A stretch of 64,000 nucleotides of DNA from contig JAUPFP010000001.1 in assembly GCA_036925085.1 (NCBI GenBank), forward strand, positions 16,028,842 through 16,092,841, given 5' to 3'. Under the pieces are notes generated by a model that had not been told where the DNA came from, searched no databases, and saw nothing but the letters and a program-made list of their open reading frames with translations. The translations under genes and the position numbers were made by a program. How positions within the stretch are numbered: the stretch's first letter is position 1; every line of letters begins with the position of its first letter. The stretch is from Brachycybe producta. Its lineage: Eukaryota > Arthropoda > Diplopoda > Playtdesmida > Andrognathidae. Below, piece by piece: positions 1-64,000 of this stretch.

Positions 1-590
1 TAGACGACTTCTTTTTGCCAACATCCTGAATATACCACGGCCACCAGAGCCAATTGTCACACGCTGGGGTACATGGCTACTGGATTCTTTCTACTATGCT
101 GAACATTTCCATGTGATTAAGGACTTTATTGAAAATCATCTGAATGATGACTCAATATCTATTGTCCATGTAAAGGAACTTTAAAAATCCAGCCATTTTT
201 TCTGATCTCACATATTTACAGCAATTTCAAAACCGTTATACAACCACCATAACATCACTGGAAAATACAAGCATGCCTCTAACCCAGTCACTAGCTATTC
301 TGAAACAACTGGAAAATGAATTGAATACCAATCCGTCAAAAAATGATGTGAAGCTAGCTGCTGCAAAGAAACTTAAGACTGTTGTAGAAAAAAATCCTGA
401 TTTATCTATTTTGCAAAATTTTGCAGCCTTTATTGAAGGAAAAGTGCACAGTATTCCTGAGTGTTACTCACCTGCTGAAATTTCAAAGTTCAAGTTTGCA
501 CCTGCTGTGTCAGTTGATGTGGAAAGATTATTTTCTCAGTTAAAATCTATGACTAGAATTAATCGGCCATTTACTGTAGGTTCACAATAA
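1..590 (+). pseudogene. hAT-family transposase C-terminal fragment
   Basis: Bases 1-180 read as the end of a hAT transposase core, including the block TRWGTWLLDSFYYAEHF near bases 60-110. After one frameshift near 172-182 the reading continues through 590. The end carries the hAT C-terminal dimerisation signature (FKFAPAVSVDVERLFSQLK, about bases 490-550). In the family this segment supports dimerisation of a cut-and-paste transposase; the same fold is found in domesticated relatives. The 5' part lies outside the window and no TIR or 8-bp TSD is visible. The frameshift and the missing final residues argue for a dead copy. A domesticated gene with an intron at the frameshift is less likely because no clear GT-AG pair fits. 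Confidence 0.8.
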
Positions 591-639
591 CCAAACCTTT
601 TTGCCTACGTTTTTTGCAGTTTTTTAGGACCTGAACCTC

Positions 640-778
640 CGAACCATAGTCATCAATTTCTAATTGGGTTTGTTACTTGGTCTGACATCATAAAAGGGTG
701 GAGGAAAAGAAATTCTAATGCTGGGCACAATTGCCTGCGAATTTTGCTCCCGTCATTTATGATGGGTTACCCCACTAG
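640..778 (+). mobile_element. Helitron 3' terminus
   Basis: The segment ends with a hairpin (CCCGTC at 749-754 pairing with GATGGG at 761-766, one G-T pair), nine bases, then CTAG at 775-778 followed by T. That is the standard Helitron 3' end: hairpin, short spacer, CTRR, insertion before T. The same end occurs in reverse at 60601-60630, and TCTGACA...CATAAAAGGG upstream is shared too. The 5' limit is uncertain; 640 is where similarity to the other copy fades. Confidence 0.7.
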
Positions 779-3700
779 TAAATAAATAATAAATGAGTAT
801 TACAGAAACCCAATAATAAATAAACTCAATGATTTGATATAATGACATAGAAGGGAAAAATCAAGAACATAGAAAGTGAACCTTCAATAAATATGTACGG
901 AAAAATTAGAACTAAATACAAAATTCAAAATGGGTCAAAATAAGGAGACCCATTTAAATCCCGAACAGTTTGAACAAAAAAAGAAAAAATATGGGTTGGT
1001 TCTAGCAAAAAGAACTTTGTAACGGAGAGAGCAGGGATTATTAACAATAGGAAAGTAAACAAGTTTTGTTAGCAATTATGCCTCTGGCAAGGGTTAGATG
1101 ATGGGCCCTTCTACGATGCTGTGGCAACCTGGTCTGCTCAATCAAATTTTTGATTGAGCAGACAAACTTTCTATGGTGATCTGCCTGACAGCATATAGTA
1201 GGCTGTTAGGTCGGACGCCATTTTGGTGCCAGCAGACCTCTCACCATTGGAGTCAATGGGTGAGAGGTCAGAAGTGACCACTGTCCCCTCCAGGTGGAGT
1301 TGCCTGGAGGTTTCTTTGGCTTGGTCAGCCATTGAATCTGAGCAGTGTGTTGTAGGCACTTGACTGAAGAGGATTTCTCTGCTGGAGGCCAGGGGTGGCC
1401 TCCATTGTTCTTTGTGTTGGAGTGTTCTTTTGTATGGCTTTGTTTGCTTTTGTTGTTTTTCCATGGGGGCTTGGCTGGTGGATTGCACCAGCCAAGTTGT
1501 ATGGAAGATTAACCACTGCTTTTATTTGCATATCTTGTAAGTGAATAAACATCTTTTATTATTTTACCTTACATCTATGTTGTGTGCATTATTGGGGAGT
1601 ACCGCGGGGTGGGGAAGAACTCTACGGATTTTCACCATCCATTTCCGGCCTATTGTCGGCCGGTGCTTAAGTCGGCTCGCGGTGAGAGGTCTCACCGCGA
1701 GCCGACGTGGCAGTGGTTTGTCCGTCGTGTCCGGCGAGGGGACTCCTGGAGAGCCGACGTGGACCCACGTCAACCGTGCAGAGGACTGCTACGGGTACGA
1801 TCCCATCCCCGTTTTGGAGTCTGGAGGCCGGGTAAGTTTTGTCAAGTTCTTTTTGACCGTACAAAGTTTGCTCGAGGTATTGTGATGGACCAGTCGGGTC
1901 GTTACAATCCCTGAGCAGTGGGAGGTTAAGACGAGACACTAATTCACCAGTTAACACTAAAATTGTAATTATTTAAAATAAATCTAGCAGTGGCCCTTTG
2001 TATAGCTTCATTAAGATCAATGTTAGAAGCTGTGTAAGGATCTCAAACTGAGGCCCCATACTCAAGAATGGATCGAACAAGGGAATTGTAAAGCATCTTT
2101 TAAGTAAGAACAGGACAGGAAGAAAAATGACGACAAAAGGGCAAGAATCTCACTGGCTTTAGTAGTAATAGTAGGACACTGAGCCGACCAAGAAAGGTTA
2201 AACTCAACGAAATCCCTAAGTACAGAAAATTGGGGACACGGTTAAGTAGTTCAGGGCCGATATAGTAAGAAACTGAGTGTTCCACCCTAAGTGAAAAACA
2301 GACCAATTTAGAATTCGACATTAATAGGAAGGTGGCTGGCAACAGACCACTCGAGCAAGCTAGATAGGTCATCATGGAAGGCACAACTAGACAAGTGCTT
2401 GTCAACCCCCTGCCAACCCCCACCCTGGGGGACACCAGAAGGAACAGAGCCCCAAGATGAAGAAACCCCCTTAAGAAAAACTTTTTGCACATGGGCAGAA
2501 AGCAAAGATTGAACACAAGAAAGCAATTTGCACCCAATACCCAGTTTAGATAATTTAGAGAACAGTAGGTTATGATTGACTATCAAAGGCGTTTTTAAAG
2601 TCAATAAATGCGGCATGAACAGCCAAACCATAATCGAGGGTACGAGTCTAATGATCTACACAATCGATCAACGCTAGTTCACAGCTCTGCCCCTTTCAAA
2701 AGCCAAACTGGACATCGCTGAGGAATTTATTAGAATCTAAATAGGCATACATGGCAGAAGCCAGAACATGTTCAAATGTCTTGGCAAAAACAAATGAGAG
2801 AAATAGGACGATATTGAACTGTGAGGTCACGTTTGCCCCAATTTATGTATTGGAATAACAATGGCGAACGCCACTCAGAAGGAAGAGCCCTGGGACATAA
2901 AAAATTAAACAAATTAGAAAGTGGTAGGGCTAGCAGATAATTGAGTCTATTAATAAGTAAGGGAGGAATCCCATCTGGCCCAGGGGCAGAATGAGTTTTA
3001 AAGGATGTAAGAATTTTGACAAAGCCCAAAGAGATATCCAAAATTGAGTTAAATATTGAATCAAATATTGATAAAAAAAATTCATTAAAATAGGAGGCCA
3101 TATCCAAAGAGGTTGAGATTTGACCAGCAGGGGTCAAGAACACACTAGGGGCAGAAGAATGGGAAAGGGATTTAATAAATCCCCAAAACATACGGGGATT
3201 CTCAGAATGAGAACATGCAATGAAATTAATGAAGTTAGCCTGGCCTTGCGAATGGAAGATTTTAGGGACTCCCTGATAGTATGAAAGTTAGCAAAATTGG
3301 CAGGGCATGGGAAGATCCTGGATAATTCATAAGCTTTCTTTTTAGAACGCACTAATTCAAAAATTTCACGAGAAATCCAGGGGTGGGACCTCCGTTTGCC
3401 ACGAGAAAAAGTGGGCACAAACTTATCAATGGCAGATAACAGAAGGTTCATAAAATTAAGCCATACTAAGTCAATGTCAGGACACAGTTGACAAATCCCT
3501 AAATGTATTAAGATTGGACAAAAGAGGGGTTAGGTAAAGAGCAATCTTAGAACAGTCTGCACGAAAAACATTTCTGTGGTGACGGGGCTTAGAACAGGAA
3601 GGTTTGGGGATATGATTTAAAGATACGAAGACCAAATCATGATCACTAATTCCAGGAGCTACAGAAACCCCCAGGTTTTTATCATCAAGAGTAGTTAGAC

Positions 3701-3868
3701 ACAAATCTAGTGAGGAGTAATGTGTAACTCTAGTAGGTGAGTTAACTAGCTGCCTCAGGGAATATAAGTTGCACAAATTAAAAAAATTATTTCCATACAA
3801 AGAGGAAGAGGTCCCAGTTACCCAATCAATAAAGGGAAAATTGAAGTCACCCATTGACATACATACTT
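779..3868 (-). mobile_element. CR1/L2-type LINE, degenerate, split by a solo LTR
   Basis: Read on the minus strand, a non-LTR retrotransposon runs from an endonuclease end (MGDFNFPFIDW, about 3825-3858, and GISDHDLVFVSL near 3610-3650) through the linker, then reverse transcriptase (APGPDGIPPLLINRL, about 2940-2990; VPQGG near 2420), to the C-terminal SILEYGASV block near 2050 and a final LPLLR..RRRAHHLTLARGI block around 1060-1120 and 1907-1930. Several frameshifts and stops are present, and the RT active-site region near 2330-2400 looks deleted. The 1120-1906 LTR interrupts the last coding segment. The endonuclease N-terminus and ORF1 are missing, as is usual for a 5'-truncated copy. It lies downstream of the third RRP7A-like exon and may sit in that gene's intron. 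Confidence 0.8.
1120..1906 (+). repeat. Solo LTR (Gypsy-type, TGTGGCAACC family)
   Basis: It begins TGTGGCAACCTGG and ends GGGTCGTTACA. Flanks are ATGC on the left and ATCC on the right, a 4-bp target duplication with one mismatch. Collapsing the LTR plus one flank restores the reading frame of the host LINE, which proves the insertion boundaries. Three hairpins are visible: 1132-1146 with 1149-1163, 1383-1391 with 1396-1404, and 1671-1687 with 1690-1706. AATAAA at about 1542 is a likely poly(A) signal. The closest relative is the LTR at 43529-44328. Confidence 0.85.
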
Positions 3869-4638
3869 TAAAGCTACCATTTTATTTTTACATTTTATTT
3901 ATTTTAATAATTTTATTATATTATATTGAAATCACCGCATTCCTTTTTTATTTTGCTGTATTTTATTACTTATTTTTAAATTGTGATTTAAACAATAAAA
4001 CAGACTATCACTATTGCAGTTCCTACTTCCTATGTGAGTAATGAGTAATGCTTTCTTAGCCAGTCTTTCAAATGTTTGTTCAAACATTAATGGCACATTC
4101 AAACTAGGCTGGTTGCTATTGGTTGGTTGTAGCCTTCTAGCAGCATAGTGTGAACTGCTTTTTCCAGCAGGCTAGTGATTTTAACAGCGGCTGGTGAAGT
4201 TGAACATGTACAACTTTAGCAGCCACCAGATAGTCACGTCACGACTCCCTTCCTGCTGCTACCAGTGTGCTACCGGATTTGATTTAGTTAATTCTTTTAA
4301 TTTTATGAAGATTTCTCTACGGGGTGCTAACCTACCACCACGTGGGGTAGATTAGCACATGAAACAAATATGTTAGAAAAATAACTACTAGTGTTTTTTA
4401 TTGCAATTTCTTCCTGAGTTATATGAACATATAGGCTAGTCAAAAGGTTATACTTCAAATACATGTTTCAATTTTATTCATTCCATTTCCTAAATAAATT
4501 GTAAAAAAAAATTACGTTTGAAAAGTGTGCCAACCAACCCCGGAGACCTACTGCACCACCATCTAGTACATTTTCTTAACGTGTTACCAGAGTGACAGAC
4601 CATCTCTAATCATTTGCTTTTGGCTCCCGCGGTCCTAC
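3869..4638. other. AT-rich stretch, probably RRP7A-like intron sequence
   Basis: No supportable ORF. If the RRP7A-like gene at 4639-5070 continues, this is the start of its third intron (donor at 4637-4638). I searched the minus strand for the next RRM-encoding exon and saw none. Confidence 0.4.
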
Positions 4639-5070
4639 CTTAAGTTTAGCTGTTTTAAAAACACGCAAGCCAGCACGATCGTCATTTCCTTCAAAGTGTA
4701 CAGTCTCCACAGGTCCAAATCGTTCAAATAACCTTTTGAGACATTCCTGTGAATAAAAACAAAAAATTCGTTTAATTTAGAAACGACATTGAATTGCAAA
4801 ACTGCCGGTTTTACTTCAGTGCAATAGGGCGGAATGTTAATCACGAACAGCGTTCGGTCTGAAGGCATGTCGATCAAGCCGCCTCGCACGAGGTTCGCTT
4901 TGTAGAACAATTGATGCACGGCTTGTCCGTACTCGTCAAACTTAACAGGTAAAACTGAGAAAAAAGCAAAACGTTACTACATATTAGTAAATTTAATAAA
5001 ATTACGATTTCAATCGCGTGTTATTACTTCGGAATCCGTTCCTCAGCAATTGAGCAGACTTCAAACCCAT
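4639..5070 (-). CDS. RRP7A: RRP7A-like ribosomal RNA-processing protein, exons 1-3
   Basis: Three coding exons fit together in phase: 5028-5070 (43 nt, ATG in a good context), 4815-4954 (140 nt) and 4639-4746 (108 nt), with GT-AG introns of 73 and 68 bp. The 97 residues include ILPVKFDEYGQA, then RTLFVINIPPYCTE at the start of an RRM-like fold, then ECLKRLFERFGPVETVHFEG. This matches RRP7A/Rrp7, a nucleolar factor for small-subunit rRNA processing. The third donor (4637-4638) is phase 0. The rest of the RRM and the C-terminal RRP7 domain are not found in the window to the left, so the next intron is long or the gene is broken. No frame damage is seen. A processed copy is excluded by the introns. 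The promoter region lies at 5071-5350. Confidence 0.85.
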
Positions 5071-5169
5071 TCCAAACAAATTTTAAGATAGAAAATATCG
5101 GAAAATTTCCACACAAAAAAAAAAAGTTAAAATTAGGAGCACAACAGACAAATAAACAGAAATTCAGAA

Positions 5170-5350
5170 GGGAAACAGAACTATTACAGGCAAGTAGGGG
5201 CCGCACGATTAAATGTTATCAGTGTGTCTACTTCTTCCATTATTTCCCTTTATACCTTATGGACGGAAGTTGATGGAGGGACGGTGCTTCACGAAAAGAA
5301 CAGCATATGGTTGAAACGAAAAGGTGGTACATACGACTATATCGCACACT
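5170..5350 (-). promoter_or_regulatory. Promoter-proximal repeat, copy A (upstream of RRP7A-like gene)
   Basis: On the minus strand this region shares long blocks with 10895-11080, such as ACCACCTTTTCGTTT, CTGTTCTTTTC, GTCCCTCCATCAACTTC, CGTGCGGCCCC and ACTTGCCTGT. A looser copy lies at 53060-53220. It sits 100-280 bp upstream of the RRP7A-like ATG and has the gene's orientation. The role as promoter is inferred from position only. Confidence 0.6.
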
Positions 5351-5392
5351 TATTTCGAAAAAACTGCACACTTAACATTAGCAGTTCAATGA

Positions 5393-6409
5393 GCCATATG
5401 TCCAATAAGCGCCTCTAGTGGCAGTAGGTCAAAAGATGCCCCCCTAAGAAGTTAGCAGACGAAACTTTAACATAGAACTTTATGAAAAAATCGCTGCACA
5501 CTGCACAGGTAAATTTTTTTGCCGTTTTCTCGCAAATTACAAGCCCAATTTTTGTGGATTTTTGAAAAAATAAAGAAAAAAGTCTGTAGTTTCACATCTA
5601 TGCATATTTCACAATGTTTTGTTATTTTTGATGTTTTATTCTGAACAAATTAATTTCATATATATAAAGTAGAAAATAAAACCATTTAAATATATATGTA
5701 TGAACGTTGTTGTTAAACCTAAACTTTTAACATAGAAGCCAATGGAGATTTCGATAAGTTAGTAAGTTCTTTTGCTTATTTCCTGCAAATTACTTGCACA
5801 GTTATCGTGAAATTTTAAAGAAATAAAGATAACAATAGCTGGTGTTATAATTAATCATTGTTTAATTAAGTATTCTTACTGGTTTTTGTTTTTCTTGTGT
5901 TATTCAAAAAATTAACTTCAATTATTCAGTGTAGGGTTCAGAATAAAACATTGAAAACAAACAAACAACGATAGAAATTAAGAAACCAATGCCTGATTGT
6001 GAAATTACGTACTTTTTTCTTTATTTCTTTAAAATTTCACGATATTTGTACAAGTAATTTGCAAGAAATAAAGAAAAGCACTTACCGACATATCGAAATC
6101 TCCATCGGCTTCCATGTTAAAAGTTTCGGTTTAACAGCAACGTTCAGAATAAAACATCAAAAATCACAAACAATGTGAAATATTATTGAAAATTGAAATA
6201 TTATCACATAGATGTGAAACTAAGTACTTTTTTCTTTATTTTTTTCAAAAATTCACTAAAAATGGGCGGGTAATTTGCGAGAAAACGGCAAAAAAACTTA
6301 CCGGTGCAGCGATTTTTCTATAGAGTTCTATGTTAAAGTTTCGTCTGCTAACTTCTTAGGGGCCATCTTTTGGCCTACTGCCACTAGCGGCGCTTATTGG
6401 ACATATGGC
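5393..6409. mobile_element. 1-kb inverted-repeat (foldback) element
   Basis: The two ends are inverted copies (GCCATATGTCCAATAAGCGCC on the left, its complement at the right), and similarity continues inward for nearly 500 bp on each side, meeting near 5900. Each arm holds two related segments. The right arm, read on the minus strand, keeps ATGGAAGCCGATGGAGATTT followed by CGATATGTCG and the donor-like GTAAGT. The left arm has the same segment with mutations, including ATA in place of the ATG. No transposase is encoded, so this is either a non-autonomous foldback transposon or a genomic inverted duplication. It abuts the RRP7A-like promoter repeat. Confidence 0.75.
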
Positions 6410-9400
6410 CAGAGTCTGTCGATCTTCCCCCATATGGTCTGCAATATATGCTAAAAACAGCATTAGCGAAAACTGCTCCCACCAGGTAGCGTAGTGATCG
6501 CATCTTGCCTTCAAGGATGATCTGTACATTCATTGCTTTTTGTTACCTGCTTGCACGAGTTATAACTGATTCACCTCTATTCTGTCATATGGCATTATAT
6601 GACCATACGTATAGTGATTCAGTGCCGGAATGTGTGGTGTCTGGTCGCACTCCACAACTTGCCCCTGCCCCACCACGCCCAATTATGCAGTGTGACTGGT
6701 GCCATTGCTCCTTCTTCCATATGAGTACACATCGACCGCACTGCAAACTGCAGCCCAACATTGGACACCCAGAGGCCCATGGCTGTAGCAAAGATCTAGC
6801 AGACCTACCCATCCCCAGGCCTGCCCCCAGTGTCGCCATATCTGATGCTCTTCCATTCGTTTGCCCACACTGCAACAAAACATTTTGGTTCCAAACGTTG
6901 CGTCAGCCAACACATAAGGCAGTCTCACCCGCAGCACCATCGTACAATAATAGCAAACCAGTACAAACCAAGTGATGGTCCTGCAGCTGCTCTCCTCTTT
7001 GAAAGCCCTGATGCCACAAATGACACCATTGCCTCTGACTTTGCACCCTTCAATCAACTGCTTCGTGCTCTTCTCGATTCGGACCCGATGAAGTTGTTGA
7101 ACTTTTTCAACGGACTTCTGCAGCTGCTATTCAAAACCTCCCTGGTCCAAAACACCCGGCCCAGAAGTTCTTTGAGGCCCGGAAAAAAGTCGTTTGCACA
7201 CATGGACCGACACTATACGGAAACCACACACCCGCAATGGAGAAGTAAACAGGAAAGGCAGAATCGGAATGCCTCATAAGAATATCAGAAGACCCAATTT
7301 CTGTACTACAATAGGAGAAGACAAGTGGTTTGCTCAGTAATGAACTCCAACAAGCCATCAAATTGTACCATAGATATGAGTACCATATATGCAGCCTTCA
7401 AGGCAAGTCTCGGTACACCCAACAACAGTGTCCGCTCCCATAAGAGCATAATACCCGAGTCTGTTCAGAATACTCTTGACGAAGCATACTTCGATGAAGT
7501 CGAGCCAGCACAAGTAATGGATGCCATCAAAAGAATTGTGGTGGACACATGCCCTGGACCTGATAGGGTACTTATGCGCCCTCTTAAGTGCCAGGCAGCT
7601 GCGGATGCCATTGGTCTCATTGGAATAATCATGCAGCATTGGCCATACATGCCAAAGCCACTGAGGTCATCCCGAACAATTCTGCTCTACAAGAAAGATG
7701 ACTCACACTCCGTTGACAACTGGCGTCCCATCTCTATGTTGTCGGTCATCCGCCAGATCATCGAGCATGTTCTCGATTGCAAGCTGCAGAAATTTGTGCT
7801 GCTCTTCACACACCAACGTGGGTTCACTTCTACACCCAGAACGCACATCAACACAACCATCATTAATGGGTGTCTCCAGGCAGCCAAGAAGGAAAAGCGA
7901 GACTGTGTCATCATCATGCTCGATGTAACCGGAGCATTCAATAATGTTGGCCACCAAGACCTGCTCCAAGTCCTCGACCAGACAAACATGCCATCAAAGC
8001 TGTGCAATGTTGTCACCCAACTTTTTCAGAGAAATACAATGCAGATCGAATGCAACTCCAAAAAATTTGTTTGCTGGACATACAATGCGGTCTCCTCCAG
8101 GGATCACCCCTTTCACCTTGGCTTTTCAACATGGCCATCAATTTCATCCTAGAAGAGCTCCCTGAACCCGACATCTCAGAGCGTTATGGCTTTCAACTGT
8201 CCAATGAACTCGGCAGTGTTTCTGTGGCGGGATTTGCAGATGACACTGGTCTGATTGCTAATTCAGTTGAGTCCGCAACACACCTTCCTGAACTTGCGAT
8301 TTCGTTGTTCTGGAGCATAGGGCTAGACATTAATGCACAAAAATCGTCAGCCATTGTTATTAAAGAAGGCAGCCTAACCAAACAGGACGTACATCTAGAT
8401 GGAACCAACTTCGTCACCTCCATTGCTAATAATGAGACAATTAAATATCTCGGAGTCACTTTTGGCAGTAAAATAAATTTCGACAAGAGGGCCCTTATCG
8501 ACAACCTGAAAGCAGACTTGGACTTAATATCTTCTCATCTCCTAAAAGCCGACCAGAAGCTGAATATCATCAACAAATTCATCTGGCCAAAGACCACATT
8601 CTCCTTCCAAATTGCACCTCTCCAGCAACTCCAGCAATGATTCCTTGCTGATGTTGACAAGATAATCTTAAGTGCAGTCAAGGAAATCCTTTGTCTCCCT
8701 GGGAACACAGCAGATGCCATGCTGAATAGCCCTCGTAAATTCAAAGGTCTTGGCATCGTTTGTGCTGAATGGGAGGCTTTCCTGCAGCATATCTCTATCT
8801 GTAAGAAACTTCTCATCAGTGGCGACATATACTGTAGGCACCTCCAGGATTTGGCACAAGAGATAATGTCATCCAGGGGTAAGATTTCCTTGCAATCCCT
8901 TCCAGTAACAGAAACTTCTCGCCATATGTGTGAAGGGCTATGTTTCAACGCATTTCTAAAGTGGATGACCATGGGGAGGGGTTCAGGCGTGGCTCTCTAT
9001 GCCGAAGTACCATATGCCAACAAGTGGATGACCGATAAATCAGGCCTCTCGAACTCTGAATTGACTGAAGGGTTGAAGTTGACCAGAAACCTGACTGCTG
9101 TTCGGAGTAACCTGGGCATGCACGTGCTGAGGATGGAAACCTTTGTCGGCACTGTCACAAAGAGGTTGAACATTGCTCATGTCCTTGGCAAGTGCGACCA
9201 GGGTTACCTTCTCTGTAACACGCGCCACAACCATGTCCGATCATCAATCACTTCTGCTCTTCATTCAGCTGGATTCAAAGTTGACGAGGAGAACCACTGC
9301 CAAGCATTAGGTGGGAGTAACAAACGAGCAGATATCATTGCTTTTTGCGAAGGCGACAAGAAAGGATTTATGGTGGACCCAACCATCAGAACAGAAAACC

Positions 9401-9465
9401 ACGTGGATCAGCCATTGCACGTTCATGCTGAAAAGAGGATTACTACAAAGACACTGGAGTGCTAG
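6410..9465 (+). pseudogene. R2-type non-LTR retrotransposon ORF (zinc fingers, RT, restriction-like endonuclease)
   Basis: The ORF is split over three frames. The N-terminal part (6505-7279) has Cys/His fingers, including CPHCNKTF with a frameshift before VSQHIRQSHP. The RT runs through 7325-8640: CPGPD (about 7548), NWRPISML (about 7720), LDVTGAFNNVGH (about 7920), QGSPLSPWLFNMAI (about 8095, after a frameshift) and FADD at 8233-8244. The C-terminal part (8719-9465) has KRADIIAF and GFMVDPTIRTE near 9320-9395, the PD-(D/E)XK-like endonuclease of the R2 superclade. The RLE endonuclease and N-terminal fingers separate it from the APE-type LINEs elsewhere here. A stop at 8638-8640 interrupts the thumb region. 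The family usually inserts site-specifically, often in 28S rDNA, but no rDNA is visible here. The 5' start is uncertain; the segment from 6410 to 6504 is unassigned. Confidence 0.8.
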
Positions 9466-9900
9466 TGTATACCCAGGCTCTTTGAATATTTCCGTATCCG
9501 GTTCAACCTGCCAAAATCATTGGTAACCAACATTGTGACGTCAGTTATCAAAGACACAGTACAGATTGTGCAAAACAGTGTGACTCAAAGACTATGCCTC
9601 ACCTAACCCTGCTATGTTTATTAGTCAACCTTATTTTGTTCGGTCCTATCCATTCCAATTGTCATCATGTTGTTCTGTACCTTTTTTAATTTCAAACTAA
9701 CTTGTTACCTGTTTTTATGTACATTTGTATTGATGTGTATTCTGAGTCGCTTGTCGGCTAGTCACATTGGTGTCCAGAGAGCAATAAAAAACTATTTTCT
9801 TCTATCAGAAAAAGGAACATGTAGAACAAAAGAAAACGATATAAATTGTCATTTTCTTTTGGTGAATGCGAATTCACTTTTTCACAAGAATATATGTCTG
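9466..9900 (+). other. Probable R2-type 3' UTR
   Basis: The sequence follows the endonuclease stop and holds no further domain. AATAAA near 9783 could be a processing signal. The exact 3' junction cannot be set. Confidence 0.4.
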
Positions 9901-10085
9901 TAATGTTTTAATTTCAAAATTAAATATAATAATTAAAGGTATTTTTTATGTTTGGTAATCTTTAAACTTCAAAATTAAATATAATAATATTTAAATATAA
10001 TAATAATTAAATGCCACTTTTCGTAATATTTGTAATGTTTTAACTTCAAAATTAAATATAATAATAATTAAATATATTAATAATA
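9900..10085. repeat. AT-rich tandem repeat
   Basis: Three degenerate copies of a unit containing TAATGTTTTAACTTCAAAAT followed by TAAATATAATAATAATTAAA. Confidence 0.6.
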
Positions 10086-10444
10086 ATAAACAGGGCAAGA
10101 AGGTTCATGCACTTAAAAGCAACAAAATATGCATGTATTCATGCAACAAAAAACAACTAAATATGCCATTAAATATGCACTATAAACAAATCTTATTCAA
10201 AATTTCACCCATGGAAATTGAAGAAAAATGTTTTATCAGAACTTACATATTGCAATGACAAACAAGCAACATTTTTTAATTTTCAAACTCAAAACTTCAT
10301 CAATTTTTTGCCAAAAAATTTTAATATTTAGAAAAATTTCTCTCAACATCAAAGGATATACGAGGAGCATAAGTCGTGCAGATTATCAATTGTATCAAGT
10401 TCATTGTTAATTTCATTTTTAAGATGAACCTGATTCTATGTTCT
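10086..10444. other. AT-rich sequence rich in AAATATGCA words
   Basis: ATGCA/AAATATGC words recur at about 10100-10180 and again at 10770-10830. No coding support. Possibly remnants of a non-autonomous DNA element. Confidence 0.3.
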
Positions 10445-10452
10445 CCTTATAC

Positions 10453-10664
10453 CAAGCATGTCAAACTCGTGGCCCACAGCAAATATCTTTGTGGCCCAGC
10501 CAATATAACAGTATGCAACAAAAGTTTTAATAAAAATTTCATACTGTACTTTTCGAAATAAACCTACATTTTTATAAAAATTGACGTTTTGACTTTTTTG
10601 TGGCCCACATAAACCTAGGCCTTGTTTATTCGGCCCATGTTAGCCTTTGAGTTTGACATGCTTG
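10453..10664. mobile_element. hAT-type MITE with 8-bp target duplication
   Basis: Perfect 16-bp terminal inverted repeats (CAAGCATGTCAAACTC...) bound a 212-bp non-coding segment. The flanks CCTTATAC (10445-10452) and CCTTATAA (10665-10672) form an 8-bp target duplication with one difference, as expected for hAT. TGTCAAACTC followed by GGCCCAC near the ends is common in hAT elements. Confidence 0.85.
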
Positions 10665-10894
10665 CCTTATAAAGTATATTTCCACAATTTTCAGGAAGTC
10701 AGAACAGTTCTAAGACCTATTTTAAAAAAAAAATTGCAAAAATTACAATTTACGGACTTTGTTTTGCCAATTTTGGCAAAATATGCATGCTTTGAAAAAA
10801 ATGACAAAATATGCAAAAACATGTATTATAATATTCATATATTTAGCATTAGCATGATATGAATCATCTTCCTATCTTATTTAGCATGAGCTCT

Positions 10895-11080
10895 GAGCCA
10901 GAAGAAGTGGGCAATATAGTCTCTTAACGCATGCACCACCTTTTCGTTTAAACCTTAGGCTGTTCTTTTCATTAAGCAACGTCCCTCCATCAACTTCTGT
11001 TCATAACGTAAATTGAAGGAAGTAAACCCAATAACAACTTTTAACCGTGCGGCCCCACTTGCCTGTGAACTATTAACGTA
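10895..11080 (+). repeat. Promoter-type repeat, copy B
   Basis: Close relative of 5170-5350 (read in reverse) and a weaker relative of 53060-53220. No recognisable gene follows; the ATG near 11206 opens only 11 codons. Confidence 0.65.
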
Positions 11081-11880
11081 TGACAGAATTTTCTGCGCAT
11101 GTGCGGCACCGCCCCAGAATATTAGTCGCTATGCTGTGACGTTGACTCCTTATCATAATGGCCTGCTCATTATCTTAAAATTCTACAGTAATGTTGGGAA
11201 AAAGTATGGCGTCCATAACGTCTGTTAAAACCAATAGGTAGCGCAATCTTCTGAACCCTAAGCCGCCTATGTTCCAGTCACTTTTTACACAAGATATACT
11301 TAGAAATTAAACGAAATAAAATGTTTTCAAATAAAAAGAAAAATTTAATGAATGAACATCATTTGTATTCCAGTTTTATTGTAATATTTAGATTCAATAA
11401 TGATACTTATTATTTACAAAAAACAAAGAAATTGATGTAATTCATTTACAATCAAATTTTATTTTATCAAAAAATTACAAATAGCATTGAAAAAAATGAA
11501 TACTAAAAAGTTTTTTAACTTTTACAATTACAATTAGTACTCTTCTAGCAGCCAACTAGGCCTATGGCAGAGGAACATAAAAGTCCATATGCAGCATTAA
11601 GCAATGTCAAGCACGTATACATGCACAAATATTAAAACAAAATAAATATACGAATGTCAATCTCACAAAACAAAATTATCCCCATTCACCACTGCCTCAT
11701 GAATAGAGTTTCCATTGTCTTATAACTCAAGGGTAAAAAGACCAATAATATGAATCTCTCCTAGCAAAAATCTCCGTAATTTTCTTAGAGTGGTCAGCCT
11801 GCCCATATATATAGTGCTTTATGAATATCACTGAACTGCGTTTTAGGACAATCACCACGTGTAATTTTTCCAAACTATCT
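11081..11880. other. AT-rich sequence without recognisable genes
   Basis: No ORF with family resemblance on either strand and no clear repeat structure. Confidence 0.4.
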
Positions 11881-11882
11881 TA

Positions 11883-13696
11883 TGGCAAGCCGGTTTACTT
11901 TTTATTCCCGAATTTCGGAGAATGATGAGACTTGTGTGTCGATATCCAAAATTCAAGTTTCGATATCCAGAAAGCAACTTTCGATATCACAAATTGTGCT
12001 GCTATCTGGCCGCCGCTTTTGGAAACTCTACGAGAGTAATTTCCAACTTCATAGGATTTCTATTGTAAAAGAAGACACTCTCTTAAAAAGTGGTGCTCAG
12101 AAAGCCACCACCAGATGTCAGGACGTGTGTCGATATCCAGAATTCAAGTTTCGATATCCAGAATTGAATTAGCACACACAAGTCTCATCATTCTCCGAAA
12201 TTGAGGAATAAAAAGTAAAACGGCGCCGATATCCAAAATTCAACTTTCGATATCCAGAATTGAAGAATAAAAAGTAAAACGGCCCCCAAATTCTATGCTC
12301 ATATATCTCCAAAATTTAATAATAAAAACTAAAACGGCGCACAAATCCATTCAATTCCGATATCAAAAATTGAATTTTCGATATCCAGAAAGCAACTTTC
12401 GATATCACAAATTGTGCTGCTATCTGGCCGCCGATTTTGGAAACTCTACGAGAGTAATTTCCATCTTCATAGGGTTTCTATAGTAAAAATAGACACTCTC
12501 TTAAAAAGTGGTGCTCGAAAAGCCACCACCAGATGTCAGGACATGTGTCGATATCCAGAATTCAACTTTCGATATCCAGAATTCAGGTTTCGATATCCAA
12601 AATTCAGTTTGTTCATCAGTCTCCAAAATTCAAAAATAAAAAATAAAACGGCGCACAAATTCATTCAATTTCGATATCGAAAATTGAATTTTCGATATCC
12701 AGAAAGCAACTTTCGATATCACAAATTGTGCTGCTATCTGGCCGCCGCTTTTGGAAACTCTACGAGAGTAATTTCCATCTTCATAGGATTTCTATTGTAA
12801 AAGAAGACACTCTCTTAAAAAGTGGTGCTCAGAAAGCCACCACCAGATGTCAGGACGTGTGTCGATATCCAGAATTCAAGTTTCGATATCCAGAATTGAA
12901 TTAGCGACACACAAGTCTCATCATTCTCCGAAATTGAGGAATAAAAAGTAAAACGGCGCCGATATCCAAAATTCAACTTTCGATATCCAGAATTGAAGAA
13001 TAAAAAGTAAAACGGCCCCCAAATTCTATGCTCATATATCTCCAAAATTTAATAATAAAAACTAAAACGGCGCACAAATCCATTCAATTCCGATGTCAAA
13101 AATTGAATTTTCGATATCCAGAAAGCAACTTTCGATATCACAAATTGTGCTGCTACCTGGCCGCCGCTTTTGAAAACACTGGGAGAGTAATTTCCATCTT
13201 CATAGGATGTCTAAAGTAAAAATAGACACTCTCTTAAAAAGTGGTGCTCGATAAACCACCACCAGATGTCAGGACGTGTGTCGATATCCAGAATTCAACT
13301 TTCGATATCCAGAATTCAGGTTTCGATATCCAAAATTCAGTTTGTTCATCAGTCTCCAAAATTCAAAAATAAAAACTAAAAAGGCGCACATATCCATTCA
13401 ATTTGGATATCCAAAATTGAATTTTCGATATCCATAATTCATGTTTCGATATCACAAATTGTGCTGCTATCTGGCCGCCGATTTTGGAAACTCTACGAGA
13501 GTAATTTCCATCTTCATAGGATTTCTATAGTAAAAATAGACACTCTCTTAAAAAGTGGTGCTCGAAAAGCCACCTCCAGATGTCAGGACGTGTGTCGATA
13601 TCAATAATTCAACTTTCGATATCCAGAATTGAATTAGCAACACACAAGTCTCATCATTCTCCAAAATTCGGGAATAAAAAGTAAAACGGCTTGCCA
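11883..13696. mobile_element. TIR element filled with a GATATC-rich higher-order repeat
   Basis: The left end (TGGCAAGCCGGTTTAC...) and right end are inverted copies over about 65 bp and are flanked by TA, consistent with a 2-bp target duplication. Inside, a block with GGTGCTC...CCACCACCAGATGTCAGG recurs at 12092, 12510, 12824, 13243 and 13557: spacings of 418, 314, 419 and 314 bp, so the true repeat is a dimer of about 733 bp. GATATC occurs dozens of times, mostly in CGATATCCAGAATT. Open frames such as 12414-12800 simply translate this motif (RYPEF repeats). No transposase is present. Confidence 0.8.
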
Positions 13697-13698
13697 TA

Positions 13699-16548
13699 CA
13701 ATCTCAACTTAACTCAGCCCTGCAATGTGCCAAACTATCACATTGTAGCACTGAAAGCATCTCAGTGACACTATCTGTAAACTTGTGCCTGCCATAAAGA
13801 AACCGTGCTGCCATATGCTGAACCACTTCAATTGAATGTGTGTGTGACAGAGTGAGGATTCCATACACTGCAGCAATACTCAAGATGAGGCCAAACCAAT
13901 GCTTGATAGGCAATAGTTTTAACTTGTGCTGGGCAGGTGCCCAATGTCCTTTGACTAAAATGAAGCATTTGTAGAGCTTTCCCAGTAACACCATCAATGT
14001 GTTTTTTTCCAAGAAAGGTCATCTGTCAATGTAACCCCCAAGTACTTTTAACACTTGACACTCCGAAAAATAGTGTCATTCATACTATAATTGAACACAA
14101 TTGGATTACTACCCCGAGTTAGCCTCATAACACTACACTTCCCCTCATTCAACTGCAGTTGCCATGTATTACACCATCCCTCAATTGCCTTCAAGTCTAG
14201 AGCTAATATTTCACAGTCTTGGATAAAATCAACCTCTTGTAAATTAGAGTATCAACAGCAAATAGCCAGGCATAAATGCCAGAAGTTTTGAATGTGAAAC
14301 AGTGTCAACTGCCTTACAAAAGTCAAGAAACACCATGTTAACCTGTTTACCATTTTCTAAACTCTTCTGGAGGTCATCCACTACCAGGATAAGTTCAGTC
14401 TCACAAGAGCACCCTCTCAGGAAACCATGTTGGTTGTCAGAAATGAGATTGTGAGATTTGAGAAACTTAATGCAGCCAGAGTATATGATATGCTCAAAAA
14501 TTTTACAAAGAACTGAAGTTAGATACAGGTCTATAGTTTGCAGTTTTGGACTTATTACCTGACTTAAATATTGGGGTAACATTTGCTAATTTTCACATAC
14601 TTGGAACAACCCCTTGATCCAAAGATTGCTGATAAATTAGCTGAAGAAATGGTCCCACTTCCCTAGCTAATTTTATAAGAACTACTGCATGAATTCCATC
14701 TGGCCCCCACATTTATTTTTATTAAGGGCCAATAGTTGTGTTCTTTCAACAAAGAACATTCAATTTTTGGTGTGATATTAGCTCTCTATTTGCATCAACA
14801 AGGGCTGGAATCGAATACTCACCAGCCCGAGAATAATTGACATACCTCAAAAACAGCTTTTGGCATTTGCACGAGCAATATGCAAACCATTTCCATTCAA
14901 TAAACTTGAATTACCTCTGTATCTATTTCTCCATAATCGCTGCTTACGAAGAGCCCTTTTAACACACGGTGTATAATATGCTGGAGTTGAGGCATCTCAG
15001 ACTCTTTTTAATAGAACAAACTTCGAGACCCCTCCCATCAGTAATGAGTGAAAAATTGCCCAATTTTCATCAACATCATGCTGATTAAAATTATTTTTAA
15101 AGTTCTCACGAATTTGCTGTATATGCAACTTAAACCCATCCCAGTTAGATATGTTATAAAGACTAACCTGCCTTATGGGTTTAACAATACACCTAACATT
15201 AACATTGACATCACAAGTTACAATGTGATGGTCACTAATTCCCTCAGAAACCTTAACATTAGATATCAAAAGGGGAAGGTTAGTTATTACAACATGAATT
15301 CCAAGTTGGTTGCATAAACATCTGTTCCATGAAGTAAATATCCAAACTTTCCAACACTGAAACAGCTAAAGTAACATCATCCCTGAAGTTCATAGTTTAT
15401 GTTTCACAAGTTAATATCACCTCCTATAATTATAGCTGAGTTATTGTGTGCATGATAAAGGGCATCGAGAAATGAGCGAAAGGCAGCTAAATCACTAATT
15501 GAAGATCTTGATGGGTTATAGAAAGAATTTAAAAATACCTTTTCCCCATTGAGCAGCTCTACACTGCAGCAAACTATCTTACACCCGGTCTCAAATGCCT
15601 GTTCCCTTTGGCTGTTAAACAAATTTGAAGCTGCTATAAAAACACCACCAGTATGCTAAACGTTGTCATCCAGCCATGACTCAGTTAAAAGTATTATTTG
15701 ACAGTCTGATTCTTCAATGACCACAAAGAAGTCAGGTACCTTTTTCCGCAAACTTCTTCAATTTACAACCATGATTTTCGTATTTTCCTTTCACTGCAGC
15801 ATCTCTAGAACATGGATTTGCAGTTACAACTTGAGGTTGAGCTAGGATTCCTCAAGACCTTGTCATCCTCTCAGCATTAATTCCTGAAAAAGGTTATTAA
15901 CATAATTCATAGCAATAATCCCCCTTTCCCCAATGTCACCCACAGGCCCCAACACTACACTAAAATTACCAATAAATTATCCTATCTTTTTACCAACTAC
16001 TTCTCCTGCACGAGTGTTAAAATGCACCCTATCATAACTCCATTCACTCCTGAAACATATCATAGCTGCTCTCCACTCAATTACCTGAACCCCCACCCGA
16101 CTACAAGCCTCCACTAATTTGTCATTAACCCACCGGGCCTTGCAAAAGACTAAGTTGCCTCTATCCACCCTCTCTGGGATTGCACTAACACACACCTTCA
16201 CCCCCACCCTAGAGATAACTGCATGCTGAGCTAAACTAACTTATCTAAAACTTCTGAGCCACTCTGTCTACATAGATCATTAGCACCTACATGCAACACC
16301 ACTAGCACCTCATTTGCAGTTTCACCCTGTGCCATCCTACTTATATGCTGCTCAACATCCTCAATTTTAGCTCCCCCCCAGTAAGCATGCCACACTAACT
16401 TTTTTTCTGGCATTTCCTTTGGGGACAGCCCACCTATTGATATGCCTCATATTACTGTCACCAAAAATGACAACAGATCTAGTCTTAGTTATTTTCCTAT
16501 TTGATTCCCCATCTTCACAATCAAGTCTCACCCTTCTTGGCATACAGG
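13699..16548 (-). pseudogene. CR1-type LINE: SGNH-domain ORF1 end and ORF2 (endonuclease, RT)
   Basis: On the minus strand, ORF1 continues from beyond the G1 insertion: MPRRVRLDCEDGE, then SVVIFGDSNMRHIN (block I, Ser), VLHVGANDLCR (block III, Asn) and YDRVHFN near 16020 (block V, Asp/His), the motif set of an SGNH/GDSL esterase-like domain known in CR1 ORF1. ORF2 follows: APE-type endonuclease pieces (IIIGGDINL about 15410; VSEGISDHHIVTCDVN about 15200-15240), RT (LTSVLCKIFEHII and SDNQHGFLRGCSCETELI with MVFLDFCKAVDTVSH, 14290-14540) and the C-terminal ALVWPHLEYCCSVWN block (about 13860). Several frameshifts and stops. The 3' end abuts the TIR/satellite element at 13696. Confidence 0.85.
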
Positions 16549-16983
16549 TGTAACGTCCCGCCGGAAAGTTACAATACACCGTAAATAAAAACGCCAAAAA
16601 CGCTCTCACTTACCGGTGACGAAGCTGCGACGAAGGGGATGGGACCGTACCTGCAGCCGCCTCTCCCACAGTGAACCTCGGGTAGTCGACACGGAGCTTC
16701 CCTGACGGTGAAACACGACGAAACCGCCACCTCATCGAGAATATCGTGGTGAAACACCGGTTTCACCACGAGCTGACCAGGAAACAGGAAACCTCCAGGC
16801 AACTCCACCTGAAAGAGACAGAGGTCACATCTGACCTCTCACCCATAGACTTCATGGTGAGAGGTCTGCTGGCACCAAAATGGCGTCTGTGCCAACAGCC
16901 AACTGTAGCTGTCAGGCAGACCACCATAGGGAATTTGTCTGCTCCATCAGAAATTTAAAAACAGAGCAGACCACATTGCCACA
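16549..16983 (-). repeat. 3' LTR of element G1, internally deleted
   Basis: Read on the minus strand it starts TGTGGCAATGTGGTC and ends GGGACGTTACA. At 435 bp it is shorter than its 790-800-bp relatives because the middle is missing. The 12-bp hairpin at 16744-16755/16760-16771 corresponds to the third LTR hairpin of the family. A purine-rich tract (GGGAAGTTGAGAGGAT) precedes it. Confidence 0.8.
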
Positions 16984-19963
16984 ATCCTCTCAACTTCCCT
17001 GTTCCGTCTCGGGAACAGGTCAGTCGAGCGAGCCAGGATTGCTTCCTTGCACCTGACCTTCTTAGGGACCGGACGGCTTCCCTGGCGGTGTTGCAAAAGT
17101 GGAGCCCATCCACTCTGCAGCCCACCAAAGTGCCCACCGCAGGCACATCTGGGTGTTACGCCACCCAAAACCAGGGTCGAATACCGTCCCCCTAAGACGG
17201 CTTTCCTCCAGGGCTCGGAATTCCTTGAAAGAAATATCCTGGAGTTGCAGATGCGTGTGAAGCGTCCGACTTCTTAGGAGGTCTACCAGGGTAACCACGG
17301 GCTCAGTCTCGCACCCTGGTAATGGCTCAGTAATAAACTGACCTGCCATACCTCCTAGGTCGCATCCCAGCAAACGTTGGATAATGGGGCTGCATGCCGG
17401 GCTAGACGAACTATCCCGGCATCTAGTCCCCCCACATCCAGAATTGCGAACGTTTGCTGGACCGGGTTCATGACCATTACTACCGGAAAACCTCCACAAC
17501 CAAACGCCCCAAATGGCGCATGTTGTACGGCGGTAGCTTTGCTACCCACGTCTATGGAAGTGGCTCATCCAGACGGTAGTAGCCGTGGTACTGGCAACCC
17601 TCCATTCCCGGCTGGTCCTGCCAAAGACCCAGTCGGTTATTCAGATACACCTCTGCATCTGAATACGGGGGCAATGTGCCAATACGCTGTCCCTCGGCCT
17701 CAGGCCTAGGAGAGGTTGACATTTCTGGTCCTATGGTATCAAATACCCCACCGATACAGACCGGAAAGAAGGATGTACCCCCACTGGGGGTCACGGGGTC
17801 ACGTCTTGGGGGAACACTAACTCCTACCACCGAGGTTCCTTCACCCTTAGGTGAGGGCAAAGTCACACGGTGTAGGGTTTCCACCACTCGAGCCTACAGG
17901 CTCGAGACCGCATCCACCTATGGGGAGGATGGAGGCGTGCCGACCAAAACGTCACGCATCGACCTACCATCCATCTGCGCCACCTCAACGGGACGGTATG
18001 GACCGGCTGACTCCCAGCTGGCGTGCCTGCCTGAGCAGCCCGGGACTCCTCCTTCACCACAACGCCTCCAGTTTCGGCTCCCTGGCGCCTACTACTGGAG
18101 GGTGTCGGACTCCCCTTCCTCTTACGCGTGGACTTTTTACGGTCCTTTTTCTTTTTCTTCCCGTGAGAGGAAGGTTGGCCATGCATTGTGTAAGACTTAA
18201 CTGACCCCGACGAATTACTGGGCCGGTCAGGCGTAGGTGGGTGGTTAGCCCCCTTTGCCCTTTCGGACTACTTCGTTGAAGGTTTTCCGGCCGGAGCCGT
18301 ACTCTTCTTCGCAGAAGCACCCTTAGCCGAAGTGACAGCCGAGGATGATTGTCCGAAAACAAATCTTCCTCGACCATCCCGAAGAAGAGGCTTCTCCTTT
18401 GGTGCAAGAGTCGGCTGACTCTTGCCACCAGTAGCTTTGGCTTCCGCACCACGTGCTGGTGCACTGGAAGCCTGCATCGCCTAACTCTCGGCGATTCGCT
18501 TCTGGCCAGCAACGGTCGTGGCACTCGCAATTGGCGGGACGCCACGACCGACAGGAGGTTCCCCTGTATTGAGAAGACTCCGGGCAGGTATCCCCTGCAG
18601 AGGAGGGAACTCCGCAGCCCGGCACTCAAACTTCCGTCGCTCACTTGCACTGACCGCACGTGCGATCTGTTGGTGCAAGCTCGCTGTTTGAGCTTGAAGC
18701 CGTTTGAGCTTGTCCTCCAAGCTCTCGGGTTTCCGAGGTTCGAAGGCCTTTCCTCGACCTGAGGACCTGGCCTTCTTGCCTTTTGAGCTTTCGGCAACTG
18801 GTGGGGTGTGAGGGCGGGACTTTTTTGTCCCTTGCCACCACCACCACTCACAGATTTCCCCATTTTACCGGGAGAGGGTACTGGAGGCTGAGCAGCCTTC
18901 TTCTCCGCTCGCCGGTTCTTCTTCAGGTTGTCCGACTGCCAGATGGAGCTGCCAGCTACTGCCTCAGGCGGACCCGATACAGCAGCTTTCCGGCTAAGCA
19001 GCCCCTGGACAACCGTCAGGGCGGGTGAGAGTTTCGGTTCGAAGCCCCAGAGCAGGCGTGAAATTCTTCAACGCCTCCTCCTTAGCTTTGAGCTTAGCCT
19101 CTCTCTCTGCGAGAGCCTTGGCCCTAGCAGTGATTCGCGCGGCTCCGGACTTCTTCTTGTGCTTCTTTGCGCCGTCCTTTTTCACCTGCATGGTGGGAAT
19201 CTCCCCGATAAAGAATCGACGGTCCCCGACCAGGAAGCCACCTTCCTGGACCATGTCCCGTCTAGCTTCATCTAACCGATCCAAGCGGCCTTCTTCTTCG
19301 GCCAAGGACTCCGCCACGGCCTCCAAAGACATTGGATCGGCGGGAAGAACTCCTCGACGGTTTGCCCACAGAGGTAGAACTACTCCCGTCAGACTCCGAA
19401 GAGCCCTCTGAAGAGGCATCACGACTCCGCCACTGCTTTGAGGCGTCAACCACCGAATCAACTGTGGTTTCGACCTCCATCTCCGTGTCTATGACTAAGG
19501 ATGCTTCCAAAGAGACGTCCTCACTGTCCACCACCCTAGACCAATCTAGGAGGTCTCGAACAGCCGGAGACCCGGGTTCTGGGGTACTAGCGGTTACCAC
19601 ACCGGTAGCCGCTTTCCCACCATCTACACCCGCTTCTGCAGTCTCTCCAACTGGAGGAACTACAGCCACCACCGACTGAACGGTGGTAGCAGCCGTTTCC
19701 CTGGTGGGGACTGCAGGTATCTGCCCCAGAAGGCTCCGACACCGGTCGGAGTCAACTGGGCAGACTCCGGACCTTTCACGGCCTCTGCCGCCGGGGAACC
19801 AACAGATGCCACGGTGGAGTCAGCCGTTTCCAGCCCGCCAGATGTTGGGGAGCCCTCCGACCCCGACTCCAACAGCCTTGCATCCCCAGGATGCAGCGGG
19901 CTGAGGGAGGGGGACCATTGGCCACTCCCGCCGTCTTCCTCTTTCTCCTTCTCCGTGGTGGAC
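16984..19963 (-). pseudogene. ORF-X of LTR element G1 (conserved accessory ORF)
   Basis: A coding-like region of about 3 kb on the minus strand, broken over frames, matches the region 39592-41980 of element G2 block by block. These are PLHPGDARLLES (near 19890), EGGFLVGDRRFFIGEIPT (about 19200-19255), KKKSGAARITARAKALAERE (about 19095-19155), SGGGGKGQK (about 18830), LLNTGEPPV...ASATTVAGQ (about 18510-18575) and NNRLGLWQDQPGM (about 17600-17640). A further block (CDLGGMAGQFITEPLPG) at 17300-17360 recurs at 59200-59250. It starts after an acceptor-like TATATAG|GTCC at 19963. The composition is basic and Ser/Pro-rich with lysine runs. I see no signal peptide or membrane segment and no known domain. 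G1 has no gag or pol between this and its 5' end. Confidence 0.7.
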
Positions 19964-20567
19964 CTATATAAAAGGGAACATACCGTTAAAAACAAGGTTT
20001 TACCGTGGGAAAGTGAACTCCACGGACTTTCACCGTGAGAATTCCCGTTTTCACCATTCAAAGTCGGTAATTCACGATCAAAACTGTGTTTTACCGCCTT
20101 CGTACGGTGAAAACCACTTTTCCCCCTTTCGGAACCGTCGGAAAGAGTATTCCACTGGTTTTCACCATGCGAATCACGGTTTCCACCGTCCAAAGTTGGT
20201 AAACCACGATAAAAACCATGGCTATCCGCCTTCGGACGGTGAAAACACCCTTTCCCCGAGTTCCTACCGTCGGAAAGGGCTTTGCACCGACTTCTACCGT
20301 GCGAAATGCTGTTTCCACCGTCTAAAGTCGGCAATTCACGGTCAAAACCGTGTTTTACCGCCTTCGAATGGCGAAAACCACTCCCTGGTGGGATTCTACC
20401 GTCCAAACACCATCGAACTTGGGCCTTCCCAAGTGAAAAGGCGCTCGGACGAGCTGAACCCGCCAGAAAAGTGCTTTCCAAAGTGGTTTGGCCACCATGA
20501 CAGTAGTCATGGCGTCGAAACTACTCCCACCACGTGTGGTCATTGACCGTAAAACACACGTGGTGGG
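19964..20567 (-). other. Leader-like ACGGT/ACCGT-rich region of G1
   Basis: Dense in CGGT/ACCG words and short inverted repeats (for example around CACACGTGG near 20535-20565). It resembles 39100-39590 in G2 and the gag leader of G3. There is no 5' LTR at 20567: the element meets CR1 directly, so its 5' part has been lost. Confidence 0.5.
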
Positions 20568-20910
20568 ACCCTAGCCCCTTTACCCCCACCTACATATTCT
20601 ACAGATTTCCCTTGGGCCTTGGAGGCCTTCCCCAATGCATCAAATCTATTACATATAGGAGTCCTGGGTGACACTAAATGGACCCCAACTAGTTTAGCCC
20701 CATTAACCACAATCTCTCATCCTAGCCCCCTGCTGCAGACCTAACTGGTGTTAACCTAACTGGCACGGCAGCAGACACAGGCTCTTCACTAGGCGAAGGG
20801 CCAGCCTCAAATACAGCTAACATTTCCCTCAGCAAAGACACCTCTGCCTGAAGCCATGGTACTTCCTGCCTTAGCTGAGCCTTACTAGCAAAACCCATTA
20901 CTAAAAACAA
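20568..20910 (-). pseudogene. CR1 ORF1 N-terminal part (coiled coil)
   Basis: On the minus strand: MGFASKAQLRQEVPWLQAEV then SLLREMLAVFEAG, a short heptad-like segment, followed by a linker ending GGGKGARVPPR where G1 interrupts. The SGNH domain resumes at 16548. Together with 13699-16548 this forms one CR1 copy split by a 4-kb insertion. Confidence 0.7.
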
Positions 20911-21440
20911 AAACTAAATGAGCCCAAAACAGGAAAAAAAAAGAAAAGAAAAAGATCGTACTAAAAGTTCTAATTTGATTCCAATTCTGATTCCACCAGC
21001 ATCTTCAGCAGACAAAGTTCTATCAAATTCAATAATAAAATCACCTCAAAACTAAAGACATATTGGTGAAACAAACAAAAATAAATGACACACCTTTTAC
21101 AAAAAATAAAAAAGACAGAATCTAATTAAAAGGTTATATGATAAAAACTACTTATACAAATTGAAATCTGATTCCAGAAACGTGTTCAGCAGGCCAAATA
21201 CTATCAGGAACAGCAAAGATTTAACTTGGATGTCAGAAGTGAGTTAGTTTAAAAGGCCAAAAATCGAAAACAAAGGGGGGAAAAACTAAAATAGTGTTTT
21301 TAGTAAAAACATTATAGCTTAAAAACTACTTGACTAATTTCTAAACCGATTGCTGCAACGTGTTCAGCACACTTAGTTCTATTTAAATCACCTAAATCAC
21401 GCCACTTGAATGGCATGATTAAATTAAGAAAATAGCCCAA
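20911..21440 (-). repeat. Tandem repeats, probable CR1 5' UTR
   Basis: Three diverged units of about 178 bp, marked by CTGATTCCA/CCGATTGCTG followed by TTCAGCA near 20987, 21164 and 21343. They lie directly upstream of the CR1 ORF1 start. Confidence 0.6.
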
Positions 21441-21759
21441 AAACCGAGAGCAAAACTTTTATGCTTATGCTTAATTATGCTCAATTCCTGCATTCGAGGA
21501 CCAATCAGGGTTCTACATTGGGGACAATAATTTTGCGTAACATGAAGTATTTTTTTTTTGGTTCTGTTGATCAGTGAGAAGATTTCCTAAGTTTTTAAGA
21601 TACAAATTCAAAAATGCATTTTAAATGAGTTTCTGAACAAGCATGACAGCGAAGCCAATTAATTTGATTCAATTCATTTCAATTCCAGTAGAAGGCTTGA
21701 CACGACCTTGGCACAACCAACACAGTTCGTAAACAATCCTAGATGGACCTGATGGCATA
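21441..21759. other. No recognisable feature
   Basis: AT-rich, with a T-run near 21550. No domain seen on either strand. Confidence 0.3.
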
Positions 21760-22330
21760 CAACTTGTTTGCCATTATAAACTAGAAACTGAAGTTCGAGT
21801 TGGGGTTGGTGTAGAGCTCATCCTTCATCTTGGAGCACCAACTATCATTGGCTTGCTCCTTCAACCAATTTACCTCAGAAAGGATTCGGTAAATGATCTC
21901 ACCCATGTCGGACTCGACGTGCTAAGGTAAAAAAGGATCCACAACTTCATTTACCAGAAACCATCTCAAGCAGTCAGCATCCTAATGAAGCTTCCCCTTC
22001 TTGAACTGAATCTTATACTGGTACTCTTGTAGCGGCATTTGCCAGCACCCCAAGACCATGGTGATCAGTCACGGTCACAAACTCCTGGTTAAAGATGTAA
22101 GACTGGAATTTACCCACAGCAAACACTATCGCCAAGAATTTCTGCTTGGTGACTATGCTAAGGTTGGATTAGCCCTGCTTCGAACATCTTCGCTACCTCT
22201 TTTCTCTCGATTGCTCGTACCACTGGAGCAGTTCTTTGCAATTCTTCTCGCACTGGCCAGCTGGTCCATCACAGTACCCTGGGCAATTTTCCCTGAAACT
22301 CACCCAGCCAAACTTTGTAAAAGATGAGAT
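21760..22330 (-). pseudogene. Gypsy pol fragment: RNase H and connection
   Basis: On the minus strand, LAIVFAVGKFQSYIFNQEFV then TVTDHHGL (about 22060-22150) is the Gypsy RNase H core. LQEYQYKIQFKKGKLH and DADCL follow near 21980-22040, then VESDMGEIIYRILSEVNWL in the connection toward integrase. Stops and frameshifts interrupt it. It ends near 21760 before reaching an integrase. The junction with the next LTR is around 22330. Confidence 0.75.
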
Positions 22331-22879
22331 TGCAGTGTTAGCTGCCCTTTTGCACACTGTGCCCTGGGTAGCACTGGCCAACCGGAAACTCCCTCGCCAG
22401 ATGAAAAACCGATAAACAGGATGAGATACCACGGCGGACCCCTGATGAGTCCCACCATGCACTGATGCAAAGTTCTGGTTGCACAAGACGGAGACAGGAC
22501 AGTGAAGGTACAGTGTATTCCACACCAGAGCCCCCACCCTCACCACGGTACTTCTCCAATAACGTAAAACAAACAACAGTGTAGATAAAATAATAAGAGT
22601 ATTTAATACACTTACTCAGTGATCAAATATTATATACAATAATATACAGAAAACACACAAATTAAAACACACAAAGATGATGCTATTAATCTGGAGGCCT
22701 TCTTGGCCTCCAGCATGATGTTGATGCTTCTCGGGTATACACTACACTGTTCCATAATAATTGCATCCTTGCCTTTATATACCCCCAGGCTCTCTCTACC
22801 TAGGAAAGGACAGTGACACTGCTAGGGTTTATGTTGTCTGCCGGACGACATTAGGATTTAGTCTGCTCCTTCCAATACA
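22331..22879 (-). repeat. LTR fragment, minus orientation
   Basis: On the minus strand it begins TGTATTGGAAGGAGCAGACT, resembling the starts at 60976 and 42054. GGTATATAAAGG (about 22780) is a likely TATA box, AATAAA-like words lie near 22590, and a hairpin (CTGGAGGCC 22691-22699 with GGCCTCCAG 22705-22713) sits where other LTRs have theirs. An ORF-X fragment lies directly upstream, as expected for a 3' LTR. Confidence 0.65.
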
Positions 22880-23358
22880 GAAAAAAATTGGCGGAAGGCT
22901 TTGGATCTCCCTTCTTCGCATGTCTTTTTCTTGTTTTTTTTTCTTTTTCTTCTGATATGAAGAAGGTTTACTGCACCTCGAGCTGGACCAACCGAACTCG
23001 AGGACTTACCAGGCCGGTCAGACCTTAGAGGGTGGTCACTGGTTAGCCCCCTTAGTTGGACCAGACTTGCCATCCAAAACTGTTTCAGCCGCAGCTGTAC
23101 TTGCCTTCAGGATGGCTAATGTAGCCAAACTGATGGTTGAGGACAGCCGTGTCGAAACAAAATGACCTTGATCATCCCGGGGAAGATTTTTCTTCACTGG
23201 TGCAAGAGTTGGCTGACTCTTGCCACCAACAGCTTTAACTGCCGCACCATGGGCTGGTGCCTTAGCAGATTGTATCGCCCCACCCTGGGCAATATGTTGT
23301 TGACCAGCACCAGTGGTAGCACTTGTTACTGGAGTGATACCACAAGCAACAGCAGGTT
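22880..23358 (-). pseudogene. ORF-X fragment (third copy)
   Basis: Similar to 18190-18560 over its length (shared TGGTGCAAGAGT.GGCTGACTC, then TTGCCACCA and GGTTAGCCCCCTT). It encodes the AGQ...A-rich and lysine-rich C-terminal part of ORF-X. Truncated at both ends; the right end joins an unrelated Gypsy pol fragment. Confidence 0.7.
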
Positions 23359-24720
23359 AGAAATAACTGCTTACAGTGGTTACAGTGGCTTACAGACCAA
23401 TTCAAAAACTCGTCAAGAAGTAAATAGACTTCAAATGGATTGATGACTATGAGGTCACCTTCAAAAGGCTGAAAGAGGCTCTTTGCACAGTTCCAATTCT
23501 AACATTGTATGATCTGAAATCAGAAAGTGCCTTGCATGCTGATGCGTGTGACTACCAAATTGGCGTCATTATCATTATAAAAAAGCCTGGAGTACTACAG
23601 CCAAAAACACCAAAGAGCGAAACGAAACTACGGAATGATTTAAAAAGAATGTCTTGCAATCGTTTAAGCCAAACCGTACATTTTCATCAGCAAATTCAAG
23701 GTGTACACTGACACAAGGCTCTGGACTATTTGTGAACAGCACAAAACCTTGATGTAAGGCTCTGTAAATGACAAGAAAGGTAAAATGCATGTGGATGTCG
23801 TTTGCATCTCACATTATGAAAGCAACATTTCTGTGAATTGGAAACAGAAAAATAGAGAGATGGAAGCTCTCAAAGACGTTCACTGTCTACCAAGTTTTCC
23901 AGTGGGAATTGGAACAATCCTTGCTGAAGATCTTATGAAAGAGTCACTGCAAAAAAACAGATTGCATCCTTATCTCAAGAAGTTTGCGATAGTGGATGGC
24001 GTTTTGTACCACATAAGATCTGAAGACACAATGAACATATTGACGTGTACCATGCCAAAACAACTAAGATTTAGAATCCTCAAGATCCTCTGGGACGTGC
24101 CTGATGCAGGGCATTTCGGATTTACAAAAACAATGAAGAGAAACCAGAAGAGATTCTACTGAAAGACTATGAAAGCAGATTTCCCCACCTATGTCAGGGT
24201 ATGCCACATAAGTTAAAGAACCAAGCTGTCGCATCAGAAAGTACCTGGATTGATACAACCAATTCCTGTGGGAAATCTGACAGAATGTTGGGGCATGGAT
24301 TACATAGGGTATCTTCTAAAATCAATTGAAGGTGTCCAACATTATTGCCTATTGCCAAAGCAGTGGCGAATCCAACCGCTCAGGCATCAATTGCCTTTGG
24401 CAAAGATAAGATTGTAAATGAATTTTGAGTACCACAGAAGATCATCACTGATTGTAAGCCACAGGTACTCAGTAACAAAACTCAGGCATCTTTCAAAATG
24501 TATGCCATTCAACATGCAGCAAATACAGCCTACCACCCACCCTATCATGCAAACATTGAAGAAGAATCGGATGATGGAGAAGATGGTATCCAAGCAGATG
24601 ATGACTTACCTGAAGATGATCCGGCATTTCAAGAACCTCATCACGGCAAAGCTGAAAAAGAAAAAGACTCAGGAGATACGACCTGAGCAACCCGTGAGGA
24701 CAATGCAGTTTTAATCAGAA
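23359..24720 (+). pseudogene. Gypsy pol fragment: RNase H, integrase zinc-binding and core start
   Basis: FKWIDDYEVTFKRLKEAL and SALHADACDYQIGVI (about 23430-23570) mark the RT/RNase H region. IVDGVLYHIR, then LRFRILKILWDVPDAGHFGF near 24060-24120, is the H2C2 zinc-binding module of integrase. WGMDYIG (about 24292) begins the core, and QHAANTAYHP (about 24510) its later part. The segment between is deleted, which removes part of the catalytic core. An acidic tail (EEESDDGEDGIQADDDLPED) follows, unusual for Gypsy and probably the start of an unrelated or C-terminal region. Stops and shifts are frequent. Confidence 0.75.
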
Positions 24721-24739
24721 GTCATACCATCTTAGAGGT

Positions 24740-25345
24740 CAAATAAAAAAAATCACTGCAAAGTGGAGACATTAAAATGTCCAAAAAATATGTTGGTAGC
24801 AGGCTCTTGTGGGAACAGGAGTTAACAAAGCCAAGAATGGATGGACACTCTGCAACTGGTACCAATATTTGCACCATACAAGGAGAAAGCCAACAAACCA
24901 AGGGACCGGTGCAAAGTGGGGTTGCCAAAATGTCTCAAGTATATGTTAAGGTTCGAGGTTGGCTTAAAAGGACATTCTCCTAAATACACTTGCCCTAAAT
25001 GGACATTTGCCCTACAACCATTTGCCCTAAAGGGACATTTGCCCTGAATAAATTTACCGTAAAACTATTTGCCCTAAAGGGATATTTGCCCTAAAACCAC
25101 TTAAATCTATTTGCCCTAAACCTTGAAACCTTGTATGTTGTGGTGACCCCACTTTGCAGTTGTCCCTTGGTTCATTGGTGTCCTTGGACAGTATGTATCC
25201 TGATGCCATTTACGAAGTGTTTTCTAGTCTTCTTTCCAGAAGAAGCTATTCTTAGCTTTGCTGACTCCGGCCTTTACAGGGGCTTGGTTTCGACGCTTTT
25301 TGGGGACATTTTAACGGCCCCACTTTGCAGTGGTTTCCTCAGTCG
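24740..25345. repeat. Inverted repeat pair around a TTTGCCCTAAA minisatellite
   Basis: Segments 24740-24930 and 25140-25345 are diverged inverted copies. Read as protein (plus on the left, minus on the right) both contain AKW...N, QA.V..GV.KAKN and TNQGT.AKWG or MNQGTTAKWG. Between them, 24960-25125 holds about eight degenerate copies of TTTGCCCTAAA with GGACA spacers. Confidence 0.6.
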
Positions 25346-25399
25346 ACCTTCTTCTTGGATGGCGTGGCTTTGAATCATAACTGCAACCTCGTCTCACAT

Positions 25400-26900
25400 T
25401 GTTCTTCATGATTTCTTACTTTGTTGTTGTTTTTTCACTTCGGGCCTCACTACTTTGGGCTAAGTGGAACCCTTGGCAATTAAGTGTCCACTTGAACGTT
25501 AATAAGGTGAAAATGGTGCATCACACCATTGATGTGTATAGGTACTATTTGAGCCCCATTTGGCAAGTGTGAATTTCCACAGCTTTGAATGCCTTTGGAA
25601 AATCTGTTGCCATCGTTGCAAAGGGTTTACCAACTCTGTTCACAGGTGTCAGTGTAACCACTGCAGCATCTTGTCTTGGTTCTGGTCTAGGTCTCTCGGA
25701 GTTTGGGCAGTCACACATCATGTGGCCCATCTCCCAACATTAAAAACATGTGATTGGTCCCTATGGTCATGGCCTCCATAGGGTCCTCTGCTTGGTCTGA
25801 TCCTGATTTGGTTGAGTCTCCAGGTTTTCAGGCAGGTTCAGCTTCTTGTCCGGTCCGATCGAGCTGTTTGGATGGTTCGTTGACTCATCTGACTCGTGCT
25901 ATTCGATTGGCTTACCCCTATCTTGGTCGTTTGGTTAGCCGATGTCTTGTAGATTAGTATTTTTTCATCCACAAGTTTACCTTCAGTCTGTGTGCTGAAG
26001 AGGTGGAAGTTATTTTTTGGCATGCTGAAGAGACATTTCCTTAATGCTGGTAGCAGACTCTTCCTTAGTGTCGCAATCAGCAGAGCCGTGGGATCATCAT
26101 GGGAATGGATCCTTCGGTACATCTCTGCATACTTTTCAGCATGGGGTTTAAAGGATTCATAATCTGCGACTCATGCAAACCTTCTGGTCTGGCAAGAGGA
26201 ATTTGGCGATTATTTCTTCCTTCATAGTGGTGAATATTGTTTTGTCATTGTAAGTCGTGTGAAAGTGTGCAAGAAACTTGATCATCTACATAAAAGTACA
26301 GTGAAGTGCCTACATCGCTGTAGAAAGTTCCATTGATGTGCTACAGCGATGTCTTCAAATTTCACTATGTAGAGGATGTCCTCGTCACTTTCTTATTTTG
26401 GGAAAACCTGCAGTGGATGTAGCAAATTATTTTCATAGTACAGTGTAGGTCCTATGTCCAGTGCCCATTTCTCGGCTTCATCTGGATTCGGCTTGCATCT
26501 GTGTTCAACCAATCCCTTCTCGTCTATCATTGAGCCCGTTGCTTTTTTGCTTTATTCGTCACCCAATATCTGAAGAGCCAACTCCTGTTTTTTCTTTGAC
26601 AGGTTACCAATAACGTATGCAATCGTGACTGCTTCTAGGGATTGGTTAGAGGTTGGTACTTCTTTTTTTTGTCGAACTTCTTTTGTTGAGCCCGTTGTTT
26701 TTTCGCAATTTTCTTCAGGGCAACAGCTTCCTCTTCCAGCATCGCTTCTCCCTCAGTCTCTCGAGTTCCTCAGATCCTTGAGCAGCCACTGTAGACTGGT
26801 CATATTTGCCGGTGATGATTCTCGGTTGCATGTTTTTCAACACAATCACTGTAATAGCTTCTGGAGTAACAAGTAGTTCAACTACCCCTCACCTCCATCA
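25400..26900 (-). pseudogene. Gypsy gag remnant with CCHC zinc knuckle
   Basis: Minus-strand pieces carry a zinc knuckle at about 25690-25745 (C-x2-C-WEMG-H-MMCD-C, with a stop inside) preceded by a basic/Gln-rich linker and by YRRIHSHDDPTALLIATLR (about 26060-26120), reminiscent of a capsid end. In the family, gag packages the element RNA. The frame is broken many times and the capsid N-terminus cannot be recognised. It lies head-to-head with the pol fragment at 23359-24720, so the two are from different copies. Confidence 0.5.
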
Positions 26901-27560
26901 AGTTTGTAACGAACCACTTGCCGGGGGGAAATAGAAATGACTCCAAGGTTTCTGTTCTTTTTTTTAAGCAGGCCACATATTCTATTTGGTTCTGGAGGAA
27001 GGAAACAATCTAGTCCCTCTTTTAGCTCCTCACAATTTCCACTTGTACCTCCTCTTACAATTTAAAGGGTCTTTTTGCTGTTACCTATTCCCCTGGCTTG
27101 CTCCCGATTAAAAGCCGGTAGATCGTGTGGTCCTCCTAGGTCTCATCTAGTATTGGTGTTCCAAGTTTGCACCTGGATTGGCGGTTCTAGATGAGATAAA
27201 TGTTTTAGTAATCGGAAGATTTCAACAACTTTTTGGCTATAGTAACAGTTTATTTATCTGTCTCCAATATTCTCTCTCAAGAAGAGGATTCTGAGACGAT
27301 TTTCTCTAAAATCATTAAATTGGTCATTTACAAAAACACAAATCAAATAAACCAATTAAAAACAATTGACCAGCGGTCAGCATAAATGTCACCATGACTC
27401 ATCTGTTATTAAAACAAAATTCAAAAGAAAAACACAACCTTATTGCCTTAGTGTTGACATAAAAAGCCACAAGGACTGCTTGAAATGCACATTGGCACAA
27501 CTCCATAAAACAGCAGGAGTAAAATGTTGTAATGTCCAATATGCCTAATGACACGAAAAC
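26901..27560. other. LTR-like debris
   Basis: CTCATCTAGTATT at about 27147 and the following 30 bases recur in reverse complement near 49286-49330, suggesting two copies of one LTR family. No coding support. Confidence 0.35.
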
Positions 27561-28170
27561 AATTTATGTTTTGCAGAGTTTGATGGAGTTACGGTAGTAG
27601 ATCGTAAAACCCTGACACACCTATGATTTAATTGCCTCTGAAGTTATGGCAGCCACATGTTTACATCAAATTTTTGGCAAAATATATAAAAAAGTCATGC
27701 CCAGTTTCGGCCAGCCGTGGTCATAAGTGGGCGCACTTTGGTCAGAACTGACCAGTGCCTGTTTTAGTAAGGAGTTACTCTCATCATAGTTATGGAGTTA
27801 CTTTACCATTTTTGGGATAAGTCGAATGAGACATTGTTGTCAACACATGTAATGCTTAAAGCCATCGAATTGCCTCGGAAGTTACTCCTGCCGCATGTTT
27901 ACATTGCATTTTTGGCCAAAATTGTACGAAAGGCGGGACCACTTTTGGCCAGCCGTGGTCAAATGAGGGCCGACTTTGGTCAACTGTGACCAGGCGCCCA
28001 TCTTAGTATGGAGTTACTCTCTGTGCCCCATTTTTGGGGCACAAGTCGGAAAAGACTTTGTTGTCAAAAAAGGTTAGGCTTAAAGCCTATGGACTTAGTC
28101 CCATGTGGGTTTTACGTTTAACACGGAACGTAGACCCACTTTTGGCCAAGCTTATCTCGTGTAGTTACGC
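27560..28170. repeat. Tandem repeats, about 220-240 bp unit
   Basis: About 2.5 units, marked by TGGAGTTACT, by CCATTTTTGGG...AAGTCG...TTGTTGTCAA at 27807 and 28028, and by CATGTTTACAT...GGCCAGCCGTGGTC. A diverged copy of the first 100 bp recurs at about 48275-48390, on the far side of the recombinase element. Confidence 0.7.
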
Positions 28171-28241
28171 ACAACACCACGAGAGGAGCCACCATCGTGC
28201 TTTGCCGCCTTTATTTTTAAAAGGAGCGAGCAATTTAAACA

Positions 28242-28605
28242 GGAATAACTGAACGAAAATGTTGCAAATATGTGCCGCTAACAGGCGCTTTTTCTGCCTT
28301 TTTTTCCGAAATAGGCGGCAATTCAAACAGGGATAACTAAATGAAATCATTGCAAATATTTGCAGCTTATGGGTGCATTTTCCGCTTTTTTTCATTGTAA
28401 GTGGCAATTAAAACAGGGATAACTAAATGTAAACTTTGCAACAATGCCATGCCTATGGGCACATTTTCTGCCTTTTTTGTCAAAATGAGCAGCAAATCAA
28501 ATAGGAATAACTAAACGAAAATGTTGCAAAGAAGTTCCGCCTATGGGCGCTTTTTCCGCCTTATTGCAAAATGAGCGGCAAATTCAATCAGGAATAACTA
28601 AAACA
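28242..28605. repeat. Tandem repeats, 87-bp unit
   Basis: Four units start at GG(A/G)ATAACTAAA (28242, 28331, 28417, 28504; a fifth start at 28591). Each carries GCCTATGGGCGC- and TTTTTCCGCC-type blocks. Confidence 0.8.
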
Positions 28606-29235
28606 TACTCGTTACATGGAGACCGATTGTTGGGCCAATCGCCATTTCCATGTATAATTCTTTGATTGTGAACATATAAGTTTTCGGGCTTTTATGTCAT
28701 CTTTCGATGCATGCTCTTCCAAAGCGTGACTTATGGAAACGGAGCAGCTTACGACGGGACCGATTGTTGGGGCCAATCGATGTTTCTGTGTAAGCCAAAA
28801 AAGAAAGATCAGTACCATTATCTGAGGATCCGTGGGCCTTTTTTGGGCTCACTGACCCTCATCCTACCTTCCATTTCCTTCCACCCACTCGTGTATCCAG
28901 CCTTGACGTAGCGAGTGGGCTTGTTGGGAAATCTCTTGTTTGTCACTGAGATGTAATTGTTTCATCGCAACAGAAAGACATTTCCCTAGACTTGTGGATA
29001 CAATCTTTTTCTTCCACAGGTTTATTCTTTCCTTTCCTATATAAGGTCGTTTGCTTTTTGTGCCGTCCGTCTGTGAATAATAATAGATTCATTTGGGCGT
29101 TCAGCAGTCAATGCCGAACGTACCGAATCGCTTCTAAAATGTATGTTGCTTTTGTCGTTTCAGTAACCCGCTAATACGAAGCGTAAATTAAAATGGGTAG
29201 ACGCAACAAGTCGAGGAAGGCGACTATAAATAACG
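28606..29235 (+). promoter_or_regulatory. Upstream region of the tyrosine-recombinase gene
   Basis: GACCGATTGTTGGG(G)CCAATCG, a hairpin-forming word, occurs twice about 145 bp apart (28620 and 28764). TATATAAGG at 29038 is a plausible TATA box about 200 bp before the first ATG. An ATG at 29194 opens a basic peptide in another frame (MGRRNKSRKATINNDD), which suggests a one-base shift near the true start. Confidence 0.45.
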
Positions 29236-30981
29236 ATGACACACACAGACGCAAAGGGTGAAACAAATATTTGTGGCGACGTGCATGAAAAAATTAACGA
29301 AGGAAAGGCGTTGCCTAACGTGCCCTGTGACCCACAAGAGAAGAAAAAAAGCATGAATCGAAGAAATTTAAACTGTCTGCTCTGCCATGTCTCTACCCAT
29401 GGCCATCTCATAAGGCACTTACGTGACCACCACAAAGAAAAGACAGAAGAAGAGCTTCAGGACATTAACAAAAATACAAAAGAGAAATTTAAAAACGGTC
29501 CGCCACCACTCGATTGGGGACTCGTAAAACAGTGGTTCGGGTCACTCATAAATAACTTGATTGTGTGTCAAGGACTTATGAGATGCATATATCATGTTGG
29601 TTCACGCTTCGAAAACCTTCCTTCTGTGTGGGAGCAGGGCACGTTGGGTGACAACCTAGACGTCGTTGATGAAGACCCCATAGACGAAGGCGAATTCGGT
29701 ATGCCAGATGATGACGATGGTGCTTCGCCGGTAGTGTTTCCTCGCAAGAACTATCGTGCGGGATCCGTTCTTGCCAAGATGCAAGCGGAAAATTTTACCA
29801 TGCACTACAACCTGTCGTTCTTCACGGATTTTATTAATTACATGGAGACAGAAGATCGGCTCACGTATGCAAGCCTGGTTTCAAGGGTGTTGTATCATGT
29901 TAACATCTCAACAGGTGGCAAGCACGAAACACCAGTGCCGAGCCTCATGATACATACCAACCAAGTACAAAATTATGCACTACGGCTCACACGTGTTGGC
30001 ACGAAAGCAAGCACCATCGTAAGCATTTACCGCAACTTACTAATTTACCTTCGTTACCTGATGACTGCGACCGATTTGAGGGTCATGGATCGCCTCTTGT
30101 ACAATGACTTGGCGCACGTCGTAGAAGTAATCAAGCGATTCATGGTATGGGCCAAGAAAGAACAGAAAGCCGAAAGTCGTGCAAAGAAGAGCGAAGACAC
30201 GGTAAAAGATGCCTTCACCAAACAAACCGTAGCTGTGTCTACGTCGTTAGTAAGCAACCCTGCACTCCTGGAGGACGTAAACGACTCACTTACGTGCCTT
30301 CTTGATAACAGGTTTAATGCTATCGATTACTGCGTAGTCACGCACTATTTAATGCTCGTCATTGCATCGTATGGAATTCGGCAATAGGCCATAATTAATC
30401 TTCGCCTATGCGAAAATTTAGATTGCAGCGAAGCAGCATTAGGAAACTATGTGTTCTTTGTGCGCGACCATAAGACGTCTGCCACGGGTCCTCAGGGCAT
30501 CTCCCTAACGTCAGACCAGACGTCGATGTTTGAGGTTTATTACCATCTCCTCAGACCAATAGTTGATGTCCTGAAGACCGAGAATTTTTTTCTCAATTCC
30601 GTGGAAACAGCATGGAACAGTATTTCTCGATAATTTTTGCGGATTCCAGCAAAGTACGGTGTGCCATTCACTGTACACCGTACGCGGTGCTCTCTCCAGA
30701 CTTCCATTGCGGGAAAATCGAAACAAGAACGGGAAAAGATCTGCAGAGCTCTGAAACATCGAGAGCTCACTGCAGAATGTTCGTACCACCAACCGAACGT
30801 GGAACAGACCGCACAAGACTCTGCTCTCATTCGCGAAATCGTCTCCAAATCCCATAAGAAGAGCGCGCAAAGCACAGTTATCGAAGATGCTCAACCATGC
30901 ACGTCGTTGGGCATTACACATCCTAGCGGGGAGGAATCGTTCAGGCCTTCCGTTGTCTACCCAGACAGCGACAGCCGATAG
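29236..30981 (+). pseudogene. Tyrosine recombinase with N-terminal C2H2 finger (Crypton-like)
   Basis: One reading frame runs 29236-30981 (about 580 codons) with only two stops, TAG at 30385 and TAA at 30631. LNCLLCHVSTHGHLIRHLRD near 29370-29430 is a C2H2-type finger. The C-terminal half fits a tyrosine recombinase: Arg in YGIRQ (about 30375), Lys in FFVRDHKTSATGP (about 30450-30490), an Arg/His region in PFTVHRTRCSLQT and ICRALKHRE, and a Tyr in TAECSYHQPN near 30780. Such enzymes cut and rejoin DNA through a 3'-phosphotyrosine. No reverse transcriptase is seen, which favours a Crypton-like DNA element over DIRS/Ngaro. It is flanked on both sides by several tandem-repeat families. The Crypton label is inference; the recombinase fold is better supported. 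Confidence 0.7.
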
Positions 30982-31390
30982 CAGTCCGTCTACCCATGAT
31001 ACGAGAAGCTCTCGGAAACGAACTTTTGACGATCGTCATAGTCGCTTTTGCGGGATACCGTTCAGACTGTCCGATTCGGACTCTTCGTAAAGTGGGTAAA
31101 AAACCTGCATGTGCTTCACTGTTCTCATGTCTGCCGTGCTTTCTATCTTGCATGTGCCTTTAACGAAGAGATCTCGAAAGAGAACTTTTGACGCTTGTCA
31201 TAGTCACTTTCGCAGTTTTCCGTACAAACGATACAATACGGCTCTTCGGGCTTTTCATGAGTGCTTGCGTTTGTGCATCAGTGTTCTTGGATGCATGACT
31301 GGGGGGTATTTGTGCTGGTGTGTTTGCATGTGTGCCTGCTTGCATGTTTTTTCCTGTGATGTCCTGTCCTGTCCCTCTTCGATGTATCTC
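30982..31390 (+). repeat. Downstream repeats of the recombinase element (left of the insertion)
   Basis: CTCG(G)AAA..GAACTTTTGACG..CGTCATAGTC occurs at about 31010 and 31170. GCATGTTTTTTCCTGTGATG and the next 40 bases at 31343-31390 recur at 47872-47920, where the sequence continues without the CACTA-like insertion. Confidence 0.65.
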
Positions 31391-31620
31391 CCCTGCTAGA
31401 AATAATCTGCAGAAACTATAAAAAAAATGTGCAGAATGTCTGCAGACACGTCTGCAGACATTCTGCAAGAATTTGGCACCTCTATTCTACAGTTTTTCTG
31501 TGGAATACATCTGCAGTTTTTCTGTGGAATACTTCTGCAGTTTTTCTGTGGAATAAATTTAATTTTTTTGTGGAATAGTTTTGCAGTTTATCTGTGGAAT
31601 ACATATATGGTATTTTCGTA
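31391..31620. promoter_or_regulatory. Left TIR and subterminal CTGCAG repeat cluster
   Basis: Seven or more CTGCAG/TGCAGA words, including the palindromic TCTGCAGACACGTCTGCAGA, plus CAGTTTTTCTGTGGAATAC repeated four to five times. In CACTA elements such arrays bind transposase; here that role is inferred. Confidence 0.55.
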
Positions 31621-31786
31621 TGAATGTATGTTTCTATGTATGCATGTATTCCATTTGTTTAAAATAAACATTCATAAAGTTCAAAGCTAAAATAATCAAA
31701 AAATAGTTTAATCAAAAAATGAAATCATACAAATGAACTCATTAAAATGACTTAAATTCAATGTAATTCTAAATCAAAACAATCAA

Positions 31787-33074
31787 TCATATTGGTCCTA
31801 TTTTCAAGGCCAGCTTACTTTCAGTATTCAGTTTGGAACGAATGGCTGCTCTTACAATTTGTCGGGTAATATGAAATTTTTGACTGACATGGCTTTCAAT
31901 ATCTTCAATCATTTGTGGATTCATCACTTTTTTTTCGCTTGACTTTTCTTTGATAGCTTTAATCAATCCTGTCGCTAACTGTTCCCTTCCAAATACTATT
32001 ACTAACAGATCCCCAACATATTTTGAGTAGTCACTGGTATGGCATAAACTCAGTTTATTTTGGGAAACTGTAACAAGATTACCAATGGCAATGCTCTGTT
32101 CTTCATTAGCGTTGTCACTGCATTCTTCTGTAACTTTGAGCTTTTTCTTCATTTCGATTCATTTATTTTTTTCTTTGCGATATTTTTCTTTGATGTTCAT
32201 CAATTTCATTTGAAATTCATGAAGTTGTTTTTGTAATTCTTCAATTTCGACCTTTTGTACTATAATCTTCTTGCGAACTTTTCAACAATCATCACATGGA
32301 ATCAAACTTCTAGCAGCTTGACCGTTTGTAATTTCTGCCAAAAGCCCCGTTAGATCCTTTTTAGCAACTGTATTAGATTTCTTCATTGTTTTTTCTACAC
32401 CGGAATTTTCACCTGTAAACCTTGCAGGCAGTTACAAAAATAATCTTATTATAGTTTGTTTCAAAATAAATGTTTATCAGATTTTAAACTTCATTAGATG
32501 TATTGAAGTTATGTAAAATGTACCTAGCTCTTGAACCATCCATCTTTCTTTTCATAGAACTGTCAGCAGACAAAACAATAGGAATGTTGTTATTCACTTC
32601 TTTTTCATTATCTGTGATATCAGTAAGGGTCTTGTTGAGACCCTTCTTGCTGTCTGTAATTAATAAAAAGTATAATTGTATTTTATAATATAATATTATA
32701 TGCAGCATTTTATTATAGCATCATAGAAATTAATTAAAATATAAGAATTAAAGTTAAATTAGATACTATAATCAAAAACAAAAATTAAAGCCAAATAAAT
32801 TATTTATGAGAACAATGATAGAATAATTATATTGAATTAAAGTTTAACTTTACTTTATTCAGTTTAATCTATTATTTTAAATTATGTTTAATATTTAATA
32901 TATTAATTATTCCATATTATTAATTCTTATTTGTATTGCTTATTTAATGAACAAATTAAAATGAATAAATTTATTTTAAGACTACATTTTTTCAAATAAA
33001 CTTTATTTAAATAATCAAGAATGAGTAAAAAAATTAGTTAATATTTGACTTATTTCTTATTTGAATATATTTTG

Positions 33075-33141
<67 letters not shown>

Positions 33142-33400
33142 CCAAACTGTATTATTTTCCCAGGATAAATTCTCTTATCCCAGTTTATTTCTATTTCTTC
33201 TTCTCTGTTCCAGTTTTCAAAACCAACTGCTTTCACTCTCTTTAGTGAATTGGCCACTAAATTAGTTGACTGTACTAATGAAAACTTGTTTTCACAAAAA
33301 AATGCACTAAAAGGTAGAAGTGTCCTGCCATTTTTATCAAAAAATAGGACAAAAGACTCTGAAGAAAGAAAAATGGCCAGATGGTACATATGATACAAAG
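31787..33400 (-). pseudogene. BEN-domain gene carried by the CACTA-like element
   Basis: Minus-strand exons: about 33140-33400, 32524-32653 and 31787-32412, each bounded by AG and/or GT. Exon 1 encodes a small domain (VLFFDKNGRTLLPFSAFF ... INWDKRIYPGKIIQFG) of the kind found before BEN domains. The last exon has a basic coiled coil (IVQKVEIEELQKQLHEFQMK) and then a BEN domain (YVGDLLVIVFGREQLATG ... MNPQMIEDIESHVSQKF, about 31820-32020). BEN domains bind DNA or chromatin. Two in-frame TGA codons lie in the last exon, both possibly decayed CGA or TGG. Exon phases 2-3 do not match perfectly, so a small exon or a shift is missing. It ends about 400 bp from the left TIR, so it is a passenger or accessory gene. 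Confidence 0.7.
33079..33138. repeat. (TA)n microsatellite
   Basis: About 30 TA units directly after the donor site of the first BEN exon on the minus strand. Confidence 0.95.
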
Positions 33401-33605
33401 AAGAAGCACTGTGACCAAATAATAATCAACTAAAACTTTCCATGCTTTCATAAAAATATATATTGTACTCTACTTATGGTTGTTTGTTTATTAGAAGCTG
33501 ACAGCACTGTATTATAATTGAAAAGGGAAAATCCCTACTCTCTTTGTATTTACAAATGGCCTCACTTGTTGCTCTTATAGAAAGTTATATGGTAATATCC
33601 AAAAA
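33401..33605. promoter_or_regulatory. Intergenic region between divergent BEN and transposase-like genes
   Basis: Only about 205 bp separate the two start regions, so a shared bidirectional promoter is likely. No clear TATA box is seen. Confidence 0.35.
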
Positions 33606-33814
33606 ATGGCTGAACAAAGGAATAGACGTAGTGGCAAATACAACAGATTTTTGATACAAAATGAACCTGTTCCAAAAAGGACTCAAATAAGAAGAACTAA
33701 AAGTAAAAAAACAGAGAAAAATTGTATGTAATTTATATTGAGATGTTTTTTTAAAAGCAAGCATGTAATATTTATACTATTAAGTATTACATATTTATAA
33801 ATTAATTAAATAAT

Positions 33815-33850
33815 CCCCTATCGGGTGCCTCCCCAGGTGGCGGATAGGGG
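33815..33850 (+). other. Hairpin at the RTE 5' terminus
   Basis: CCCCTATC (33815-33822) pairs perfectly with GATAGGGG (33843-33850). GCC/GGC inside the loop and CCCG shortly after allow an HDV-ribozyme-like nested fold, known at 5' ends of some RTE and R2 elements. The hairpin is seen; the ribozyme is speculation. Confidence 0.4.
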
Positions 33851-36800
33851 AATGCCCGCCAGATATGGAGGGTACTGAGGGCATAAAATACTCAGGGCAG
33901 ACCAAAACCAAACCACGCCATTGCCGGTCCCCCAGCCCGGGTGCAAAAGTGGAGGGTCGACATCAGGTTGGCAGCCGGTTGTAAAGATTTGCCGAAACAT
34001 ATGATGTTGGTTCGAAATAGTATTCCGAATATGGCTAGGGCGTCCTCCGCCATAAGCGATGCGCAGCTGCAACGCCCGGTGGCGGTGGCAAATTGGCAAT
34101 GGTAACCCCACAGTGGACAGGTGGGGCTAAAGAAGCGAGTCCAGCATCAACAACAAGGAGGTCTTGGAAGTAGCAGTAGAAGTGGAGGTACTAAACTTAG
34201 GTTTGGCACCTGGAATATAGGGAGTTTGACAGGGAAGACTAGGGAGTTATCTAGTGTTCTAAAGGTTAGGAGAGTAAATGTTGCATGTCTGCAGGAGACA
34301 AGATGGAAAGGGAATAAATCCATGGACATTGGGGATGGGTATAAATTAATTTATGCAAGTAGTGAGGAGGGTAGAAATGGAGTGGGAATTGTCCTAGATC
34401 AGGAACTCAGACATAGTGTGGTTGAGGTTAGGCGGATAAATAGTAGGCTGTTAGTAGTAAAGGTAGTTTGGGGTGGCATTGTTATAAATCTAGGTAGTGC
34501 ATATGGCCCCCAGGTTGGATTAGATACAACCAGGAAGCTAGCATTCTGGGAACAGTTTGATGACCTAATGTTGGGCCTGAGTAGGAAGGAATGGGTCATA
34601 ATTGGTGGGGACTTAAACGGACATGTAGGTAGAGGTAGGGAAGGGTATGAAGAGGTACATGGTGGGTGGGGCTATGGAGAGTGAAATAAAGCAGGGGAGA
34701 GTATCCTGGAGGCAGCAGTGGCACATAAGTTAATTTTAGCAAACACACTATTCCAGAAGCGAGAGGAACATTTGATTACTTTAAGAGCAGAGCAGGAGAA
34801 TCTCAGATTGATCTCTTCATGATTCGGAGTGAGGATAGAAACGAGTGCAAGGATTGTAAAGTGATACCGAGTGAAAACTTAGCGGGAAAACATAGGCTAG
34901 TAGTGTTAGACCTAAAACCTAGGGGTGCAAAACAGGTGGTCAGACATAGTGGAGAGACAGCAATTAGGTGGTGGGCATTACCAGACAAGGTGGAATAGTT
35001 TAAGAAAATGGCAGGTAAAATAGCATGGGATTTAGATGGCACTGCAGGAGAGCTGTGGACAAGGGTAGCACAACAGATCCGTCATTGTGGAAACGAGGTA
35101 CTAGGGACAGTACGAGTAGGGGGTCTCGATTAGACAGAGAAACTTGGTGGTGGGATGAGGAGGTACAGATGGCAGTTAAAAAGAAGAAAGATGCTTTCAA
35201 GACTTGGTGGCACGATGGAAGCAGGGAGGCCCAGATAGAATACAAGCGTGCCAAGATAGAGGCCAAACAGCAGGTAGCCTTAGCAAAGCATAAGAAATAT
35301 GCGGACATGTATGCCAAGTTAGGTACCAGAGCAGGAGAAATGGCAGTATATAGAATAGCTAGGGCTCGGGAGAATAAAGGCAGAGATATTGAAAAGGTGG
35401 TGAGTATTAAGGATAATGGGGGCAAAGTATTGTGGGGTAGGGAGCCAGTACGGAACAGGTGGGGGGAATATTTTAGTAAGCTTATGAATGAGGGGGTAGA
35501 GCAGGAGCCTTTCACTGGAAGAAATAATGATAGAGAAGAAGTGGGGCAGGTTAGGGCTGAGGAAATTGTTCAGGCATTGCGAAAAATGAAGCTAGGGAAG
35601 GCTTTAGGGCCAGATGGGATACCAGTAGAGGTGTGGAAGGTCTTGGGGAATGTTGCCATTTCCTGGCTCACAAAGTTATTCAATAGATTGGCTATGGGGG
35701 ATAGAATGCCAGGTGCATGGCGGGACAGCTGGTTAGTGCCTATTTTCAAAGGGAAAGGTGATGTTCAGGAATGTGGGAACTATAGAGGTATTAAATTGAT
35801 GAGTCATACGATGAAGCTTTTGGAGAGAGTAATTGAAGCTCGACTACGGGGTAAAACTGCAATTGGGGGAAGTCAGTTTGGGTTTATGCCAGGAAAATTC
35901 ACAATGCACCCTATTTTTGCCGTAAGGCACGTTATTGAGAAGTTTCGGGCTGCCAAGAAAGAGTTACACATGGTATTTATAGAGATCTAGAGAAAGCCTA
36001 TGACAGAGTACCACGGACGTTATTGTGGGAGGTCTTACAGAAGAAGGGGTGGGTGAGAGTTATATAGATATGGTGAGGGACATGTATAGGGATGCACGGA
36101 CAAGCGTTAAGACTGCCTGGGGGTTCTCTGACAGTTTTCGTGTTATAATTGGTGTGCACCAGGGCTCAGCACTTAGTCCATATCTATTTATTTTGGTCCT
36201 GGATGAGTTACTGGCAGGGGTGAGGCAGGAGGTCCCCTGGTGTATGCTGTTTGCAGATGACATAGTCTTAGTTGGGGAATCCAAATTGGAACTCGAGATA
36301 AGGTTAGAAGAGACTAGGAATGCCTTGGAATCAAAGGGGTTGAAAATAAGTAGGGCAAAAACGGAGGACATGAAATTTCAGTGGGATGGGAAAGAACAGT
36401 TGAATGAGGGGATTAGACTTGGGGACAGTTTAATGCAGCAGGTGCATGACTTCAAATATTTAGGATCTGTGCTGCAAGATAATGGGAGCTTAGACTTAGA
36501 CATCACAAACCGGATAAAAGCAGGTTGGCATAGGCGGAGGCAGGCTAGTGGGGTTTTATGTGACAGGAAGTTACCTATAAAATTGAAGGGAAAGTTTTAT
36601 AGAACAGTAGTCAGACCAGTTATGTTGTATGGGTCAGAATGTTGGGCAATCAAGAAGGTGCATGAGGATAGAATGCAGGTAGCTGAGATGAGAATGCTAA
36701 GGTTTATGAGTGGGGTGACCAGAAGGGATAGGATCAGAAATGATTTTATTAGGGGTAGTGTACGGGTAACAAATATAGTAGAAAATATGCAGGAAAATAG

Positions 36801-37084
36801 GCTGCGGTGGTTTGGGCATGTCCTCAGGAGTGGAGAAGATGGGCTGCTGAGACAGGCAATGAACTTAGACCTGGGAATAAAACGGGGTAGAGGAAGACCC
36901 AAGCAAACCTCTGATGTGGTAGTAAAACGGGATATGGTGGCATGTGGGGTCACTGGGGGCTTGGTGCAAAATCGGAACGAGTGGAGAGTTAGAACCAGCA
37001 AGGCCGACCCTGCTGCTTGCGGGAAAAGGTACAGAAAATGATGATGACGATATGTATGTATATGTATATGTATATATATGTATG
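33815..37084 (+). mobile_element. RTE-clade LINE, near full length, inactivated
   Basis: The 5' end (33815) begins with a hairpin. The single ORF region starts at 34121. Endonuclease: FGTWNIGSLTGK, CLQETRWKG and WVIIGGDLNGHVG up to 34680 (stop at 34682). RT: AEEIVQALRKMKLGKALGPD (35555-35615), GNYRGIKLMSH, then a shift near 35988 before KAYDRVPR, HQGSALSPYLF (36155-36190) and FADD at 36250-36261. The C-terminal block KAGWHRRRQASGVLCDRKLP ... VRPVMLYGSECWAIKK is typical of RTE. The last ORF ends at 37041, followed by a GATGATGATGACGA/TATG tail. At least three breaks. It sits in intron 1 of the transposase-like gene. Confidence 0.9.
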
Positions 37085-37597
37085 TGTGACGGCCCAGTAT
37101 GGCTCCTTTGTGAGCAAAACTAAATTCCCATTGTCGTCTGCTAGGCACCTGTAAATTGGTTGCCAGGCAGACGACAAAATGGCCAGCAAGGGTCACTGTG
37201 CTCCCCCAGGTGGAGCAGCCTCGGGGTGATATATAATGGCGGCAGCCATTATTATCTGGGCAGTTTAGTGAAACCCTTGATGCTGTGTGCAAGGATTAAG
37301 TGCTCCATCATTTTTCAACAGGTGGCCAACATGGCCACTATTCTTCACTTGTTTCCTTTGTGGATGGAGGTCAATGACCTCCTCTCCTGGCTGAATTAGC
37401 CACTAGATTCATCTATTTAATCAGTGAGTGTTTTGTTTATTTTTTTGAATAAATCTATTATTTATTTTCACTCTCTCTACACTGTGTCCGTGTCCTAATT
37501 ATTTCTTATAACACTGGGGAAGTTACCGCGGAGAGGGTGGGGGTTGCCAGTGGGTTTTCACCGTCACCGTCACCGTCCTGTCCGGCATTTCTATCGT
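37085..37597 (+). repeat. 5' LTR of G2 (truncated)
   Basis: Matches 42054-42577 closely; the last ~250 bp of the LTR are missing and the sequence jumps into integrase. Hairpin GGAGGTCA-A-TGACCTCC at 37366-37382. AATAAA near 37447. Confidence 0.85.
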
Positions 37598-38598
37598 CCT
37601 GTCGGTGTATGGCACACCGACTACTTTCATCTCGGATCGTGGATCCCAGTTCTGTAGCAAGGTTTTGTGAAAGTTCCGGGAGTGCTATAATATAGCACAA
37701 CACTTCACGACGGCGTAACATCCGCAAGCTAATGGGCTTGCGGAGCATACGAACAAGACTGTGATGGAAACCATCAAGCGTTACCTTGATCCCCTCAAGC
37801 ACCAACGTGATTGGTGGGAGAAATTGCGGCCCGCCGTGTGGGCCTACAACACTGCGGTGCAGAAGAGCACGGAAGTGTCTACGTACCAATTGTTGTTTGG
37901 GCGTGAGCCAAGGTTGGGGATTGATAATCTCCTTCCTAACGGTCTAGTCCGCGACTTGCCTGACCAGCAAGCCGTGGAGGAGCGTGCTCGTCAAAATTTT
38001 GGCGCCCGCTCAAGCCAGACAGAAGAGCCGGTATGACGCCGGCCGGGTGGAGCCACCCCTGTACCAGCCTGGTAAAAAGGTCTGGATAAAGGATATGGCT
38101 GGGAAGCTCGGTCAAGCCAAGAAGTGGAATTTCGCTTACAAGGCTGTACTGGGTACGGTGGTCTGGCAGGTTTCCGGCCTGGTCTACGAGGTAGAATTCG
38201 TAGATGGGTATGGTCGGAAGGTGCGGGACCGGTTTCTTGTGGATAGCTTGAAGCCGTACATTCCCACATGTGGGGTTCGTGAGGAAGATGGCCTTGGTAG
38301 CTCTGAAACCTCTTCGAACTCTGAAGGGTCCAGTGATGCTGAGTCTGGGTCAGCTGGAAGTGAGAGGAGAGATGATGTCCCTCCAGGACCTTCTGGCCAG
38401 CCTAGCTTGGTGGTGGAGTCAACTGACTCTGAGGCAGAGGAAGCACCTCAGCCCCGGTATTACCTCCGTCCGAGGAAACCCAGGACTTTTGAGGTTATGC
38501 AAGCTTCCTCTGGAGCTCCAATAAGCACCAGGGAGGTGCAGGGACTTGAAGTCCCTGTCCTGGTGGGAGAGAGCAGGTCATTCCCTGGTATGGGATGA
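37598..38598 (+). pseudogene. Gypsy integrase core and C-terminal domain (G2)
   Basis: PTTFISDRGSQFCS (about 37615-37660) holds the second catalytic Asp. ANGLAEHTNKTVMETIKRYL (about 37730-37790) holds the Glu. YNTAVQKSTEVSTYQLLFGR follows. A shift near 38010 leads to RQKSRYDAGRVEPPLYQPGK and a GPY/F-like end (YEVEFVDGYGRK ... VDSLKPYI), then an acidic Ser-rich tail to a stop at 38598. A stop at about 37669 is also present. The zinc-binding N-terminus and first Asp are deleted. The enzyme would insert element cDNA into chromosomes. Confidence 0.85.
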
Positions 38599-39591
38599 GG
38601 ACCTGAACCGGGGAAATAAGGATTGGGAGCACAGTGACCCCTGGACTGGTCACCGCCTGTCTGTCACGGACAAATGGCGGTTGTCCAGGGGGAACTGGGT
38701 GGAGAAATAAACAATTCCCAACTGCAAACTCAAAGAGGAGTCTGCAGACGTTGTTTCTCTAGAAGATTTTTTTCCTGAGTCTTTCCATAGGGATTCATGC
38801 CGTGTATCTGCCCCTAAAAAGGCAGACGACGGTAGAATCTCTATGGTAACAGCAATGGAGGCGGCTAATGTTGTTTTAGCCGCCAAGCCGCCGCTGTTAT
38901 CCATCTCTCCGGTGAAATTAGCGGCTAAACACCATCTTGTTTTTAAATTAAAACTTGGACGGTCGTTTGGCGCTAATTATCGAAAGAAACGTTTATTTCA
39001 CCGAAGAAACGGCAAAGATTCAGGACAGTTGGATGCCACAAAGGGGAATTTCCTTTTCCTGCCCTGTGGCAGTATTATTTTATTGCTTTTGGGTGTGTCA
39101 AGCGGTCATTGACCGCTTGAACACGTGGTTTTGGTGGAGGCGTCACCGTCATGGTTTTGACGGTGATTCTACCACTGACGGGGCCGTGAATAACACGGTG
39201 TTTTACTGCCCGGACACCGTGGAACTTGGTGGTGACCAAGTTCTACGAAGTTTGGACGGTGAAATGGTGTTTTTACACGGTTCTGTCCGGGAAACCACCA
39301 TGGAGAACGGTTTCGACCGTGAACAACGGTGTTCTAACAGACGGAAAGTGGTTTTTCACGGTAGTGGTTCGTGTAAACCACTTCCCAATGAACCTGAATT
39401 GTCGGTGCCGGTATTGGACGGTCCAAACACTTGTTTGGCCGGTTCCGACCGTGCGGATACCATTGGGGACGGCTTTGGCCATGTACCACGGTGCCTGCCC
39501 GGCCGGAAACATTTTTTTGCGGTTTTGGACCATGGAAATTGTTTCCCACCGTAATAGATCGAATGCTGATGGTTTTTTTTTATCTTTTTCA
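38599..39591 (+). other. Spacer with ACGGT/CCGT-rich leader-like sequence (G2)
   Basis: Non-coding by appearance. 39100-39590 is full of ACGGT/ACCGT words and pairs such as CGGTCATTGACCG, as in G1 and the G3 leader. It ends TTTTTTTATCTTTTTCAG|GTAGCC, a strong 3' splice-site-like sequence at 39591. Confidence 0.5.
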
Positions 39592-41980
39592 GGTAGCCAC
39601 GGTGGAGAAGGACGAAACTGGCGGGGGTTTCAGCGGTTCCTCCTCCCTCAGCTCTTTGCATCCGGGTGATGCGGAGCTGTTAGAGTCGGATGCCGCTTGC
39701 TCCCCGGATTCTTTGGGTAGGGCCATAGCTGACTTGGCCGACGGCGGACCTTTGGGTCTGCTATTGGTGGAGGATGCTGTGGTGACCCAGCTGTCCCCTC
39801 GGACCCCTCTGTATTATGGGTCCGTGTGGAGACGGTTGACACCGCCTCCCACCGTGGGATCTCTGAGGGCGACCATTAAGTTGGGAGCCATGAAGATCCC
39901 AGAGGTTGGTGAGCCGGTGCGGGCCAGCACGCCCGTCGAAGAGGTGGCCACTGGTTTGGCAGCTACCTCCTTGGCGAAGTGTGATCCTCCGGCGGACCAA
40001 AGCTGGCTAGAATTGGCTAGCCTGGCTGAGGAAAGCAGGGATGCCTCCTTTGGAGGAACCCTGGTCATAGACACGGAGGCGGAGATGGACACCAAGGAAG
40101 ATGGTGTGGTGCCCTTCTCCAGGCGTTGGCGAGGCCAACGGATCCTCTCTTCAGAGGAATCTTCGGAGTCTGAAGGGAGAGGATCAGGCTCCCTGGGTAA
40201 ACGGTCTGTGACCGGATTCCAGGAGGGTACTCCAGCCCGGAAGGGCAGCCAAATTCCGGTCGACCCTGTTGAGGAGACGGAAGTGGCCTGTCTGGAAAGG
40301 CAGAATGAAGCCGTGCAGTACCAAAAGGCGTCAGGTGGTTTCCTGGCGTCAGATGGGAAACGCTACTTTGTTGGGGAGTACCCTACCCAGCAGTTCAAAT
40401 CGGACAAATCTAAATCCAAAAAGAAGTCCGGAGCTGCTCGGTACATCGCCAGGATGAAAGCCCTCGCGAAGAAGGAGGCACAGTTTTAGAGGACGATGGC
40501 TGCCTTGGCGAAGTTTATGCCGGCAGTTGGTCTTCTCCCTGTGTCACTAGCTCATCCTAAGGGAGCTGCTGGTGCTGCCTGGCCTGTTGGTCAGCCTCCC
40601 GTTTCGGGTTCAGCCGAAGCGGAGGCTGGCTGTTCCGGCTGGCAGTCTGCAACTCCCAAGAGGGACCGAAGAGCAGAAAAGAAGGCCAGTCAGCCTTCTC
40701 CTCCCGCTCCGAGGAAGAGCACTCATGCCAGTGGTGGTGGTGGTCAGGGACAGAAACGTCCCCGCCCTTTCACCCCAACTTTGGCCAGTAATCCGGTGGG
40801 AAAGAAGGCCAAGGCTTCTCGTGGAGGTCCGGCCGGCTTTCCCAACAGAAAGTGGAGCCAGTAGGACCGCTTGCGGTACCACCAGGCACAAGCGGCCAGA
40901 TGTGCTGCCCTTGTCCTGCAGGACAAGAAGGCTGCACGCCGACGAGAGTTTGAGCTCCAGACCTCTCAGTTTCCGCCCCTGCGGGAAGCTGATGCCCGGG
41001 ATCAGCTCAGTACAGGGGAACCTCCCGTCAGAGTTGGTGCCACTCCTATTCCGAGTGCCACAACGGCCGCTGGCCAACAGCGTATCGCCCAAAGGGGGCG
41101 GTACAAACTGCCAAGGCACCTCACCAGGGTGCGGCAGGGACGCTTCGTGGCAACACGAGCATCCTTGACCGTCGGTTTGGCTACGGGAGCTAGTTCAAAG
41201 ACTAGTACAGCTTCGGCTGGAAAGTCTGCGACTAGCAAGTCTGGTCAATCGAAGGGGGCTAACCACCCTGCTAAGACTGACCGGCCTGGTAAGTCTGTGA
41301 GCTTCAGTGCATCCAGCTCACAGCCCGGTTAACCTTCTTCTCATGAGAGGAAAGAAAAGAAAAAGAAAAAGAAGAAAAAGAAGGGCAAGAAGGCCCGTCA
41401 TGAGAAGGAGGGAGGTCCAAAGACTTCCACCTGTGGGTCCCAGGAGACTGGTGGAAGTATCGGGACGGAGGAGGAGGAGTCCCGACACGGTGCGACCGTG
41501 TCGGCCGGGAGCCAACCGGACCATACCCATCAAAGTAGGACGGCGCAGACGGATGGAAGGTCAATGCGAGATGTTGTTCTCGGTACACCTTCCTCCTTCC
41601 CGAAGGTGGTCACGGTACCGAACTTGACGATTCGGTTGGTGGGAACTCTCCACCGGGTCAGCTCACCATTACCTAGCGGTGGGGGCAGCCCGGCGGGAAA
41701 AAGTGACGTTCCTGCCAAACGTGGTCCCGTGCCTTCCATAGGAAGGACACCCTTCTCTCCGGGTCCCGATGATGGGGTCTTTGCGGCCCTAGGACCAGAA
41801 GAAAGAGCCAGGTCTCCCGCACCCGTGGTGCGGAGCCTTCGTATTCAGAAGGAGAGGTCTTTCTGAATAACCGGCTTGGTCTGTGGCAGGACCAGCCGGG
41901 AATGAAGGGGTACCAATACCACGGGTATTATCGCCTGGGAGAGCCACTCCCAGCCCGTTGGTACTCAGACTGAAACTGAG
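39592..41980 (+). pseudogene. ORF-X of G2 (accessory ORF between integrase and 3' LTR)
   Basis: The coding-like region begins after the acceptor-like site with VATVEKDETGGGFSG and SLHPGDAELLES. Conserved blocks shared with G1 follow: SGGFLASDGKRYFVGEYPT (about 40330-40390), KKKSGAARYIARMKALAKKE (about 40420-40480), SGGGGQGQKRPRPFTP, LSTGEPPV...PSATTAAGQ (about 41010-41080), a lysine run near 41350-41390, and NNRLGLWQDQPGM...QYHGYYRLGEPLP (about 41865-41950). Frame changes near 40486, 40864, 41332 and 41866 break it. The predicted product would be about 800 residues, basic and low-complexity, with no signal peptide or membrane helix seen. Function unknown; nucleic-acid binding is a guess from the lysine-rich parts. 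Confidence 0.7.
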
Positions 41981-42053
41981 TGGGGGTCATGGACGCAATC
42001 CTTGCTGGCTCGATTGACCTGATCCTGGGACGGATCAGGGAAGTTTAGAGGAT

Positions 42054-42826
42054 TGTGACGACCCAGTTTTGCTCCTTTGTGAGCAAAACTAAATTCCTAT
42101 TGTCGTCTGCTAGGCACCTGTAAATTGGTTGCCAGGCAGATGACAAAATGGCCAGCAAGGGTCACTGTCCTCCCCCAGGGGGAGCAGCCTGGGGGTGATA
42201 TATAATGGCGGCGGCCATTATTATCTGGGCAGTGTAGTGAAACCCTTGATGCTGTGTGCAAGGATTAAGTGCTCCAACATCTTTCAACAGGTGGCCAGCA
42301 TGGCCACCATTCTTCACTTGTTTCCTTTGTGGATGGAGGTCAATGACCTCCTCTCCTGGCTGAATTAGCCAGGAGATTCATCTATTTAATCAGTGAGTGT
42401 TTTGTTTATTCTTTTGAATAAATCTATTATTTATTTTCACTCTCTCTACACTGTGTCCGTGTCCTAGTTATTTCTTATAATACTGGGGAAGTTACCGCGG
42501 GGAAGGTGGGGGTTGCCGGTGGGTTTTCACCGTCACCGTCACCGTCCTGTCCGGCATGTCTATCGTCTTGTCGGCCGGTGCTTCGCGCACGGTTTATCCA
42601 CGGTAAGATTCATCGGGGATTTGCCGTGGATTACTCGTCCTGTTCGGCGGTCTTTCGTCAGTCGACGTGTGGCGAGGGAGTTGACCTCTAACCGGCAATA
42701 CCCGTGTACACGGACGGGTACAAGAGGAGGGCTGGCCAGCATTTCGACCCATCCCAACGGAGGTCAGGTGGCAGTAAGTAAGCGAAATTTACCGTGGGCA
42801 TTGTAACGACCAGTCGGGTTGTTACA
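42054..42826 (+). repeat. 3' LTR of G2
   Basis: 773 bp, TGTGACGACC...GGTTGTTACA. 5'-proximal hairpin GTTTTGCTC/GAGCAAAAC at 42066-42074/42081-42089. TATATAATGG near 42200 is a likely TATA box and AATAAATC near 42417 a poly(A) signal. Confidence 0.9.
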
Positions 42827-42926
42827 TATGTGTATATGTATATATATATACATGTATATGTATGTATATGTATATGTACATGTATATGTAAATGTATGTG
42901 TATGTATATGTATTTGTATATGTATT

Positions 42927-42987
<61 letters not shown>

Positions 42988-43063
42988 ATATGTATATGTA
43001 TGTATATGTATGCATATATATGTATATGTATGTATATATATGTATATCATATGTATTTGTATG

Positions 43064-43130
<67 letters not shown>

Positions 43131-43140
43131 AGCTATATAT
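42827..43140. repeat. TATG/TA compound microsatellite
   Basis: Continuation of the RTE tail array beyond G2, expanded to about 310 bp. All long ORFs here only translate TATATG/TATATA repeats. Confidence 0.95.
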
Positions 43141-43528
43141 ATATATTGACTATACATGTGTAATAATTAAAAGATTTTAATATTAATTAAAATGAATTAA
43201 CATAAAAAATAATTCAAAGTAACATTTCATTTTTGTAAAGTATTCCAGTATTTTGTTGTGCACTTCCAATAAATTTTCTCAAGGCACTGATGTAGTCAAT
43301 TATCCTGAAAGTGTTGAAACTGTATGTGAAAGTTTTGATGCACATGGATTCAAATGCACTTCAGACGAAACTAACCATATAACATCAGTGCAGATTGAAA
43401 CAAATGGTAAACATAGCTGCAGTATTGTAAATAAATTATTTTACTTATTTATCTTTGACAAGAACTTTTATTTTCGAATCAATTAGACTATATGGATTGT
43501 GAAAACCAGGATATTATTGATGAAGAAA

Positions 43529-44328
43529 TGTGGCAACCTGGTCTGCTCCAATTTTATTTTTGATGGAGCAGACAATTTTCCCTATGGTGGTCTGCCTGAC
43601 AGCTACAGTAGGCTGTTGGGACAGACGCCATTTTGGTGCCAGCAGACCTCTCACCATGAAATCTATGGGTGAGAGGTCAGAAGTGACCTCTGTCCCCTCC
43701 AGGTGGAGTTGCCTGGACATTTCCTGTGGCCTAGTCAACCACAGGATCGGGGCAGTTGGTTGTAGACCAGGATTATGACTAGACCTGTGGGTGGAGGTCT
43801 GATTGACCTCCACTGTCCAGCATCTATTGCATCTTCTTCGTTTTGCCTTGGAAATTAGGCCCTTGGTTGTGAATATCATTCTTGGCTGGAGGGAACTTCC
43901 CAGCCAAGTATCTGTATATAATCACCATTGCCATCAATCATCGTAAGTGTGAATAAATACACTGCTTTTATCTTCACTTACCTGTGTCGTGTCATTTCTT
44001 GGGGAGTTACCGCGAGGGGGTGGGTTTCTGGTTTGGGGAAACTCCACCGTCTTGCTCCGACTTGTTTCGGCCGGTGCTCGTGTCGGCTCGCGGTAGAACA
44101 CCGGTTCTACCGCGAGCCGACACGAGCATATTCTCGGCGTGGCGACGTGGTTTTTCGTCGTGTCCGTCATGGGTGGCTCCTGGAGCCGACACATCCCAAG
44201 GGGAACATCGTGTGGGAGACGGCTACGGGTACGGTCCCGTCCCCGTAAGGAGCCGGTTGCGGTAAGTTTTACGTCCGTTTTGGGGTTTTGCTTACCGGGG
44301 TATTGTAACGGTCCGGCGGGACATTACA
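43529..44328 (+). repeat. 5' LTR of Gypsy-type element G3
   Basis: 800 bp, TGTGGCAACCTGG...GGGACATTACA, close to the solo LTR at 1120-1906. Hairpins at 43791-43799/43805-43813 and 44076-44099/44104-44127 (24 perfect pairs, ACCG loop). AATAAA near 43951. Confidence 0.9.
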
Positions 44329-44329
44329 A

Positions 44330-44346
44330 TTGGTGGAGGCACCGGG
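44330..44346 (+). promoter_or_regulatory. Probable primer-binding site of G3
   Basis: TTGGTGGAGGCACCGGG begins one base after the LTR. TGG is the expected start of a tRNA-primed PBS. I cannot name the tRNA. Confidence 0.5.
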
Positions 44347-44437
44347 TACCTGTACCCCGCCTCTCGCACGGTGATTTACCGTGAATTCGACCGTTTAGTC
44401 GGTCAAATTACCGTGCGGTGCGAGTACGCCACTGGGC

Positions 44438-44942
44438 GCGGACTTTGGTCCGTGGGACAGCGGCGGAAACCACCGTTTCACCATCGATTTACCGTTGTTT
44501 ACCGTGGGGAACGGACTTTGGTCCGTTGTACCGTGGTGAACGGTAAATCTACCGTCGTTTACCGTATTTTTACCGTTGATTGACCGTGGGGAACAGACTC
44601 CGGCCCGTTGCACCGTGGTTAACGGTAAATTTACCGTCGAAGTACCGTGGGGCACGGACTACGGTCCGTGGTACCGTGGTTTTCGGTGGTGTTCGGTATT
44701 TTACCGCAAGTACACCGTGGTGTACGGACTCTTGTCCGTTGGGCCGCGGTAGAAAGTGGTAAAAAGTCTTTTGCCGAGAAGTACACCGTGGGAAACGAAC
44801 TCTTGTCCGTTAGATCGCGGTAGAAACCGGTAAGGTTCGACTCTGACCGTTCCTTACCGTGGGACACGGACTTCTGTCCGCGATACTGCGGTCTCGCACG
44901 GTTCTATTCGTTCGGTATGGTAATTTACGGACTTTTGTCCGT
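44438..44942 (+). repeat. Array of eight hairpins in the G3 leader
   Basis: ACGGAC-nnnn-GTCCGT or close variants start at 44438, 44511, 44593, 44654, 44724, 44795, 44866 and 44927 (spacing 61-82 bp), each in a CCGTGG(GG/TG) context and separated by TTTACCGT words. The array lies between PBS and gag, where packaging or translation signals are found in related elements. Confidence 0.8.
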
Positions 44943-45019
44943 GGGATTACCGTTTTCGACGGTGGAAACTCGAGATCTGGTGGCTTTGTCCAGATTTTAC
45001 CGTTCGTTTACGGTGAAAA

Positions 45020-46671
45020 ATGGAGTCAGCCCCAAAAGTACCGACGGGAGGTCGGGAACTTGGTACAGATGCGGGTTTGGAGTTACGCGGCCACGTAGTC
45101 GACCGTCCCCTTGTGGGGGCGGAAGGCGGGGATCCTCTGGAAACAGAGGGACCCAGCGGTAGCGTAGACGGGGATCTCCCGGAGGAATGGGTCACGGTGC
45201 AGAAACGCAGCCGTGACATCCGTCCGGGAGAATACCCGTTAGAAGACAGTGGGTCAGATGGTGATCTCACCGGGGAGGACGAGCGGCCACGGCCGCTTGT
45301 CCAAGTTTCCACCGTCGCCCGTCCGGTTGGACGTGGCGATCAGCCCCGTAGGGACATGGTGGAAATCCCGGACGAGACCGCACGTGAAGGCCGGGCCTTT
45401 TTGGCCGGGCTAAACGAGCAGCAACTCGTTGAGATTGCCTACGGGATAGATGTCCTTCGCTTGGAACGGCGACTGTCCCGGTCCACGGTTGAGCCGAGGG
45501 TGGCACCTCGATTTTCACTGTCGCCCGTGCGTGAAGGCGCACGGGGAGATGAACCACAGGTACTTCCCTGGTTGGTACCTCCGCGGGTAGCACCCAGGCC
45601 ATCTCCTCGGGGACTTGGCCGGGGAGCTCCTGCTGTTCCCCGGACAGCAGCCGAGGGTTCAGATGATGATACCCTCGGAAGCTGAGTCCGTGTCTGATGT
45701 TTCGGGAAACCGGAGGAGGCCGCCTCGCAGGGTTAGCGCCGCTGCTTGGACGCCCGCTCCAGCGGTTTCAGCGGAGGTTCAGGCGTTCGGGTTCTTTAAC
45801 CCGGTCCACTCTTTTGCTTGTTACGACGGCAGAGAGGACTTGACGCCTTTTCTCCGAAGCGAAAGCCCGAGCTCAGCGCTGGACGGACGAGTCCCGATGC
45901 AGTTTCTTTACGTTTCTGCTGGACGGTCCGGCGGAAAAGTACTACGTCACGTTGGTGGAAACTCTTCCAGACCTGACCTGGACTGAGCTGAAGGATGCTA
46001 TGCGTAGCCGCTTCAGCACAAGCAACCAGGCTCGCCTCTGTTTTGGCGAATTCGAGTCCATAAAATAGGGGGCTACCGAGTCTGTACAGGCATTCTACTG
46101 GCGGTTCTTGGAACTGTCCGACCGAGTGTCTCCGGGCAAAGACGAGAGCTGCAGGCTCATTCGCTTCAAACGGAAACTCCAGACGGCCATCACTGATCAG
46201 TTGATCGGTTGCAAGGCCGGTACGGTAGAAGCATATGCCCGAAAGGCATGGCTGGTAGAGGCCGATTTGCTTCTAGTAGGTAAACTACCTAGCCGTACAC
46301 GAGGGGTTCCTCAGGACCGGGCTAACGCTCCGTCCTCCGGAACCACGGCTAGCTCTGGGAGCTCTGCCAAGGCTTCATCTTCGAGCCAAACGGGTGCGAA
46401 GGCTGCTGCACCGTCCAAGTCGGACAAAGCAGGAGCCAAGACCGGAGGCAAGAAGAAGAAGACGGCAGGCTCTGGTGGAGGTCAGCCGGCGGCAACGCCT
46501 CGTAGTACGGACCGTACAGGAGATTCACTCCGGCGATTAGGTCCTTGTTTCGGGTGTAACCAAATGGGTCACCTGAGGAAGGATTGTCCGAAGGCTGCGG
46601 CCAAAGGACAGGTTGCCAGAGTGGTGTGTGTGGAAAATTCTGTTCAGAAATGGCACAAGGTTTCAAACTAA
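45020..46671 (+). pseudogene. Gypsy gag of G3 (capsid and CCHC knuckle), 3'-truncated
   Basis: Starts MESAPKVPTGGRELG, followed by a Pro/Arg-rich N-terminus to 45683. It continues in another frame with VQAFGFFNPVHSFACYDGRE (about 45780-45840), then the capsid segment LPDLTWTELKDAMRSRFSTS (about 45970-46025), a TAG near 46067, YWRFLELSDRVSPGKDE and a Lys/Ser-rich linker. It ends with the zinc knuckle CFGCNQMGHLRKDC (about 46549-46590), which fits C-x2-C-x4-H-x4-C. Gag forms the particle and binds RNA. Sequence similarity stops just after the knuckle, around 46640-46670, where transposase-like sequence resumes. Protease, pol and the 3' LTR of G3 are therefore missing. Confidence 0.8.
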
Positions 46672-47153
46672 CCAAAAAATGTATAAATGTGAATAACTCC
46701 GAAATGTTGGGTATTGGAATTGTTGTGCATCTATCACAAATTGAAGCAAATGAAGTTCAAAAATTGTTTCCAAATTTTAGTATTTTATCAAAATGTTATT
46801 TATATAAGCGAATGGTAAACAATGACAACCTTTTAACAACAACAAATTACTCGGCTAATTTCAGGAAAGTTGACTGTTTTGTTAATGCTTCTGATAAATA
46901 TGTTGAAATTACAAAATTACTAATTATTTTTAATGAGGTAATAATAATTGGGAAAGTGCTTAAGGTGTCAGAATACAAAAAAAAAGATAAAGACATAGGA
47001 AAATTGTGTTTGGGTATCATTATTGTTGAAAACAGCTTTATTAATGATATCATTGCCTTCCGTGCCTCTAAAATCACAAAAAAATATATATCTACCAAAA
47101 TTTCTGAACAATTGTATTTAATTCCATTACCAAACAAATATGAAAGAAATTAA

Positions 47154-47539
47154 TTGTTACCATTTACATTTTAAAAAATGCCAGTTATGTAATCATAATT
47201 CACTATTAAATAAATTTTGTAATACTGGAATTGAAGTGAACAAGTTTTTTTGGTAAACAGAAGCATTTGTACATTTGTAAATGTGCATAAATGTAATCAT
47301 AGTACATATTTTATAGATAAAGAAAATAATCAGTTCCTAAATTATTTCACTTATAGTCATAAGTGACTGCTTTCTGCAGTACTCTTCAGAAACTCCGCAA
47401 GCAAACTGGAGATAAAAATAAATCTAAATTAATGATAATGTCTTAACTGCAGTTACCCTGCAGAATTTCTGCATTTCTGCAAAAGCTCCTGAAAAAATGC
47501 AGAATCCTGTAGAAATTCTGCAGCCGATTTCTAGCAGGG
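47154..47539. promoter_or_regulatory. 3' region and right subterminal repeats of the CACTA-like element
   Basis: After the stop codon the region is AT-rich. From 47380 it carries CTGCAG, TTCTGCA and TGCAGAA words at least seven times, ending in the right TIR (47516-47539). Confidence 0.55.
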
Positions 47540-48400
47540 TCCACCTTGTCGTGATGAGAAGACTTTAGCCTGTTTTATATAAAAGCCGCTAAGAGAGATA
47601 CAATTCATGTGTGGCTGTAGTGACCAAAACAGCAAAATGCGGTTCTTATGCGGATCTTGGGATTTCGAAAGCCGCATGCTACTCATTTCATTGTGCTATT
47701 GCACGACTGTGAAGTAGTAGGACAATAAGACTCTACCGCATGCTACTCAATGCTTCGTGCTATTGCATGACAGTGAAGTAGCAGAACAAAAAGACTAAGT
47801 CCGAAAAAAAGCTGTAATGACCGAAATACAGCAAAGTGTTTTCTTATGCGGTTCTTGGCTCTTCGAAATCCGCATGTTTTTTCCTGTGATGTCCTGTCCT
47901 GTCCATCTTCAATGTATCTCCACCTTGTCGTGGTGAAGAGGCTCGAGCCTGTTTTATATAAAGGCCACTAAGAGAGATACAATTCATATGTGGTGGTTAT
48001 TGGGTATATTTGTAAACTGCCACGCTACTACTCTCATCGTGCTATTGCACGACCGTGAAGTAGCAGGACTAAGATAAACTAAGTCCTAAATAAATGTTGT
48101 ACTGACCGATACAGCATAATGCAGTCTTTGGGTCTTCGATAACTGCATGCTACTCATGGCATCGTGCTATTGCACGATTGTGATGTAGCAGGACTAAAAT
48201 AAACTAAGTCCTAAATAAATGTTGTACTGACGAATAAGCCTAACACCGAGAGAACAGGTATGATTTTCGGTGATCGATGGAGTTACGACAGGGTAAACCT
48301 CTGGCGTACCTATGACTTTATTGCTCCAGGTGTTTGAATGAGAGACATGCAGTTGTTTGTATCACTTTCTGGCAACTTCCTTTCCTTACTCGTCGAGTCT
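47540..48400 (+). repeat. Downstream repeats of the recombinase element (right of the insertion)
   Basis: Units of about 379 bp share ATGTATCTCCACCTTGTCGT, GCCTGTTTTATATAAA and CTAAGAGAGATACAATTCAT (47546 and 47921). Inside, (A)TCGTGCTATTGCACGA-type hairpins recur near 47690, 47757, 48037 and 48163. The end (48275-48390) resembles 27575-27680. Confidence 0.7.
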
Positions 48401-49440
48401 CCTCAAGACTTCAGATTGGTATATGACAAAGGGTTGTCATTGCTATTAGATAAAAATTCCACAAAGATTGCATTGTTGTCATTTTCTCCAAAAAAACTTT
48501 AGCCAACCCTGAGTCATCTCTTGGACTTTGCGATCTTTGTTTTCATCTTTTTTTTAATCTCCAGACATCTTATTTTCTGGTGTTCTTGCTGTCTTCTTTT
48601 CATAACTTTGCAATTTGAACAATGACACTCCTTTGCGTAACAATCTATACTTGGAGAAAAGTATTACGGAATGTCTAACCGTGAACACAATGGCAAGATG
48701 GAATGAAGATCGTCAGAGCCTCCTGCCGAATTCTACTGTCCAAAAACAGCAGGATGAAGCAGTAATTACAAGTTACCCCATGCAAACACAATGGTGAAAC
48801 AATAAGTCCAGGAGCAATTCTGGTTTGTTTATTTTTGTCTGGATCGGCATGAAACTTTGTTAACCCTTTGTACTATCGTACAGAGGTTTGACCTAATTCT
48901 ATCAGCTGACGATGCCAGTATCCTGTCTTGGGTCACACCATGGGGCTTGGGCTCTTTTTCCACCCCTTAATACTAAGAGATTGTCCTAATAAGCCTCAGC
49001 ATTAAGTCTATGGGGTTGTAACTTTCTTTTGTATGTTTGTTTCTATATTTTTGATGACCAGTTTGGTTTTTACTTTTGTTTGTACCCAATCAAAGGCCAC
49101 TGAGAAAGTGGTCTCACTATCCTTTTTTTGAGTTTTTGTATGTTTGTTAAGCACTTTTTAATTGATTGCTCAGATAATGAATTCATGCCCAATTAAGGCC
49201 AAATTCAGAATCACTTGTAAATTTGTGGAAATAAATGACTGATCAAGATCTAAGAAAGAACTTTGAATATTTCCTCAACTAGTCCTGTCAACCCAGATGT
49301 AAACCTGGATCTCTAATACTAGATGAGCCTTTAGAAGAAAACCAAATTAACAAAAGATCCTCAAAACTCTAAACGTTCTTGTGAGAAAAACTTGCGAGGA
49401 AACGAACAGGACTAATTTGTTCCCTTCCTCCCGAACCAGA
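48401..49440. other. Unassigned sequence with LTR-like debris
   Basis: No domain recognised. 49286-49330 is an inverted relative of 27147-27190. A 60-codon frame at 48615-48797 has no recognisable family. Confidence 0.3.
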
Positions 49441-50110
49441 TTAGGATTAGTGGCCTAGCCAACCACTTTCCGACCACTCAAAAGAGCGCAACGATACATT
49501 GAGACAATTCTAGGCACCTCCTGAACGTGGTTCGTTACAATGGTACCAGTCCAGATTGACCTGGGGGTTTTGTATGGCACGTGTTGGAGCAGCATGACCC
49601 ACAAGATGAAACCTCCAATTATTGACCCAGACACTTTTATTAAGTAAAGTGATATATTACACACACTGTATTTAAAAGCTACAGCTGGCCAGGTCTTTGC
49701 CAGCTGTAAAAAAACTGCACAAAAATGTATCAAACAAAGATGAAACGTTGACCAGAGCACCTCCAGTGAAGTCGTCTGCCAGGAGTATAAATAGCTTGAG
49801 TATACCTGAGTATTGCTGTAAATACTCAAGTAGGGTGACATCATGCTTCCACAATACCACCTGGTGAACCACCTGTGAATTAATCCATCTCCCACCTTGG
49901 TTATAACTCCATAGCCAAGGGAAAGGCTTGAACTGGACACAACATGGTGGATCTCTATTGCTTACCGAGCAAAAGAGCAGATGCCTCCCATTTTGGTCAT
50001 AGGTAGAAAACCATGTCATCACACTTGTAAAAATCAAATTGGAAGTGGGGCCCAAAATGGTGGTTAACTTCACACGTGGTTCTATGGAAACTGTTAAGAG
50101 ATAAAAAAAA
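49440..50110 (-). repeat. Probable LTR, minus orientation
   Basis: On the minus strand: CTATTTATACTCC (about 49790) as TATA-like box, AATAAAAGTG (about 49630) as poly(A) signal, and a hairpin-forming pair ACAGCTGGC/GCCAGCTGT (about 49680-49710). Ends are not defined. Confidence 0.45.
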
Positions 50111-50207
50111 TTGATGCTGAAAATGGTTGATCATTTCTGAGTGTTGGCACTTCACGAGGTTAGCTGAGGACATTCAAGGCAGCAAAATACCCTGCGAGAA
50201 CAACTTT

Positions 50208-50640
50208 TGTGACAACCCGGTCTGCCTCCTGTCAAGAAATTGCCAGAGCAGCTAGTCTGTTAGAGTAGGTAGCCAGGCGGATGCCATGTTGGTGCCAGCA
50301 GATCTCTCATCACTGAGTTCACTGGGTGAGATGTCAGATGATGTCATTTTTCTTGCCATTGAAACATAATTATTAAGGAGGCCATTATACAGGGCAGTGT
50401 ATAGCAGACATCAAATTGAATAATCTCTTTGTGTGGGAGGCCATGCCACCTGCGAGAGAAATAGCCATTACATCATGTGTTTTATTTGACAGTTTGACAG
50501 TGTAACAGTTGTTCAATATATTTAATGAAACAATATATTTAATGGAAAACACTTACTCAGAGCAAGAAATACATAACCTGCTGGCCAGCTTGGCCAGCAG
50601 GTTATGTAGGTATTTAGGTTTGGCATTTGCCCTCCCATAG
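50208..50640 (+). repeat. LTR fragment (TGTGACAACC family)
   Basis: Begins TGTGACAACCCGGTCTGCC and shares GGTGCCAGCAGA.CTCTCA...GGGTGAGA with the LTRs at 1120 and 43529. A 17-bp hairpin lies at 50571-50587/50591-50607. Confidence 0.65.
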
Positions 50641-50904
50641 CTCATATGCCTGTGTGTACAGCCTACACTTTCTGTACCAGAAATGCACTGTGAAACAAAC
50701 TCCAGCAGCAAAAATTGGTAGTGAATTTAAATTTCCATGATCAGCTCAGTTAAATTGATCAGCATGCCAATTCTTTGTGTGATCGGTAAAAAAAGTGTGA
50801 TTGGTACAGCCTTACTAATTACTACTAATTAGTCTAATCTAAGTATCTTAAACTTAACTCTTACTGAAAGTGTGAAAATATCACAAGTTTTCAAAGTGCA
50901 ATGT

Positions 50905-52766
50905 TCACATTAAATATTTGCTGCTGCTAAGCAATTTCCAATAATCAATACAAAAGTGGTGTATTCCATCCTTCTTCCGTACAATCACAAAGGCGCTCGC
51001 ATATGGGCTCTTCGAAGGTCGAATAACTCCAGCATCCAACATTTCTTTAATCTTATTTTGCATGATTTCGAGTGCTTCAGGTGTCGTGCGGCACAATGGC
51101 TGGTTGTCTGGCTGACCTCTGTCAGGTTGGTTTTTCCCCACTCATTCGGATCAAAAGCAAATGACTTCCGAAATTCAAGGAGTAAATCTCTCATGACCTC
51201 CCTCTGCCTAGCTGTGAGGTGAGGTCCCAGATTTAAACAATCCTCAAACTTATTACCAACATTCTCGTTACTATTGGTACCTCTGATGGTCTTTTCCCCA
51301 TCTACCGTTTCATTACGGATTGGGTTTAGACCCCCTATCAGATATCCACGTTCACTACATTTTCCATTCTGATAGATGACGGTCATTCTGTTGCCATCTA
51401 AATTTTCATCTTCATTTATAATTTTTTGAATCCTAGACTCTGCCTCGATCGTTGATCCTTGAGGGAGATTGCTATTCAAAGCTTCTTCATTGGTGACATG
51501 AAGGGCCGTGTCAAGTACTTCTGCAGTGCCGACTTTCACCATGGTGGGCACCAATTGTCAGAGATCTTAAAGTGGTATTTCAAAACAATACCTTCATTTG
51601 TTGTCTGTCAACAATTTCCAAAATTTCAGAAGCAATCATCACTCCTTTTTCCCAAACCTCTGGGCTCATGTTGATCAAGATTATTTCTCTTTTCTTAAGA
51701 TAGTCATTGCAGCGAACAAGAACAGCTTGTTCTTCTCAGAGATCGAAACAAATTCTCTCAGTCAAATGCAGTGTCAAGGATTTCCCTTCAGCAGTTGGGG
51801 TGGTGGGTATGACCACCGAACCCGTAGTAGATGAGTTGGTCGGCCCATTTGCCTCTACCCTCTTGTAAATTCTTGGTGCTTCCACCGATGCCTCTTCAAT
51901 CGGTTCATAGTTATATATGGGGTCAGTACTCTCAATAATTCCAGATGAGCCTTCCTCCATCATATCCTCTTTAAAATAGATTGTTCGTTTCTCCATATTG
52001 ATTATCAGACGGAATGCATTTCCGAGTTCATTTCCCAATAAAGCCTCTAACTGTCTATCAATAATCATAATCTGTGTCATTGTCAGCTTCTTGTAGAGTC
52101 GTATTTTGACTTCTGCTGATCCAATAATTCGAATTCTAGATCCACCAACAGCATTGACTGCTTCATCTCTTGGAGCACGGTTGATCTTCAGGCCAATCAT
52201 CTTAGCTACTTTTTCGTTTAGTAAGCTTATGTCAGCTTCTGAATCAACCATCATTTCAACTGCTACTCCATTCATCATAACAAAGATCTTTGGAGGTCCA
52301 TATTCCGGAATTTTCGACTGAATTTCCGCTGGCTTCGTAATCGTCATCACAATTTCTTGCTTCGTAATTTCTTCATCTTTAGAAATTTCTTTGTCAACTT
52401 TCTCTTGCTCACTGTTCTGGTACCACTCTACTCGCTGGAAATGATTTCAATGCCTCCGTAAGCCTCTGGACCACTTCCAACAGAGTTGAGGTTATGAACT
52501 GTCGGTAGACGAGCTTGTTTTGCATCTGTCGCCGATTCACTATCTCTCGTGCCTCTTGGATCATTCGAGGTGGATCTGCAAATCTGTCGAACATCCGATG
52601 TAGAGGGGCGCTTCCTTGACCTATCTCCCATCCTGCCTCGACTAATCTCCATCAACTGCATGTGTCCATTTTTTGCATCATGCATAACCACAGGGTCTCC
52701 ACAAATTGGAAAAAGAAAATAATTTAAGTTTGAAGTTTTCAGTTTTAATTGGTGGTAAAAGAACAA
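50905..52766 (-). pseudogene. Gypsy gag end, protease and start of RT
   Basis: Minus-strand order: gag-like piece (52409-52766), protease (51736-52350) with FVMMNGVAVEMMVDSEADIS where the catalytic DSG/DTG reads DSE, and a linker (51550-50985) with LTARQREVMRDLLLEFRKSF. Then comes the RT start TTPEALEIMQNKIKEMLDAG, VIRPSKSPYASAFVIVRKKD and HFCIDYWKL (50930-51090). The damaged protease motif, a break near 51550 and the loss of the RT catalytic part mark it as dead. The adjoining LTR fragment at 50208 is in the opposite orientation. Confidence 0.8.
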
Positions 52767-53059
52767 TCACCAAAAAACATGCTTTTGGAAAACCCGTTTA
52801 ACCCATGAGCAGAATATACATGTATATGGCTCTCGTTGCCATAGCAACAACACGTATGATACATTTATTCTATTTCCAACAAGGTAGAGGATAAAGAGAG
52901 GAGAGAACAGAGGCAATGACGTCAGGTCAGAGTGTGACGTCATAGGCACTGTTGCCAGGAGAAAATGATGGGGTCATCACATAGGTTAGGCTATTTTTAC
53001 TTTTATTTCTATTCTTATGTTTATTTTATAATTTTTAGGCGACTTTTTATGACGCCTAT
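52767..53059. other. Unassigned spacer upstream of the 53363 gene
   Basis: Contains TGACGTCA-like words near 52917-52940 (CRE-type) and no ORF of note. It may include promoter sequence. Confidence 0.3.
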
Positions 53060-53220
53060 GATAAACCCTAGCTGTTCTTTTAAACCTTCCCTCCATAACG
53101 AAAATGAAGGAGGAAGTGAAGGAAAAAATGAAGGAGGAAGTGAAGGAGGAAGACACTCCATAACGGAAACGAAGGAAGAATATAACTTTTAACTGTGCGG
53201 CACCCACTTCCCTTTGGAGC
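53060..53220 (+). promoter_or_regulatory. Promoter-proximal repeat, copy C
   Basis: Shares AGCTGTTCTTTT, TTCCCTCCATAACG, GAAGGA(G)GAAG, ATATAACTTTTAACTGTGCGG and CCCACTT with copies A and B, with an internal duplication of AAATGAAGGAGGAAGTGAAG. It lies 140-300 bp upstream of the ATG at 53363, in the gene's orientation. Confidence 0.55.
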
Positions 53221-53362
53221 CTGTGTCTTGTCATAGCCTCCTATATTATAGGAGGCTATATTATAGGAGGCTAAGGTCAATATATAGGAGGCTATGGTCT
53301 TGTTTAGCGGTATAGGCTATCATTTTACTGATTCATTTAGCACAAAGTGAAGACACTGAAGA

Positions 53363-53845
53363 ATGGCAGAGCTAAAGCATTATTTACAACTGCACGAGTT
53401 TCCAATCTGTGCTAAAGAGGCTTTAATTAGACTAGAACAATTATGCTGCCATGGAAACTCGGCACAACAGCGGCTCATTCAAGAGATCATAGAAGAGTTT
53501 GTATTTTGTGACAGTGACAGAAGGGGCATCAGGAAAAAAGTGAGTGAAACTTCTTCTGAAATACTTTTGTCTTTTGTAATTGGTTAATGTTGCTTAATTG
53601 CTTAAATCTCTACTCTTAAGTAGAGATTGAATGCAGTGCAAGAACTGCAACTGTTAGACGTCCTCAGCAGTTACTTTGATACACAGAAGAACCAGATTGT
53701 GAGCAACACTTTGTTTCTTACGCTTTTTCATCGGCACGAGGGAGGAACTTCAATCTACAAAATGAACTTGCTTACAAAACTTGTGTCGATGGCCATTTCT
53801 ACAAAAGCAGTTGCAACATTGAACTGCACCGCTGTCTGGATGCAG
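53363..53845 (+). CDS. Host gene of unknown function, exons 1-2
   Basis: Exon 1 is 53363-53539 (59 codons, starts MAELKHYLQLHEFPICAKEA) and exon 2 is 53624-53845 (74 codons, starts RLNAVQELQLLDVLSSYF). Both junctions are GT-AG and phase 0; intron 1 is 84 bp. The 133 residues are Leu/Glu-rich and look like the start of an all-helical (ARM/HEAT-like) protein. I do not recognise the family. No frame damage. Exon 3 is not identified: intron 2 runs into LTR debris from 54082 on. Exon 2 plus about 235 bp of intron 2 occurs again at 55794-56255. A small palindrome (AATCTCTACT-CTTA-AGTAGAGATT) spans the intron 1 acceptor. Confidence 0.65.
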
Positions 53846-54081
53846 GTGTATAATATGCATACAATACTTTACTTAATATGAATGTTAAGGCGTCTGTATA
53901 AATATTTATTTTGTTTTTGTCCTCAAGATGGCCCGCCTGCATTGTTATTATTAAGAGTTCCTTTATGAAGATAATTGAGTTGTGCCCAAGGATCTTATAA
54001 AACAGGATAATTTTTCCGCCGTCAATCATTTTTGCGCCCCCCCCCCCCGACTTATTGCATAATTCTTTTTATAGCCTTAAA
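53622..54081 (+). repeat. Duplicated exon-2 segment, copy 1
   Basis: Nearly identical to 55794-56255. It covers the acceptor AG, exon 2 and the start of intron 2, including a C12 run at 54037-54048 (C14 in copy 2). Confidence 0.95.
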
Positions 54082-54345
54082 CCATTGCGATAACATTGAA
54101 TTAAATATAATTTAACTGTTTTAATAAGTTTTAAGTTATTGAAGTGAAATAAATAATTTTGAAAATTAAATTAATATTTAACTAAATTCAACAATTTAAG
54201 AAATAAATATTAGTCTCGGATTTATTATAATAACAAAAATTAATTATTTAACAAAATATTCGTAAAAAACATAAATGCAGAAATTTTCTGGACTAAGACA
54301 TGTGGATTTTTACGTGATTTGGAATAGTCAGTGTAATTTACTATT
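54082..54345. other. AT-rich intron-like sequence
   Basis: No feature seen. Copy 2 of the duplication diverges from this point. Confidence 0.3.
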
Positions 54346-55324
54346 TTAGGTTCCAGTTCTAAAAAATGTCAAATTCATGTGACCGAGATACTTGACCTTG
54401 AAAAAGCCAGTTACTCCAAAAGGTTTCCCACTATGCCCTGCTAACAGGTGGTCTAGTGCACTCTGCAGCATGGCTGGGGCATTACAGAGACTGAAAGGCA
54501 TGTTCCAGAACTCAAACAGCCTTGCGAACAAATAAATACCGTTTTTTCTATATCTGTCTCAGCGATCCGGATCTGCCAGTATCCACTAGCCACATCCAGG
54601 GTTTTGAAATATTTTGCACCTGCCAGCGAATTGAGAGCATCAACAAAACAAAAGCCACCCAACCTTTTTGCATACAAGCAAAATAGGGCTTGCGTATGGA
54701 CTATGGAAAGGTCCAACATCTTTGCTGCCCCACCACCAGGGCAGGCTCCACAGCTTGTGCCATGGCTACACCCTTATCAATATCCAGGGAAATAGGTGCA
54801 TCTCCCATGTTTTCAAGCCAGATATTGTGAGTTGTTCATTGGCCTCGGCAATACCTGCCATGGCCAGCAAACCATGACCACCTAAGGCTTTACGGTGAGG
54901 CTCCACTAGAAGCAACTGACCAGGGCCAGCATGCTGTACCAGACTCACGGAAACTACTTTACGCACATGAGCTGACAACTAGACGTTGTTGAACAGTGAC
55001 AGGGAACAAACTTTCCCGGGCCTCGGGCAGCTCTGGTGAAACTACATTCACCCATTCATCCCCCTTTTCAGGCTCTGCCATAACTCTAGGGCGATGGTTG
55101 CGATGATCAGCCCCAGGTATCTGCAGAGACGGGTTGGTCATAGCAGCATGCGGGACATTCAGGTGTGTCATCCAGATGTCCTCCCGGAAATATACCTTCT
55201 GGGTTACCATATGTACCATCAACCCGAAGCAAGATGCTAGGTCTACTCTTAGTAATGCTTCACCTTCTCTCTCAACAAGATGATGGGTTTTGATGGCTTT
55301 ACCGTCGATTTTCATTTCCACTTG
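54346..55324 (-). pseudogene. Gypsy protease/RT fragment directly after an LTR
   Basis: Minus strand: MEMKIDGKAIKTHHLVEREG (55260-55321) resembles the start of a protease-like domain. RT pieces follow: LNSLAGAKYFKTLDVASGYW then QIRIAETDIEKT (about 54540-54625), and LFEFWNMPFSLCNAPAMLQS (about 54460-54520). These carry the first catalytic Asp (LDVASGY) and the NAPA block; the DD motif is absent. Gag is missing, with only three bases between LTR end and this reading frame, so a large internal deletion is likely. Several shifts. Confidence 0.75.
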
Positions 55325-55790
55325 TGTAACGACCCGACTGGTCCGCTACAATACACCCAGGCAAGAAAACCAAACTTACCCGGCTCCAGGCTCCTAATGA
55401 GGATGGGATCACACCTGTAGCGGCCTCTCACAGTTAAACCCGGGTAGTGTCGGCGGAGTATGCGGTAGGTGTTTGCGGAAACAAGTCGCCACGCCGCAAG
55501 CCGACAAGAGTTCCCGGCCGAAACAGGATGGTAAAAGGACAGTAGATTTCCCCACCGGAAATCCCATCCTCCCTGCATTTCTTTCCCAAATGACCAGACA
55601 CGACACAAGAGTATTAAAGATAAAATATATTTAATATATTTTATCTTTAATACTCTTGTGTCCCAACCACTTCTTGTGTAAGTGTTATTAATAATAACAC
55701 TTACACAAGCAGTGGAAAAATATACATATTGGCTGGTTCTCTTCAACCAGCCAATAACACGATATATCACAGGCCAAAAGGCAAACAAAA
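55325..55790 (-). repeat. LTR fragment with three perfect hairpins
   Basis: On the minus strand it ends GGACCAGTCGGGTCGTTACA, almost the end of the solo LTR at 1906. Perfect inverted arms lie at 55602-55631/55633-55662 (30 bp, 1-nt spacer), 55673-55690/55692-55709 (18 bp, 1-nt spacer) and 55729-55738/55745-55754 (10 bp). Confidence 0.75.
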
Positions 55791-55793
55791 ACC

Positions 55794-56255
55794 AGAGATT
55801 GAATGCAGTGCAAGAACTGCAACTGTTAGACGTCCTCAGCAGTTACTTTGATACACAGAAGCACCAGATTGTGAGCAACACTTTGTTTCTTACGCTTTTT
55901 CATCGGCACGAGGGAGGAACTTCAATCTACAAAATGAACTTGTTTACAAAACTTGTGTCGATGGCCATTTCTACAAAAGCAGTTGCAACATTGAACTGCA
56001 CCGCTGTCTGGATGCAGGTGTATAATATGCATACAATACTTTACTTAATATGAATGTTAAGGCGTCTGTATAAATATTTATTTTGTTTTTGTCCTCAAGA
56101 TGGCCCGCCTGCATTGTTATTATTAAGAGTTCCTTTATGAAGATAATTGAGTTGTGCCCAAGGATCTTATAAAACAGGATAATTTTTCCGCCGTCAATCA
56201 TTTTTGCGCCCCCCCCCCCCCCGACTTATTGCATAATTCTTTTTATAGCCTTAAA
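55794..56255 (+). repeat. Duplicated exon-2 segment, copy 2
   Basis: Partner of 53622-54081. Its left edge coincides with the splice acceptor and its right edge joins an LTR fragment at 56256. Confidence 0.95.
55796..56017 (+). CDS. Second copy of exon 2 of the 53363 gene
   Basis: 222 nt, same length and phase as 53624-53845, with intact AG (55794-55795) and GT (56018-56019). Two coding differences were noticed: Asn to His (QKNQ/QKHQ) and Leu to Phe (MNLL/MNLF). The frame is open throughout. It may be a real duplicated (possibly alternative) exon, or the second haplotype left in the assembly. Confidence 0.6.
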
Positions 56256-56542
56256 AAGGCCACCTTGGCCTCCAGCAAGGATGGTGTTCTCCAGTCTCCA
56301 GCCCACAACACACTGCCCAGCCTTAATGGCTGACTTGGCCATATAAGACCTCCAGGCAACTCCACCTGGAGGGGATAGTGGTCACTTCTGACCTCTCACC
56401 CATTGACTCCAATGGTGAGAGGTCTGCTGGCGCCAATATGGCGGCCGTCCCAACAGCCTACTGCATGCTGTCAGGCAGACCACCATAGGGAGTTCATCTG
56501 CTCAATCAAAAAAATTTCATTTGAGCATACCCGTTTGCCACA
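56256..56542 (-). repeat. LTR fragment (TGTGGCAAAC family), minus orientation
   Basis: On the minus strand it starts TGTGGCAAACGGG at 56542 and shares the GACGGCCGCCATATTGG, TCTCACCATTGGAGTCAATG and CTCCAGGTGGAGTTGCC blocks with 1120-1400. It lacks the 3' half of the LTR. Confidence 0.75.
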
Positions 56543-58640
56543 CTTGCACAACTACCTCACGATAGAGTACCTGCCCATGCCCAAAAGGCACGAGGGGAGT
56601 TAACCTCGTTTACTAGTAACCCTATCGCCCATGCCACTGACAAGCTTAAGACCATTACTTTGACCCGTGTCAACGATCATCTTAATCAGATGGTCATTCA
56701 AAAACACCAGCACTCAGAGTGCACCAAATAGCTCTGATGTTCAGGTATGTGCGACCGTAGTCTCCCACCATTGTTTTTCTGACCCTCATCCATTTTTCTG
56801 TTCATACCGGAGGGTCCTACCGGATGCTCAGTTGCCTGGGTTTCCACCTGAACTACTAGAGGCTTCTAGGGGCATATTCTATGGGCATATACCAAAACTC
56901 AAAGACCTGTATGATGGCCGCTGCCCAAGGTCTATATTGTCTACAACATAGCCAGTCCTCCCTGATGCACTCTTCACTCGGGAAGAACCTTAGATACCGG
57001 ATGGCATTCCTCCCCAACAACGTCCAAACTATATCATTCCATTTTACTATTTCCTTGATAGCTTTTGATCTGACATTTCTAGATGCTTGTCTGGCCATTT
57101 TTGAGGAGGTAACACAACCTTTTGGATTGTTCCCGTTGCTTGTTTGGATGTTGCTTCATTTAGTTGGCCATGCTCTCCCTGGAAGGTCACATTTACGGCA
57201 TTGTTTCCTCCTATTTTTGGCTCCTTTTTTCCGATCCTGTCCTATGGCATGTCAATGATGTTGGTGGTGACGGGTTACTTCAATTATTTTTCATCTTTCT
57301 TGGCCTTCATGTTCTAACAATGCCGTCATGACTTTGGGGGATCTTGTGGCTTCTCATTCGAGAACTTTTCTTTGTTGGGACAAGCATGTTTACTCACCAC
57401 TGGTCAGTGAGCATCTCTTGGAACCACGACTTCTGACAATAGATGGAGGTTTTTCCATTAGCGTTGGCAGGGTGAGCAGTCTGGCTGTGGACGTGTATCC
57501 ATTGATGATCCGCTGGTCCGCCATGGTCCAGCTGTGGGCAGGTGAGACTTCCCTGAAGGACTTTTTTTGGAGGGGCAGACACCTCTAGGAGACTTCCAGG
57601 TCGAGTATCCAACTCCACTGGAGGTCTTGCAAATTGCAGTGTGTAATATTGCTGGCCTGTTGTAGATGATGCTGGGTTTACAACTCCTCACTACTCCGGT
57701 GGTTCGAATAAGTGGCACCAAGTTTGTCGACTATTTTTGATGAGTCCCCTGAGGATTTTTGACTGAGGAATGGTGAAAGCTTGGCATTGCTGCCAGATGG
57801 AATTTCTGCAGCAATGGCATCATCGGCTTCTTCTCCAAACAGCATTTTCAGACAGTCGGAGTTACATTGGACTTCTTCAGCCTGCTCTTCTTTCTTTTTG
57901 CCTTTAGACTCCTTACTTTCATTAGAATTTGGCCTCTTCCACTCCATTTTGCAATTTGGATGCTGACTCTTTTCTTAAAAAATGAGAGATGTGCCTTTTG
58001 CATAATCTGTTTTTAAAGTGGTGTCCAAAATGGCAGTTTTGTTTTCACATTCTATGGGGTCTTTCAATCGAGTTTCCGGCTGGAAGAAGGATGAGTTTTT
58101 ATCTTTTTGGGACTTCTATCATTTTTTCCCTCTTCTCGATCTAATTTTGACGTTATTCCATTTCTCAAGGTGGTTTTAATGCTACATTTTTTCCTCCTGA
58201 AAACACATTGATTTTTTATGAGATCAATTAAAGGTTTTCCAAGTGTTTGCACATGGGGGTGGAACATGCCTCTTTCTTAGAGGCTTTTTCGGTCGCCCCG
58301 TATGTCTTCTGTCTTTTTTGAATGTCTTGTCATCTCCATTTGGATTTTATGCCAAATTTTATGGAGTTTTGCTGCATATGGTATGCCGACAGCTGTGGTG
58401 ACGTCTTCAATAATTGCTATTGTTTTTCTGGCTTTCAGATGGAACCTCTGACCTGTTGGAGTGATGACTTGAATCCGAAGGATGGGCATTCCTTTTTCTT
58501 TGTAAAGACAAGGAGAGACTAACTTCTTTTCTTTGGACCGTGTTTGCACATGAGTCGGTGAACTGTGGGCTACCTTTTTGTAGATTCTCCGTTGCACTGA
58601 TCTCGACTATTGCAACTTTCCTTAGGCCAGGCTAGGCTCC
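56543..58640 (-). other. Unidentified coding-like remnants
   Basis: Minus-strand frames such as 58277-58597 (MQRRIYKKVAHS; IQVITPTGQRFHLKARKT; KIWHKIQMEM), 58064-58267 and 57678-57947 (Lys/Glu-rich) look like decayed protein, but I cannot name the family. They lie between two LTR fragments of the same orientation (56542 and 58902), so they may be internal sequence of an LTR element. Confidence 0.35.
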
Positions 58641-58902
58641 AGCAGGTTGTTGACTGTAAGGCGATACCACTACCAACTGCCTGGATTATTGTTTGGCCTG
58701 GCCATTAAATACCTCCAGGGTACTCCACCTGGAGGGGACATTGGTAATGTCTGACCTCTCACCCATTCAATTTTATGGTGAGAGAGGGTCCACTGTGCAC
58801 AATGTGATTTCCTGGCTGCCTACTACATACAGCCTGACAGACAGCCATTGCGAATTCATCTGCTTCTTCAAATTAATGAAGGAGGCAAACCAGGCTGTCA
58901 CA
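58641..58902 (-). repeat. LTR start, minus orientation
   Basis: TGTGACAGCCTGG begins at 58902 (minus), preceded by the purine-rich GTAAGTTGAGAGGGT, so this is a 3' LTR. It shares TCTCACC.ATAAAATTGAATGG-type and CTCCAGGTGGAG blocks with the others. The 3' half is missing. Confidence 0.65.
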
Positions 58903-59860
58903 ACCCTCTCAACTTACATGTTCTGCCTTGTTAACTGGCTTTTGAGCCAGCCAGGGTTACTTCTGTCTGCCTAAGTTCCAGATGGCTTATCCGGTGGTGG
59001 ACCGAACACAGAGCCCATCCACGTTGCTGCCCACTGACGAGCCCACCACAGGCTCATCTGGTTTTACACAACCCAAGTCTGAAATTGAGAGCCGTCCTCT
59101 GAGTTGGTCCTAATGAAAATGTTGGAATGCCCACCAGGAGGATTTGTGGGTCTACATGTAGAATTCGACTTTTGAGGTCTATCAGGCAAGCCACAGTATT
59201 GGCTTCAATGCCTGGCAGGGGCGGAGTTACATACTCAGCCCTCATACCTCTTAAGTTTCATCTCGGCAGGCATGTGTGGGGCTGCACAGTGGGCTAGCAT
59301 CAAACTAAATCAAAACTAAATGCCTGCTGAACCAGGTTGACAAATACCGGCACTGGATAACTTCCACAACCGAATGCAATACCGATAGTATTGGTACCTC
59401 TCTATTTATGGCTGGTCCCTGCACAAACCAAGTCGGTTATTCAGGAAAACCTTGTCTGACTATGGAGGCTCTACACCAATATGCTTTCTCTCTGCCTCAG
59501 GCTGGGATAGCTGGATAGAACATCTGACCCTAGGGCATCCAAGGCCCCAATGCCAGAACTCGGAAAGAAGGGTGTACTGCCACTGGGAGTCATGAGACCA
59601 TGTTCTGGCGAAGGCTGCCCTCACTCTGAAGTACAGGCAAGCTCACCAGGTGGAGGGTTTTCACCGATCGAACTACCAGGCTAGATACCATGACAACCTT
59701 TGTAGATTATGTACACATTGTACATGGACTGACCATGCATTTTCACTGTTTTTGCATGATGGGTATGTTCCAGTTAGTTCCTGGCTGGCATGCCCTTAAT
59801 GTCATGCCGGGACTCCTCTTTTGCTGATTCGGTGCTCCTGCTTTCCACCCTCTGGGACTT
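58903..59860 (-). pseudogene. ORF-X C-terminal fragment (fourth copy)
   Basis: Minus strand: NNRLGLCRDQP (about 59425-59460) matches the NNRLGLWQDQPGM block, and EYVTPPLPGIEANTVACLID (about 59175-59235) matches QFITEPLPGCETEPVVTLVD of G1. Many stops. It abuts a purine tract and 3' LTR as in G1 and G2. Confidence 0.65.
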
Positions 59861-59939
59861 TCTATTGAGAAGTGATGGATCACCCTATCTTTCACGCTTG
59901 TCTTTCTTTGAAAAAAAAAATTTTCATCCAAACAATTAG

Positions 59940-60600
59940 CTCTAGAATGGCATTCCTCTACTGGAAATCTTGCTTGTGCATAAACTGTTCAACGATGCTT
60001 CCTTGGAATGTGTCTGGAAGTTTGTAGACCAGTTAGAACACCTTTGCTTACTGCAAGGCAAAGAAAAATATGGCTGGACTGGGCAAAAAAACATGCTAGT
60101 TGGTCCATTGAAAAGTTGAAAACTCATTTTTAAAAAGTGATGAATCAGAAATAAACTTGATTTATGCTTTTGGTGGTCAACATGTGCATTGGCATTTTGG
60201 TGAATCAATGAGCCACAAGTTCACCATTGGAACTGTAAAATTTCTGGAAAGTGTTATGGTTTGGGATTGCATTACTGCAAAAGGATTAGGTTGACTGGAA
60301 ATTGTTATTTGTATAGTTTGATGCTGTTGTTTACCAGGATATTCTGTCAAAAAAGTTTGTTACCAACAGTTGCTAATAAATTTCTGGAACAAGAATTCAT
60401 ATATTAAGATGATTCTGCACCTGCACATTGTGCTAAATCTACACAAACATGGATCACAAACCATAACATAAGTGTCTTGTCTTGCCCTGGAAATTTCCCA
60501 CACCTAAACCCATTTGAAAATTGTTGGATGATGCTAAAAAATAGTTGCCGAGAAAGCTCTCAAGAGAAAAGTGGAGATTATTGAGGCCAATATAAAGGTA
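59940..60600 (+). pseudogene. Tc1-like transposase, truncated by a Helitron
   Basis: Plus-strand pieces over several frames: an aromatic/basic stretch near 60050-60120, SDESEINLIYAFGGQHVHW (about 60140-60195, with the first Asp), ESVMVWDCITAKGLG (about 60248-60290), DDSAPAHCAKSTQTWITNHN (about 60408-60467, second Asp) and PHLNPFENCWMMLKN (about 60500-60545, third acidic residue). The order and motifs are those of Tc1-type DDE transposases. Stops and shifts occur, and the C-terminus is lost at 60600 where CTAG of the Helitron begins. Confidence 0.8.
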
Positions 60601-60975
60601 CTAGTGGGGTAACCCGTTATAAATGACGGGAGCATCTAGTTTAATTTTGTGTAACTGTCCAGTTGTCATGAAGTAATTCACCTTGACCGCTTGCATTTTT
60701 TATAAGCATATTGTTAAAGGTATGTGAAGACAGAGAGATAGTTGTGTGCCCCGCCCTTTTATGACTGTCAGACTAATTAAAAGTTGCTGGCCCTCATAAA
60801 AAAGTTGGTTAAAACGACTATCTTACGTCTTTACTTGCCTGTCCTTACTATTGTTCGGTTTCTTGGATCGTGAGAGTGCAACATAAAGTTGACCATGAGA
60901 AAAAAAAACTAAATAAATTTTAATCTGATTAAATTTTTGTCCTTGTTTGTAGTGTTATACACAGACAGACAAAGC
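60601..60975 (-). mobile_element. Helitron 3' end with helicase C-terminus
   Basis: On the minus strand, FFSHGQLYVALSRSKK (about 60850-60905) is motif VI of the Pif1-like helicase of Helitrons. About 250 bp later come the hairpin (60613-60618 with 60625-60630) and terminal CTAG at 60601-60604, followed by T. The element enters the Tc1 copy at an A/T site. The 5' part is missing at 60975. Confidence 0.85.
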
Positions 60976-61243
60976 TGTGATGACCCAGTTCTGCTCCTTT
61001 TAGTAGGAGCAGACTAAAGTCCTGTTGTCATCTGCTAGGCACCTGTAGTAGGCGGCCTGGCAGACGACAGAAAGGCTAGCAAGGGTTACTGTCCACCGCC
61101 AGGTGTGGCAACCTGGGGTAGTATATAATGGGTGGCGCCATTATATACTAGGCAGTAGAGTTCCTTTATAGAGAGTTGTGCCTACTATGCATTTGGACGC
61201 CATCTTGTGCTGAACGTATTTAGAGCAGGCATTCACTTATTAT
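60976..61243 (+). repeat. LTR fragment (TGTGATGACC family)
   Basis: Starts TGTGATGACCCAG and follows the 42054 LTR for about 200 bp, including TATATAATGG (about 61120). Hairpin T60990-C60997 with G61006-A61013. Truncated before the R region. Confidence 0.75.
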
Positions 61244-61833
61244 CTAAATTGTACAATTCTCTTTGAAATTTTGCACATTTCTTTTTTGATTAACATGAAA
61301 AACGCAAGTGTACGTAGAATTAGAAAAATAGAGCAGTAGGCTGAGCTTATTATGTTTATATCTTTTCAATAATCGTTTTATTGCATTTAAAAAGAATATT
61401 GTTTTGATGCAATAACTCACAAGACATCTCACAAATTAAAAAAAAATGTTTTATTTCTGAAAAATTAATCGATGTGTTACATATTCTGTATGAAAATAAA
61501 TGCAAATATTACAGACACGTATTAACAAGTTTTATTTTACTTACAATTGTACATAAAAACAAACATATTCTTTAATAATTTGATACCGTGACTCATAGCA
61601 ACAGATTTACTTCCAAGGTGGTTTCCTTTTCACTTAGCTTTAGTTCTCATTTGGTTTGTAACTTGCTTTGCAATATTATGCAACCGTACGTTTAAATAAT
61701 TCTGTATGATTCTAATTTTAATATTATGACATTTTGGAAAATGGATATGCTGAGTTTTATTTTCTACTTTATCACAAATTATATTTTAAATGTTGCTGTT
61801 TGGTTTTACATTTAACAAGGCAGGAGAGTTTAA
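61244..61833 (-). other. Probable 3' UTR of the P-like transposon
   Basis: AT-rich sequence after the transposase stop. Neither the 3' TIR nor an 8-bp duplication could be recognised. Confidence 0.35.
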
Positions 61834-64000
61834 TCAAAATACATTTTCTGTAACTAGTAGAAGATCCAAAACCTCCTTTGAGATACGAATCAAACTGCCA
61901 TATTTATATTCTTCCAGGTTAACTAAAACATCAATACCAATTATTCCAGTATCATTGACTGTCTTTACAGAACTTAAAGAAGCATTACAAAGAACATTGC
62001 GTTTTTCCAGCTTTCGAATAACATAACCTCCTATTTTGTACAAGACAGGTATTTCTAACTCCGCAATAACATTACCTCCTTGGAAATCTTTTATAAGAGA
62101 ATAGATGCGATCAGATTCAGTGTTATTGACTTTCATATCGTTTTTCACTGCAAGAAAATCTGCCAAAAATTCCCGGTCATCCGTATCATAACTAGCATTT
62201 CTGGATGATTTCAATAATTGTGCAACAGATATAAGTTTTAATGCTCTCTTGAACTGCAAAGGTGTTGGAGTGGGAGTCCTAATTCTGACACATGAAAATA
62301 GTGGCTAAATCGAGATGTTAAAATGAACTCATACTTTTTGCTTTCTAAAAGAACAGCTTGAATCTGGAGTATGGTGGTTGTTGATAAGATAACTGCAGAC
62401 TGCCAAGGTTTCCAACGACCAACATCTAAGTTTTGAAATAAATCAACTACAAACTTTAAAAACTCAACAACCTCTAAATGCTTAGTCTTGTTTAAGTTAC
62501 TCACAGCTAGTACTGGACTTCTGGATGTCATTAGATCATACCACCTCCGTATATGTCCAAAACTAAGCGGTTGTAAGAGCTTCATTTTCTAATTCACCAG
62601 TCTTAACTAAGTAATGCAATGCACTGCAGACATCTGAATGTATTATTTTCATTGCAATAGAGACCTTCATTTTATCAAAATGATTTGGTTCAAGATGTTC
62701 TTTTGTCAACCCATTAGCTAATTTTAATTCTTTAGTCTTATCGTACTCAACAAGTTCACGTAGGTATTGGAAACAAACCTCATCAGTACGCAATGCATAC
62801 TTCTCCACATAACATTTGGGAATCTTTATTACTTCAGAAGAAATTATTGCATTTATAATATTTTTTATATAATGTGAGGAACATCTGACATAAAAAAAGT
62901 TCCTGGTCTACATTTACAGGGTTTTTGATGTGGTTTACTAGTTTTGCATGCCTATTGCATGTAATGCCAAATGATTTCCACATGGCCCTGTTCATAGCAC
63001 CCATGTCATTGGTAATACATAAAACATTTAGGCCAGCAGATTTTGTTAAACTGATAATTTCAGTGATGATGGGCTTCATTTTAGAACCATCAGTTGAATT
63101 GCCAGTAAAATAATATCCAACTATCTGTTTCCACCGAGTACTAATGCCTGTAAGCATAAAAACTAATGCATGTGTTCCAGTTCCGTCATGAGCAGGGAAG
63201 TCTACATTGCCTACAAACCCTCCACTGCCAGCATCATATTCATAACCTTTCTTTAGTGCCATCTCATCAACAGTTAACACACATTCATGCTCTTGTTCAC
63301 AAAAATTGCCAACCTTAAATTTGAGATTTTCATACACATCATACAATATGCCACTTTCAAAATTTGAATTCTGCAGTCTTTTTTGTAATGTCCTCACTGC
63401 TGGTAATGGATAACCTTTTTCCAACAAGGCCTTGTATCCATTTGTGCCACAAGAAAACCAAAGTTGCAGACCTTTAATGGATTCAGATTGCCATTCTAAT
63501 CTCTTACGTGCCGATTTCCGAATATGGTTAATTTGATCAGTTTTTAGAAACCTGGCCATGTTGTGTGACTGCTCACGAAGTTCTTTCTTAGCTTGACAGA
63601 GTTTTGTTTGAGCCAGCTTATTTACTTTCTTTAATTGAATGATCTGCCTTTGAAGTTTGTTCACATAATCATGGTCTACTTCTGAACTGCTCTTTCCATT
63701 TTCCAGATCTTGTGAAAGGCAAATAAATTCTACAAATAACAAAAGAAAATACTGTAGAATGCAGTTCAAAGAGGCTGCATAAATAGTACTGTTTACCTGA
63801 GCATTCTGTGTTCCCAACAGTTGAATTGATGTCCATCTCATCAGTTGCTTTCTGTGATGACCAGCCATATACGTGGTCGTGTTGAACATTCTTCTTTTTC
63901 GATGGCTCATTCTCAATGGCATTTTAACATTTCCTCTTTAAAGATGATTTTCTTTGTTTGGCTTGTTTTATGTGCTGAAATATTGTTGGGATGGAAGTAC
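61834..64000 (-). pseudogene. P-element/THAP9-like transposase, 5' end beyond window
   Basis: Exon 1 (63797-64000, partial) opens with SIPTIF at about 63980-63995, the end of a THAP zinc-finger domain, then a basic linker, an in-frame TAA at 63924-63926 and QHDHVYGWSSQ. A 67-bp intron (63730-63796) follows, joining in phase. Exon 2 has a coiled coil (VNKLQRQIIQLKKVNKLAQT), then KRLEWQSESIKGLQLWFSCG, VLTVDEMALKKGYEYD, GTHALVFMLTG and FTGNSTDG, the P-element catalytic region. Downstream come EHLEPNHFDKMKVSIAMKII, RRWYDLMTSRSP and PLQFKRALKLISVAQ, reached through at least four frameshifts (one at a 7-A run, 62892-62898). YVIRKLEKRNVLC lies near the end. THAP9 and P transposases are GTP-dependent DNA transposases. 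Inactive here. Confidence 0.88.

Follow-up and report, generated by a model that had tools for sequence, protein, structure and literature searches.

A decayed EnSpm/CMC-type transposon copy with a BEN-domain gene beside a divergent transposase gene

The stretch from position 31391 to 47539 of the window (the 64,000 nucleotides of DNA analysed) holds the decayed remains of one copy of a cut-and-paste DNA transposon, in which a gene for a BEN-domain protein accompanies the transposase gene. The BEN gene reads toward the left end of the element and the transposase gene toward the right end, both in the family of the window copy (F1) and in diverged families, so that the divergent gene pair claimed in a preliminary description of this DNA proves to be recurrent. 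We consider it probable that this is a two-gene EnSpm/CMC-type element in which the BEN protein takes the role that TNPA has in plants. The limits of the window copy are given by the following features:

31391..31414, forward strand: left terminal inverted repeat, CCCTGCTAGAAATAATCTGCAGAA
47516..47539, reverse strand: right terminal inverted repeat, 24 bp, CCCTGCTAGAAATCGGCTGCAGAA as reverse complement
31389..31390: left target-site duplicate, TC
47540..47541: right target-site duplicate, TC
47872..47993, forward strand: empty paralogous site

The terminal inverted repeats (TIRs) agree at 21 of their 24 positions, and their pattern, with up to two mismatches allowed, has 31 matches in the genome, whereas the reversed control has none; the eight exact matches all lie within the five F1 copies. 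The repeat that represents the empty site is uninterrupted, holds a single TC and matches both flanks of the window copy, with 96% identity over 50 nt on the left and 88% over 75 nt on the right. The TIRs, the flanking TC and the empty-site paralogue had all been put forward in the preliminary description, and each is borne out by reading of the sequence. The window copy taken alone would also allow a TCC duplication with asymmetric ends, but the remaining copies are compatible with 2 bp only. Among the insertions with both ends read, a 2-bp duplication was seen by eye at 10 of 12 (L051 and L053 share flanks), the misses being the C1:13547047 copy and L040. Furthermore, 17 of the 18 element ends read in families F1 to F4 begin with CC, and the remaining one, in F1, with CACTGC.

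The transposase gene survives in the window only in part:

33606..33723, forward strand: exon 1, basic N-terminus
43284..43406, forward strand: exon 2, acidic
43487..43530, forward strand: exon 3, first 44 of 90 nt
46629..47153, forward strand: exon 4, final 525 nt

These remnants are 93-100% identical to the gene of the C1:18292458 copy, which is open and spliced, with GT-AG introns, and encodes 858 aa. Its product contains the Transposase_21-type domain that the preliminary description had proposed looking for with Pfam, above the cut-off (3.3e-11, 43.2 bits vs 28.6). Alignment of this product with 13 of the 103 listed homologues shows D200, D288, C307, C310 and H520 to be invariant and H516 and E540 nearly so, which gives the CMC signature of C(2)C (C307/C310) and H(3)H (H516/H520) between the second D (D288) and E540. 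Identity to the aligned homologues is 31-44% for 12 of the 13 and 23% for the rotifer one. The catalytic and C(2)C/H(3)H residues are thus shared, invariant or nearly so, with animal EnSpm-type transposases from sea urchins, soft coral, fish, ants, ticks and spiders, for which we know of no BEN partner.

With regard to classification, one account of the EnSpm/CMC (CMCT) transposons gives C(2)C and H(3-4)H between the second D and E, a target-site duplication of 2 to 5 bp and 5'-CA..TG-3' termini "in most cases" (PMC12730594). The C(2)C/H signature, Transposase_21 and a duplication within that range are all found here, and CA..TG termini are not; as these are given for most cases only, the CC ends are no bar to membership. 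Plant CACTA elements in the strict sense have TIRs that start with CACTA and a 3-bp duplication (PMC4158355), whereas the present element shares with them the reiterated subterminal motifs and has neither of the other two features. Its CCC..GGG termini and 2-bp duplication therefore make it EnSpm/CMC-type and not CACTA in the strict sense, which corrects the earlier label "CACTA-like".

The partner gene has three exons, with a coiled coil followed by the BEN domain at the end of the protein:

31801..32431, reverse strand: BEN gene exon 3, coiled coil and BEN domain, the frame continuing to a stop at 31787
32524..32653, reverse strand: BEN gene exon 2
33140..33331, reverse strand: BEN gene exon 1, for an N-terminal domain whose predicted fold in the F2 relative is Tudor-like
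33332..33605: 274-bp spacer separating the start codons of the two genes, a possible bidirectional promoter

Because the span of exon 3 was mapped with the open C26 frame, it takes in a few bases that precede the splice site. The window exon matches the Pfam BEN profile with an E-value of 0.015, under the curated cut-off; PF10523 is matched by all four BEN family members (best E 1.5e-4), with the F1 member under the cut-off. A profile built from these four members matches the BEN crystal structures 4ix7 (4.6e-6) and 7yul (9.3e-6), and the predicted model (mean pLDDT 70) aligns with 4ix7 with an E-value of 1.4e-4 and a TM (target) of 0.70. Every one of its best ten fold matches is a BEN domain in a DNA complex, and profile and fold matches point to Insensitive and BEND6. 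Host proteins such as Insensitive, Elba1/Bsg25A and BEND6 have this DNA-binding fold in common with the element's protein, but their genes are immobile, whereas the BEN gene described here resides in a mobile element. The N-terminal domain is a candidate for a hybrid Tudor fold.

The BEN frame is broken in the window copy, by two in-frame stops in exon 3 (32282-32284 and 32159-32161) and in exon 1, which has 192 nt vs 190 in the C1:18292458 copy. In that copy exon 3 is frameshifted; in the C26 copy exon 3 is open and exon 1 broken, and no F1 copy with two open genes was encountered among the five.

The five F1 copies found each have both ends, and in the C1:18292458 copy the BEN gene lies 273 bp from the transposase gene, in the opposite direction. 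In addition, there are at least 11 diverged BEN loci, of which 6 of 11 have a head-to-head transposase and are spread over four further families; at the other 5 no transposase was found in the 10 kb examined. TIRs related to those of F1 are present in F2, F3 and F4, and a search for the ends of F5 did not find them. Joint recurrence between the TIRs, which the preliminary description had proposed as a check, was found in both families concerned: copies that keep the transposase end also keep the BEN end in 5 of 5 cases in F1 and 2 of 2 in F2, both lower bounds among the copies found. TIR copies without the BEN gene, named beforehand as evidence against the pairing, turned up, among the copies found, only as short derivatives that lack both genes. 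Since the gene pair recurs across several diverged families, it has the look of a functional unit rather than a chance association. A literature search, with most subscription journals and Repbase outside its scope, gave no published description of a BEN and transposase pairing in the texts available, in keeping with the earlier suggestion that the layout may be undescribed. In other genomes, four relatives of the BEN protein were found, two of them from a single spider species, vs 103 for the transposase, and with so few relatives outside, only a narrow group may carry the pairing. In IMG/VR viral contigs, the 306 pattern matches for BEN and 3 for the transposase included none confirmed by tblastn.

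The two ends of the element hold reiterated motifs:

31405..31600: left subterminal array of CTGCAG and CTGTGG motifs in ~24-bp tandem units, CTGCAGTTTTTCTGTGGAATA
47280..47539: right subterminal region with CTGCAG-type motifs

Counted in 260 bp per end and in the interior, CTGYRG occurs in the C1:18292458 copy 13 times on the left, 6 on the right and twice in the intervening 5.4 kb, against a maximum of 3 when the bases of these two ends were shuffled 1000 times; the strict CTGCAG counts are 8, 5 and 1. The corresponding left/right/middle counts of CTGYRG are 6/4/4 and 4/2/8 in F2, 2/5/3 in F3 and 4/4/1 in F4. By analogy, a TNPA-like role of the BEN protein fits these motifs, which could equally serve as transposase sites. 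In the plant elements, TNPA binds subterminal repeats and is required together with TNPD, and TNPA and TNP1 show little mutual similarity (PMC2613891). En/Spm, Tam1 and Tgmt* resemble the present element in their tnp2-type transposase, short TIRs, reiterated subterminal motifs and second element-encoded protein; there TNPA or TNP1 binds the motifs (PMC2613891), and the BEN protein is a candidate counterpart. In En/Spm, TNPA and TNPD come from alternatively spliced transcripts, whereas BEN has its own divergent gene. The second protein of plant CACTA elements varies between elements and resists classification; here it is a domain with known structures in DNA complexes, which makes its role testable.

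Under the favoured reading, the rightward gene encodes the DDE transposase responsible for cutting and pasting, with target-site duplications of 2 bp as the result. The leftward gene has its start about 270 bp away, and its protein combines a BEN domain and a coiled coil with an N-terminal domain that is Tudor-like by prediction. This protein may dimerise and bind CTGCAG-type motifs within both ends and, as TNPA does in plant En/Spm, would then join the ends for the transposase and regulate the promoter common to both genes.

A possible but clearly less likely explanation is that the BEN protein works mainly on chromatin, or against silencing, at the promoter and ends of its own element, with no direct role in cutting. 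Its model would be VANC of the VANDAL elements, although these are plant elements, with a Mutator-like transposase, and VANC is unrelated to BEN. VANC is an element-encoded, sequence-specific factor whose targets are tandem non-coding repeats of the same element (PMC10398659). Among fungi, the EnSpm and Plavaka elements that carry a TET/JBP gene are likewise CMC-type with an accessory gene that acts on DNA or chromatin (PMC12730594), but that gene encodes a dioxygenase instead of a BEN protein. More speculatively, and with some doubt on our part, an animal EnSpm lineage may have carried the Tudor-like and BEN protein since before the families split, both pairing ends and opening silenced copies, as an animal counterpart of TNPA and VANC and a possible source of other animal BEN genes. 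If true, BEN domains would also be transposon proteins, which bears on the origin of animal BEN chromatin factors, and the element would be an animal case of element-encoded chromatin control.

Transposons capture host genes, and many host proteins of animals have BEN domains, so that the BEN gene might be a passenger, captured once from a host and carried without use. This seems improbable given the identical layout in five families, and the trees of BEN and transposase place the families in the same order. Additionally, between F2 and F3 the BEN dN/dS is 0.095 (191 codons; dS 2.6, near saturation) and that of the transposase 0.30 (690 codons); judged by these substitutions, BEN is under constraint between the two families, again at odds with a passenger. 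Between F2 and F4, BEN is saturated (pN 0.28, pS 0.84, 118 codons) and the transposase gives 0.23 (652 codons). The higher values inside families, namely 0.78, 1.38, 2.57 and 0.95 for BEN and 0.26, 0.90, 0.59 and 0.40 for the transposase in F1, and 0.50 and 0.49 for BEN and 0.78 for the transposase in F2, are read as decay after insertion. BEN and transposase identities correlate with r 0.92 over 53 pairs, a figure dominated by within-family pairs and so not taken as proof.

Equally improbable is a BEN protein that represses the element to limit its copy number or insulates its promoter. Fly BEN proteins act as boundary factors (PMC3510454), the title of a cited work presents BEN proteins as repressors, and only five F1 copies were found; low copy number, however, has many causes.

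The window copy has been further disrupted by repeats:

33820..37045, forward strand: nested non-LTR retroelement with endonuclease and reverse transcriptase, limits approximate
37085..42823: nested LTR-type retroelement sequence, limits approximate, with a 300-bp direct repeat at 37085 and 42054 (95%)
42824..43130: TA/TATG-type microsatellite
43531..46628, forward strand: truncated LTR-type retroelement with a gag zinc knuckle

Despite these several nested repeats, chance nesting of two unrelated overlapping elements is rejected as the origin of the gene pair, its arrangement being common to five F1 copies and six diverged loci. Of the 101 window open reading frames of at least 110 aa, 35 were scanned against Pfam, and a tRNA scan beside COX1 found none. 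Transposase exon 3 breaks off where the truncated retroelement begins, and the first 1721 nt of exon 4 are likewise replaced by it; with the transposase core absent and this sequence in its stead, the right-hand disruption is an insertion with deletion and not a clean nested insertion.

The pairing of a BEN-domain gene with a transposase gene, proposed in the preliminary description for the element at 31391-47539 of the window (C1:16028842-16092841), recurs in diverged families of the same genome, which comprises 295.3 Mb in 442 contigs. A genome search with the BEN exon retrieved at least 16 loci, namely five copies of the family of the window element (F1) and 11 diverged loci. In the 10-kb stretches examined around all 11, the two genes stand head-to-head at six (L040, L041, L043, L044, L045 and L047), and no transposase was found within the 10-kb stretch at the other five (L042, L046, L048, L049 and L050). 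The L049 match is short and to the BEN region of F2 only, and that of L050 is broken.

Families, diverged loci (flanking duplications in brackets) and ends
F1: family of the window element; end CCCTGCTAGAAAT
F2: L040 (none), L043 (GA), L044; end CCCAGCTGGAAAT
F3: L041 (AA), L042; end CCCAGCTAGAAAT
F4: L045 (TT), L046; end CCCAACCAGAAAT
F5: L047, L048; homology begins among TGTTCTGA-like repeats

Identity between families is about 35-65% for BEN, reaching 78% over a short piece of L044, and 32-71% for the transposase. Searches with the F2 ends yielded two copies in which the transposase end is complete, and the BEN end is present in both (2/2). They also yielded one more BEN end without the complete transposase end (L044) and, elsewhere, short end pieces. 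F5 has diverged furthest of the families, and ends of the CCC..GAAAT form, looked for at L047 and L048, were not seen.

In unrooted trees of nine copies, the BEN gene and the transposase show one and the same family order: F2 groups with F3, followed by F4 and then by F5 and F1. Support on the family splits is at least 0.85; the branching order within F1 differs between the two trees. Between F2 and F3, pN and pS are 0.21 and 0.73 for the BEN exon, and 0.20 and 0.48 for the transposase. Within F1, the dN/dS values of BEN are 0.78, 1.38, 2.57 and 0.95, and those of the transposase 0.26, 0.90, 0.59 and 0.40; within F2, BEN gives 0.50 and 0.49 and the transposase 0.78, with zero synonymous changes in the L044 transposase pair. 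From sequence comparison, we read BEN as a gene that would be required for spread and would decay once the element has landed.

The boundaries first described for the window element were borne out: its 24-bp ends agree at 21 of 24 positions, TC is present at both flanks, and a paralogous repeat at 47872-47993 has the same flanks without the element. This copy is old and broken, with about 12 kb of nested retroelement and simple repeat, two in-frame stops in BEN exon 3 and the transposase core missing. Two 300-bp direct repeats at 37085-42353, 95% identical and 4969 bp apart, are probably the LTRs of a nested retroelement. Genome searches retrieved at least five F1 copies by left-end DNA, and likewise at least five by right-end DNA.

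F1 copies and their 2-bp duplications (flanks read by eye)
Window, 31391-47539: TC
C1:18292458-18298401: TT
C1:13547047-13550942: none
C1:18559667-18565182: AC
C26:286806-299001: AT

The C26 copy is inserted in the same kind of non-LTR element as that nested in the window copy, and therefore provides a second empty site. With up to two mismatches, the F1 end pattern occurs 31 times in the genome, versus 0 for the reversed pattern. Three short pairs of terminal inverted repeats were retrieved and are read as non-autonomous derivatives, since their 209 to 893 bp cannot fit the transposase and they had no match in the BEN search of the genome. Two of the three are the same short insertion with identical flanks, found in opposite orientation on two contigs (L051 on C6, L053 on C91); the segment is either duplicated or an unmerged haplotype.

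The transposase gene of the C1:18292458 copy has four exons, GT-AG introns and 858 open codons, and its long exon matches Transposase_21 above the Pfam cut-off. Homologues number 103 among the matches listed, from at least 7989 scored candidates, with a best identity of 44%; those named among the 103 come from sea urchins, a soft coral, fishes, ants, wasps, ticks, spiders and others. In an alignment with 13 homologues chosen from these, D200, D288, C307, C310 and H520 do not vary, and H516 and E540 are almost invariant, matching the signature stated for EnSpm, Mirage, Chapaev and Transib in PMC12730594. Two homologues (P0001 and P0002) start with a basic N-terminus similar to transposase exon 1.

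In the same C1:18292458 copy, the three-exon BEN gene lies on the opposite strand, starting 273 bp from the transposase start. Its exon 3, which encodes a coiled coil and the BEN domain, is frameshifted there and open over 212 codons in the C26 copy, where exon 1 is broken. Pfam matches the BEN domain weakly: in F1 the E-values, 0.002 to 0.015, fall short of the cut-off, and the lowest of all, 1.5e-4, comes from a different family. A profile of four families matches the Insensitive and BEND6 structures, and the 10 best fold rows for the predicted model of the BEN-gene protein are BEN-DNA complexes. The closest named outside BEN protein is that of a spider, Oedothorax gibbosus. The product of exon 1 is a domain about 65 residues long, in which V..W..YP..I..FGG is invariant near the end across the five aligned rows. 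Its predicted structure (mean pLDDT 76) is similar to the KDM4 and ARID4 hybrid Tudor domains, a likeness that is a lead only.

BEN domains bind DNA, and Insensitive does so as a dimer on a palindrome. Both element ends contain clusters of CTGCAG, which is palindromic, and of CTGTGG-type motifs, which are not, the left ones in tandem units. In Elba, as outlined in PMC3510454, paired BEN proteins show BEN-dependent DNA binding. The plant En/Spm model described in PMC2613891 requires two components, a transposase and a protein that sits on the subterminal repeats; proteins in this role are described there as having little similarity from element to element. By analogy, the simplest reading is that the BEN protein would fill this second-protein role, as a candidate subterminal-repeat-binding partner of the transposase. 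The predicted Tudor-like domain may add a chromatin function, which can be likened to that noted in PMC10398659 for the VANC proteins of VANDAL elements.

Other features of the window were also observed.

7280-8149 (+): A further retroelement, recognised by its reverse transcriptase domain (PF00078, E 7.6e-12)
62837-63937 (-): Open frame of 367 aa that encodes a TNP-like RNase H domain (PF21787, E 2e-31); another DNA transposase, apparently P-element-like

On the mitochondrial contig C442, COX1, COX2 and ATP6 lie on the same strand, preceded by a reversed ND1, an arrangement that we regard as arthropod-like; the names other than COX1 are our own reading. COX1 matches in large contigs (G000 C1:12697416-12698753; C17:3332011-4029047) are likely nuclear copies of mitochondrial DNA.
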